DNA of 64,000 nt, taken from NCBI GenBank assembly GCA_951640195.1, contig OX621167.1:1612001-1676000 (forward strand), read 5' to 3'. This document shows positions 1 to 64,000 of the stretch, in pieces. The position numbers and the translations under genes were made by a program. The notes beneath the pieces were generated by a model, which was given only the letters and a program-made list of their open reading frames with translations, had not been told where the DNA came from and searched no databases. This DNA comes from Porpolomopsis calyptriformis (taxonomy: Eukaryota; Basidiomycota; Agaricomycetes; Agaricales; Hygrophoraceae). How positions within the stretch are numbered: the stretch's first letter is position 1; each line of letters opens with the position of its first letter.

Positions 1-3000
1 ATTGGTTATCAATGAACAGAGTGGAAGGGGATGTGAATTGGTAGCCAAGTTCAGTGAACAGATTTCTCAACTATAGGATTTCTTGACTAGCTGCAGTAGC
101 TGCAACATACTCTGCTTCAGTGGTGGATAGTGCAACTATAGCCTGGAGTCGACTAGACCAACTGATAGCACCAGTACCCATCTTGACTATATAGCCTCCA
201 GTGGAACGCCCATTATCAGGATTGCCAGCATGGTCAGCATCAGTATAAGTGGTGAATATTTCAGATGGGTTGGAAACTGGTGAGTAGGTTAATTTGAAGT
301 CAAGAGAGCCTTTGAGGTAACGGAAGAGATGTTTGACAGCTTTCCAGTGCTGCATGCCAGGGTTCTTGCTGAAGCGGGCTAAGACACCAACAGTATAAGA
401 GATATCTGGTCGAGTAGCTGTAGCCAAGTACATTAATGAACCAACAGCTTGGAGGTATGGGATGGACCGCATTTCTTCAATCTCTTTAGAGGAAGTGGGA
501 GACATGGATGTGCTGAGTTTGATGCCAGGATCAAGAGGAGTGCCAACTGGGTTGCAATCAGAGAGGTTAAAGCGTTTAAGCAAGTCAAGGATATATTGGC
601 GCTGAGACAATGATAAGGAATGTTCAGAACGATTCCAAGTGATTTCAACACCCAGTAGCCATGAGGTAGTCCCAAGATCACGTAGTTGGAAGTACTTCCT
701 AAGTTCATCCTTGACATGAGCAATCTCTGCAGTGGACTTTGCAGCAATAGTCATATCATCAATAAAGACTGGCACTATGATGCGCACATCATCCCTCTTG
801 TAGATCCAGATACTGTGTTCACAGGTGATCCTCTTGAAGCCCATCTTCTCAAAGACCTCATTGAGTTTCTTGTGCCAACACCTGCCAGCCTGCTTTAAGC
901 CATAGATAGATTTGAGCAAGTGCCAGACCCAGTGATTGCCCTTCTCAACAAAGCCTTCTGGCTGGCGCATATAGACCTCTTCTTCAAGTTCACCATTGAG
1001 GTAAGCTGAAGAGATATCAAGACTTTCTAATTCAAGGTCTTCAAGTGCAGCCAATGCCAGGATAGCTCAGAGTGAAGCCCACTTTGGAGTAGGAGCAAAG
1101 GTCTCAGTATAGTCAAATCCAGGTCTTTGGGCAAATCCTTGGGCCACCACTCTGCCTCTATAGTGCTCAATGGATCCATCAGCTTTCCTTTTAACCTTGA
1201 ACACCCATCGGCTGCCAATAGCTTTGCGGCCAGGTGGGAGTTGTACAAGTTCAAAGGTGCCATTTTCAATAAGTTTTTGGATCTCATATAAAGCAGCCTT
1301 GTGCCATTCTTCCTTCTCTTCAGGGGAGCGCTGCATTGCCTCATGGTATGTGTTAGGTTCACCATCATGAGTAGCTGTCTTGAATGCATGCTGAGAAGAG
1401 TTGAAGGTATACTCCACTGCTTGGTCCAGAGTAAGGTAATCAGTCTCTTGACCACTGCACAGATATTCAAATGCAGATTGGATAGTATCTGCATACTCAA
1501 GTTCACCATCACTAGGGTCCTTGAGCAGGAGTTCATCATCACTGCTAGACTCATTGACTGGAGATAATGGAGGTGAATGCATTTGGTGAGAAGCAGGAGG
1601 TGACATTGCAAGTGGGTCAGGAGTAGAAGCAGGTGGAGAAGCACTATTTGGAGTTGGAGAGGGAGTTGATTGGGGAGGCACAGAGGATTGACGACCAAGT
1701 AGAGTCTCATTAAGGGAGCCTTGGGGACGACTAGCACGAGGAGGGTTTTGACGTCTTGAAGGTCCAGGTGGATCAGAGGCAGGTGCCTTATGTGCAGAAG
1801 GAACTGGGACAGCAGGAGGTAGATTGGGTCCAGGTATAGGTGCAATTTGTGGCAAAGGTAGTACTGGATGTGGTGCTGTATCATCACTATGGTCATCATC
1901 TCCCCCTTGATCCAGCACCACTACAGATGGTTCAGAGGGTGCAGAGCAATCAGGTAATATGGAAGGGGGAAGAGACCAGATTTATAGCCACAGTAGAGTT
2001 GCCAGGAAAGCACCTTTCATCAAACACAGCATAACTGCTGATAATGATCTTCTTAGCCACTGGGTCCCAGAACTTCCATGCTTTCACACCATCAGGGTAA
2101 CCAACAAAGATGCACTTCCTAGAATGAGGTTGGAGTGCTTTCCTCTTCTCTTGGCGCACTAGCACATAGGCAAGGCAGCCAAAGATACGGAAGTAAGAGA
2201 TGTCTGGTTTCTTCCCTTTCCAGTGGAAATATGGAGTGTCTCCATTCAAAGCAGAAGTAGGTGTCCTGTTCCTGGTATGCACATAGGTAGAGACAGCAAG
2301 TACCCAAAAGGAGGGAGGGAGTTTAGCATGAACCAGCAGTGCAGTGGCAGCAGCAGCAATATCTTCATTTGCGCGCTCAGCTATATTTTGATGAGGTTCA
2401 TTTGGCTCAGTGTGCTGACGCATGAATTCACCTCCTTTATCATCCCTAGACATCTGAAGGCGTCTTCCAAGTTTGGTCTCAGCATAAGCCTTGAATTGCT
2501 TGAATGCAACAAGAGCTTCTGTTTTACGTCTCAGGAAAGCAATCACCATGAACCTTGACTTGTCATCAATGAAGGGTTGCCAATAATGGTATCCCTCTGG
2601 TGTCTGAACAGGGAGAGGGCCCTTTAAGTCTGTGTGGACAAGTGCAAGAAGAGAGGTTCGACGAGAGGCTGTCTTAGGGATATTATGACGGTGCTGCTTT
2701 CCAAAGATGCATGGTTCACAGATAGGGTCTGGAGGTGAGCTAGAATGGATGACCATGCCTGAGACAAGCTTATGGAGGTGCATATGCTTCAAATCACCAA
2801 AGTTAAGGTGAGAGCAACGCTGGTGCCACAGAGTAAGATCCAAGGGAAGGGTTGACTGAGCTGACTGAGCTGACTGAGGAACAATGATCTTGCCATCAAG
2901 ATAGCCAATGTTGCGCTCATTGATGGAGGCAGTGAAATGGAGCTCATTGTGATAATAGAACTCAACTCGAGATTGTTGGATTGAAATGGTATATTGTTTA

Positions 3001-3834
3001 ACACGAGTAAGGTGGAAGAGTGAAAGTAGATTACTGCCAAGATCAGGGACATGGAGTACATCATGAAATACAACTGGTCGCTTGGGTATACCATCTATGA
3101 CTGGTTGGAACTCAACTGAACCAATACCAGCAGAGTAGATTGTTGAATGGTCAGCTAGTTCAATAGCAGTGACATGGGGAGAATATGAGCAAAACCAGTG
3201 TTTGTGAGGGGTCATATGTGATGTAGCACCTGTATCAGTGTTCAAGTCAATACAAGATTGAGACTTGAGCCATAGGGAGCGATGGGATGAAGAGAGAGCA
3301 CTTGCATGACCAGCAAATTCAATGGTAGCAGTGTTGGCATTGGTGGTATCTTCAGATGCTTCTTTTGCAGCAGGCTTGTTGCCTCTACCTCTAGCACCTC
3401 GACCACGTCCTTGCCATTGGGCAGTCTGGTGTTTGGCATCAGCAGAGGCCTTCTGCTTCTTGAAGCACTTGTCCTCTGTGTGGTTGGTTTTGCCACAGAA
3501 GGAGCAAAGCAAAGCAGATGATGATGATTGGTAGGCAAGGCTGGGAGATGAGGAGGAGACATTTCTGGCAAGCTGCTGGCTCTCTTCATTCTGGAAGGCA
3601 GATTGGAGTTTATCGATATCAAGGGAGTCAATGAGTAGGAGGGAGGATGCAAAGTTGTTGTATTCAGCAGGAAGGGCACAGATGAGGGTCATACAGAGAA
3701 GTTCTTTATCCAGGTTGTCCAGTGTGAAGTTAGATGGACAGAGAGCTTTGATATCCTGCAGAGCTTTATCAGCTCTAGCCATTAAGGCAGGCAGGGTTTC
3801 AGCATCATCCTTCCTAATACTGAACAGTGCATCA
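1..3834 (-). pseudogene. Ty1/copia gag-pol fragment, copy 1 (5' truncated)
   Basis: Read on the minus strand from 3834 to the window edge, this is copia polyprotein from mid-gag onward. Visible in order are the zinc knuckle (CSFC...H...C), protease DTGA, the integrase HHCC finger, integrase core with an AERAN motif, a Ser/Pro-rich linker, reverse transcriptase with FIDDM, and RNase H with TEAEY. The first ~120 gag residues are missing because the copy stops exactly at an LTR start at 3835. Lesions: a one-base frameshift near 1955-1965, a TGA in place of Arg near 1067 and a TAG in place of Trp near 75. The 3' end and 3' LTR lie beyond position 1. It is nearly identical to the plus-strand copy at 5051-7396. 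Confidence 0.93.
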
Positions 3835-4030
3835 TGTTAGGATGTGATGATCTCCTCTGCATAGAGCAGTAACTGGTTTGTACCAGTCCGAAGTTGTGGC
3901 TGATTTGTTTGTTCTTATTTGGTCAAAAATGCGTCCAAAGTCTCTGGTGTCAAGCTCACTGCTCCTTAGTATTGACAGTGAAGCTTGACACCAGGTGTGG
4001 TTATTAAGGCAGTAGCTTCCAGCCTTTATA
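3835..4030 (+). repeat. Copia-family LTR (C1), 5' LTR of the plus-strand copia fragment
   Basis: Begins TGTTAGGATGTG and ends in AGCCTTTATA (other copies end CCTTGATA). Further copies sit at 7397-7589, 9015-13248 (split), 13278-41026 (split) and 29120-29408. It is identified as a copia LTR because a copia-type primer-binding site follows directly and the copia gag-pol starts 665 bp downstream. C1 and C2 lack a ~95-bp internal stretch present in the 29120 copy; that stretch is bounded by a direct repeat. Confidence 0.8.
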
Positions 4031-4042
4031 GGTTATGATCCC
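4031..4042 (+). promoter_or_regulatory. Copia primer-binding site (initiator-Met tRNA half-molecule type)
   Basis: GGTTATGATCCC directly follows the LTR. It resembles the complement of the initiator Met tRNA anticodon stem-loop (GGTTATGAGCCC) with one mismatch. This is the priming site known for copia and Ty5, which use a cleaved tRNA half. Confidence 0.6.
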
Positions 4043-4694
4043 TGCTGCAAATTTCGCCTAAAATCACCCCCTATTGTGTCTAACAGCTCCTGCTGGACCA
4101 TTACAACCACTCTCCAGACCTCTCACCAGCACCACTCCTATCTACCTCCTAATCATTCCCATTCGTGTTCCATCGCTTCCATTGCTCCCAGGACGTTGTA
4201 ATCGCTTCAAGACACTCTAGGACGTGCCCTCTGTGCTCTGGCAAAAATTTGGACTCTTGGGACCTCTCTGGACTCTAGGACTTGATCATTCATCAGTCTG
4301 TGCTGTGGCTGTCACTGTGCACATTGGTTTATTGAAAGGAGATTAGAACAAAGTGAAGTGCAGTGAAGTGCTACCTCCCTGGGCTCTCTTATCAGAGTGT
4401 TACCCCAGTTGCTATTTGGCTTGGTTCACACCAGTCAGCACCTCTCTCTGCATGCAGTGTTGTAGGGAGATTGGGTTGGCGGGTTTACAGTTGCCTCCCC
4501 TTCCAATTTATTGGAAGTAGCTCCATTATCAACTACCACTGCTAGCACTGATTTCATCAACTTGAGAATAAGCTGGTAGTGTGTGTGAGACCCACAGAAG
4601 ACTGATTTACCAACCTCACCCTATCCTTGCCATCCACTACCCCTTTATACTCCATAATCCATTTATCACCTACCTACACACCATCATCATCATC
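4043..4694 (+). other. Copia 5' leader, non-coding
   Basis: Leader between primer-binding site and gag start. No other gene is seen. It ends in a short CAT microsatellite immediately before the start codon. Confidence 0.6.
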
Positions 4695-7396
4695 ATGTCA
4701 GCCTCCACCAATGAATCAAAGAGGACATTCCCCTGCCTCACTCCCACTAATTGGGGGCAGTGGGCTGACAACATGGAGGCTTACCTTCACACCAAAGAAC
4801 TCTGGGAGTATGTGGATGGATCTCTGCCTAGGCCTACTGCTGCTGACCCTGTCAAACCTACCCCTGCTGAAATCACTGAGCTTAGGGATTGGAACCAGAA
4901 ATCTGGCAGAGCTAGTGGAGAGATATGGCTTGCCATTGAGGACAACCAGAAGGTGCATGTGAAGGATGCCAAAGCTGACCCTGCAGCAATGTGGGCTGAG
5001 CTAGAGGCTGTCCATCTGCAGAAGAGACCAGGAACCCGCTTCAATGCCTATGATGCGCTGTTCAGTATTAAGAAGGATGATGCTGAAACCCTGCCTGCCT
5101 TAATGGCTAGAGCTGATAAAGCTCTGCAGGATATCAAAGCTCTCTGTCCATCTAACTTCACACTGGACAACCTGGATAAAGAACTTCTCTGTATGACCCT
5201 CATCTGTGCCCTTCCTGCTGAATACAACAACTTTGCATCCTCCCTCCTACTCATTGACTCCCTTGATATCGATAAACTCCAATCTGCCTTCCAGAATGAA
5301 GAGAGCCAGCAGCTTGCCAGAAATGTCTCCTCCTCATCTCCCAGCCTTGCCTACCAATCATCATCATCTGCTTTGCTTTGCTCCTTCTGTGGCAAAACCA
5401 ACCACACAGAGGACAAGTGCTTCAAGAAGCAGAAGGCCTCTGCTGATGCCAAACACCAGACTGCCCAATGGCAAGGACGTGGTCGAGGTGCTAGAGGTAG
5501 AGGCAACAAGCCTGCTGCAAAAGAAGCATCTGAAGATACCACCAATGCCAACACTGCTACCATTGAATTTGCTGGTCATGCAAGTGCTCTCTCTTCATCC
5601 CATCGCTCCCTATGGCTCAAGTCTCAATCTTGTATTGACTTGAACACTGATACAGGTGCTACATCACATATGACCCCTCACAAACACTGGTTTTGCTCAT
5701 ATTCTCCCCATGTCACTGCTATTGAACTAGCTGACCATTCAACAATCTACTCTGCTGGTATTGGTTCAGTTGAGTTCCAACCAGTCATAGATGGTATACC
5801 CAAGCGACCAGTTGTATTTCATGATGTACTCCATGTCCCTGATCTTGGCAGTAATCTACTTTCACTCTTCCACCTTACTCGTGTTAAACAATATACCATT
5901 TCAATCCAACAATCTCGAGTTGAGTTCTATTATCACAATGAGCTCCATTTCACTGCCTCCATCAATGAGCGCAACATTGGCTATCTTGATGGCAAGATCA
6001 TTGTTCCTCAGTCAGCTCAGTCAGCTCAGTCAACCCTTCCCTTGGATCTTACTCTGTGGCACCAGCGTTGCTCTCACCTTAACTTTGGTGATTTGAAGCA
6101 TATGCACCTCCATAAGCTTGTCTCAGGCATGGTCATCCATTCTAGCTCACCTCCAGACCCTATCTGTGAACCATGCATCTTTGGAAAGCAGCACCGTCAT
6201 AATATCCCTAAGACAGCCTCTCGTCGAACCTCTCTTCTTGCACTTGTCCACACAGACTTAAAGGGCCCTCTCCCTGTTCAGACACCAGAGGGATACCATT
6301 ATTGGCAACCCTTCATTGATGACAAGTCAAGGTTCATGGTGATTGCTTTCCTGAGACGTAAAACAGAAGCTCTTGTTGCATTCAAGCAATTCAAGGCTTA
6401 TGCTGAGACCAAACTTGGAAGACGCCTTCAGATGTCTAGGGATGATAAAGGAGGTGAATTCATGCGTCAGCACACTGAGCCAAATGAACCTCATCAAAAT
6501 ATAGCTGAGCGCGCAAATGAAGATATTGCTGCTGCTGCCACTGCACTGCTGGTTCATGCTAAACTCCCTCCCTCCTTTTGGGTACTTGCTGTCTCTACCT
6601 ATGTGCATACCAGGAACAGGACACCTACTTCTGCTTTGAATGGAGACACTCCATATTTCCACTGGAAAGGGAAGAAACCAGACATCTCTTACTTCCGTAT
6701 CTTTGGCTGCCTTGCCTATGTGCTAGTGCGCCAAGAGAAGAGGAAAGCACTCCAACCTCATTCTAGGAAGTGCATCTTTGTTGGTTACCCTGATGGTGTG
6801 AAAGCATGGAAGTTCTGGGACCCAGTGGCTAAGAAGATCATTATCAGCAGTCATGCTGTGTTTGATGAAAGGTGCTTTCCTGGCAACTCTACTGTGGCTA
6901 TAAATCTAGTCTCTTCCCCTTCTATATTACCTGATTACTCTGCACCCTCTGGACCATCTGTAGTGGTGCTGGATCAAGGGGGAGATGATAACCATAGTGT
7001 TGATACAGCACCACACCCAGTACTATCTTTGCCACAAATTGCACCTATACCTGGTCCCAAATCCACTCTCTGCTGTCCCAGTTCCATCTGCACATAGGGC
7101 ACCTGCCTCTGATCCACCTAGACCTTCAAGATGTCAAAACCCTCCTTGTGCTAGTTGTCCCCAAGGCTCCCTTAATGAGACTCTACTTGGTCGTCAATCC
7201 TCTGTGCCTCCCCAATCCACTCCCTCTCCAACTCCAAACAGCGCTTCTCCACCTGCTTCTACTCCTGACCCACTTGCAATATCACCCCCTGCTTCTCATC
7301 AAATCCATTCACCTCCATTATCTCCAGTCAATGAGTCTAGCAGTGATGATGAACTTCTGCTCAAGGACTCTAGTGATGGTGAACTTGAGTATGCAG
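4695..7396 (+). pseudogene. Ty1/copia gag-protease-integrase, copy 2 (3' truncated)
   Basis: The reading frame opens at 4695, in the context usual for agaricomycete copia gag (MSAS then LTPTNWGQW), and runs to 7097. An earlier in-frame ATG at 4581 lies in the leader and was not chosen. Domains: gag of the UBN2 type, zinc knuckle CSFCGKTNHTEDKC, protease DTGATSHMT, integrase HHCC finger (LWHQRCSH...CEPC), and the integrase core with HTDLKGP and AERAN. A one-base insertion near 7060 shifts the frame. Coding similarity continues in the next frame to 7396 and stops dead at an inverted LTR, so RT and RNase H are absent. Confidence 0.92.
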
Positions 7397-7589
7397 TATC
7401 AAGGCTGGAAGCTACTGCCTTAAGAACCACACCTGGTGTCAAGCTTCACTGTCAATACTAAGGAACAGTGAGCTTGACACCAGAGACTTTGGACGCATTT
7501 TGACCAAATAAGAACAAACAAATCAGCCACAACTTCGAACTGGTACAAACCAGTACTGCTATTGCACAGGAGATCATCACATCCTAATA
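7397..7589 (-). repeat. Copia-family LTR (C2), inverted
   Basis: Reverse complement of C1; it begins TATCAAGG where the plus copia fragment ends, and finishes CATCCTAATA. The flanks (TGCAG left, GGGGT right) do not match, so this is not a simple solo-LTR insertion but a rearrangement joint. Confidence 0.85.
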
Positions 7590-9014
7590 GGGGTATATAG
7601 TATAAAGGATTCTGGGTATATGAAAGTAAGAAATGAGGAGCAGGGGCAGGGGTTTGGATGGAGATCTTACTGTTCTAGCGTCTGTCACCATCAGACATAG
7701 ATTCAACAACTATAGCAACCTCCCATTTCTTCTCTTTGATAGCCCTTCATTTTCTTAATCATCCAAAGGGTGAGGCTTGTGTTTGTGAGACATACCTGTG
7801 AATTTTACCCAGTGGCACCCACCTAACTTCCATGCATCATGTAGCTTGCAGAATCTCCCCAACAGTGCCAATTGCAGAGGGGTTGATGAACTTGACATCC
7901 TTAGGCCAGCTGATGATCTTGACACCATAGAGCTGCACGATGGACTTGTCATAGTTTAGGTAGTTCATTTTGACCTTCTTGTTGTTCGTTATACACCCTA
8001 TACCAATGTAAGTGTCAGTAATAACAATAGTAGCTACAGAGACTCATGAAGACCACTCTGAACAGCTTGAGTACATTGCTTATAGACACTCACAAGAGTG
8101 TTGCACTCTAGCACATCTTTGTTGTGTGATTAGACATGAACAGTTAGTGAGCTAATGAGAATACTTACTTTGATTCTGAGAGCATACCCATTGCTTAAAC
8201 AGACAGCATATCTCATCAGCATCTAATTTCATAATTTCCTCCCAGAAATCCATTGAATTTGTTACTGCCATACCAGGTAGCCTCTGATGTGTCATTAATG
8301 TGGCTGCAGGTAAGAAAAAAGCAGCTATATGCACCTGTACAGAGGGCCAGATTATCCAACTGTGTGATGATAGATGGGTAAACAAGAAACAGCAAAGTAG
8401 AGTTAAATAATAACCTACTGTTTTAATAATTGAATCAGAGATGAGTATGTCCTAAGTGGTGGCAGCATTGTTGGCTCAGGTACCAGTGATCTTCCTCTCG
8501 CAATAATGAGCAAGTGAATTAATAATGTCTTGCTGTTCCTCTTTGGTAATATTCTGGAACCTATTATCTTCAGCTATCAAGGTCTTGATCTCAGAGAGCA
8601 TCTTCTTTTCCCTAGGAGGTAAATCTAGATAAGTCTATCAGCATGTCCTCAACAGTTAATTGTATCACTCACCTTCATTGACCTCCACTGCCTTAGCATG
8701 GATAATTGCATTGTGAAGGGTTGGTTCATGGGTTTTCTTGTAATACATGTTTAGACTGATAAGATCCTTGATCTTGTTGACAGAGATGTTGTGTTTCTTT
8801 GCAAGCTCAGCAACTTGCAACTGCTGAGCCTTGGTATGTGCTTTAATATCATTATCCAGCTTCTTTACATTGATTTTTTTTTACTTATGTGCAATAAGCC
8901 TGGGAGGCCTTCTGTGCATCTGTAAGGTGAGGTTGGGTGAGGCCATGGAATGATCACATTGCATGTAGGATTACGACCAGCCCATGTTGTGTGATTGCCT
9001 AAGTTGGGTATTAG
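7590..9014 (-). pseudogene. Relic of a multi-exon accessory-type protein found with fungal DNA transposons
   Basis: Read leftwards from about 9010, spaced coding blocks appear: TTWAGRNPT near 8970; a block with QQLQVAELAKKHNISVNKIKDLI (8690-8870) ending at a GTGAGT donor; TYLDLPPREKKMLSEIK (8500-8630); FWEEI...KQWVCSQNQ (8160-8270); and YDKSIVQLYGVKIISWP (7860-7980). From memory this matches a family repeated many times in agaricomycete genomes, often near KDZ transposases. Its function is unknown to me. Stop codons and indels, including a poly-A slip near 8880, show it is dead. The upstream part of its locus was split by the LTR at 9015. Confidence 0.55.
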
Positions 9015-9034
9015 TGTTAGGATGTAATAATCTC

Positions 9035-12000
9035 TAGTGTTGCCACCGCTCAGCTCGGCTCCGCTTTTGCTTGGCTCCAGTAGCTTTTCTCATGGGATAG
9101 CTTAGTTCAAGTCAGCTCATCCCAAAATGGGACCAGCTCCGCTTTCGAGCAGCTCAGCTTGTAGCTAGCTGCAGCTTACCTCCAAATTGGGCAACTGTAA
9201 ATAAAATTTGTTTTCCACTCATCTACAAGACTTGTTTGCACTATAAGGAGTCAAGATGTATATACAAATATACTGTGTCAGAGAAGAAGGAAGATGGAAC
9301 AGTCGTTTTGCAGCTGTTTGAAATGGTATAAGGTTTTTTGTGCTTGCGGGGATGTGTATGTGGTGTCGGCTTGGCAAAGGGAAGGGGCAACACACCAACC
9401 CTAGGTGTTTAACAGCCTCGCGCGTCTGTTAGATGTGTAGGGATCTCAGAACTCACGAGGCGAGAGACCGGTCATTCTAGCTGAGTCTATCTTCCGGCAG
9501 ATCAACTGACTTGAAAGTGAGTTCTTCAAGTTCAGCCTCTCAGCTGGTCCCAGCGGTAAAGTCCAATCCTCGCCCTTTCTTGAAGGAAAACTTGAGCATC
9601 TGGAGGGCTTCCATAGTCTTGGGACTAATGCGGTTGCGACGCGCCGTGGTGGTCTCCTTGCTGGAGGAAAAAATTCGCTCGCAAGGGACAGCAGACCCTT
9701 GGATAGGAATAATATCCATCGCCAGGGTAAATATTGTAGGATAGCGCAATTGATTTTCCTGCCTACAATTTAAAAACTCAGTGATTAACATGTAGAAGTG
9801 AATAAGACGAGTTCCATACCAATATATCAGGATGTTGCTGTTGGTTTGTGAATCCGCCAAGTATGCTTCGACTTCCGCTTCTAAGCCGTGTTCCTGTGAG
9901 TAGTCGTCCTCTTTGTCTAGTTCAAGGATGTGGTCTGCCCAGGCATGTCGCAAGGGTGTGTTGCTATCCTGTCCAGACAATAAGTCTTGACATGGACTTG
10001 TTGGCTCTTTCCGGTATGCGCGCAGCTGCGATCATTCGGCATAGGTGAAATTTCATTAACAGAATGAAAATCAGTAGCGTACTGCATGAGTAAAGACTGA
10101 TTTGGCCCCCTCTAGTTTAGTAGGCTTGTACCGCTTGTACCACTTCAGTTTTATGAGTGGGTTGATAACTAGGGAAGACAGTTAGTGCACGCAAGCCAAT
10201 AAACATATTGGAACACAGACCCATGGCCAACACATATGCCAGAATGATCGATGCTTGCAAAATGTACACCTCCAGCTTGTTAAGGCCTTTGTCAATCACC
10301 TGAGAGGTCTCTGGGTGGTCAGATTGATGCTTCTCCCAAACGCGCATCATTGCATCATAGTATGGGATCGCATTACATAGCGTTGGCGTCTTTTCAGCTG
10401 ATAGCTTTTGCTGAAATGCGTGAGGTACCTAGATATTATATTCAAGTGTAGGTGTGAATGAAAAAATGAATACAGTACTTACCGCAAGAATTTCCTTGAA
10501 TACTTCAAGCACGTTCCACTCATTTGCATTAAGTTGGTACCTCCATAACTCCTTGAAGTTGTCATGATCAAGAAACCATTCGATTGCCTAAAATTTGAAG
10601 CTGTGAATGATGCGCAGAAGATAAAACAAAAACTATACCTCACGGAGAAGCAGTATGTGCTCCACCATCAGCAGGGTCGAGGACCATTGGGTATCAACGT
10701 CATGTAGCAGCTGTAGATCATGCTCTTTGAGAGCTTTCATAACTTCTGAAAAATATTGACGGCAGAGTGAAGACGCTCGTATCTATAAAGATAAATACAC
10801 TAAACCACAATTTTAGAAAGAGGGCACACTTACTGTATGAACAAGGGTTCAAGATATGGCAATTGGGTCTCGGCGAATAGCATTATCAATTGAGGACGAA
10901 CCTTCATTAACAGGGATAAAGTCGGGAGCTTCGTCTCTTGCAAAATTCATGTTTGTAATAGCTGCAAGGACAGCCTTGCATGTGAGATTGACTACATGAG
11001 GAAAACACCTAATTTTATGATGAGAATACATGTGAAATTAGTTGCGTTAGCATTATATGAAATCTTACCTGATGCGCCATTGTATAGCATCAAATGGTAT
11101 ATTCAGCTTGCGAAGCTCCTGTTGTAGCGCAACCATGAAGGTGTCGTTGTTGGATGCATTGTTGAGCGTGACCCATCCAATCTGGACTGACACAGTTAGA
11201 GGGGTAATAAACGACAAGGTAGTAACAAACCTTGTGCAAAATCTTGATATGCCTCAAGATGTGAATGAAAGCGTGTGCAAGATGATCACCACTGTGGTGT
11301 CCTTGCACCCACATGAATCCTACCAAATCTGCCTATAGCTTCAAGGTGTGTTGTGGGCCGCGAGGCGTGTTCTTGATTTGCGTCTCAATCCAGTGTGCAG
11401 TAACTGCCATATAAGGTGTCAGGTTGGGATCTGACTACATATCCATTGTGAATAAGATTTTGCCGATTGATGTCTATCACTGTGAGCATTATGAAACCAA
11501 AAGAAGGACAACTTACAGCCATATCCGTCTCAAGTTCATTAAGATGGTCGTCAAAAAGCTCCAAAATGTGTTCTCGGATAGTAGTTCGGTGGGGTATATC
11601 AGAGTCCTTGAGGTCGCGTCGCAGTATAAGAAAGAGAGCCCGCAATTGAGGGCATTTGATGACATTGATGGACTGTAATAATACAATGTCAACTGAAGCA
11701 TTTTATTCCACAGAAACCTGACCTGATCATCGGCAACAATGAATTCAGCAATCACATCAATGAATGCTTCCTTTGAGAAGTTGTGGCCTACTAGTGCCAG
11801 TTGTGGTGATGGCTCCGAAGTTGCCTGGCCCTGTTCCTTTCGATAATGTGTTACCGCTTGCTGTACTTCCTTTGCGTTGATTGAGATATTGAGTTTGTCG
11901 CATCTAGAAACCCATAGACTGATATGAGATTTGGCAAGATGCTTCCGTAGAACTGTGGTCCCTGTTCCTTTGCTGTAATGCTTGACGTTCTTCCTGACGT

Positions 12001-13001
12001 CCATTTCATTTCCATGTCTGTTTATGCAATAAATATTTTCATGTAGATCAATCGTAAAACATTGGGGGCTTACTTGCAAAGTAGGCAGAAATTAATATCC
12101 CCCTCGGCTGAAAAGAACAACCAGACATCGTGGGCTTTCTTTCCAGTTTTATTTCCAGTGGGTCCAGGCTGTGAGGATCGTCGACAATGCTTGCTGTATG
12201 GATTGGTGGTAAGGTTAGAACCTTGCAATCTTCCAGACGATGATCTTGAATTTGATCTTGTGCGACCCTGTGATTGAGTAGATGAGTGGTAGTCTAGAAT
12301 CGTGTGAGAAGAGCTTGATGTGAAAGAGGTCCTTAGAGGAAGAGAGGAAAGCGAAGAGGTGGGAGTCGTTGTTTGACTTCTGGGGGCTTGCTCTCCAAAG
12401 ATACTATCATGATGTATTGATGAAACCAAAGAGGGGACTTCTAGATATGAGAGAGTCGGGGCGGGAAGTGGAACCAGGCTTGTCTGCCTTGGGTGGCGGC
12501 TCTCGCGTTGACTTGGAGTTAGCATAGTGGGGATTGTATACTCAGATGAAGGGGCATCACGTCGCCCCCATTTCCGGTGCCCTGGTTTAAGTGGCATTAA
12601 GGGGACTGAGACTGGGGGGACAGCTGCTTGAAAAGACGACTCCATTGAACCATTGGCAAACGCTCTGGGAGGCATGATTTTTTAGCAGGTTCGGACGTAC
12701 ATCATATGTATATATACTCACGTTACAGGGCATGCTGGAACCTCGAGGCCTTTAGCAGGTGGATGCACTCCCAAGTTCTTATTGTTTGTCTGAGAGAGAG
12801 AGAGGTGGATAGACAACATTATTGCTTGCAGCAGACTACACGGCTTTAATGGACAGATTTGGATCAAAGCTACAGCTCGAGCGGCTCAAAGCTAATACTG
12901 TGGGAAAGCTGAGCTGTATCAAACCACGAAGTAGATTTACAGCTCAGCTACAGCTTGGCTCCAGTAGCTAGCCGCTTCTGAGCAGAACCACGGCAACACT
13001 A
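9035..13001 (-). mobile_element. Full-length hAT DNA transposon, 3967 bp
   Basis: Terminal inverted repeats TAGTGTTGCC / GGCAACACTA are flanked by a perfect 8-bp TSD ATAATCTC (9027-9034 and 13002-13009), diagnostic of the hAT superfamily. Subterminal regions at both ends are rich in CAGCT and GGCTCC motifs, which are typical transposase-binding repeats. It sits inside copia LTR C3. The single gene runs on the minus strand. Confidence 0.95.
9540..12675 (-). CDS. hAT transposase (BED finger, RNase-H-like core, hATC domain), multi-exon
   Basis: Cut-and-paste transposase of the flanking hAT element, acting in the nucleus. The start is the ATG at 12675, about 325 bp inside the right end. A Ser/Pro-rich N-terminus leads to NFCLLC, and a GTAAGC...CAG intron then joins it to HGNEMDV...LRKHLAKSH, giving a C2H2 BED finger. 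Further blocks: CFPHVVNLTCKAVLAAIT (10930-11010), a signature of fungal hAT proteins; a helical insertion region (10100-10750); and the C-terminal dimerisation domain with YPTIFTLAMDIIPIQG and SAVPCERIFSSSKETTT (9560-9740), stop at 9540. Introns are short with GT...AG ends. I found no clear nonsense lesion in the blocks examined, but exon joins between 9980 and 11400 were not fully resolved. Confidence 0.85.
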
Positions 13002-13592
13002 ATAATCTCCTTTGCATAGAGCAGTACTAGTTTGTACCAGTCCGAAGTTGTAGCTGATTTGTTTGTTCTTATTTGGTCAAAAAATGTGTTCAAAGCCTCT
13101 AGTGTCAAGCTCACTGCTCCTTAGTATTGACAGTGAAGCTTGATACTAGGTTAGTTACTCCCTGTATTTATATTACTATATTAGTAGTATTAATAGTGAA
13201 GCTTAACACCAGGTGTGCTTCTTAAGGCAGTAGCTTCCAGCCTTGATAATTGGTGAGCAACTCGCAGGTGGAGAATGTATCAGGGCTAGAAGCTACTGCC
13301 TTAAGAACCACACCTAGTGTTAAGCTTTACTCCCAGTGAAAAGTCCACCGAGTGGGATCTAGATAAAACTGGGTAAAACTAGACACAACTGTATATATCT
13401 TAGTAAATCATAGTAAGACCTTTTATATGCTTGGTTGCACACTTATATTGCATGATTTGAAGTTGCCAGGCAGACATCTGCCAGCTAAAATGACAACTTT
13501 TCGACAACACAATTTGTATATATCTGTGTCAATACAAGTTGCGTCAATTACTATTACTTCCTGCTTCCCGCTTCCTATTCCCCTCTCCTATA

Positions 13593-13931
13593 ATGGCCTC
13601 CAAAAAGACCTGGTCCTGTGATTGCATAGAAAAATGCAAAGGAAACCTACAGACTGTATCTGAGTCAACCTATCGGAGGCACAAGAAATTCTATCAGCAA
13701 GACCTTTCAGCAAAATTCTTGGAGTTTCTAGCCAATACTGCTATCCAAACACAAGTATCTGGTGAAGGCCATTTAGGCAAATGAAGGAGTGATCTTACTG
13801 ATATGGGATACCTGCAGGATAGTCAGTCCAAGCGCATGCGCAGTGATCATCTTTCTTATGATAATATTAAGGTACTTTTGCTTTACTTATTTGATATCCT
13901 ATGTGGGTGGGATGATCTTTCTATGCAGAAT
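13593..13931 (+). pseudogene. X transposase gene, part 1 (N-terminal Cys motif)
   Basis: ATG at 13593, about 260 bp inside the left end of X. The N-terminus MASKKTWSCDCIEKC with TYRRHKKFY is the Cys-rich opening typical of this agaricomycete transposase-like family. An in-frame TGA follows near 13783 and coding similarity continues to about 13870. The gene is then interrupted by a solo A LTR with TSD AGAAT. Confidence 0.6.
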
Positions 13932-14290
13932 TGTCAGAGATATATTTTTTCCTTTTCCTTTGCTCGTCTATTCCTATTTACATCAGACAGTTTATATCAA
14001 TAGCTGCTTAGCCACCCAAGTTCTGCTTAGTAATAGAAGGTGACCAAGCCATATCTATATTTAGTCTACCATCACTCTCCTTATCTACATGACTTATCCA
14101 TAGTCATTACAACTCACACGTAGTCAGTATGACTCATACTTAGCTAGTATATAAAGCTAGCAGTAGATAGACTTAGGATAAGTCTGTTTCTTTTGTTAAC
14201 ACCCCAATCAGTAGTCTTCCAACCCTTTAAAACCCTACACCCAGAGCCTGAAGTAAAACCTTGCAATAAACCCTAGACTGCTGTCTAACA
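13932..14290 (+). repeat. Solo LTR of gypsy family A
   Basis: TGTCAGAG...GTCTAACA, 359 bp, the same length as the LTRs of A1 and A2, flanked by a perfect TSD AGAAT (13927-13931, 14291-14295). It contains the TATATAAA box of this family. It sits inside the X transposase gene. Confidence 0.95.
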
Positions 14291-14295
14291 AGAAT

Positions 14296-14717
14296 AATCC
14301 CACAAATACACTACGGAGATGGACGATCCTTATCCGCAAGATGTAGCTGGATCACTTGATCATAATACTATGGAGATGGACAATCCTTACTGGCAAGATG
14401 TAACTGGATCACTTGATTCTTGTGACATTCAGAATGATCCCAATCCTAACCCCACCCCTCCATACAACTGTCCTGAATCACCAGAACCTATAGCTATCCA
14501 TATTGAAGAAATCAAGATTGCCCTCCAGTTTATTCAAGCTATAAAATGTGCATCACTTGATGATAAGGCCAATTGACTTGATGAGGATGCAATGGCGTGG
14601 TTGCGCAATCCTGTTCCCAATCATGGCATGGATCTTGATGATCCAGACTTGCAGCTCTCCATTGATATGTTCCTCTCAGTAACTAATGCTTTGCAGGAGA
14701 CTTATAACACCATGCAT
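14296..14717 (+). pseudogene. X transposase gene, part 2
   Basis: Open from 14319 with an acidic repeat (two copies of a PYxQDVxGSLD unit), then IEEIKIALQFIQAIKCASLDD, a TGA at 14574, and DPDLQLSIDMFLSVTNALQETY. From memory this corresponds to the region following the Cys motif in the same family. It is cut at 14717 by a K-family LTR. Confidence 0.6.
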
Positions 14718-15305
14718 TGATACGACCCCTCTGTCTCCTGAGCACTGTATATTCAACTATACAAATACTAGACACCTATCAAGTCCTTTGAATACAAACA
14801 TAAACCCTCTGAACACCCCCAATAGCTCCCAAACATCCCGAATGAGTTCGAGATTCATCAAACACTCTGAACGCAAATGAAAGTTTGTATATCAAAGGGA
14901 AGACACTATTCAAAGGCATCGGTTCTCTTCTGTTTCTCCCTTTTCATTTGACTTCTTGATTCCCATTCACTACTTTCCCCTTCGATCATTAGAGAGGCTC
15001 CCCTTTTATCATATACATTCAAAGGGATCCTTGTACTAGAATATATATATACTATATATTGTAGCTAGTGATCCAACAAGTTAGATATTTGCTTCTCTCT
15101 TGCTCTCAAGTCTAGATCTTCTAAGACTTCCTCTCAACTTCCTCTTTCAATCTTCCAATTCTTCCAATTCCTCGATCAATCACATTCATGAACAATTGAA
15201 GACTTCCTTTCCACAATCATCAATCATAGACTGTGTCAAGACTCTTTATAGTCATCCTCGCACCTTGTTCTGTGTTCAGTTCTTATACACGAAGCAGATG
15301 TATCA
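14718..15305 (+). repeat. LTR-like element K (K1), complete
   Basis: Begins TGATACGACCCCT and ends GCAGATGTATCA, 588 bp. The first bases match family J, which also has TGATACGACCCCT. The terminal part recurs inverted at 63777-64000. Flanks are GCAT and ATGG, so no TSD is visible; a solo LTR with altered flanks is likely. Confidence 0.7.
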
Positions 15306-16008
15306 ATGGCTCAAACCATATAACTATGTTGTCAAAGGATGTGACTATAGCAATATAGAGATTTCTGCCCTTCACACCTCTCCTACTCAGAGATACCTCT
15401 AAAACCTAGTGTACCTCTAGTAATCCCCAAATCAAACTTAATACAAGACTCACCACCTAGAAACTGGCATATCAAAACTAAGTCTCTTCAGTGGAATCCC
15501 ACCGGACCAAATTCTTGGTATCCCAGGTTGCTTCAGTTCCAATGTTATATACCTCACTGCGCTCAATATTCCCAACCTTCTCCTCAGCCTATGGTGTGGT
15601 ACAATAGACTGTAACAAGACAGATAGCAAACTAACATGGCCATAGGCGGTACTCCAAGGTGAGGTATGGAAGATACATGGACAGCAAGTTGCGAATACTA
15701 TGCCATACCTACCTAAGTCTTTTGACTGACCTCCACACAACCTAGCTGAGAAGATCTCTAGTAGTTACAAGGCCTGGGAATTCCTCATATACTTGTTTGG
15801 GTTAGGTCTGGGACTTCTCTATCACATCCTCCCTCTCCAATACTGGATCAACTTCTGTAAACTTGTCTCAGGTATTCAGATCATTCTACAACAAAATATT
15901 GTGCCAAGTGAACTTCAAATGGCCTACAAATGCCTTGCTCAATTTGCAATCGAATTTGAAGAGCTCTACTACTAGTGCAGAACAGACCACCTCCACTTTG
16001 TACATCCT
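15306..16008 (+). pseudogene. X transposase gene, part 3 (core)
   Basis: The best-preserved coding block: IPPDQILGIPGCF, ALNIPNLLLSLWCGTIDC, AVLQGEVWKIHG, PHNLAEKISSSYKAWEFL, and PSELQMAYKCLAQFAIEFEELYY, with a few stops and one frameshift near 15650. This matches, from memory, the central region of the DUF4218-bearing transposase-like proteins of agaricomycetes. Coding stops at the F1 target site ATCCT (16004-16008). The next residues of the protein are found at 31969 on the minus strand. Confidence 0.75.
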
Positions 16009-16421
16009 TGTTATAAACTGGTTATTGTCAAGACAGTTTTACTTCTGAGTGCTCTGTCCAAGACGATAATGGTGGTCTCAAGTCCTAGTTATTGGGGTGT
16101 CTAATGAGGAATCAGACTTAAGGTCTGAGTACAACTAACTAGGAGTTTATATACTGACTATGTTGCAGTGGATGAGTTAGTGTTACAACAAGGAATACAT
16201 GTGGTAGATAAGAGATAAGCATGATAATAATGCGGAGCATGTGAAGGGATGATATATAAGTAGTCAGAAATGAAATATATCCTATCTAAGGTAAATGAAA
16301 AAGGTAAGGCTATGGGGAATCCCATAGTGTAATTGTGGGGAATCCCAAGCAAAGATAAGACAAGTCCAACTAAGCTACAATGACTAACATAGGGAAAGAG
16401 TGAAAAATTACATCTATGACA
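16009..16421 (-). repeat. F1 3' LTR
   Basis: 413 bp, with ends TGTTATAAAC on the plus strand at 16009 and ATCTATGACA at 16421, that is TGTCA...TAACA in element orientation. Matches LTRs at 31970-32384, 47508-47919 and 63721-63776. Confidence 0.92.
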
Positions 16422-16455
16422 TACACCTTGCTTTTCAGGAAATTCAACCTGAATT

Positions 16456-16646
16456 TCAAACTTGGGTGATGTTGGTTGTTTCATTCTCTGAGGCCTGAGT
16501 CTGGATTTCCTCAGTGGCGGGGGCCTCAATGGCCACTGAGAGGAAAGTGATGGGATCGGTTTCCACAGTTGGCTGGGTGGGGGAGGGGATAGCAGTGACA
16601 GTCTCATCTTCATCCAGGTACTCCAGATTGAGGTCAATAGGGTATT
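16456..16646 (-). pseudogene. F1 additional ORF, 3' part
   Basis: Continuation of the coiled-coil ORF split by A1. An acidic stretch (YPIDLNLEYLDEDE) leads to a segment with VAIEAPATEEIQTQASEN and a stop at 16456-16458, just before the 3' LTR. The same C-terminus is present in F2 (63459-63686). Confidence 0.75.
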
Positions 16647-17005
16647 TGTTAGATGGCAGTCTAGGGTTGATCGCAAGGTTTTACTTCAGGCTCTGGGTGT
16701 AGGGTTTTAAAGGGTTGGAAGACTACTGATTGGGGTGTTAACGAAAGAAACAGACTTATCCTAAGTCTATCTACTGCTAGCTTTATATACTAGTCAAGTA
16801 TGAGTCATGCTGACTATGTGTGAGTCGTAACGACTATGGATGAGTCATGTAGATAAGGAGAGTGATGGTAGACTAAATATAGATATGGCTTGGTCACCTT
16901 CTATTACTAAGCGGAGCTTGGGTGGCTAAGCGGTTATTGATGTAAACTGTCTGATGTAAATAGAGACAGACGAGTAAAGGAAAAAGAAAAAATATATCTC
17001 TGACA
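16647..17005 (-). repeat. A1 3' LTR
   Basis: 359 bp, TGTCAG...CTAACA in element orientation. A purine-rich stretch (TTTTTGTGGAGGTGAA) sits just inside it as the likely polypurine tract. Confidence 0.96.
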
Positions 17006-17284
17006 TTCACCTCCACAAAAAGGAAATTCGTCCCAAATTTTGAGAAGACCCTTTGAAGCGAAGGAAGGATGTCAAGAGGAGGTGTAAAGGGATGGTAGAG
17101 GTGGGTAGAGGGGAGATGAGATAGGTGAGCGATGAAGAGGAGGGATGAGTGGACAGATGTCGGATCAAAGACTATCCACTAGGTATACTTTTCCTCAACT
17201 CTCCAGTAGATATCACCTTCTCTAACCATACATCCAGAAGGGAGGTGTAAGGAATACTGTTCATTAGGGAACAGTGTCCACTCC

Positions 17285-17977
17285 CTAGGTTGCGCCATCA
17301 TAAACTGGGGGTTGAAGCAGGTGTCCATCTGGGTCAAACCAGTGGTAACGGCCATCCAACTCCCGGGCACGTCGCAACCAAGTTTCAGCCAGCTCCCTAC
17401 ACATTACAGCATTCTGCTCCAGGTCAAGGATCCTTTCGTACTTAGCATCCATCATTGAGTGGTACCCGTTCTGGGCAGTATAGAGTCAGTTGGCAACACG
17501 ATGGATGCGGTGCGAGATGGGGTCTTCGGGGATAGTGGGGGTGGTGATGTCGGATTCGTCCTGGTCCGGTATAACCATCAAAAGTTGGCGCCCAACTTGG
17601 TACGCCTCCAGCCAATCTTCAAGTTGATTCTTCTTGTCGTCAAAGTCGCTGTCCTTGTCGAACGTGTACCAGTGACGGTTGTAGTTAAGTTCGCATCGAT
17701 GTGCTCCAGAGATAAAAGGGACGTAGGTTTCGGGGCACCCAGATAGGTGCTTGACCTTGGCAAAGGGGAGCCCTCGGTAGTTACAATTTTGTCCTGGCTT
17801 GTCAATAGTATCGGTACGTCGTTTTGGCTTCTTGAACCATCAGGTAACCAAGACACTGTCGGACGAGGAAGAGGAGGAAGAAGAATCGGGGGGGAGGTTG
17901 GAGGTAGAAGCGGTGGGGTTCCCTCGGGGTGGACGCCTCCCAGTCGACTTGCGGGCGTAATGAACTTCACGGGGCAT
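17285..17977 (-). pseudogene. A1 additional ORF (between pol and 3' LTR), 230 codons
   Basis: Same length and frame as the A2 ORF at 55625-56317. A basic/Pro N-terminus (MPREVHYARKSTGRRPP) and a run of eight Ser lead into a conserved domain with YVPFISGAHRCELNYNRHWYT and a helical C-terminus (AETWLRRARELDGRYHWFD). TGA codons replace Arg near 17836 and in the NRL segment near 17490. It lies about 115 bp after the chromodomain stop. Function unknown; it has no similarity I recognise to env, gag or nucleases. Confidence 0.7.
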
Positions 17978-18091
17978 TTCGTGCTTCTTTTGATGATTGT
18001 TGGAAAGGGGAAGTCCTTATAATTGTCGGAGATTGAAAAGGAGAAATGGAGATTCAACGATCGTGATGTTGGTAGTATTCGTAAAAGAGAG

Positions 18092-21000
18092 TTAAATCGC
18101 TGCTTGAATAGACTTTTCATAATTCATTAAGATGTCTTTTGCGTGCTTGAGGTTCCATCGTGGTTCCCAGGTGGCTGCCTCTATTGGGTAGCCTTTCCAC
18201 TTGATTAGATATTGTCGGTTTCGCTTTCCTGGGGTGATTTAAGATACGTTCCACTTCATACTCGGGTTCTCCCTCAATCACATCTGGAGGCGGTCGGAGA
18301 TTGTCATCTTCTCTGATTGGGGGGTGGAGATCAAGATTCTCCTCTAGAGCCTTAAGTAGTGAAACGTGAAACACGGGATAAATCCTCCATGACAGCGGTA
18401 ATTTTAGTCGGTAAGCCACAGGCGATACTTGTTTTAGAATTATAAAAGGTCCGAGCTGGCGGACATCCAGTTTCTTCGCGGGCCAGCTAGTTTTCAAATT
18501 CTTGGCATCAAGCCAGACCCTTTGTCCTTCGTAAAACGTGGGTTCCTTTTGATGTTTTCAATCGGTATAGAGCTTCATTGAGTTAGCGGTCTTTTGAAGA
18601 GACTCTTCAGCATTCTCTCTAGCTCTAGTAAGCTGCATGTAAAACTCGTTGGCATCGGGATTTGAGGTTTGGGTTGGAACTGATAAGGGGGTGTGAGGGT
18701 GTCGACCATATTCAAGCCAGAAGAGGGATTGGTGAGTGGAGGAATGTTCTCAGTTGTTATAAGCAAACTCCACTGGAGCTAACCAATCTTTCCAATCATC
18801 TTGCATGAAGTTAGTGTAGAGCCATACGTACTGCTCTAACTCTTGATTGGTTCGTTCGGTTTGTCCATCTGTTTGGGGGTGATAGGCGGTAGAAAGCCCA
18901 GAAGTGGTTCCTAGGAGTTCATTTAATGACGTAGCGAATTTTGATGAGAACTGGGTTCCTCAATCAGTAATGATCTTCTCTGGCCATCCATGGTGCTTCC
19001 AGACATGTTCTTGAAACAGCGCAGCAGTTCCTTTAGTAGATAGGTTTCCAGTTGTTGGGATGAAGTGAGCTCGTTTAGTGAATCTGTCCACCACAACTAG
19101 AATAGCATCAAATCCTTTCAAATTAGGGAGTTCCACGATTAGATCAGCAGTGATCTGTTGCCACAGTTTAGTAGGAGGGGGTAACAGTTGGAGAAGTCCA
19201 GTGGGTTTCTGTGGATAAACCTTGGTCTGTTGACAAGCAAGGCAGGACTTCACATAATTGGTGATATCTTGTGGGGCACCTTCCCATGTGTAATTACGGA
19301 GGAGCAGTTCCTTCGTCTTCTCAATGCCGGGATGGCCACCAGTGGGTGTGTCATGGGTCAATCGAATAATTTCTGTGCGCAAAGATACGTCCTTTGGCAC
19401 AACTATACGATCTCCAGCATCGCGCACAATGCCATCTACGTGGGTGTATCCGGAAGAGGGATCTTCAATTTTGGCCATGATCTCGAGAGGTAGGGGGGAA
19501 TGAAAACAAAGCTTGGATAAAAAGTTGGGGGACGACAAACTGATAATTGCATTGATGAAAAGCGCATTGACAAAAAGTTCTTTTGGCAGAAGGACCTTGT
19601 CCTCCACCTCCTCATAAGACTCTGGGTAATGATCCGGATGTTTGGAGAGTCCATCAGCCTTATTCTTGATTCTAGGCTGGTAGCTGATTCTGAACCAAAA
19701 GCGAGCTAAAAACTCAGACCATCTAGCCTGGCATCTAGAGAGTTGGTGACTGGTTATGAAGTATTGGAGGGACTGGTTGTCAGTCTTGATCATAATGGGT
19801 TGTCGTGTCCCTTGCAGGAGGTATCTCCATTCATTCAAGGCAGATATAATGGCTAAAAGCTCTTGGTCATGGGTAGGGTAATTTCGTTCAGCTGGGAGGA
19901 GGGTCTTGGAGTAGAAGCCAATGGGGTGCCAATCTTCTTCATCATTCTCTTTCTGGGTTAAGACTGCACCCAGTGCAACACCAGAGGCATCCATCTCCAG
20001 AAGGTAAGAAAGGTCTGGCTTCAGGGTTCTCAAAACAGGAGCAGAGGTAAGTGCATTCTTGAGGGTATCAAAAGCACATTGTTGCCTAGGGGTCCAAATC
20101 CATTCTTGATCCTTTCATAGGAGCTCATTGAGAGGACGAGCAATCAGGGAGTAATCCTTGATAAACCTTTGCCAAAAGTTGGCAGTGCCAAGGAAGGATT
20201 GGAGATCTCATTTCTTCTGGGGGATAGGCTAGGTTCTGATCGCCTCAACCTTCTTGGGGTTGATAGCAATGTGGCCTTTTGAGATCATCATCCCTAGATA
20301 AATCACTTCCTTTTTCTCGAACTGGCACTTGATGGGTTTGCAGGACAGTTGATTCTTCTCCATGATCTCTAGAGTTCGTTCCGTCCAATAGGTGAGTTCA
20401 TTGAGGTCCTTTCCCATGATCAAGATATCGTCAATATAGATATGGACCTGCTTGGAATCGATAACCTCTTTGAAGAGAACGTCGATCATTCATTGGAAGG
20501 AGGCAGGCAAGTTTTGCATTCCAAAGAACATAACGGTGGGCTCAAACAGCCCTCATCGAGTGTTGAAGGCTCCTTTCCATTCGTCTCCTTCTTTGATACG
20601 AATATTGTTAAAGCCCCATCGGATATCCATAACTGTGAATAGTTCCGCCTCTAACAACTTGGTCTGTTGAATAATCTCAGAGATGAGAGGTAAGGGATAA
20701 GCATCTGGGATTGTGTGAGCATTCAGATAGCAATAGTCTTGGATTGGATGTAGTCCAGCATCTTGTCCTTGGGCATTAACTTCTTCACCTTTGGCAGTAA
20801 AGAAGAATGAGGCAGCCTGTTTGGAGTTCGATCGTCGTATTCGTCCACTTGCAAGTTGTTTCTCCAAGAATTCATTCAGCTTTCCTTGTTCATACTCAGT
20901 GAGTTTGTACACCTTTCCAATCTTGGGTCTAAAGGTAGGTTCGAGATCGATTGCATGGTCAAATTCTGGTCGTCGTGGGGGAAGTTCATCGAAGGTAGTC

Positions 21001-21669
21001 TTCATAAACACCTTCCAGTGCCTCCAGTATTTCTTCGGCACATACTTCTTCATATCTTCCTCCACAGTAGTGGGTCTTGCATGGTCTCCCAGTGAGACCA
21101 ATCTGATAATCTTGGCATAGGAGTCGCCATTCAATATAGAGCCTACTCATGACACTATCACTCTAGCCTGAGAAGTCTTGGTTGGGGCCACAGTCTGATG
21201 TGAAGTCAGTGTTCCAGCCTTCTAGTCAACCAGGGGATCGTTACGTTTGAGCCACGGGTAGCCAAGGATAACCTATATCATATCTCCTAAATTTGTCACT
21301 TCCAAACGGGTTCGTTCCCTAGGAAAATCTGGCATCTCCAACCACAGGTCTACAGCATATTCAATGGGACCTCCTCGGTTGTCTGTCCCATCTGCATTCC
21401 GCATGGGGATTGGTCCTTCCAATCGATAAAAAGGGATATCGCGCTCCTGCACAAAGTTCCAGTTTATAAAGCATCCAGAGGCGCCAGAGTCTATCAATGC
21501 ACTGGCAGCAATTCGTCTACCAGTGTCTGTAGTTTCCAACCAAGGGGTATGGTCAAAGCTTCTTCGCTCAAATCAAGTGCACCAAGAATTTGGGAAATAG
21601 ATTGTATAGGGGTAGTGGTACACATAGAAAAGGAGTCCGCAACGCATGAGCTATTGTCCGGACTGTTCA
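18092..21669 (-). pseudogene. A1 pol (protease, RT, RNase H, integrase, chromodomain)
   Basis: Follows gag in the -1 frame. Protease ALIDSGASGCF (21480-21510), RT with YIDDILIMG (20415-20440), RNase H with EMDASGVALG and DNQSLQYF, the integrase H2C2 finger and catalytic core (TADLIVELP; IITD then stop near 18960), and a C-terminal chromodomain (EPEYEVERILNH then KWKGYP near 18190-18260). At least six stops break it, several being TGA at Arg positions. A2 has the same layout with different lesions. Confidence 0.93.
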
Positions 21670-23076
21670 AAAACCCTGTTTCTCCAAAGCTCTCTTTAGC
21701 TCTTCTTTCCTCTTAGGCTCCCAGTTGACGATGCCACACTTCTCGAAGTCTTGACAAGAATCTTCATTGGAGTTAACCTCCTCAATCGAGGCTGAGGTCT
21801 CCAGAACTTGAATATTTCTCCCTCAACCAGGTTTCTTTCCTCCACGACCTCTAGCTGCTGGGGTGAAGGAGCGGCTTCCAGAACCAGAAGTACTTGTCCT
21901 AGGAGCATTGGGACAAGAACTGGCAAAGTGGCCAAATCATCCACAGTTGAAACATGCTCCTTTGGGAATTCCTCCTAGTGAAGCAGGCTTCTCTTCTTGT
22001 TTGATTCTGGGGGCAGCAGGGTTGGAATAGGTGGAGGGACCAGCAGGTGGTCCTTGTCGGTAGGGGGTGTTGGTGATGCGAGTGTTACGAGTCTGGGGCT
22101 TAGAAGATGTTCTAGCCAGGAATTCTCGATGTCATCTGTCAAGTTCTGCAGCACAAGACTGCCATTCAAACAGGGTGGTGGGTTGACGATCTGAGAGGTA
22201 GATCTGTCGCAAAAGGGAGGGGTTGAGTTCGTCTTTATACAAAGTCACTGAAGCTTCTTGTCCGTATCCAGTATCATGGGCCCATCGATTGAAATTGATG
22301 TTGTACTCCTCTGCGCTCTTGTTGAACTGCTTGACGTCCTTGATCTTCAGTTGAGCAGTTGACTTGGGGTCCAAGTCTCCAAAGTCTCGGGTGAGGGCTT
22401 GTTCAAAGACAGCCCAATCAGCACCAACCCAGTTCAACATTGTGTAAGCGTCTACTTGATGCTCAGCCCATGGTTCTGCATTTCCTCCAATCATAAACGA
22501 CAAGGCATAGATAATCTTGTCGGCCTCTGAGATTCCTGGTTATCCCAAATGATTCAGCTTCACTTGACGCAAGAAATTGTGAAGCTTGGTGGGGTCACCA
22601 GAGAATTCATCAGGAGGGTTCATCTTGATCTTGGCGGGGGCAGGGGCAGGGGCAGGGGCAGGGACAGGTTGGGGGAATACTGGGGGTGCTTGGAAGGGTT
22701 GGGGAAATGGCCCAAGAGGGGCAGGGACAGGTTGGGGGCCTATGAGGTTGGCCATCAATACTTGAAGTTGTTGTTCGATTCTATGACTCGCTTGCGCTTG
22801 GTCTTGTTGGACCTGCAGCAATTGTTGATAATCCTGCTTCATGATCTCGAAGGCTACGCGTGGATCTTCTTCTTCATCCTCATCATTGTCCTCAGCTCGA
22901 CCTTTCCCTTTTGAGTGAGAGGGACCCGCTTGTTCTTGTTCTTGTTCTTGTTCTTCTTCTTGGGCAGGGTCAACTGTCTCGTCGGGGATGGGAGCTGGGG
23001 CAGGAGGGAGAGAGCCTTCCTGGGAGAGAGGGATAGCAGGGTGAGGGATAGTGGATGATGAACGAGTCAAAACCAT
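21667..23076 (-). pseudogene. A1 gag
   Basis: The start is ATG 23076 (MVLTRSSST). Pro/Gln-rich N-terminus with a Glu-Gln repeat, a retrotransposon gag domain (MNPPDEFSGDPTKLHNFLRQVKL) and a zinc knuckle ACFNCG...GHFASSC. There is a stop at 22540 in place of Arg and a TGA inside the knuckle. The frame closes at TGA 21667-21669 directly after the slippery heptamer. Confidence 0.92.
21670..21676 (-). promoter_or_regulatory. A1 gag-pol -1 frameshift heptamer GGGTTTT
   Basis: In gag phase it reads CAG GGT TTT TGA, fitting X XXY YYZ with the stop immediately after. Slipping back one base enters the pol frame. The same site occurs in A2, F1 and F2. Confidence 0.75.
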
Positions 23077-23256
23077 TGGTGGAACGATGGCAGTTGGATA
23101 TTGGGGAGCTTGACGGGAATACAAGGGGAGAGAGCAAGCCTAATTGATGTTGATGTCTGGGTGGTGAAATTGATCTGGTGGGTGAAGACCTTCAGCGCTA
23201 GCCAGACAGAGTAGAGGTTGTATAGCATGGAGTGAGCAAGAAGGAAGTCTGTTTCT

Positions 23257-23615
23257 TGTTAGACAGCAGTCTAGGGTTGATTGCAAGGTTTTACTTCAGG
23301 CTCTGGGTGTAGGGTTTTAAAGGGTTGGAAGACTACTGATTGGGGTGTTAACGAAAGAAACAGACTTATCCTAAGTCTATCTACTGCTAGCTTTATATAC
23401 TAGTCAAGTATGAGTCATGCTGACTACGTGTGAGTCATAACAACTATGGATGAGTCATGTAGATAAGGAGAGTGATGGTAGACTAAATATAGATATGGCT
23501 TGGTCACCTTCTATTACTAAGCGGAGCTTGGGTGGCTAAGCGGTTATTGATGTAAACTGTCTGATGTAAATAGAGACAGACGAGCAAAGGAAAAAGAAAA
23601 AATATATCTCTGACA
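23257..23615 (-). repeat. A1 5' LTR
   Basis: 359 bp. In element orientation it carries TATATAAA and, 32 nt further, AAGTCTGTTTCTT (23355-23367), exactly complementary to the 13 nt overlapping its inner edge (23245-23257). Confidence 0.96.
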
Positions 23616-24150
23616 GTATTCGACCGATCTCCTGTACTTGATGAGGGTCTCTCTCATTGTAAGATCTTGTCGTGTCAAGCCCCTCAATGGCTCGACAATC
23701 TTCCAGCATTTGGGAAATGAGGGCATGGGTAGTGGTATTCCTGCAATCGATCCAGTTTCGCTTTTTCTCTTGCTCAAGCATCCAGAGTTTGCATTTGAGT
23801 GCATCATGACTGTCCTTCCAAAATATAATACATTTCTCCATCAACTTCAACTCTGCCTTTGTTGCCGTCAGCTCCACTTGCAACTCGCAATTCCACTGTC
23901 TGAGACTTTCATTGTTAACATTCAAGCAGGTGATGGTGACATTAGGATCTTTGGGGGGAGGAGTTGCCTCAGTATTGAAAAGATCGGCGGCAGTCATGTA
24001 ACATTGTTAGCATAGTTGCCTAGAAATAGGGATGGCAGTAGTGGAGGAGGGACTAGGGGTAGGGGAATGGGCGCAAGAAGGGGGAATTTGTCCTTGACGA
24101 TGAGTAGCAACTTGACATTTAGGTTGGGGGGTATGAGTGGCAGGTATCTT
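23616..24150 (-). pseudogene. F1 additional ORF, 5' part (coiled coil)
   Basis: Lies between pol stop (24295) and the A1 insertion. The N-terminal part resembles F2 (PATHTP...QGQIP) but its ATG is lost. It then reads TAADLFNTEATPPPKDPNVTIT and a leucine/glutamate-rich coiled coil (NCELQVELTATKAELKLMEK), a Trp-rich segment and LTMRETLIKYRRSVEY, with one frameshift near 23660. Its 3' part is at 16456-16646. Function unknown. Confidence 0.72.
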
Positions 24151-24294
24151 CAAATAAATTGTAGTAGTTGGGGTGTTTTGTTGAAGGTGGGCAAAAGATT
24201 GGATGGAGTCATATCAACAACTCTGAGTTTATAAGTGCCACTCAGATCTAAGAATAGAATTCAAAAATGAGTAGCCAGAATAATAACAAATGAG

Positions 24295-27200
24295 TTAAGT
24301 TGCTGTTTGAATTAAGTCTTCATAAGTCTTCACAATTTCCTTGGCATGTTGTAAGACATTCGATCGTTCTTCCCAAGTAGCTTCTTCGATTAGATAACCT
24401 TTCCATTTGACCAAATACTTTCGTCGGTGTCTAGCTCTAGAGTGTTGTAAAATAGATTCAACCTCATATTCTTCTTCATTCTCAATTAAATCTGGGGGAG
24501 GTTGAGATGTATCAGTGACATCAGGGTGGAGTGACTTATCTTCAATGTTAGGTCTTAGGAGTAATACATGAAAAACTAGATGGAGCTTCCAAGTTCCAGG
24601 AATATTGATAAGATACACAAGATCTGATACTTGTTTCAGGATCTTGAATAGTCTAGTTCGTCTGTTATCTAGCTTCTTAGCAGGTTGAGTCATCTTAATA
24701 TTCTTGGTATCTAACCAAACCAAATCTCCAACTTTGAAGGAGGGAGAGAGTTTCCATTTTTGATCAGCATATTTCTTCATTGATTCTGCGGCATGTGATA
24801 GTGATTCACCAGCATTCTTCTGAGCATGTGTGAGACATTCATAAAAGGTGTGTGCTGCAGGGATATTACTTGGGGAATTGATAGTGATTAGTAAATGAGG
24901 GTGATAGCCATATTCTAGATAGAAGGGTGATTGTGAAGTGGCAGAATGTTGTCAATTATTGTAAGTGAATTTGGCAGAAGCCAGCCATTTAGACCAGTTA
25001 TCCTGCATGAAGTTGGTATAGAACCATAGGTAGACTTCGAGTTCTTGGTTCATTCATTCAGTCTGACTATCAGTTTCAGAGTGATAAGCAGTAGAGAGTC
25101 TAGAAATGGTTCCTAGAAGTTTGTTGAGGGCTTCAGTGAATTTCGATGCGAATTAAACTCCACGATCAGAAATGATCTTCTTTAGCTATCCATGGTATTT
25201 CCAGATGTGATCATAGAAGAGTCAAGTAGCACCTTCTGATGAAAGATTAGAAGTTGTCAGAATAAAGTGGGCACATTTTGTAAATCAATCAACAACTACC
25301 ATCACAGCGTCATATCCAAGTGAGTCAGGTAATTGAATGATGAGATTGACAGTTATCTCAGTCCATGGTTCAGTAGCAGGGGGTATCAGTTGTAGGAGTC
25401 CTGTTAGCTTCGAGGGGTAGTTCTTGTTTTGTTGATAAGCAGGGCAGGACTATACATAGTTGATAACATCTTGAGAGACACCATCCCAACCAAAGTTTCA
25501 GAGCACCAGCTCCTTCATCTTCTCAATACCAGGGTGTCTAGCATGGGGGTAGGCATAGGACAGTCATATTATGTCTGTGCACAAAGATACTTCCTCTGGC
25601 ACCACAATTTGACCTTCAACATCGCGAACCAACCTATCAGCTTGGTCCCAAAACAATGAGGCATCCTCAATTTTCTGTAAGATCTTGTCTGGTATCAGTA
25701 GCTTGAAGCATAGTCTTGCGAAAAAGTCTAGTTTTGATAGTTTGACAATCAAATTGATCCAGTGGTCTTCTGTGATTAAAACTTCGTTTTCCACCTTGCC
25801 TTTACCTTTGTTGAAATAGTCTGGATGTCTGGATAATCCATCAGCTTTGTTCTTTCTCCCTGGGATGTACTCGATTTTGTAGTCATATCTTGATAAAATC
25901 TCTGACCAGTGAGCGCGTCATCCAAATAACACACAAGCAATACTGAAATATTTGAGAGCAAGACTGTTGGTACAGATTAGAAGGTCATATCTTGAGCCTT
26001 CCAAAAGATGTTGCCATGTCTTGAGACAGTCCATTATAGCCAAAAGCTTGGCATCGTGAGTTGGATATTTCTTTTCAGCAGGGGTTAATGATCTTGAGTG
26101 AAAGCCTACAGGTTTCTATTCATTTCTGTGTAGTTGAGACAATATACCTCCTAGGGCAAAACCAGAGGCATCAGTCTCTAAACAGTACAGTAGGTCCTGG
26201 TCTGGCACTTCGAGGACAGGGGCATTAGTGAGGGAGTGCTTTAAGTGATTAAAGGCATGTTGTCATTCAGGGGTCCATTCCCATATGGTATCTTTGCAGA
26301 GTAACTGGTTAAGCAGTTGAGCAATCTTTAAGAAGTCCTTGATGTATTTTCTCCAGAAGTTCATGCTTCCGAGGAAGGATTGAAGTTGTTTAATGGTTCA
26401 AGGTTCGGGCCATTCAGCTATGGCTTTGACCTTCTTGGGATTGGTTCCGATATGACCTTTTGTTAAAGTCATTCCCAGATAGATCACCTCTTCCTTCTCA
26501 AATTGGCATTTGACAGGTTTGCAGGAGAGTTTATGTTTCTTCATGATATCAAGGGTTTTGAACGTCCAGTAATGCAGTTCTTCTAGATCATCTCTGTAGA
26601 TGAGAACATCGTTGATATAGATAAAAACACATCCTGATCTTAGCACTTCAGCAAATCACATATCAATCATTCATTGAAACGTAGCTGGAGAATTCCATAG
26701 ACCAAAGAACATCACTCTTGGAATGAAGAGTCCCTCAATCGTATTGAAAGCAGCTTTCCATTCATCGCCTTCTTTGATTCGAATATTGTTGAATCCCCAT
26801 TGGATATCCACAACCATGAACAAAGTAGCAGATCGCAACTTCTGTTGTTGATGATTTGATGTAAGAGTGGCAGGGGATAATGATCAGGAACAGTAAAGTG
26901 ATTCAAATAATGGTAGTCTTCGATTGGTCTGTATCTAGCATCTTGTCCTTTTGTATTGATTTCTTCAGCTTTCTTTCCTAAGAAGAAGGGGGTGGCTTGA
27001 GGTGAAGATCCCTTGCATATTCATCCAGTAGCCATGTTTTCATCCAAAAACTTCACTAGGAATTCTTTCTCTCAAGGGGACATTAGATAAGTTACAGTAT
27101 TCTGGGGTACAAAGTTATCTGTGAGGTTAATGATATGATCGAACTTGGAATGAGGTGGAAGGTAATCAAAGGACTCCTTGGCAAAGGCACTAGCATAGTC

Positions 27201-27820
27201 TTTCCAGTAGACCTCTGGTCCAAACTTTCGCATATCTTCCTCCACCATGCTGGCTTGAGCTTCATCCGATTTTGAAATACTTGTAATTGCTAGTGAGACC
27301 AATTCTACCACAGAGGGCTCTGCTTCACCGCTACAATACCAACGAGAAGTCTCTTTGCTCCCAAGGGCCAGTGTTGACTTCTCCCAATCAATACTAGGGT
27401 TTTGAGCTCTGAGCCATGGGTAGCTAAGGATAATATCAAAGGTCAGTCACTTCCAAATGGATCCTTTCAATGTGTCCACCTGGAACTTCTATCCAGACAT
27501 CTGTGTCAAAACGATTGGGCCTCCTCAGTTCTCTGACCCATTGGCATTCCATATGGGGATTGGGGATTCTAAATCCTGAAGAGTAAATTCATGACAAGTT
27601 GCAAAGGTCTTATCTATAAAGTTTCCAGAAGCTCTGCTATCAATAAGACACATGGCAGGGACACATCAGCCAGTGTCTGAAGCTTGGATCCAAATGTCTA
27701 TCGTAAGTCCTGAATTGCCCTTTTCGATAGCACCAAGAATTCAAAATAGATTGCATGGGGTAATGGTACATCAAGTGGTATAGTCTGTAACATTGGGCAA
27801 ATCGTCTGAACCTTTCAAAA
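24295..27820 (-). pseudogene. F1 pol (protease, RT, RNase H, integrase, chromodomain)
   Basis: Minus-strand chromovirus pol, in the -1 frame relative to gag. A protease block near 27620-27680, RT with YINDVLIYRDDLEE (26590-26620) and QFEKEEVIYLGM, then RNase H, the integrase finger and core, KVGDLVWLDTKNIKM (24700-24730), and a chromodomain EEYEVESILQHS...YLVKWKGY (24400-24480), stop at 24295. Stops and small indels are scattered throughout. F2 (57032-60534) is the sister copy. Confidence 0.92.
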
Positions 27821-27824
27821 ACCC
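27818..27824 (-). promoter_or_regulatory. F1 gag-pol -1 frameshift heptamer GGGTTTT
   Basis: CAG GGT TTT TGA in gag phase; the pol frame begins one base back. Identical to the site in A1, A2 and F2. Confidence 0.72.
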
Positions 27825-28276
27825 TGGGACTTCAAGTCCATTGCCAGCCTCTTCTTTTGATCATCTGACCAATTGCATATACCACATTTCACCATATCCA
27901 ACAGAGTCTCGCTCATTGCCAGTGTAGCAGGCAAGTTGACGTTCTCCATGTTGGGCTTAGCAGTAATAACACAGACATCTCAGCCTCGTCCTCGTCCTCA
28001 TCCTCAGTAACCTCCTCTACCTCAATAGTATCCTCCTCGATGTGAGGAAGAGGTATCAGATAAATTCTTTGCATCACTAGCAACATGGTTTGGGCAGGCA
28101 TTCGCAAAGTGCCCTGGTTGGCTACAGGAGTAGCAGTTTCCATATGGGATTGTAAGGGCAGAAGAGGAAGACTCTTCTCTTTTGACTGTGGGGGCTGCTG
28201 ACATTTGATGGGTTGTCATTGCAGGCATGGACAATCCTCAGGCAGGAAAGGGGTTGGAGTATTAGGGTTGGGACGT

Positions 28277-28849
28277 TGATACGACCCCTTGGTCCCTTGA
28301 GGTCCAGAGGACATGTTCCACATATCTACGTGATCCCCCAGACATCTACTACACTGCTACAATGTTCCCGACTACACGATTCAGCTTCCTGTCCAGCGAT
28401 TTATCTCCGAATGCTTTGGATTTCTGTGAATTTCTTCGAATTCTTCGATCCTTCGATCCGCGATCGCAGCTCATATCAAAGGATGCATCTGATAGCCAGA
28501 CATCCATTGTGTAGATCCTCATCGTTTTCATTGACCCTTTCACTGGTGGCTTCGTTCAGAAGTCTCATCCCTTTACTATATAGCATATAAAGGGATCTTT
28601 GTTTTCACAGATATATTTACTTGTAGATATGTTTGTATCATAGAGAAGGAAGATAGATTCCATCGTCCCACATCTAGTCCTTCATGTTTGAGCCTCTTCG
28701 ACTGCCTCTAGCACTCTAGAGAGTGCTCTGATTTTCCGATTTCTTCTATTTCTTCAATTTTTACGATTTCTTTGATAGCTCCTTTCTATTGTGCCTCCCA
28801 TCATCTCTCAGGGCAGATCCCAGAGCCCAGATGGCTCCACATCGCATCA
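28277..28849 (+). repeat. Solo LTR-like element J1
   Basis: TGATACGACCCC...CACATCGCATCA, 573 bp, with TG...CA ends and a 4-bp duplication ACGT / ACAT (28273-28276, 28850-28853; one transition). It contains CATATAAAGGGATC as a TATA-like box. Sister copies are J2 and J3. No internal coding region of this family is in the window. Confidence 0.85.
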
Positions 28850-29119
28850 ACATAGAGGACTGTTTCTGTGAGGCGAGAATGTCCTTTTGATGTTGGTAGC
28901 GTGTCCTTGTGTCCTTCCACTCTTGAAGTGTGGTGGGGACAGTGGGGAGTTGGTAAATAAATTCAATGAACTCACTGTCAAGTCCAGCTTGGTAAAGATT
29001 GATGAGGGCAGCGTTGTTGAAACTGGTATCAACCTGTAAAACACTAAAGTGCAGGTTATAATCTTCTATCTTCTTTCTTCCCTGGCGGAGATTCTTGATA
29101 TTATTAGGAGTGCGAGACT

Positions 29120-29408
29120 TGTTAGGATGTGATGATCTCCTCTGCATAGAGCAGTACTAGTTTGTATCTCCTCTGCATAGAGCAGTACTGGTTTGTACCA
29201 GTCTGATCTTGTGGCTGATTTGTTTGTTCTTATTTGGTCAAAAATGCGTCCAAAGTCTCTGGTGTTAAGCTCACTGTTCCTTAGTATTGACAGTGAAGCT
29301 TGACACTAGGTTAGTCACTCCCTGTATTTATATCACCATATAATTAGTATTGACAGTGAAGCTTGACACTAGGTGTGCTTCTTAAGGCAGTAGCTTCCAG
29401 CCTTGATA
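29120..29408 (+). repeat. Copia solo LTR (C5), 289 bp
   Basis: TGTTAGGATG...CCTTGATA flanked by a perfect TSD AGACT (29115-29119, 29409-29413). This copy fixes the ends of the family, including the unusual TG...TA termini. It contains a partial duplication of its first ~45 bp. Confidence 0.93.
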
Positions 29409-29837
29409 AGACTGTCTGTCAATTCCTTCAAACATAGATTAGAATTGAGCTACAAATGCAGCCCAGGTAGCAGTCAGGCCAGTCCAATTGACAGCTCTCA
29501 TGTCATTGGTCTCCTTTTTAGACCAGGTTTGGGCCATAGTCTCCTTCATGAAAGAAAGGGCAAAGGGGATCTTGTGTTTATCACAGTATGGTTTTCCCAT
29601 GAAGTACAATTTGCAGCTATTGATAAATTTGTCAACATCTTGCTGTTGACTAGTAAACTCATCTGGCTTGGCCATTTTGATCTCGATGGTGGGAGCAGCA
29701 GGAGGTTGGGGTTGAGGTTGCAGTAGGGGCTGAGGTTGAGCTTGGGTGGCAAGTTGTTGATTGAGATTATGAATCTTTGTCGCCTGTTGCATGTTCAAAG
29801 CCTGAAGAGCAGCCACCTCTCTCCGCAAGTCATTCAT

Positions 29838-30300
29838 GACTGTCTTCATCGCTAGTAACTTGTTGGCCACAGAGGTAGATGGTCACCTGCCGCATCCAGT
29901 TTCTGAAATCCTTTGGGGCACCTTCAAAGGTGGAGGGCTCAGTGAGCTTAATCTTATTGGGGGTAGTATTAGTCATTGGTGTAGGAAAGGTTGGGGGGGG
30001 GGCATGTTGGGGTTCGCTAGGGGTGTCTTCAAATTCTACGTCGTCCAAGAGACTGTAGCTAACCCTCGAGCTTGTTCCTGGTGGCGTCGTTGCAGATTGT
30101 CTTGGATGTGGACTTCCCTGATAAGGTCAGTACCACATCGGCAAAAGATGCAGATTGATGAAGCAAGGAAGTGGGTGACTGGTTTGGGAGACAGGTAGAT
30201 ATGTGGTGGCACATGTGGGGATTGATCTGGAGCACTTCAGACACTAGCAAATCTGGATACAAGATCAACAGTTCAGCAGTGGAAGGCTGTGTGGATGAAG
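29838..30300 (-). pseudogene. G gag, N-terminal part (in the inverted segment)
   Basis: Minus-strand gag start of the G element, with IKLTEPSTFEGAPKDFRNWMRQVTIYL (29850-29930), the usual opening of chromovirus gag. Upstream frames are broken near 30050. The rest of this gag is on the plus strand from 32785. Confidence 0.75.
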
Positions 30301-30544
30301 GGGGGGCAGATAGGGATAGGGGTGTAAGGTGGGGCAGGATTAGTGGAGTAGTCTAGAGTAGTGGTCAACTTGAAACTAGTGGAGACATCCATTAGGGTCT
30401 TCCAAGTAGTTCCAAATGAAAGAGGATAGGACGTCCAAGGTTGTCTTCAACTAGTGAATAGTCGTGGAAGATTATAAGGAGCAGTTCCAAGGAAGTGCTA
30501 GAAGAAGTGAGGTTGAAGAGGTGAGTTAAGGAGGTTGAACCAGC

Positions 30545-30934
30545 TGTTAGGTGCGAAGCAGGACTCAGGTTCTTCACTCTGGGAGGTCCAATGTGGGTCT
30601 TAGCCGATGCAAACAAGGAAGTTGGCAAGTCCAAGTTGTGGTTCAACCTAGAGAAGTACAAGCAATTCCAAGCTGCCTATATTTACCCTAGCTGAGTCCG
30701 AATATGTGATTATGTAATCAATCCATGGAACAATTGTGTAAGCAATGATTAAGTGTAAAAGATAAGATAAGAAAGATAAGAAGGAGTGACAAATGTCACA
30801 CTTGTGACCGTGACTTGACTGGTTGGGTAATGGTCACATTGTGACAGCGTGACAATCGCAGCATCAAAAATGATAGTGAAGAGAATTGGCACATAGAAAG
30901 GAAATAATAACCAAAAAAGAGACTCATTGTAACA
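30545..30934 (-). repeat. G 5' LTR (in the inverted segment)
   Basis: 390 bp, TGTTACAATGAG...CCTAACA in element orientation, followed on its outer side by CTCAG (30935-30939), the complement of the CTGAG next to the G 3' LTR at 38221. TGGTTCAACCT at 30639-30649 (plus strand) is the match of the priming site complement at 30532-30542. Confidence 0.92.
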
Positions 30935-31005
30935 CTCAGCCTCTATAATATCACCTATTTGGGACTTTGGGAAATTCCAATCTCATTGAATGTGACTACT
31001 TCTAC

Positions 31006-31969
31006 TTAAACAATATCATTATCATCCTCTTCAGCACTACTACCCAGCTATGCAACATCATAGCCAGGTTTCTCTACTACAAAGTAACATACATCTCTGC
31101 CTTCTCCAGTTCCATCTACAAGTGCATCTGGAAGGATGGGTTCATGGGGAATCATCGCAACAACTGCGGTGATAGATTTAATGTCAATAACCTCGATCCC
31201 ATTATCCCTAAGGTGGGTACAGGATATGAGTGCATTAGATAAAAGTTCTATAAGTCTTGGGTGGGAGGGCGAGTACACAGAAATGACAGCAATGGCACAG
31301 TTGTGACCTGGAGTAACTTGCAAATAGAGATAGTAGAGTACCTCTGCGAATTGTGTGATTGTATTGATATACTAGAATAAACAGATGTAACATGCAGTTT
31401 CAAGATGAAAAAAGACTCACCTTTATATTTCTTGCCATCTGTAGTTTTTCTAATGGCTTCAGCATCTCTTTCCAAGCTGACCGAGCTATCTGACCATTTG
31501 GAAGACATAGTCGAGCCCAGCATACAACATTAATGATTAGGCCATCCTCACCAAACTATAACATATCCCCTCCAACCTTGTTTAGGTAGCGATAAATAGC
31601 ACTTGCTTCACACTCACATGCACAGGTTGAGCACAGCAATCAGTGGCCCGTAATAAGATATATCCATCTCCTAGAACAATTGCCCCACATAGAATGAGAT
31701 TCTCGATTGGCACTAATTTGGGAATCATTGCCATGAGGGCATTTGTCTGTGAGTAGAATAGACTACATTGTGAGAGATTCACATAAGGGTTGGAATGTTG
31801 GCAGATTTCTTCTCCAAGGTTCCTAATTGTCTGTTCCATCACCCACTGTGAGGAACAGACACCTAAACCAAAGTCAATTAAGGGAAAGTGAAGACGTCTT
31901 GTGAATACATACCTAGACCAATCCATGGAATCTGTGAAGCAAGATGAGTGATACTATGGATTGAAGGAC
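31006..31969 (-). pseudogene. X transposase gene, part 4 (C-terminal half, inverted)
   Basis: Continues the protein of 15306-16008 exactly at the F1 target site: HPSIHSITHLASQ is read across one TSD copy. Next come an intron with GTATGT, CSSQWVMEQTIRNLGEEI, LGDGYILLRATD, VVCWARLCLPNGQIARSAWKE (31440-31530), AVISVYSPSHPRLIEL and YFVVEKPGYDVA, ending in an acidic tail with stop at 31006. These blocks are the conserved C-terminal half of the agaricomycete CACTA-like family. Few lesions: a TAG near 31045 and an uncertain join near 31590. Confidence 0.8.
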
Positions 31970-32384
31970 TATCACGGACATAATTTTTCACTCTTTCCCT
32001 ATGTTAGTCATTGTAGCTTAGTCAGACTTGTCTTATCTTTGCTTGGGATTCCCCATGATTATGCTATGGGATTCCCCACATAGCCTTACCTTTTTCATTT
32101 ACCTTAGATAGGATACATTTTATTTCTGACTACTTATATTTCATCCCTTCACATGCTCCACATTGTTATCATGCTTATCTCTTATCTACTGCATGTATTC
32201 CTCATTGTAACACTGACTCATCCACAGCAATATAGTCAGTATATAAACTCCTAGTTAGTCATACTCAGACCTTAAGTCTGATTCCTCATTAGACACCCCA
32301 ATAACTAGGACTTGAGACCACCATTATTGTCTTGGACAGAGCACTTGGAAGTAAAACCATCTCAACAATGACCAGTTTATAACA
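31970..32384 (+). repeat. F1 5' LTR (orientation flipped by the inversion)
   Basis: 415 bp, ending TTTATAACA. TATATAAA is at 32240-32247 and AAGTCTGATTC at 32274-32284. The first bases are TATCACGG, where other copies have TGTCATGG. Confidence 0.92.
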
Positions 32385-32784
32385 AGAATCAGACTTCCTT
32401 CTTGCTCTCTCCACCCTACCTGATCCACCCTTGCTTTCAGACTGGATGATGAAGAGGACCTCTACAACTCCTCTAAGTAAAACCCTCTTTCTCAATCACT
32501 TTATTCACAAACTCAACTCTTCCTAGATCCAAATGAGGAAGCTAGTCAAGCTCCCCCTCTACCAAGCATCTCACAAGCTTTAGGAAGAACTCGAAGTGAA
32601 ACAACTTGTTTACTCACTACTGCCCAGTTACAACATCCCATCACTCCCCCTACTGTTAGATATCAACCCTTCCCATTCTAACAACCTACTTGACCTTCTT
32701 TACCCTTAACAACACCTTCACCTTCACTATCACCACTGCCAATGGGTTCTTGCGCTAACCCCCCTGTTCCCAATCTCAATGAGA
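32385..32784 (+). other. F1 leader and first codons of F1 gag
   Basis: Leader opens AGAATCAGACTTCC (priming site) and the gag start MGSCANPPVPNLNE is at 32742. It ends at the inversion joint, where G gag follows. The F2 equivalent is 47920-48320. Confidence 0.75.
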
Positions 32785-35700
32785 CTTCAGTGTGGTAAAT
32801 GATGAAGGAGACCCTGTTCCCCTTGGACCCTGGAGTACCTTTAGAGATGCCCTCACTGCGAGCTTTGCGGATCACATAACTGAGTAGCAGGCTCATGAGG
32901 AAGTTGAGCACTGCCGACAGGATTGCCAGCGAATTGATGAATGGATCCTCAAGCTCAAGCTTCTCTTTCACGATGCTGGTCTTGAAAACTCTGATAAGGA
33001 GGAGATTCGCATCCTTGAAAAGAACACCCACTAGGCTATTATTCGCCAGGTTTACTCATCTCCTCCCCTCCCCACCACGTACCCGGCTTACCGCAACAAG
33101 GTTATAATGATTGGATGACTCTTTGAACAGTTCCAATCCCACAAATGCTTGTAAAAGCCTATGGCTCCTACCACCTTCTGTCCTACCCCTGCCCTCCTGC
33201 TCAGAACCAAACCTCTCCAGATATTAAGACCTCCTCTGGAATTATCCATGGTGGTCGAGGTGTGCCAATGGATCTGGACAAGACGCGACAGAGTAATCGT
33301 TGCTTCAATTGTGGTGAAGTTGGACACTTCTGTCGTGACTACCCCTAGGAGAAGGTGAAAGTCAATGTTAGGGCACTTATGATGGAGATGGATGATGATG
33401 AACTTGGTGAGCTGAATGGGCTTTTAAACCAACAGGACCAGGATTTTCACAATGGTTGGTGAAGACACGTTTCCTTCATCCAACTGAATATGCTCTTTTC
33501 TTGTATTGCTTGCAGAATGATTCGGACTTCCTCTCTACTCCCTCTATGATGCGATGTACAGTAAATGCCAATGCCAGTGTCTCTTCACCTTCTCTGACAA
33601 GTCTGAATTCAAACTCGCAACAAGCAGAAACCCTGGAATGCACCCTGCCCTATCCTCTCCCTTTATTACCCACCACTGTTGCTACTACTCTTAGATGTAA
33701 CCCCCATTAAGCAATCCCCATGCTCAAGTAATGCTCTTACCCTGTACGCTTCTGCGAGATGACTCAACACACTATCAATGAAATTAATCTGCTGTCCCCC
33801 GAGAATGCCATCTGTGCCATTAATGAACTCAAGGACCCTCACATGTTTGTTCGAGGCACCAAAGGATCCCAGCTTGTTCTCAAGACCACCATTGTCACTC
33901 TTGACAATCAAGCGGAACATCAAGCAACTGCTCTGGTTGATAGCGGATGCAAAGGCTCTTGTATCAACGTGAAATATGTCCATGACCATGACCTGCACAC
34001 AGTCAAGCTTGCACGTCCAGTCCCTGTGCTAAATGCAGATGGCCAGCCTAATGCTGAAGGACCAATCTCTGAAATGGTCACTCTTGAGCTCAGGGTCGGT
34101 ACCCACTGGGAGCAAATCAACTTTGGTGTCACCAACCTTGGCAAAGGACAGATCTTCCTTGGTCATGATTGGCTCAAGATTCACAACCCCTCAGTGGACT
34201 GGAAGAAAGGAACCCTCATCTTTGACAGATGTCCTTCTGACTGTAACCCTTGTATTGATTCTTGCAGCTTGAATGCTCTCACTCTTGAGGAGGGAGATCG
34301 CATCCTCATGGTGGACCCTACCCCTGCAATCAATATCCGCCTCCTCACGACTAAGTCCCAGGAACTTGCAATCAAAGCGTATGAGGCTCAGGACAAGACT
34401 GCCTCCTAGAGAGAGTGTGTCCCTTCTTACCTTCACAAGTTTGAGGATGTATTCACCAAGGAAGAGTTTGATGAACTTCCACCTCATTGTCCCTGGGATC
34501 ATGCCATTGAACTTCTACCTGGAACTGAAGAAGTACTTGACTGCAAGATCTATCTACTTAGTGTGGATGAACGAGCTCAACTTGATGAATTCCTTGATGA
34601 AAACCTCTGGACTGGATGAATCCGACCCTCCATCTCCCCCATTGCCCCTTCTTCATCAAGAAAAAAGATGGAAGACTCTGACCTATACAAGACTACTGCA
34701 AGCTTAATGAAATCACTGTCAAGAACTAGTATCCTCTCCCTTTAATCACAGAATTGATCAACACGCTACAGAATGCCTGTTATTTCACTAAGCTAGATAT
34801 ACGCTGGGGCTACAATAATGTCTGGATCAGGGAGGGGGATGAATTCAAGGCAGCCTTTCATACCAATCGCGGTTACTTCGAACCCCTTGTTATGTTCTTC
34901 GGTCTTACAAATTCCCCTGCCACCTTTCAAATATGATGAACAACATCTTCCATGTCCAAATCCACCAAGGTCATGTCCTAATCTACATTGACGACATCCT
35001 CATCTTTGACAAGGATCTTGATATGCATCACAAACATATCTATGAAGTACTGTCCCTTCTTTGTAAACACAAGCTCTACCTCAAGCCAGAGAAGTGCAAC
35101 TTTGACCAGAGTAAAGTGGAGTACCTTGGTGTTATCATTTCTGAAGGAAAGGTCGAGATAGACCTGATCAAGGTCAAGGGAATCTCTGAATGGCCAATCT
35201 CCCAATGCAAATGTGATGTTCAGTCCTTCCTCGGATTCTGTAACTTCTACCGACATTTTATCCACCACTTTGCTGGAATTGCCCGACCTCTTAACACCCT
35301 TACTGGAAGTGTTCCTTTTGACTGGACTCAAGACTGCCAGAATGCTTTTGACCAACTCAAGACTCTCATTACCACTTCTCCAATTCTCTCCATTGCTAAT
35401 AACCAGGACCCTTTCCGTGTAGAGACTAATGCTTCAGACTATGCCATAGGTGCTGTTCTCTCCCAACAACAGGATAACATTTGGAAACCAATTGGCTTCA
35501 TCTCAAAATCTCTCACCCCTACGGAATGAAATTATCAGATCTATGACTGCGAATTACTTGCTGTGATGATTGCGCTCCAGGAATTCGGCCAACATTTAAT
35601 ATCAGCTAAGCAAGATTTCGAGATCTGGACAGATCATGCTAATCTCCAATACTTCAAAAAGCCTCAAAAGCTCAACAAACGACAGGCCTGTTGGCTCACA

Positions 35701-37800
35701 GAGCTACAAGATTATCACTTCATGCTTCACCACATCCCTGGGAAATCAAACTCTAAGGCTGATATCCTATTGAGATGACCAGGATTTGAGAGGGGGATGG
35801 ATGACAATAATGACACCATTTTACTCACAGATAATCTCTTCTCACCTTTCGACACTCTCCCTTGCGAACCCCTAGGCCCTGTCCCAGAAGAAAACAAACT
35901 TGATCTACGGCAAGTCCAACACGATATTAAGCCTGTCGACTTCCATTCCCGAATTGTCCGAGCTCGCAACAACCTAGACAAGACTATTATGCTTGTTTCA
36001 GAAAGGGATCAAAACTGGGAAACCTCTAATGATGGTGTCCGTACCTTCAAGAATCGGATTTATGTCCCCATTGACAAAACCCTCCATGGCGACATCATCT
36101 CTCAGTATCATGACATCCCACTCTCTGGACACTATGGCCAGTACAAGACTGCTGAAGGTGTCCTCTGAGACTACTGGTGGCCCATGCTTCAATGAGACAT
36201 TGCAACCTATATCACTGGATGTGAAACCTGTCAAAGGACCAAAGCTTCTCGTCTCCCTACCAAGACCCCACTCCACCCCTTTGAACCACCAATGCAACCT
36301 TGGGAAATGATTACGGTCAACCTTGTAGGCCCCATACCAGAGTGTCAAGGCTATAATGCTATCCTTACTATTGTTGACTTGTTCACAAAGGCTGTCAAGT
36401 TTGAACCAACCCATATTGAACTCAACTCTGAAGGCTTTGCCAAAATCATTTGAGACCATATTATCTGAGACCATGGACTCCCCAAACGAATCATCCATGA
36501 TCGTGACCCCAGATTTGTATCAAAGTATATGACTGACCTCTTTCACCTTCTTGGAACCTCCCAAAACATCACCACTGCCTACCATCCCCAAACTGATGGT
36601 CAGACTGAATGGATGAATCAGACGCTTGAACAGTATCTCCGTATCTTTATCAACCACCATCAGGACACCTGGAAGGAATGGCTTGTGCTAGCTGAATTTT
36701 CATACAACAACTCTATTCATGCTGCAACTCACCAAACACCATTCTTCCTCAACTATGGTTGGCACCCCTGGAAAGGAGATAGCTCCAAGAAGGAAGTCAG
36801 GAATGAATCTGCTCAAGAGTTTGCCACTTGTATGAAGAACATCCACTGTGAAGCTGAATCTGCCCTTCACCAAGCGAATGAACGGATGAAAGAAACCCAT
36901 GATAGGCATGCCCCTCAAGCTGTTGAATACCAACCTAGAGACTGAGTTTACCTTGCTTCAACCAATCTTCGCACTAATTGTCCAATGAAGAAGCTTGATA
37001 ACAAATGTTTTGGACCCTTCAAGATTGTTGAGAGGGTTGGTCACTCCTCTTACCGCCTTGAACTCCCTTGGCCTGGTCTCCACCCTGTGTTCAACAAATC
37101 ATATCTTTCTCCATATCGTCCCCCCAAATTCCCAAATCAAAGAAAACCTCCCCCTCCGCTCCCTTTAGATATCGAAGGAGAACCTGAGTATATTGTTGAA
37201 GAAATTTGTGACTCCCGTCGATGAAGAGGACATCTCTAATACCTAGTCCATTGGAAGGGATACACCCGTGAAGAGGACACCTGGGAGCCTGAATGAAATG
37301 TCAAGAATGCCCTAGATCTAGTCAGCAAATTCCACATTGAGAATCCAAATTGCCTAGCTCCTACCAATAATATCAGAGCGATCCAGACTGATAACTCCCC
37401 TGGAGTTGATCCAAGGCTCTATGACCCAGTCACTGATTCACCTGGCAAGGATTATCATCCACCTCAATCTAATGACAATCTCGATACTATTGTTCCATTG
37501 TCTCCTGACATTGTTGACCGCCTCCTTGATCTCAAGCAAGATGCCTCTACCCTTCTCCCTATCCTCCCCCCTCAAGTTCATAGAGTTTGGGTTCATGAGT
37601 CAACCCCAGTCAATGCTGTCACAGCTGTACTTTGACTTGATGCTCAAGGCCAAACTCTCCGTGCCTACCAAATTGTGAACCCTCTTCTTGACATCGAGAT
37701 CCGTAAACGATACAAGTATCAGTCCCCAATTCAACCCTGTTATGCACCTCGTTGGCTCCTCCGTGATTACTCAAGACATCTCCGACATCTATTCTGAACA
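32785..37800 (+). pseudogene. G gag (C-terminal part) and pol
   Basis: Gag remainder PWSTFRDALTASFADHI, zinc knuckle CFNCGEVGHFCRDYP (33300-33345), protease LVDSGCKGSCIN (33930-33970), RT with YIDDILIFDKDL (34985-35020), and RNase H (ETNASDYAIGAVL, 35420-35460). Then comes the integrase with a finger (GCETCQRTK), core and HPQTDGQTEWMNQTLEQY (36580-36640), and a chromodomain (EPEYIVEEI...YLVHWKGY...EDTWEPE, 37180-37300). At least eight in-frame stops in pol are TGA where the family has Arg, for example at 35527, 35776, 36167, 36192, 36451, 36469, 36943 and 37222. A further coding-like tail runs to about 37800. Confidence 0.92.
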
Positions 37801-37831
37801 TCGCGTGGACGCGATTCTAATGAGAGGGTGG

Positions 37832-38220
37832 TGTTACAATGGGTCTCTTTTTTGGTTATTATTTCCTTTCTGTGTGCCAATTCTCTTCACTATCATTTTC
37901 GATGCTGCGATTGTCATGCTGTCACAACATGACCATTACCTGACCGGTCGAGTCACAGTCACAAGTGTGACATTTGTCACTCCTTCTTATCTTTCTTATC
38001 TTATCTTTTACACTTAATCATTGCTTACACAATCATTCCATGGATTGATTACATAATCACATATTTGGACTCAGCTAGGGTAAATATAGGCAGCTTGGAA
38101 TTGCTTGTACTTCTCTAGGTTAAACCACAACTTGGACTTGCCAACTTCCTTGTTTGTATTGGCTAAGACCCACATTGGACCTCCTAGAGTGAAGACCTGA
38201 GTCCTGCTTCACACCTAACA
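37832..38220 (+). repeat. G 3' LTR
   Basis: 389 bp, TGTTACAATGGG...CACCTAACA. Preceded by a purine-rich stretch TGAGAGGGTGG and followed by TSD CTGAG (38221-38225), which matches the flank of the displaced 5' LTR. Confidence 0.94.
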
Positions 38221-38225
38221 CTGAG

Positions 38226-40640
38226 CCAAGGCTGATGACTATCTCACTCACTCTCTCCCTCATTATACCCCTCTCATTTTCTTTGTAAATTTGGTCTCCA
38301 ACCCACCAACTGTATCCTTATTGCATTTATTATACTTCTGGATTCTCAAGACTCAGATTCACCACCGATAAGTCCCCTCTCATCAATGCCAGACTTTGGC
38401 CTAGGAACATGGAATCCATCATACCCACAAGCTGTACATATATCATTCTCTAGTTGACAATAAGCTACTAATATCACATGGTAGGTTAATTGTATCAATA
38501 CTGCTGCCCAACATTCTGCATATCCCAGCCTTGTCGCATCTGTTAACCATGCAATCCATCATCCAAATGCCCACGTATTCCACAAATTGCAACAGCTCAA
38601 GAAAGAAAACCTGCAACTCCAACAAGATAAATTAATTATAGCTGCAGAACTCAGCACTCTAAAGTAAGTCATCAATGAGTTTCGCAAATTATGTATTGAT
38701 TTCTTATATGCATATAATTTCCTAGACAATCTTATAGTATTCTTGCAAATTCAATTCATATGCCTTCTCTTATCTCCAACAGTTTCAGTACACCATCCCT
38801 TCCTCCCTATCTTGCATCCACCAACAGTCAAGTTGGCACTGCAAATTCATTCCCAATTCTTATCAAAGATGACTACCCTACCCTTAAAAATTGCTGGACT
38901 CGCAAGGACTGGATTTGAGCTGAGAAGGTGACAAAGTCTACATCAAACCTAACCAGCATGAAAGGTGTTTGTGGATCAGCTAGAGCAGCTAAAGGGGAAA
39001 ATGTTATGATGAGGTACATTCAAGATAAGAATGGGACACCAGTTGATGGCCACCATGCAAGCTTCATATGTACCATTGCGTGTGGGATCTGGGATGCACT
39101 TGCAGATAGTGGTGCTGCTCCACCAACTTGGTAGTGAGGTCCTCTAGTGATCCAGGAAAAGTACAACTATGACATGGCACTCTGATGTCCAGAATTATAA
39201 CTTTGTGCACAAGACTGGAAAGCTGAACAAATCACAATCGACAACTATCCTTCTTTCTATGCATCACAGTTTCCAAAGAGTGGGAATGATAAAAAAGGGC
39301 AGGTAAAGAAAGGTGAGTAGGTATCTACTTTTCAATTTTTTTCAGATAATATTCTGTTTATCTAGAGTTAAAAGCTAAACAGGAAGGCCACCATGTTGAA
39401 GGAGAGCCAGACCACAGCCCCACTTCCAAGCATACACTTGATACAATCTCACTAAACATCGCAGATCTCCTAACAAAAAGACAGAAGATAACTTCATTGC
39501 TGCTGCCCTTAGATGTTGATTCATCTGTGTTAGACTTCCGCACATCAAGCCTCCATGTACATGTACTGGTCCAGTCTCACATCACACTGCACTGACAATC
39601 TATTTCCATTTGAAACAGATCATAAACCCACTGTAAGTTACATGAGAATTCAATTATTATTTGCATGCTAATTGTTCTACAGGGAGGACCTCAACAATAC
39701 CTCGTTTATCACTACAGCAGGTCAAGCTGAGCCAGATGGCAACCCTACTCTAGGAAGTGGTGAGTTGTGTATCTCCTGGCGAGTTTTTTTCAACTAGCTA
39801 TCACAGGTGGGAATTCCATGGTAGAGAATGAAAATTCTATAGCAATGCATGAACACGCTACCACAGCAACAAGTCCATCTGTGCCAACCAACGACAATGC
39901 TATTGCAACATGTAACAGCCAAACAGATGTCGCAGACAGCATAAGTAACAGCCAGACAGACGATGTGGATGGCAGAAGCAATGGCTAAGCAGGTGTTGCA
40001 GATGACAGATCCACGCTAACTACACCTGCTGCTCCCATCTCCCAGTTGCATGCAAAATCTGCAAAACCATCACTAAGAGTGCCCTATTTCCACCCTGGAG
40101 TAGCCCATACCCTGAGGTACATATTTTCATTATTCAGATGTACAGACTAACATGCTACATAGGAACATATGTGCATATGAATGGAAAGCAATGAATTGTG
40201 GAGGAACTAAACAAGAGTTCGACTCGCATTGGAATGGATTGTCCCCTGAGGAGCGGAAGGTGAGTTTAATCTCACCTCAATGATGCAGGGATTCTGATAG
40301 AACTTTACAGAAATATGAGGATGAAGCAAAGAGATTGGTGAGTTGTCTGTCCTCTTCTTGTCTCAATCATACTGACAACATCTCTCTTCCCTTGATAGAA
40401 GGCTACAAAGTTGACTTAGCATGTACGTTCTCAGGTTATTCATTTCTTATCATTCTAATGACTTGTTTTATTCTAGTTTTTCTATCTATCAAGCATCTGG
40501 GGAGTAGTATTGGGATCATAATAGTTGTGGATGGGCAGGAGCGGGAGCAGCAGTGGGGGCAGGAGCAGCAGTGGGAGCAGGAGCAGTAGTGGGAGTGGGA
40601 GCAGCGGCGGGGGTAGGGGTGGTGGATTGTTCACTATCAG
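38226..40640 (+). pseudogene. Second gene of transposon X (coiled coil / HMG-like accessory), decayed
   Basis: Coding blocks separated by introns: LQQLKKENLQLQQDKLIIAAEL (38590-38660, coiled coil); YPTLKNWTRKDWI then YIQDKNGTPVDGHHASF and IWDALADSGAAPPTW (38870-39130); DWKAEQITIDNYPSFYAS (39215-39270); and RNICAYEWKAMNCGGTKQEFD...LSPEERK (40150-40260), which resembles an HMG-box-like fold. From memory this is another family repeated across agaricomycete genomes. Many stops. Its position between the transposase gene and the right end of X suggests it is X cargo. Confidence 0.6.
40531..40622 (+). repeat. GGAGCAG-type G-rich minisatellite
   Basis: Imperfect tandem units of GGAGCAG and GGGGCAG across about 90 bp, ending GGCGGGGGTAGGGGTGG. 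It lies at the end of the second X gene. Confidence 0.7.
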
Positions 40641-41031
40641 CTGCTATTGGTAACACTCATTTTCAATTGATAAAAAGAAATAAAATTGATTCTCAAATTC
40701 CCAAGAGAAATCGAGAGCCATTGAGATAGTCGACAGATATCACTCAGATGAGGTTGGACTTGCTCGGACTCACTCAAAATCTAGAATAACTGTCATTTTA
40801 GTAAGGAAATCTATCTCTACCTAGCACGTCACTCACTCTCAATTAATTCAGATCCTGCTTGGTGGACTTTTCACTGGGCTTCACTATCAATACTAAGGAG
40901 TAGTAAGCTTGACACTAGAGGCTTTGGACGCATTTTTGGCCAAATAAGAACAAACAAATCAGCCACAACTTTGGACTGGTACAAACCAGTACTGCTCTAT
41001 GCAGAGGAGATCATCACATCCTAACAGAATG

Positions 41032-41640
41032 GCAGGGGGATATGTAAGAGTTTTAGTCCTCTGTGTGAACAGGTTGAAAAGCATGATTAAGGGTATTGTC
41101 AAATAGGCTGAATAGAGTGAACTTGTTTACTACCAGATCATGTAATGTCACAGTTGCAGAATATTCTGAGTAGATACCTATATTGTTGGCCATATCATGT
41201 AAGATCATATCATCATCAAATGGTACACTGGTGAAGTCAATGTCTGCAACCACATTGTCTGCACAGAAAAGTCCAAGAGTTATGGTTAGTGAGCACGTTG
41301 GTCACTGAATGAAGATCTACTAGGCTATACCTGCATTTTGGGCTAAGTGATGTAGTGTCACCTCTAAAATTGCGCTGTCAGCTATGTTTATGGAAGTAAA
41401 GTTGTGTGTCATGTTTTATATATTGGGGAAAGAAGAAAGCAGGCTCCAGGAAGTGAGCATCACTTTGGGGAGACATGAGGAAAGGACATCATGTGATGCC
41501 TGGTTATGTAACTCAAAATCAGACTGTAGTGTTACTAATATGCTTAATATTATTGCCTTTCAGCCATTTACCAGTAATAATGAGACATTTACACTGCAGA
41601 TAAAGAGAAAACAACAAAGAACCAGATCCGTATACAAGAT
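41032..41640 (-). other. Weakly coding minus-strand region of the pre-insertion locus
   Basis: Minus-strand 41053-41253 is open (VADIDFTSVPFDDDMILHDMANN) and 41330-41370 has ILEVTLHHLAQNAG. It could be 3' exons of the viroplasmin-like gene or an unrelated relic. No family recognised. Confidence 0.3.
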
Positions 41641-41675
41641 CTCAGAATAGAAAAGCAAGTATAATTATAAACTAT

Positions 41676-42479
41676 TCACTTCAAATCTATTATATCGAAT
41701 TGGTTTGAAAGGTCCTCAAGTTGATCCCACAAGTTGTTACTGGAGGAGGAAGAGGATGTAGGGGATATTGAAGATGGGACAATGGTATGAGGCTAGAATA
41801 GACCACCAGGGGTGGGCATAGCATAAAGCCTCCCTTCATTGTACTCATTGGTGTACATGTTAATGGCTTGTGTGAAGTCCTTGTATATCTTCTGCACAGT
41901 ACCACTCACTCTGTAGACCCACATAGCTACTTCATTGCTAGGTAGTGTTATTCAAAAAGCTTGCAGATTGGAAGAAAAAAGAATGACTTACCAATGATAA
42001 AATATGCCAACATCCTGACCCACAGACATTACATAGTATCCTTTGGGAGTGATTCCCTCTTCCAGCATCTTAATAGCACTGGGGGGAAGGATAGGCAGGA
42101 CATGCGAGTCCACATGAGGTGGTGTACACAATAGCAGGGCAAGGAGAGATAGTGGAGAAGGGAGAGAGGGTAGAGCAGTGAAGGACAGTGTAGCTGAGAG
42201 GGTTGGTAATACTCCTTTCTTGGGAGATGGGGATGATGTACTCCTGGAGATTGAGTCTGAAATGACAATAGTAGTAGTGGTCCCTGTGATAGTCTTAGTC
42301 CAGGTCCTTGTTCTAGTCTCACTCTTAAAGAATGACTCAGAGGTTGGTGCTACACCTGTGGATAGCATGATTAAATGACAGAAGCTATACAAACTGTAGG
42401 ATATACTATCTGATGGCTAAGGTATTGTACTAGGGGATGCAGTAGAAGCTGGATTAGGGATTGTCTTAGAGTCAGTCAT
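41676..42479 (-). pseudogene. Viroplasmin / RNase H1 N-terminal-like protein gene
   Basis: Proposed start ATG 42479 (MTDSKTIPNPAS), an intron ending CCACAG near 42358, a long Thr/Ser/Pro-rich segment, then EGITPKGYYVMSVGQDVGIFYH. A GTAAGT...CTAG intron (about 41937-41990) follows, and then WVYRVSGTVQKIYKDFTQAINMYTNEYNEG. The pattern (Y.V..G...GIF, then a K.F..A...Y half) fits the small caulimovirus-VI / RNase H1 N-terminal RNA-DNA-hybrid-binding fold, common in agaricomycete multi-copy genes. A TAG interrupts the tail near 41767; the stop is at 41676. L1 is inserted 50 bp upstream. Confidence 0.55.
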
Positions 42480-42528
42480 ATTAGATGTAGAATACTGCAC
42501 ATGCAAATCAGGCTTCATGACTGGGTAT

Positions 42529-42740
42529 TATCACAACTGTAGTTGCACCTCTTTTTGTTAATTACAAGGCAGGCTTTGGAGCTTAATAAGTCTAAGAGGA
42601 TATAGAAAAATGTTCTGATAGGAACATCTTCATAAAGGGTAATGATTCCTTCACTATTTAGTTTGAGTTCTATGAAGAAGTTCTATTGTAGGTTAAATCC
42701 ATTGTGTGCCTCTGCTGAGAGTTTTGGGAATATAGGCATG
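42529..42740 (-). pseudogene. L1 short divergent ORF
   Basis: Same protein as at 63243 in L2 (MPIFPKLSAEAHNGF...), with a TAG in place of Gln-Asn near 42674. Reading out of the element it meets a stop four codons outside. Confidence 0.5.
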
Positions 42741-43246
42741 AATAGTTAGCTTAATTGGTTCAGGGTTATGTTTCTCTTTCCTTGTCTGATGGAAAGGAAG
42801 TCTGATGATTCTGATTGCATTCATGCTACTACAAGTAATCTCACAGGAGGACAAAGTGATGATCCACTTTGCCCTCAGGGTTTATATAGTATTTCTAAAA
42901 TAGGAGTCATTATGAGTCAGCCTCTGCAGTCACCCCTTTTTCTGTTGTTCACTACCTTCAGTTTAAGGTTTACCCTTATTCCTAGTCATGCTGCATAAGG
43001 CTGTGTGCTTCTAATGACTTGACTCTATTGAGCATAGCCTCCTGCAGCACCAGGCTGTGTTGTCTCATAACTTATTTCTATTGTTCCCTAAGTTATGAGA
43101 TTACTGCTGTTTCTGTTTCTTGTCTGGTGTATCAGGTTTCTCTTCTTCAGCTGAGGAAACTCCTTTTGGTCTTTCCTTTGTCTATAGGCATATAAAAGGT
43201 GAGGAGTTGTATCCCTACACTTCAGTTCAATCTTTGTTCAATCATC

Positions 43247-44075
43247 ATAACTCCCTCCCACCAAGGCTACTATGTCTGTTTCTTCAAGCAGTCTAGGGTT
43301 GTGCATTGCACTGCCCCCATCTTTCTTGATTGTGATTCTTTTCATTACTATCTTCAGCATATTCCTTCCAACGCTGACCTCTGCTGGTTGTCTTTCTCCT
43401 GTTTTGCTTGCAGTAGCAAGCACAAGGTCAAGAAGTGTCCATATGTTCACTGGCCAATCCAGCATGCTTGTGGTCTGATGGAGGACCCACTTAGTGAGTA
43501 TCTTGTTTTGTCTTTATTAGGCTTTGTTTGTTGATAATAGGCTTTCCCCTTCTTAGCTTGGGATGATGATACCCCTCCCCCTACTTCCCAGCTCCCTTTG
43601 GAGGAGTAGGTCAATTGGGGGTCTGATAAGTATCCAAACTCCCTTCCTGCTATTAAGAAGGAGGTAGTTGACTGGGCTGCTAGTCCCCCATTCTGTCCTT
43701 GGATGCCTAGTCCATTGAGTTCTTTGTCTAGTGGTAAGGCTCTCAACTCTCTTACCCTCTTCATAGTTATTTATTCCTTCTTCATTAGTTGAAGACTTGT
43801 TGGCATCATTGACTAATATTAATGTCAAGATCAAGGAAGAAGAGATTCCACCTAGTTTGTAGAGTCCCACCAATGATTGGTTAGGTAAGGAAGCGAGAAA
43901 GATTGTGATGAGTTTTGTGGAGGGGAAGGCTGCTGAGTTGCAGGCCTCTAGTAGAGATACTAACAGGGCAATCTATTAGGGAAATAAGTTGGCTGCATTA
44001 GATGGTCAAGTAGTCTCAAGTTTTGTGGAGTTCCTGAGGGATAGTATGGTGCAGGAGATAGCCAAGATGGATTAG
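43247..44075 (+). pseudogene. L1 copy of the three-exon Cys-cluster gene
   Basis: Aligns along its length to the L2 gene, with the same introns after MEDPL and after SSLSS. Inactivated by ATG to ATA at 43247, TAG in exon 2 (LPLEE then stop) and TAG at two Trp codons in exon 3 (near 43861 and 43976). The upstream TATA (CATATAAAAGG, near 43190) is intact. Confidence 0.7.
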
Positions 44076-44175
44076 TTTAGATAGCCAATCAGACACAGAC
44101 TCCCCCTTTTGTACAAATAGTCTCTGCTGCCAATAAAGATAGCCTCCTTCCAAAAAGGAAATGGTATAAAAACAA

Positions 44176-44216
44176 AGAAAAGAGAAGAAAAGAGAAGAAA
44201 AGAGAAGAAAAGAGCA
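44176..44216 (+). repeat. Purine microsatellite
   Basis: Tandem AAGAAAAGAG units near the 3' end of L1; L2 has a shorter version, so length varies between copies. Confidence 0.7.
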
Positions 44217-44255
44217 GAATTTTAAGAGAGTGAATGCCAATTTCATAACAGGCAT

Positions 44256-47200
44256 CAAAATTGAACAAACTTATCTACAAAGAAACTCCATCACTCTAGG
44301 CTATCTCACAACTAAACTGGATGTAAAATAAAACCTGTTTGAGAGGTTTTAGAACTAGCAGCAATTGCCAAGAGGTCACTTGAGGTGAGAGAGAGGCAGA
44401 ATGTTCATTTATGAGGTGATTATTTACCCTCCAATAAATGTTTACAGGTTATACTTACTACACACAGAAATGACTGTGGCTGAGCATTGAGCACTTCAAG
44501 CGCTGCGAGACCTTCTAACAACCCATGAGGCTAATGCTAATCTCTCCTGGGAGAATATTCTTGATAGTTCTGAGCTTCTCAACATCAGCCATGTAGGTGG
44601 TGAGCTTGAATCACTTGCTAAAGAGCTTGATGGCAATATGGGGAGGTGTTTTACTTAATAAACTAAACTATAAGTATTCACTTGTTACTTACCTGTAATT
44701 TTATAGCACAAACCACACATCACATTGGCTTGATTATAGGACTCACTGTGATTATGTTTTACATTGTGAACAGGCATTTGCAGTATAATTGGAGGCTATG
44801 ACTGAAGTATACATGGATTGGAGCTTGAGGTGCTTAGATAAGACCAATGCTAGCTTCTCTGTTAGAGTGTGCAGCGATCTACCAATAAATGCTGGGTCTG
44901 TGTCTATCACAGTTGTCAACATCTTCAGTAAGTCAATTAATTCAAATATAATTTGAGGCTTAACTACTTACTCTAGCTGTTAATATATTACCACTCCCGA
45001 TTCTACCCACAGACTAGTTTATAACATATGTGCTTATTAGGCAGGGCATCATCCCATGCTCTCCCATAAGCCCCACAGTAGCCATCACAGTTGATGCTCT
45101 GGAACTCTACTATATATCACACTTATAGGATCCTCATTTTTCAATACAGTCCTTTGTCAAGACACTTTGTGACCTCTTTTCAGTTTGTTCTTTTCTCTCT
45201 CTCTCTCCCTCTATGATCTTTCTTAATCATCCCTCAGATCCAGTTCCAATGGCATCTCTCTAGGCAATTCTCAATTGCCTTCAACCTCCATCTTGCAATA
45301 CATGCCAAGGTTTACCAAGCTGTGCAAGTTACACTTTGATGTGACACACCTGACTAGTGCCTCAAACATGCCTGCCCCACCTGTACATATAAACTCAAGA
45401 AGGAAGGCCCTCTTATATTCAAGATGCTCTACACTATGGATGGTAATAACTCACTATGACAGATTCTTTGGTAGAAACCTATAGAAGATGATGATAACTC
45501 ACTGGGGCCCTCTTCTGAGCTACCAAGCACCCAAACTGTAGTGGGGGACAGGTATCTTCTAAGGGAATGCATTGACTAATAGACTAAGGGTGTTTCACAG
45601 GATATGATAGAGGAGAATCCAAACACTGTAAGTAGCCTATCTCAAATGTTGTATCTTTTTACTGACTTTTCACTGTAGCTTAATTTAGACTACAATCCTT
45701 GCACCAATCATTAGAAGAACATGAAGGACAAGATTACCAAAAGGATGTAGGGAGTGTTTGATGAGACAGGAATCTTCCTAGTGCTCTGCCACCATGAATT
45801 CTCCCTCCTCATTATAGACATGATACAGAGTGGAGAACTGTTACATTTATGGTATGCTATACTCATGGTTTTGTAGGGCTAAATACCCCCTTGCATGTGT
45901 AGCAAAACTCCTTGACACATTTGGAGATAACCTTGGAGGCAGTTTTGACATTGGATGCAAATTCAAGATGACACTCAACAATAGTACACTTGGTTGACTT
46001 GCTCAAGAACTCAATCACACATGCCTCATTAGTGCCTTCTATGGGTATGCATACTAATGACTCTGTCAGCTTTACTACCTTGCCATATATGTCAAGGGTC
46101 TTGGACTTGAGGACTTGGAGGGATGGGAGCAAGCATTTTCAAAGTCTAATGCCCTTGTAGGGTCTGTTCACTATGCCAGCATATTCCACCACAAGCAGGC
46201 CATTTCAATATACTTTGAACACAATGACAACTTCGAAGTCTATCAAAAGCTTAATGAGTCACCCTAGTTTTCTATGATACATTTTATTTTCTCATTTCGA
46301 TTTATTGTAGCTACATTTCTGTACAAGAACTACCAGCAGGCTCTTGATATCCTTGCTGATAGCCCCCCTGCTCTTGCCCAAGCAAGGGCAGATCTCAAAG
46401 TTACTGACTGCAATATCTTTAAACTATGGCTTGAGGAAGAGAAGGTGTATCTCAGCAGTTTACAGAAAGAGCCTGAGGTTGAGACTCTGCAGATGGAGTA
46501 CTGGCAAAAGTTAGTCAATCTGCAAGGCAGCAAGTGAGTTCTTTACTTTATTTAATGCAATGAACATTTACATGTCACTCACTAACAGGAAGTGTCTCAC
46601 AGCAGCTCTGAAAGCTTAGATGACCCAGACTCCAGAAATGGTAGCCAGTAGTAGTAAGGATATAACATGTACAACAGAGACTGCCTGTTGCTATACCTTA
46701 GAAAACCACCAGAAGGACTTGGATGCTATCCATATGCTTGAGATAAAGCTTGGGATTGTCCAGCATTGGGAACCAGAAGGGCCCAAGTGGCAAAGCATTG
46801 GTCGATTGGTCACCATGAGTAAGTATTAACAAGCCCTTGATACCCTTAAAGGTTTAATTGGAGCCCACATGTTTGAGCTTACAAAAATGAATCAGTTACA
46901 AACTGGTAAGCATGTATTACCTTGTTTTCTACCCTCAACTAATAACCAACAGGCTATACACTGTGAAAGCACATAGGGAAGGCACTCCAAGCACAATTGG
47001 CTGCTATTCAGACTGCCCTGGAGCACTACAATATTGCCACTTAAGTACTTATACCCCCATGTTGAACCTTGGATTGGAAGAAGGTCTAACTTTGACCTCC
47101 TATGTGATACTCATCAGGACATATCACAGCAGCCATAGGCAACACTAGCTAGCCATCTAGCCATGGATTTTTACTACAAAATGTGCCATGCTACTGAGGA

Positions 47201-47507
47201 GATCCAATACCTCAATGTGGAGGTACAATGTGTCACTAACATACCTTCAAGATGAGGATCGGTACCTATGGACTTGTGAAGCACAAATATGCACTCACAA
47301 CCCTCAGCTTACTCACTAGGTAGCCAGACATCATCTTGAATGTGGATGCTTCAATGCATATCACATCTACCGCCTAAATGACATCTCCTAGCTTCAAGGT
47401 TTTATAGGTAATATTTCTCCCAGTGAAAGCATTGACAATGGTTTAGGGGCCAGTGCAAGCAACCCTGCTGCTCTAATTCTCTCTATAGTGTATGTTAATG
47501 AAGGTCT
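44256..47507 (+). pseudogene. KDZ-family transposase relic
   Basis: Ordered blocks match the KDZ (Kyakuja-Dileera-Zisupton) transposase as I know it: AMTEVYMDWSL (44790-44830); ALELYYISHL then SFVKTLCDLF (45090-45180); FNLHLAIHAKVYQAVQV (45280-45340); a Cys pair and the tract preceding DGNNSL (45370-45455); NYQQALDILA...FKLWLEEEKVYL...MEYWQKLVNLQ (46325-46530); IKLGIVQHWEPEGPKW (46745-46795); and CGCFNAYHIYRLNDIS (47340-47390). Stops, frameshifts and an uncertain middle show decay. The F2 LTR starts at 47508. KDZ elements are known from basidiomycetes, where they spread together with TET/JBP genes; no TET/JBP is seen here. Confidence 0.75.
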
Positions 47508-47919
47508 TGTCACAGACATAATTTTTCCTTCTCTCTCTATATTTGTTATTGTAGTTTAGTTGGACTTGTCTTATCTTGCTTGGGATTCCCCACAATTATG
47601 CTATGGGATTCCCCATAGCCTTACCTTTTTCATTTACCTTAAGTAGGATATATTTCATTTCTGACTACTTATGTTTTATCTCTTCACATGCTCCACATTG
47701 TTATCATGCTTATCTTTTACTTGCCGCATATACTCCTCATTGTAACACTGACTCATCTGCAGTAGCATAGTCAGTATATAAACCCCTAGTTAGTTGTACT
47801 CAGACCTTAAGTCTGATTCCTCATTAGACACCCCAATAACTAGGACTTGAGACTATTATCATTGTCTTGGACAGAGCACTCCGAAGTAAAATCATCTTGA
47901 CAGTGACCAGTTTATAACA
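47508..47919 (+). repeat. F2 5' LTR
   Basis: 412 bp, TGTCACAGAC...TTTATAACA. TATATAAA is at 47775-47782 and AAGTCTGATTC at 47809-47819; the complement of the latter overlaps the inner LTR edge (47919-47931). Confidence 0.94.
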
Positions 47920-48276
47920 AGAATCAGACTTTCTTCTTGCTCTCTCCTCTTGACTTGATCCACCCTTACTTTCACACTGGACGACGACGAAGATTTCTAT
48001 AACTCCTCTAAGTGAAATCCTCTTTCTTAATCACTTTACTCACAAACATGAATCTTCCCAGACCAGAGCAAGGAAGCTAGTCAAGCTCCCCCTCTACCAG
48101 GAACCTCACAGGCTTTAGGAAGAACCTGAAGTGAAACAACTTGATTACTCACCACCACCCAGTCACAACGTCCCATCACTCTCCCTTCTATCAGCTATCA
48201 ACCCTTCCCATTCCAACAACCTACTTGACCTTCATCACCTTTAACCACACCTTCACCTTCACCATCACCACCACTA
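47920..48276 (+). other. F2 leader, non-coding
   Basis: Starts with the priming segment, then a CT-rich leader to the gag ATG. No other gene seen. Confidence 0.6.
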
Positions 48277-49482
48277 ATGGGTTCTCATGCTAATCCCCCT
48301 GTTCCCAACCTCAATGAGATTCTTGCAATTATGAATGACTTGCAGAGAGAAGTAGCTGCTCTCCAGGCTTCCAACATGCAACAGGTGACAGAGATTCATA
48401 ATCTCAATCAACAACTTGCTGCCCAAGCTTAGCCTCAGTGCCTACTGCAACCTCAACTGCAACCTCCTGCCACTCCCACTATTAAGATAAAGATGGCCAA
48501 GCTAGATGAGTTTACTGGTTGACAGCAGGACATCAACAAATTTATTAACAGCTGCAAGTTATCTTTCATGGGAAAACTATACCACGATAAACACAAGATT
48601 CCCTTTACCCTTTCTTTCATGAAAGGGACCATGGCCCAAACCTGGGCTGAAAAGGAGATTAACAACATGAGAGCTATCCTGTAGACAAGCCTGACTGCTA
48701 CCTGGGCTGCATTTGTAGCTCAATTCCAATCTACATTTGAAGGAATCAACAGACAGTCTCGTGCTTGTAACAACATCAAGAATCTCCAACAGGGAAGAAA
48801 GAAGATTGAAGACTACAACCTGTGCTTTGGCACTTTACAGGTCAATACCAGTTTCAACAATGCCACCCTCATTGATCTATACCAAGCTGGACTTGACAGT
48901 GAGTTCATTGAATTCATTTACTCACTCCCCGCCATCCCCACCACTCTCCAAGAATGGAAGGATGTGGCAACATGCTACCAATATCAGAAGGACATTCTTG
49001 CCTCACAGACACAGTCCTCCACATCCCAACCCCAATACTCCAACCCCTTTCCTGCCTGAGGATTGTCTGTGGCTGCAACGACGACCTGTCAAATGTCAGC
49101 AGCCCCCACAGTCAAGAGAGAAGAGTCTTCCTCTTCTACCCTTACAATCCCTTATGGAAACTGCTACTCCTGTAGCCAACCTGGGCACTTTGCCAATGCC
49201 TGCCCAAACTGTGTCACCAGTGATGCGAAGAATTTACCTGATACCTCTTCCTCATGTTGAGGAGGATACTATCGAGGTAGAGGAGGTTACCAAGGATGAG
49301 GATGAGGACAAGGTTGAGATGTATGTGTTATTACTGCTGAGCCCAATGTGGAGAATGTCAGCTTGCCCACTACACTGGCAACAAGCGAGACTCCATCGGA
49401 TATGGTGAAATGTGGTATATGCAATTAGTCAGATGATCAAAAGAAGAGGCTGTCAATAGACTTGAAGTCCCAGGGTTTTTGA
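48277..49482 (+). pseudogene. F2 gag
   Basis: ATG 48277 (MGSHANPPVPNLNE), a coiled segment REVAALQASNMQQ, gag domain with MAKLDEFT, and zinc knuckle CYSCSQPGHFANACP (49160-49205). The frame ends in CAG GGT TTT TGA (49471-49482). In-frame TAG and TGA codons (for example near 48430, 48522 and 48682) and a frameshift near 49060 inactivate it. Confidence 0.9.
49473..49479 (+). promoter_or_regulatory. F2 gag-pol -1 frameshift heptamer GGGTTTT
   Basis: Directly precedes the gag TGA (49480-49482). The -1 frame reads on into the pol leader (FLKGLDDLPNIT) until J2 interrupts it. Confidence 0.72.
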
Positions 49483-49989
49483 AAGGTTTGGATGATTTGC
49501 CTAATATTACGGTGATACAACCCCTTGGTCCCTTGAGCTCTGGAGGATATGTTTTATATATCTATGTGATCCTCAGGACATCTACTACACTACTATGATG
49601 TCCCTGACTACGCGATTTGGCTTCCTGTCCAGTGATTTATCTCCGAATTCTTCGATCCTTCGATTCACAATCACAGCTCATATCAAAGAATGCATCTGAT
49701 AGCCAGACATCCATTGTGTATATTTCCATCGTTTCCATTAACCCTTTCACTGGTGGCTTCATTCAGAAGTCTCATCCCTTTACTATATAGCATATAAAGG
49801 GATCTTTGTTTTCACAGATATATTTACTTGTAGATATGTTTGTATCATAGAGAAGGAAGATAGATTCCATTGTCCCACGTCTAGTCCTTCATGTTTGAGC
49901 CTCTTCGACTACCTCTAGCACTCTAGAGAGTGCTCCAACTTTCCAACTTCTTCTAGTTCTTTGATTTTTACAATTTCTTTGATAGCTCC

Positions 49990-50348
49990 TGTCAGAGATA
50001 TATTTTTTCCTTTTCCTTTGCTCATCTATTCCCATTTACATCAGACAGTTTACACCAATAGCCGCTTAGCCACCCAAGCTCCACTTAGTAATACAAGGTG
50101 ACCAAGCCATATCTATATTTAGTCAACCATCACTCTCCTTATCTACATGACTCATCCATAGTCGTTACGACTCACACATAGTCAATATGACTCATACTTA
50201 GCTAGTATATAAAGCTAGCAGTAGATAGACTTAGGATAAGTCTGTTTCTTTCGTTAACACCCCAATCAGTAGTCTTCCAACCCTTTAAAACCCTACACCC
50301 AGAGCCTGAAGTAAAACCTTGCGATCAACCCTAGACTGCTGTCTAACA
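49990..50348 (+). repeat. A2 5' LTR
   Basis: TATATAAA at 50206-50213; AAGTCTGTTTCTT at 50238-50250 is exactly complementary to AAGAAACAGACTT at 50348-50360, which spans the LTR inner edge. Confidence 0.96.
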
Positions 50349-50360
50349 AGAAACAGACTT
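50348..50360 (+). promoter_or_regulatory. A2 self-complementary primer-binding site
   Basis: AAGAAACAGACTT pairs over 13 nt with the LTR segment 32 nt below the TATA box, i.e. with the probable 5' end of the transcript. It does not start with TGG, as a site for a tRNA 3' CCA end would. Confidence 0.7.
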
Positions 50361-50528
50361 CCTTCTTGCTCACTCCACGCTATACAACCCCTACTCTGTC
50401 TGGCCAGTGCTGAAGGTCTTCACCCACGAGATCAATTTCACCACCCAGACATTAACATCAATTAGGCTTGCTCTCTCCCCTTGTATTCCTGTCAAGCCCC
50501 CTAATATCCAACTGCCACCGTTCCACCA

Positions 50529-51932
50529 ATGGTTTTGACTCGTTCATCATCCACTATCCCTCACCCTGCTATCCCTCTCTCCCAGGAAGGCTCTCTCCCT
50601 CCTGCCCCAGCTCCCATCCCCGACGAGATGGTTGACCCTGCCCAAGAAGAAGAAGAACAAGAAGAAGAAGAATAAGCAGGTCCCTCTCACTCAAAAGGGA
50701 AAGGTCGAGCTGAGGACAATGATGAGGATGAAGAAGAAGATCCACATGTAGCCTTCGAGATCATGAAGCAGGATTATCAACAATTGCTGCAGGTCCAACA
50801 AGACCAAGCGCAAGCGAGTCATAGAATCGAACAACAACTCCAAGTATTGATGGCCAACCTCATAGGCCCCCAACCTGTCCCTGCCCCTCTTGGGCTATTC
50901 CCACAACCTCTCCAAGCACCCCCAGTATTCCCCCAACCTGCCCCTGCCCCTGCCCCTGCCCCCGCCAAGATCAAAATGAACCCTCCTGACAAATTCTCTG
51001 GTGATCCCACCAAGCTTCGCAATTTCCTGTGTCAAGTGAAGCTGAACCATTTGGGACGACCAGGAATCTCAGAGGCCGACAAGATTATCTATGCCTTGTT
51101 GTTCATGATCGGAGGAAATGCAGAACCATGGGCTGAGCGTCAAGTAGACGCTTACACAACGTTGAACTGGGTTGGTGCTGATTGGGCTGTCTTTGAACAA
51201 GCCCTCGCCTGAGACTTTGGAGACTTGGACCCCAAGTCAACTGCTCAACTGAAGATCAAGGATGTCAAGCAGTTCAACAAGAGCGCAGAGGAGTATAACA
51301 TCAATTTCAATCAATGGGCCTATGATACTGGATACGGACAAGAAGCTTTGACAACTTTATATAAAGATGGACTCAACCCCTCCCTTTTGCGACAGATCTA
51401 CCTTTCAGATCGTCAACCCACCACCCTCTTTGAATGGCAGTCTCGTGTTGCTGAACTTGACAGACGACATCGAGAATTTTTGGCTAGAACATCTTCTAAG
51501 CCCCAGACTCGCAACACTCGCATCACCAACACCCCCTACCGACAAGGACCACCTGCTGGTCCCTCCACCTATTCCAACCCTGCTGCCCCCAGAATCAAAC
51601 AAGAAGAAAAGCCTGCTTCACTAGGAGGAATTCCCAAAGGAGCATATTTCAACTGTGGACGATTTGGCCACTTTGCCAGTTCTTGTCCCAATGCTCCTAG
51701 GACGAGTACTTCTGGTTCTGGAAGCTGCCCCTTCACCCCAGCAGCTAGAGGTTGTGGAGGAAAGAAACCTGGTCGAGGAAGAAATGTTCGAGTTCTGGAG
51801 ACCTCAGCCTCGATTGAGGAGGTCAACTCCAATGAAGATTCTCATCAAGACTTCGAGAAGTGTGGTATCGTCAACTGGGAGCCTAAGAGGAAAGAAGAGC
51901 TGAAGAGAGCTTTGGAGAAACAGGGTTTTTGA
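50529..51932 (+). pseudogene. A2 gag
   Basis: ATG 50529 (MVLTRSSST), an acidic E/D-rich stretch, the coiled segment QQLLQVQQDQAQASHRIEQQ, Pro/Ala repeats, gag domain MNPPDKFSGDPTKLRNFL, and knuckle YFNCGRFGHFASSC with the first Cys changed to Tyr (Cys in A1). Stops at 50674 (TAA) and 51210 (TGA for Arg). The frame ends at TGA 51930-51932. Confidence 0.93.
51923..51929 (+). promoter_or_regulatory. A2 gag-pol -1 frameshift heptamer GGGTTTT
   Basis: CAG GGT TTT TGA in gag phase; stepping back one base gives G-F-L-N-S and the pol frame, open to 52086. Confidence 0.78.
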
Positions 51933-54900
51933 ACAGTCCGGACAATAGCTCGTGTGTTGCGGACTCCTTTTCTATGTGTACCACTACCCCTATGCAATCT
52001 ATTTCCCAAATTCTTGGTGCACTTGATTCGAGCGAAGAAGCTTTAACCATACCCCTTTGGTTGGAGACCACAGACACTGGTAGATGAATTGCCGCCAGTG
52101 CATTGATAGACTCTGGCGCCTCTGGATGCTTTATAAACTGGAATTTTGTGCAGGAGCGCGATATCCCTTTTTATCGATTGGAAGAACCAATCCCTGTGTG
52201 GAACGCAGATGGGACAGACAACCGAGGAGGTCCCATCGAATATGCTGTAGACCTGTGGATGGAGACGCCAGATTTTCCTAGGGAACGAACCCATTTGGAA
52301 GTGACGAATTTAGGAGATATGATACAGGTTATCCTCAGCTACCCGTGGCTCAAACGTAACGATCCCCTGGTTGACTGGAAGGCTGGAACACTGACTTCAC
52401 GTCAGACTGTGGCCCCAACCAAGACTTCTCAGGCTGGAGTGATAGTGTCACGAGTAGGCTCTACGTTGAATGGCAACTCCTACGCCAAGATTATCAGATT
52501 GGTCTCACTGGGAGACCATGCAAGACCCACTACTGTGGAGGAAGATATGAAGAAGTATGTGCCGAAGAAATACTGGAGGCACTGGAAGGTGTTTATGAAG
52601 ACCACCTTTGATGAACTTCCCCCACGACGACCAGAATTTGACCATGCAATCAATCTCGAACCTACCTTTAGACCCAAGATCGGAAAGGTGTACAAACTCA
52701 CTGAGTACGAACAGGGAAAGCTGAATGAATTCCTGGAGGAACAACTTGCAAGTGGACGAATACGACGATCAAACTCCAAACAAGCTGCCTCGTTCTTCTT
52801 TGCTACTAAAGGTGAAGAAGTTAATGCCCAAGGACAAGATGCTGGACTACGTCCAATCCAAGACTATCGCTATCTGAATGCTCACACAATCCCAGATGCC
52901 TATCCCTTACCTCTCATCTCTGAGATTATTCAACAGACCAAGTTATCAGAAGCGGAACTGTTCACAGTCATGGATATCCGATGGGGCTTTAGCAATATTC
53001 GTATCAAAGAAGGAGACGAATGGAAAGGAGCCTTCAACACTCGACGAGGGCTGTTTGAGCCCACCGTTATGTTCTTTGGAATGCGAAACTCGCCTGCCTC
53101 CTTCCAACGAATGATCGACGTTCTCTTCAAAGAGGTTATCGATTCCAAGCAGGTCTATATCTATATTGACGATATCCTGATCATGGGAAAGGACCTCACC
53201 GAACTCACCTATTGGATGGAACGAACTCTAGAGATCATGGAGAAGAATCAACTGTCCTGCAAACCCGTCAAGTGCCAGTTCGAGAAAAAGGAAGTGATTT
53301 ATCTGGGGATGATGATCTCAAAAGGCCACATTGCTATTAACCCCAAGAAGGTTGAGGCGATCAGAACCTGGCCTATCCCCCAGAAGAAACGAGATCTCCA
53401 ATCCTTCCTTGGCACTGCCAACTTTTGGCGGAGGTTTATCAAGGATTACTCCCTGATTGCTCGTCCTCTTAATGAGCTCCTATGAAAGGATCAAGAATGG
53501 ATTTGGACCCCTAAGCAACAACATGCTTTTGATACCCTCAAGAATGCACTTACCTCTGCTCCTGTTTTGAGGACCCCGAAGCCAGACCTTCCTTACCTTC
53601 TGGAGACGGATGCTTCTGGTGTTGCACTGGGTGCAGTCTTGACCCAGAAAGAGAATGACGAAGAAGATTGGCATCCCATTGGCTTCTACTCCAAGACCCT
53701 CCTCCCAGCTGAACGAAATTACCCCACCCATGACCAAGAGCTTTTGGCCATCATATCTGCCTTGAATGAATGGAGATACCTTCTACAAGGGACACGACAG
53801 CCTATTATGATCAAGACTGATAACCAGTCCCTCCAATATTTCATGACCAGTCATCAACTCTCCAGGCGCCAGGCTAGATGGTCTGAATTTTTAGCTCGCT
53901 TTTGGTTCAGAATCAGCTACCAGCCTAGGATCAAGAATAAGGCTGATGGACTCTCCAAGCGTCCAGATCATTACCCGGAGTCTTATGAGGAGGTGGAGGA
54001 CAAGGTCCTTCTGCCAAAAGAACTTTTTGTCAATGCGCTTTTCATCAATGCGATTATCAGTTTATCGTCCCCCAACTTTTTATCCAAGCTTTGTTTTCAT
54101 TCCCCCCTACCTCTCGAGATCATGGCCAAAATTGAAGATCCCTCTTCCGGATACACCCACATAGATGGCATTGTGCGCGATGCTGGAGATCGTATAGTTG
54201 TGCCAAAGGATATATCTTTGCGCACAGAAATTATTCGATTGACCCACGACACACCCACTGGTGGCCATCCCGGCATTGAGAAGACGAAGGAACTGCTCCT
54301 CTGTAATTACACATGGGAAGGTGCCCCACAAGATATCACCAATTACGTGAAGTCCTGCCTTGCTTGTCAACAGACCAAGGTTTACCCACAGAAACCCACT
54401 GGACTTCTCCAACCGTTACCCCCTCCTACTAAACCATGGCAACAGATCACTGCTGATCTAATCGTGGAACTCCCCAATTCAAAAGGATTTGATGCTATTC
54501 TAGTTGTGGTGGACAGATTCACCAAACGGGCTCACTTCATCCCAACAACCGGAAACCTATCTGCTAAAGGAACTGCTGCGCTGTTTCAAGAACATGTCTG
54601 GAAACACCATGGATGGCCAGAGAAGATCATCACCGATCGAGGAACCCAATTCTCATCAAAATTCGCTACGTCATTGAACGAACTCCTAGGAACCACTTCT
54701 GGGCTTTCTACCGCCTATCACCCCCAAACAGACGGACAAACCGAACGAACCAATCAAGAGTTAGAGCAGTATGTACGGCTCTACACTAACTTCATGCAAG
54801 ACGATTGGAAAGATTGGTTAGCTCCGGCGGAGTTCACTTATAACAACCGAGAACATTCCTCCACTCACCAATCCCCCTTCTGGCTTGAATATGGCCGACA

Positions 54901-55510
54901 CCCTCACACCCCCTTATCAGTTCCAACCCAAACCTCAAATCCCAATGCCAACGAGTTTTATGTGCAGCTCACTAGGGCTAGAGAGAATGCTGAAGAGTCT
55001 CTCCAAAAGACCGCTAACTCAATGAAGCTCTATGCCAATTGAAAACGTCAAAAGGAACCCACGTTTTACGAAGGACAAAGGGTCTGGCTTGATGCCAAGA
55101 ATTTGAAAACTGGCCGGCCCGCAAAGAAACTGGATGTCCACTGGCTCGGACCTTTTATAATTCTAAAACAAGTATCGCCTGTGGCTTACCGACTAAAGCT
55201 ACCGCTGTCATGGAGGATTCATCCCGTGTTTCACGTTTCGCTACTCAAGGCTCTAGAAGAGAATCTCGATCTCCACCCCCCGATCAGAGAAGATGACAAT
55301 CTCCGACCACCTCCAGATGTGATCGAAGGAGAGCCTGAGTATGAAGTGGAATGTATCTTAAATCACACCCCAGGAAAACGAAACTGACAATATCTAATCA
55401 AGTGGAAAGGCTACCCGATAGAGGCAGCCACCTGGGAACCATGATGGAACCTCAAGCATGCAAAAGACGTCTTAATGAATTATGAAAAGTCTATTCAAGC
55501 AGCGATTTAA
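51930..55510 (+). pseudogene. A2 pol (protease, RT, RNase H, integrase, chromodomain)
   Basis: The best-preserved pol in the window. Protease ALIDSGASGCFINW (52100-52145); RT with RPIQDYRYLNAHTIPDAYPLP and YIDDILIMG (53155-53190); RNase H ETDASGVALGAVL and DNQSLQYF; integrase H2C2 finger (HPGIEKTKELL...CLACQQTK, 54270-54385); core TADLIVELP, IITDRGTQFSSKF and HPQTDGQTERTNQELEQY; chromodomain EPEYEVECILNH...YLIKWKGYP (55330-55430); stop 55508. Lesions are few: TGA at 52086, 53483, 55040, 55386 and 55443, most or all at Arg positions. RT through integrase is otherwise collinear. Confidence 0.95.
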
Positions 55511-55624
55511 CTCTCTTTTACGAATACTACCGACATCACGATCATTGAATCTCCTTTTCTCCTTTTCAATCTCCGACAATTATAAGGACTTCCCCTTTCC
55601 AACAATCATCAAAAGAAGCATGAA

Positions 55625-56317
55625 ATGCCCCGTGAAGTTCATTACGCCCACAAGTCGACTGGGAGGCGTCCACCCTGAGGGAACCCCACCGCTTCTACCT
55701 CCAACCTCCCCCCCGATTCTTCTTCCTCCTCTTCCTCGTCCGACAGTGTCTTGGTTACCCGACGGTTCAAGAAGCCGAAGCAACGTACCGATACTATCAA
55801 CAAGCTGGGACGAAACCGTAACTATCGAGGGCTCCCCTTTGCCAAGGTTGAGCACCTATCTGGGTGTCCCGAAACCTACGTCCCATTTATTTTTGGAGCA
55901 CGTCGATGCGAACTTAACTACGACCGTCACTGGTACACGTTCGACAAGGACAGCGACTTTGACAACAAGAAGAATCAACTCGAAGATTGGCTGGAGGTGT
56001 ACCAAGTTGGGCGCCAACTTTTGATGGTTATACCGGACCAGGATGAATCCGACATCACCACCCCCACTATCCCTGAAGACCCCATCTCACACTGCATCCA
56101 TCGCGTTGCTGACCGACTCTATACTGCCCGGAATGGGTACCGCTCGATGATGGATGCCAAGTACGAAAGGATCCTTGACCTGGAGGAGAATGCTGTGATG
56201 TGTAGGGAGCTGGCTGAAACTTGGTTGCGACGTGCCCGGGAGTTGGATGGCCGTTACCACTGGTTTGACCCAGATGGACACCTGCTTCAACCCCCAGTTT
56301 ATGATGGCGCGACCTAG
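55625..56317 (+). pseudogene. A2 additional ORF downstream of pol, 230 codons
   Basis: Starts MPREVHYAHKSTGRRPP at 55625, one TGA in place of Arg at about codon 18, then a Ser-run and an uninterrupted frame to 56317. Conserved block YVPFIFGARRCELNYDRHWYTFDKDSDFD, then an acidic segment (IPDQDESDITTPTIPEDPIS) and two predicted helices (IHRVADRLYTARNGYR; MCRELAETWLRRARELDG) ending YHWFDPDGHLLQPPVYDG. Same length in A1. No signal peptide, membrane segment or catalytic motif seen. A role as accessory capsid, RNA-binding or chromatin factor is conceivable but unsupported. Confidence 0.75.
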
Positions 56318-56596
56318 GGATTGGATGCTATTCCCGAATGAACAGTATTCCTTACGCCTCCCTTCTGGATGTGTGGTTAGAGAAGGTGATATCTACTGGA
56401 GAGTTGAGGAAAAGTATACTTAGTGGATAGTCTTTGATCCAACAACTATCCACTCATCCCTCCTCTTCATCGCTCACCTATCTCATCACCCCTCTACCCA
56501 CCTCTACCATCCCTTTACACCTCCCCTTGACACCCTTCCTTCACTTTGAAGGGTCTTCTCAAAATTCGGGACGAATTTCCTTTTTGTGGAGGTGAA

Positions 56597-56955
56597 TGTC
56601 AGAGATATATTTTTTCCTTTTCCTTTGCTCGTCTATTCCCATTTACATCAGACAGTTTACACCAATAGCCACTTAGCCACCCAAGCTCCGCTTAGTAATA
56701 CAAGGTGACCAAGCCATATCTATATTTAGTCAACCATCACTCTCCTTATCTACATGACTCATCCATAGTCGTTACGACTCACATGTAGTCAATATGACTC
56801 ATACTTAGCTAGTATATAAAGCTAGCAGTAGATAGACTTAGGATAAGTCTGTTTCTTTCGTTAACACCCCAATCAGTAGTCTTCCAACCCTTTAAAACCC
56901 TACACCCAGAGCCTGAAGTAAAACCTTGCGATCAACCCTAGACTGCCGTCTAACA
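56597..56955 (+). repeat. A2 3' LTR
   Basis: 359 bp, preceded by the polypurine-like TTTTTGTGGAGGTGAA and followed by TSD GCTCC. Confidence 0.96.
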
Positions 56956-57031
56956 GCTCCTTTCTATTGTGCCTCCCACCATCTCTTGGGGCAGATCCCA
57001 GAGCTGAGATGGCTCCACATTGCATCAATGG

Positions 57032-60000
57032 ACCATACTACTCGATGTACCATTACCCCATGCAATCTATTTCAAATTCTTGGTGCTATTGAAAAGGGTG
57101 ATTCAGGACTTATAATGGACATTTGGATCAAAGCTTCAGATACTGGCTGACGTGTCCCCACCATATGTCTTATTGATAGTGGAGCTTCTGGAAACTTTAT
57201 GGATGAGACCTTCACAACTCATCATGAATTTACTCTTCAGGATTTGGAAACCCCAATCCCTGTACGGAATGCCGATGGGTTAGAGAACCAAGGAGGCCTG
57301 ATTGTTTTTGACACTGATGTCTAGATAGAAGCTCCAGGTGGACACATTGAAAGGATCCATTTGGAAGTGACCAACCTTGGATCCAAGATTGATATTATCC
57401 TCGGCTACCCATGGCTCAGAGCTTAAAACCCTAGTATTGATTAGGAGAAGTCAACACTAGCTCTTAGAGGCAAAGAGACTTCTTGTCAGTATTGTAGTGG
57501 TGAAGCAGAGCCCTCTGTGGTAGAATCAGTCTCACTGGTGATTACAAGTATTTCAAAATCAGATGAAGCTCGAGCCAGCATGGTGGAGGAAGATATGCGA
57601 AAGTTTGTATTAGAGGTCTATTAGAAAGACTATGCTAGTGTCTTTGCCAAAGAGTCCTTCAATTACCTTCTACCTCATTCCAAGTTCAATCACATCATTG
57701 ACCTTAGAGATGACTTTGTACCCCAAAATGACATGACTTATCCAATGTCCCCTTGAGAGACAGAATTCCTAGTGAAGTTTTTAGATGAAAATGTGGCTAC
57801 TGGACAAATATTCAAAGGATCTTCGCCTCAAGCTGCTCCCTTCTTCTTAGGAAAGAAAGCTGAAGAAGTCAACATGAAAGGACAAGATGCTGGATATAGA
57901 CCAATCAAAGACTACCATTACTTAAATCACTTTACAGTTCCTAACCATTATCCCCTGCCACTCTTACACCAAATCATTCAACAACCGAAATTGCAATCAG
58001 CTGCATTGTTTATGCTTGTAGATATCCAATGGGGATTCAACAATATCCATATCAAGGAAGGCAACAAATGGAAAGCTGCTTTCAACATGATTGAGGGACT
58101 CTTCATTCCAAGAGTGATATTCTTTGGTTTACAAAATTCTCTAGCTACGTTCCAACAGATGATCAATATGTGATTTGCTGAAGTGCTGAGATCAGGTTGC
58201 GTTTTTATCTATATCGATGACATTCTCATCTGCAGAGATGATCTAGAAGAACTGCGTTACTGGACATTCAAGACCCTTGAAATCATGAAGAAACACAAAC
58301 TCTCCTGTAAACCCATCAAATGCCAATTTGAGAAGGAAGAGGTGATCTATTTGGGAATGACCTTGTCGAAATGTCATATTAGAACTAATCCCAAGAAGGT
58401 CAAAGCGATAGTCGAATAGCCTGAGCCTTGAACCATCAAACAACTTCAATCCTTCCTTGGAAGTGCAAACTTCTAGAGAAAATACATCAAGGACTTTTCA
58501 AAGATCACTCAACTACTTAACCAGTTACTCCGCAAAGATACCATCTGGGAATGGACCCCCGAGTGACAACATGCCTTTGATCATTTGAAGCACTCCCTCA
58601 CTAATACCCCTGTTCTCAAAGTGCCAGACCAAGACCTGCCATATTGCTTTGAGACTGATGCCTCTGGATTTGCCTTAGGAGGTATACTGTCTCAGCTACA
58701 CAGAAAAGAATGGAAACCTGTATACTTTCACTCAAGATCATTAACCCCTGCTGAAAAGAAATATCTAACTCACAATACTAAGCTTCTAGCTATAATAGAC
58801 TGTCTCAAGATGTGGCGACATCTTTTGGAAGGCTCAAGACATGACCTTTTAATTCGTACTGACAGTCTTGCTCTCAAATATTTCAGTATTGCTTGTGTAT
58901 TGTTCAGATGACATACTCATTGGTCAGAGATTTTATTAAGATATAAATACAAAATCAAGTATGTCCTGGGGAGAAAGAACAAAGCCAATGGACTATCCAG
59001 GCATCTGAATTATTTCAACGAAGGTAAAGGCAAGGTGGAAAATGAAGTTTTAATTGCAGAAGACCACTGGATCATTTCAATCATCAAACTTTCAAAACCA
59101 GACTTTTTTGCAAGACTATGCTTCAAGCTACTGATACTGGACAAGATCTCACAGAAAATTGAGGATACCTCATTGTTTTGGGACTAAGCCGATGGGTTAG
59201 TTCGCAATGTTGAAGGTCAAATTGTGGTGCCAGAGGAAGTATCTTTGCGCACAGACATAATATGACTGTCCCATGCCTACCCCCATGCTGGACACCCTAG
59301 CATTGAGAAGACAAAGGAGCTAGTGCTCCAAAACTTTGTTTGGGATGGCATCTCTCAAGACGTTATCAACTACGTACAATCCTGCCCTACTTGTCAGCAA
59401 AACAAGAGCTACCCCTCAAAGCTGACAGGACTCTTATAACTTATACCCCCTGCTACCGAACTATGGACTGAGATAACCATCAATCTCATTGTTAAATTAC
59501 CTGACTCATTTGGATATGATGCTGTGATGGTAGTTGTTGATCAATTTACAAAACATGCCTATTTTATTCTGACGACTTCCAATCTCTCATCAGAAGGCAC
59601 TGCCCAACTCTTCCATGATCACATTTGGAAACACTATGGATGGCCAAAGAAGATCATTTCTGATTGTGGAGTTCAATTTGCATCGAAATTCACTAAAGCC
59701 CTCAATAAACTTCTACGAACCATTTCTAAACTCTCTACTGCTTATTATCCCAAAACCGATGGTCAGACCAAACAAATGAACCAAGAGCTTGAGGTCTACC
59801 TATGATTCTATACTAACTTCATCCAAGACAACTGGTCTGAATGGTTAGCTTCCACCGAATTCACTTACAATAATTGACAACACTCTGCCACTTCACAATC
59901 ACCCTTCTATTTGGAATATAGCCGTCACTCTTATTTACCAATCACTATCAATTCCCTGAGTAATGTCCCCGCAGCAAACACCTTCCACAAACATCTCACA

Positions 60001-60534
60001 CATGCTCAGAAGAATGCTGGCGAATCACTATCACACGCTGCAGAATTGATGAAAAAATATGCCAATTGAAAATGGAAATTCTCTCCCTCCTTCAAAGTTG
60101 GAGACTTGGTTTGGTTAGATACCAAGAATATCAAGATGACTTGACCTGCCAAGAAGCTAGATAACTGAAGAACTGGACCATTCAAGATCCTGAAACAAGT
60201 ATCGGATCTTGCATATCTTATTGATATTCCCAGAACTTGGAAGCTCCATCTAGTCTTTCATGTATCACTCCTGAGACCTAACATTGAAGATAAGTTGCTC
60301 CACCCTGATGTCACTGATACATCTCAACCTCCCCCAGATTTAATTGAGAATGAAGAAGAATATGAGGTCAAATCCATTCTGCAACATTCTGGAACTAGAT
60401 GCCGATGAAAGTATTTGGTCAAATGGAAAGGTTATCCAATTGAAGAAGCCACTTGGGAAGAATGATCAAACATCTTACAACATGCCAAGGAAATTGTGAA
60501 GACTTATGAAGACTCAATTCAAACAGCGACTTAA
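57032..60534 (+). pseudogene. F2 pol
   Basis: Resumes after J2: protease CLIDSGASGNFMDE (57165-57210), a helical stretch, RT with GYRPIKDYHYLNHFTVPNHYPLPL and YIDDILICRDDLEE (58205-58250), RNase H ETDASGFALGGIL, integrase finger (CPTCQQNK), core VVVDQFTKHAYF...IISDCGVQF and a TDGQTK block, chromodomain near 60350-60480, stop 60532. About twenty stops: TGA at Arg positions plus several TAG at Trp positions (for example near 57322, 57442 and 57622). Confidence 0.92.
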
Positions 60535-60787
60535 CTCATTTGTCATCATTCTGGCTGTCCATTTTTGAATTCTATTCTTAGATCCAAGTAGCCCTTATAA
60601 ACTCAGAGCCATTGATATAACTCTATCCAATCTTTCCCCACTTTTGATAACAAGACCACTTAACCAAAATGTCATAGTACTATTATTCAACAATGCCTGC
60701 CACTCATACCCCCAAACCCAATTATCAAGTCGCTATCCACTGCCAAGGACAAATCCCCTCTCCTTGCACCTGTTCCCCCACCCCTAG

Positions 60788-61350
60788 TGATACAACCCCT
60801 TAGTCCCCTGAGCTCCAGAGGACATGTTCCATATATCTACATGATCCCCCAGATGTCCACTACACTGCTACAATGTCCCCGACTACGCGATTTGGCTTCC
60901 TGTCCAGCAATTTATCTCCAAATTCTGCGAATTTCTTCGAATTCTTTGATCCTTCAATTCACGATCGCAGCTCATATCAAAGAATGCATCTGATAGCCAG
61001 ACATCCATTGTGTATATTTCCATTGTTTTCATCGACCCTTTCACTGGTGGCTTCATTCAGAAGTCTCATCCCTTTACTATATAGTATATAAAGGGATCTT
61101 TGTTTTCACAGATATATTTACTTGTAGATATGTTTGTATCATAGAGAAGGAAGATAGATTCCATTGTCCCACATCTAGTCCTTCATGTTTGAGCCTCTTC
61201 GACCACCTCTAGCACTCTAGAGAGTGCTCTGATTTTCTGATTTCTTCTATTTCTTCTATTTTCATGATTTCTTTGATAGCTCCTTTCTATTGTGCCTCCC
61301 ATCATCTCTTGGGGCAGATCCCAGAGCTCAGATGGCTCCACATCGCATCA
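60788..61350 (+). repeat. Solo LTR-like element J3
   Basis: TGATACAACC...ATCGCATCA, 563 bp, 4-bp duplication CTAG (60784-60787) / CTGG (61351-61354). TATA-like GTATATAAAGGGATC near 61085. Confidence 0.87.
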
Positions 61351-61902
61351 CTGGCCCCTCCACTACCACTACCATCCCCATCTCCAGGCAGCTGCACTGA
61401 CACCCTCACGCCACTGCCGCTGACTTTCTTAGTAATGAATCAACTCCTCCCCCTGAAGACCCCAACATCACCATCACCCATTTAAATATCAACAATGAAA
61501 GCCTTGGATAATTGAATTGTGAGTTGCGAGCAGAGTTAACAGCAGTGAAAGCAGAGTTGAAAGGGATGGAGAAACGTATTATGTTCTAGAAGGAAAGCCA
61601 CAACATGCTCAAATGCAAACTCTGGACACTCGAGCGAGAGAAAAAGTGAAACTAGGTCAATTGCAGAAATGTCACCACCTGTGCCATCATATCCTGAATG
61701 TTGGAGGATTGTTGAGCCATTGAAGGCTTGACACATTAAGACCTTTGTCATGAAATTGGCATTCACTCTCTTAAAATTCCTCTCTTTTCTTCGTTCTTTT
61801 CGTTTCTTTCTTATACCAGTTCTTTTGGGGGGAGGCTGTCTTTATTGGCAGTGGAAACTACTTGTACAAAGGGAGGAATCCATGTCCAACTAGCTAATTA
61901 TA

Positions 61903-62733
61903 CTAGTCCGTCTTGGCAATCTCCTGCACCATACTGTCCCTCAAGAACTCTACAAAACTCAACACTACTTGACCATCTATTGCAGCCAACTTATTACCCC
62001 AGTAGATTGCCCCATTGGTGTCACCACCAGAGGCCTGCAACTCGGCAGCCTTCCCTTCAATGAAACTCATCGCTATCTTTCTCGCTTCCTCACCCAACCA
62101 ATCGTTAGTGGGACTCCACAACAAACTGGGAGGAATTTCTTCCTCCTTGATCTTGACATTGACATTAGTCAACGACGATGACAAATCTTCCACTAAGAAT
62201 AAAGAGTCAATGATCATGAAGAAAGTGAGGGAATTGAGAAGCTTACCACTAGATAAAGAACTCAATGGACCAGGGGTCCAAGGATGGAAGGGGGGACTGG
62301 CAGCCCAGTCAACTGCCTCCTTCTTGACAGAAGGGAGGGAATCAGCCCACTTGTCAGACCCCCAATTAACCTGCTCCTCCAAAGGGAGCTGGGAAGTAGG
62401 GGGAGGGGCGTCATCATCCCAAGCTAAAGAAGGGAAAGCCTATTATCAACAAACACAGACTAATAAAGACAAAACAAAATACTCACCAAGCGGATCCTCC
62501 ATCAAGCCGCAAGCATGCTGGATTGGCCAGCGAACAAACGGACACTTCTTGACTTTGTACTTGCCACCGCAAGCAAAGCAGGAGAAAGAAGACCAACAGA
62601 GGTCAGCGTCGGAGGGGATGCGCTGGAGGTAGTAGTGAAACGAATCGCAATCGAGAAAGACAGGAGCAGTGTGGTGCACCACTCCAGACTGCTTGAAGAA
62701 TCGGATGTAGTGGCCTTGGTGGGAGGGAGTCAT
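61903..62733 (-). CDS. Unknown three-exon gene carried by element L2, 237 codons, apparently intact
   Basis: Exon 1 62733-62487, exon 2 62423-62247, exon 3 62192-61903. Introns begin GTGAGT and GTAAGC and end TTTAG and CTTAG; exon lengths sum to 714 nt with the frame kept and no internal stop. The ATG at 62733 lies about 50 bp after a TATA box (62783-62790). Exon 1 encodes a Cys cluster (C-x5-C-x2-C-x8-C-x10-C around DADLCWSSFSCFACGG and KKCPF). Exon 2 is acidic/Trp-rich (NWGSDKW, VDWAASPP). Exon 3 has VKIKEEEIPPSL and a helical C-terminus (EFLRDSMVQEIAKTD). A small zinc-binding protein is a guess. L1 has the same gene with four lesions. Confidence 0.65.
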
Positions 62734-63242
62734 GATGAATTGACAAGGATTGAACTGAAGCGTAGGGATACAACCCCACACCTTTTATATGCTCAGACAC
62801 AAAGGGAAGACCAAAAGGAGGTTCCTCAGTCAAAAGAAGAGAAACCTGATACGCCGGACAAGAGATAGAAACAACGGCGATCTCATGACTAGAAGAACAA
62901 TAGGAACCAGTCATGAGATAGCACAGCCTGATACTGCGGAAGGCTATGCCCAATAGAGTTGAGTCATCAAAACAACACAGCCTTCTGCAGTATAACTAAG
63001 AACAATGGCAAACCTTAAACCGGAGGCTGTGAACAATAGAAAATGGGGTGACTGCGGAAGCTGACTCATAGTGACTCCTATTTTAGAAATACTATATAAA
63101 CCCTGAGGGCAAAGCGGATCATCACTTCATCCTCCTGTGAGATTACTTGTAGTAGCACGAATGCAATCAGAATCATCAGACTTCTCTTCCATCAGAACAA
63201 GAAAAGAGAAACATAAACCTATAACTACTGAGCCAATCGTTC
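62734..63242. promoter_or_regulatory. Divergent promoter region of element L2
   Basis: About 510 bp between the two start codons. TATA boxes point both ways: TTTTATAT at 62783-62790 (minus gene) and TATATAAA at 63093-63100 (plus ORF). A motif around GCCTTCYGCAGTAT occurs twice in opposite orientations (about 62930-62945 and 62980-62995). CCTCAGGG-type sequence follows the plus TATA. Confidence 0.55.
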
Positions 63243-63453
63243 ATGCCCATATTCCCTAAACTCTCAGCAGAGGCACGCAACGGATTCAACTCACAGAACA
63301 ACTTCTTTGTAGAAGTAAAACTTAACTCAGGAGGAATCATCACCCTTTACGAGGATGTCCCCGTCAGAACTTTCTTCTACATCCTACTAGACTTATTAAG
63401 CTCCAAGGCTTGCCTTGTGATTGACGAAAAGACTTGCAACTACAGTTGTGACA
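63243..63453 (+). CDS. Short divergent ORF of element L2, open to the element end
   Basis: ATG 63243, MPIFPKLSAEARNGF then GGIITLYEDVPVRTFFYILLDLLSSKACLV and CNYSCDN at the terminus. No stop inside L: the frame continues into F2 sequence to 63569. The same protein, with one lesion, is in L1, where it meets a stop just outside. Hydrophobic middle segment. Unknown function; in a longer parent element it might continue or be spliced. Confidence 0.45.
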
Positions 63454-63720
63454 ACCTTGCAACAAGGGAGACCCTTATCAAGTACAGGAATTCAGTCAAA
63501 AACCCTATCAACCTTGATTTGGAGTACCCAGATGACGATGACATCACCATCACCCCCACCCCCACCTAGCCAACTTCAGAAGTTGATCCCATTGCTTCCC
63601 TCTCAGTGGCTATTGAGGCCCCCGCCACTGAGGAAATCCAGACCCAGGCCTCAGAGAATGAAATGACTGACATCACCCAAGTTTGAAATTCAGGTCAAAT
63701 TTCCTGAAAAGCAAGGTGTA

Positions 63721-63776
63721 TGTCATGGACATAATTTTTCCTTCTCTCTCTATGTTTATCATTGTAGTTTAGTTGG
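63721..63776 (+). repeat. F2 3' LTR, first 56 bp
   Basis: TGTCATGGACATAATTTTTCC as in the F2 5' LTR; cut at 63776 by K2. Confidence 0.88.
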
Positions 63777-64000
63777 TGATATATCTGCTTTGTGTATGAG
63801 AACCGGACACAGAACAAGGTGCGAGGACAACTATAAAGAGTCTTGACACAGTCTATGATCAATAATCATAGAAAGGGAGTCTTCGATCATTCGTGAATGA
63901 GATTGATTGGGGGATCAGGAGAATTGGAAGATCAAAATAGGAAGTCGAGAGGAAGTCTTAGAAGATCTAGACTCAAGAGCGAGAGAGAAGCGAATATCTA
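63777..64000 (-). repeat. K-family LTR (K2), partial, inverted
   Basis: Starts TGATATATCTGC, the complement of the K1 end (GCAGATGTATCA), and is collinear with K1 back to the window edge. The left flank is GTTGG; the other flank is outside. Confidence 0.82.

Follow-up and report, generated by a model that had tools for sequence, protein, structure and literature searches.

A predicted spliced antisense gene under purifying selection within the U3 of a Ty3/gypsy chromovirus LTR

LTRs are usually seen as promoters and solo LTRs as scars. Genes within LTRs, spliced antisense genes and antisense accessory genes are each already known from separate systems. The LTR of MMTV is described as unusually long, about 1.3 kb, because it encodes the accessory protein sag (PMC3026287). 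HBZ of HTLV-1 and other HTLV antisense proteins are reported to derive from a spliced antisense transcript that starts in the 3' LTR (PMC3185765, PMC10186651). Antisense accessory genes of LTR elements have been described as the aORF-3R genes of plants (Grande gene23, RIRE2, Retand, and PvRetro13) and in the fungal element Boty, and gene23 of Grande is credited in the same articles with its own promoter and a nuclear product (PMC7264820, PMC11963269). In addition, the 5' end of the RNA is reported to prime reverse transcription in Tf1/sushi elements (PMC10085805). In the basidiomycete Porpolomopsis calyptriformis, conservation among the copies of a repeat called Element L indicates that the U3 of a Tf1/sushi-like Ty3/gypsy chromovirus very probably holds a complete, selected, and spliced antisense unit consisting of a TATA box, three exons encoding 237 aa, two introns, and an AATAAA signal. 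This high confidence covers the anatomy and the selected, spliced antisense gene and excludes its function. Here an LTR carries a selected, intron-containing protein gene, and the same LTR also carries the start of a second coding frame.

The window, a stretch of 64,000 nucleotides, contains two copies of the element, L2 and L1 (Table 1), which share 82.6% identity. The initial annotation described both as full-length copies with defined ends and 5-bp target site duplications (TSDs), and its coordinates proved exact; L2 measures 1708 bases with exact ends, and the two TSD halves of L1 differ by one transition. A paralogous unoccupied site elsewhere in the window matches both flanks of L2 through the TSD, the left flank at 74.7% over 391 positions and the right at 79.2% over 48. 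Among the best 40 of 294 genome candidates scored, 39 places besides L2 matched the query over positions 1-1708 (38 places) or 1-1706 (one place) at 91-97% identity, and one extra match was partial. At the fetched loci, the alignments started and stopped at most 5 bases from 61746 and 63453. The resulting alignment of 51 copies comprised L2, L1, the 39 other full-length matches, and 10 of 12 fetched divergent copies, leaving out L051 (partial match only) and L055 (interrupted), and its members were 82-97% identical to L2. A proposed check for further genomic copies with TSDs was productive, as exact 5-bp TSDs bordered 33 of the 51 copies (13/22, 15/19, and 5/10 by batch). Five of the 18 copies without a TSD (L010, L018, L019, L028, and L031) adjoin a primer-binding site (PBS) or a polypurine tract (PPT), an edge at which no TSD is expected.

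Several arrangements of repeats were observed alongside. Two copies on different contigs, L014 (G000:C1:3715095-3716801) and L017 (G000:C9:385776-387482), have identical 15 bases on each side, which makes it probable that flanking DNA was copied along with them, within another repeat or through a segmental duplication. At G000:C9:1241154-1243822, a partial and a full LTR copy abut in the same orientation with one base in common. The window also holds two opposite-orientation copies of a 7-kb retrotransposon (16647-23616 and 49989-56955), which are 94.8% identical and have 360-bp LTRs that are 98% identical within each copy; in the copy at 49989-56955, RT, RNase H, and integrase domains fall in two long frames of 460 and 491 aa. 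In a 2.35-kb inverted repeat (1489-3835 and 5050-7396, 98.6% identical), each arm overlaps frames that encode Copia-type or retroviral pol domains.

Element L is not an independent mobile unit: it forms the 1.7-kb LTR of a Ty3/gypsy chromovirus whose self-priming site is of the Tf1 type. The initial annotation had left a choice between a giant solo LTR with cargo and a new kind of non-autonomous element, and had suggested asking whether copy pairs flank a PBS and pol. Such same-orientation pairs were found at C12:1370520-1379274, flanking 5341 bases with the composite TSD CATAC, and at C8:1854765-1863532, flanking 5356 bases with the composite TSD GTGAT. The internal region of the C8 copy encodes retroviral-type protease, reverse transcriptase, and RNase H domains, and that of the C12 copy encodes rve (integrase core), SH3_Tf2-1, and Chromo domains; a gag-like frame in the internal region gave a weak DUF4939 match below the cut-off, and in both copies stops break up the internal frames. 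The PPT of the C12 copy lies directly against the next LTR, and the chromodomain frame there stops just before it. The order PR-RT-RH-IN with a C-terminal chromodomain, by which Ty3/gypsy chromoviruses are recognised, was found with the domains pooled from two copies with interrupted frames, and the TG..CA ends, 5-bp TSDs, and paired copies around gag-pol are those of an LTR retrotransposon and its solo LTRs. The giant solo LTR with cargo was thus borne out by pairs flanking 5.3 kb with a self-priming PBS, a gag-like frame, PR, RT, RNase H, a chromodomain integrase, and a PPT, and the new kind of element received no support, since the same sequence occurs as paired LTRs around gag-pol.

With at most two mismatches allowed, 255 occurrences of the LTR promoter motif were counted genome-wide (reversed control, 0), a total that may include truncated LTRs or relatives and of which the 51 aligned copies represent about one fifth, in a sample skewed toward L2-like copies. 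The LTR-PBS junction occurs 16 times (reversed control, 1) and the PPT-LTR junction likewise 16 times, and for 15 of the 16 PBS junctions a correctly oriented PPT junction is found some 5 to 20 kb away within the contig. The disparity between 255 motifs and 16 + 16 junctions implies that most copies, L2 included, have no recognisable internal region; copies such as L2 that also have TSDs are consequently solo LTRs. The 33 aligned copies standing between exact TSDs without an internal region might instead be read as a non-autonomous 1.7-kb element moving as such with a captured gene, but the same-orientation pairs around gag-pol with PBS and PPT at their edges, the regular pairing of the two junctions, and the location of the self-primer inside the LTR itself leave this reading scarcely credible.

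Table 1. Features of Element L and related sites in the window (+, retrotransposon sense strand)
Feature	Position	Strand	Remarks
Paralogous unoccupied site matching both L2 flanks through the TSD	23616..24051	-	flank matches meet at ~23661-23665
Element L1, second LTR copy of the window	42529..44250	-	gene broken; TSD GGTAT/GGCAT
Left TSD of L2	61741..61745	none	ACCTT
Element L2, solo LTR (U3-R-U5) of a Ty3/gypsy chromovirus	61746..63453	+	
U3 (inferred)	61746..63120	+	up to predicted transcript start
AATAAA polyadenylation-like signal downstream of antisense gene, within LTR	61841..61846	-	40/51 copies
Antisense exon 3 and stop	61903..62192	-	
Antisense intron 2	62193..62246	-	54 nt; GT-AG kept 51/51
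Antisense exon 2	62247..62423	-	acidic, Trp-rich
Antisense intron 1	62424..62486	-	63 nt; GT-AG kept 51/51
Antisense exon 1	62487..62733	-	ATG at 62733; encodes conserved C52, C55, C64, H73, C75
Antisense gene TATA box, TATAAAA	62783..62789	-	TATA-like motif 51/51; heterozygosity 0.0 at seven columns
Sense TATA box, TATATAAA	63093..63100	+	51/51 aligned copies
R-U5 (inferred)	63121..63453	+	
Self-primer segment	63123-63133	+	one CpG transition in L2
First 70 codons of sense ORF0	63243..63453	+	continues past LTR end and PBS in full-length copies, 167 codons
Right TSD of L2	63454..63458	none	ACCTT

The PBS AGGACGAAGTG is complementary over 11 nt to CACTTCGTCCT, which lies about 30 nt past the start of TATATAAA, and the exact complement of CACTTCGTCCT is contained in TTAGGACGAAGTG, the first bases past the LTR. 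This complementarity places the predicted transcript start near 63121 and thereby delimits U3. A PBS complementary to the predicted transcript 5' end, as in Tf1/sushi self-priming, is accordingly present at the level of sequence. TATA boxes for both directions, as initially annotated, were found in all 51 aligned copies; in L2 they are 304 bases apart and point away from each other.

Downstream of the sense promoter, the frame ORF0 stays in frame across the LTR end and the PBS in all five full-length junctions read, of 16 known, and is open for 167 codons in three of them, with a stop at codon 92 in the other two. The short ORF reported in the other direction does exist on the plus strand, but it amounts to the first 70 codons of this longer frame. 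At L028:5496-5996, ORF0 spans the LTR end, the primer-binding site, and the overlap with the start of gag, which its codons 135-167 share in another frame. Substitutions among copies indicate that ORF0 is under selection too, with a ratio of 0.234 (0.187-0.289); the counts of synonymous to nonsynonymous differences, 30:24 for the internal stretch that precedes gag and 22:8 where the two frames overlap, are weak evidence from 10 non-independent pairs. Pfam and PDB sequence searches gave no convincing match for ORF0. In the genomic RNA, ORF0 probably comes first among the frames, and translation could pass on to gag through reinitiation, leaky scanning, or frameshift.

The three-exon gene lies wholly within U3, antisense to gag-pol. 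The description of the main gene of L2 as having consistent splice sites and 238 open codons including the stop is accurate (237 codons plus stop, GT-AG at both introns), whereas its presumed counterpart in L1 is broken, having lost the ATG and acquired premature stops. Across the 51 copies the frame is fully open with an ATG in 25 and broken in 26, so that the initial concern that all other copies might carry stops was not realised. Intron 1 measures 63 nt in 46 copies, 64 in two, 62 in two, and 60 in one; intron 2 measures 54 nt in 27 copies, 53 in 19, 55 in three, and 56 in two. The coding length nevertheless stays divisible by three in 49 of 51 copies; the two exceptions, L049 and L050, also carry 12 and 9 stops. 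In the first 41 copies, the exons contain just two gaps of 3 bases each and intron 2 contains five single-base gap columns, length changes that would shift the frame if intron 2 stayed in. Conserved GT-AG dinucleotides and intron borders, together with lengths that vary without loss of the frame, thus suggest that the antisense gene is spliced and presumably expressed. The AATAAA, of which about 0.17 would be expected by composition in 110 nt, is altered in 11 of the 51 copies. In the predicted product, the residues C52, C55, C64, H73, and C75 are conserved in 94-100% of the 51 copies, the tryptophan-containing middle encoded by exon 2 is acidic (pI 4.1), and so is the part encoded by exon 3 (pI 4.4).

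Comparison of the copies indicates that the protein encoded by the antisense gene is under purifying selection. Non-coding LTR bases supplied the neutral rates, which were corrected for CpN context; on this basis, the observed/expected N/S was 0.283 (bootstrap 0.241-0.327) over 25 disjoint pairs differing by 6% or more. A first neutral expectation, which distinguished CpG from other contexts and was superseded by the CpN contexts, gave results that agree. The dN/dS comparison that had been proposed across copies therefore came out at 0.28 (0.24-0.33), well below 1. Other pair sets gave 0.410 (25 pairs at least 3% apart), 0.314 (8 pairs at least 9% apart), and 0.493 (nearest pairs), and the weaker ratio in close pairs is compatible with a history in which selection acts on active elements and inserted copies then decay freely. 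When read as coding, the spacer, which is not an independent control because it overlaps the bases supplying the neutral rates, gave 0.834 (0.748-0.933) at the 6% limit, 0.943 at 3%, 0.981 at 9%, and 0.959 in nearest pairs. Under a simpler null with nearest pairs, the gene frame scored 0.556, the other frames of the gene strand 1.00 and 1.93, and the opposite-strand frames of the same exons 0.90, 0.67, and 2.04. A six-frame sliding scan placed the gene frame at about 0.2-0.45 in windows inside the exons; the mirrored opposite-strand frame was also lowered over the exons, to about 0.25-0.66, and single spacer windows fell to about 0.5, so that the scan alone is noisy.

The mean heterozygosity over sites never in CpG, calculated for the first 41 copies, was 0.022, 0.006, and 0.068 at codon positions 1, 2, and 3. 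For comparison, the spacer had 0.045, the short 5' leader 0.043, and the 3' part 0.094; intron 1, itself fairly conserved, had 0.033 and intron 2 had 0.047. This codon-position pattern, the scarcity of frameshifting exon indels, and the low selection ratio point to a protein, and they make it improbable that the antisense unit works only as RNA, for instance as dsRNA or antisense RNA damping the sense transcript, with an incidental open frame, even though antisense transcripts of LTR elements are known and some are described as non-coding (PMC7264820). An extra RNA effect beside the protein is possible.

In the non-coding parts of the 51 copies, C-to-T changes in nearest pairs reach 12-16% per site at CpG and 3.5-5.5% at CpA, and this excess at CpG, with a lesser one at CpA, is a methylation- or RIP-like signature. 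The premature stops at the tryptophan codons of L2 are all TAG, corresponding to CpA changes on the opposite strand.

A protein homologue search with the 237-aa product returned 340 candidates, none with E <= 1, from a database that seems poor in such fungal proteins, and a control search with the gag of the same element returned 3351 candidates, none with E <= 0.01. The missing homologue of the product accordingly says little, as the gag control suggests a database with few proteins of such fungi. Pfam gave no family match for the product or for its exons 1 and 3, the Cys/His cluster included; specifically, no bZIP domain was matched in the product, and the TRP28 domain (PF04195) of Retand-type aORF-3R was matched neither in the product nor in exons 1 or 3. 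The PDB sequence search yielded no convincing match for the antisense product. A DUF2112 match was rejected as below the cut-off and located in a frame running out of the LTR into the flank. A host homologue of the antisense gene was not found among the best 150 of 569 genome candidates, with libraries that seem to reach few fungal proteins.

The introns, TATA box, and polyadenylation-like signal resemble those of a host gene and could suggest one that was recently captured into the LTR and is carried passively. The gene occupies the same place with the same intron borders in all 51 aligned copies; hence it predates their divergence, and selection has acted meanwhile, which renders a recent capture quite unlikely. 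An ancient capture of a host gene is possible. The initial annotation took the retained introns as an argument against simple mRNA capture; this is a fair point, although the antisense position of the gene relative to the genomic RNA offers a simpler reason.

The anatomy suggests how a selected antisense gene within U3 could be maintained, with two back-to-back promoters in one LTR. The sense promoter would give rise to the genomic RNA from a start near 63121, with the RNA's own 5' end as primer, and the antisense promoter would produce a spliced mRNA for an accessory protein, which could end within the same LTR. The genomic RNA would hold the gene only as its complement, so that the introns should escape splicing; this antisense placement would explain why they are kept and suggests how an element copied through RNA retains spliceosomal introns indefinitely. 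Reverse transcription would then copy U3 to both ends, a new insertion regaining two intron-containing genes, and LTR-LTR recombination would leave a solo LTR still carrying one. The coding content of the LTR also gives a reason for its unusual length.

Regarding function, the Cys/His cluster and the acidic regions would suit a metal-binding regulatory protein; because the cluster matches no Pfam family, any assignment rests on analogy. By analogy with HBZ (PMC3185765) and gene23 of Grande (PMC7264820), as these are described there, the favoured role is to control transcription of the element itself or to help it escape silencing, and it is tentatively proposed that the product acts on the promoter or RNA of its own element as a regulator or as a protein that counters silencing. 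Solo LTRs could then act in trans on their parent elements. In a more speculative extension, which is rather doubtful at present, the U3 regulatory gene, its introns shielded by the antisense placement and its number doubled with each insertion, would make up to about 200 'dead' solo LTRs, many of them with an open frame, a trans-acting family controlling a few full-length elements.

Compared with the known systems, Element L combines features that occur apart elsewhere, and the combined form within an LTR appears unreported: none of the titles and abstracts returned by searches of open-licence PMC full texts gives an account of a whole spliced antisense gene inside an LTR, and the subscription literature could hold one. 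It resembles Tf1/sushi chromoviruses, as described in PMC10085805, in its chromodomain integrase and self-priming PBS, and differs from them in a 1.7-kb LTR with two coding regions and in an ORF beginning in R/U5 and running across the PBS. The aORF-3R genes and that of Boty are described as antisense ORFs between pol and the 3' LTR, whereas the gene of Element L lies inside the LTR; the word 'intron' is absent from the main text of PMC7264820 and PMC11963269, and the gene of Element L has two. With MMTV it shares a long LTR that encodes an accessory protein. The sag ORF lies in U3 in the sense direction, and its expression is described as relying on sense transcripts initiated in the 5' LTR or env and spliced to an acceptor just upstream of the ORF; the ORF of Element L is also in U3 but antisense, with promoter, exons, and introns all antisense inside U3. 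Finally, HBZ is described as having its start codon in an LTR exon and its body between env and the last tax exon, whereas all exons of the Element L gene are in the LTR, so that the gene can be present in a 5', a 3', or a solo LTR alike.
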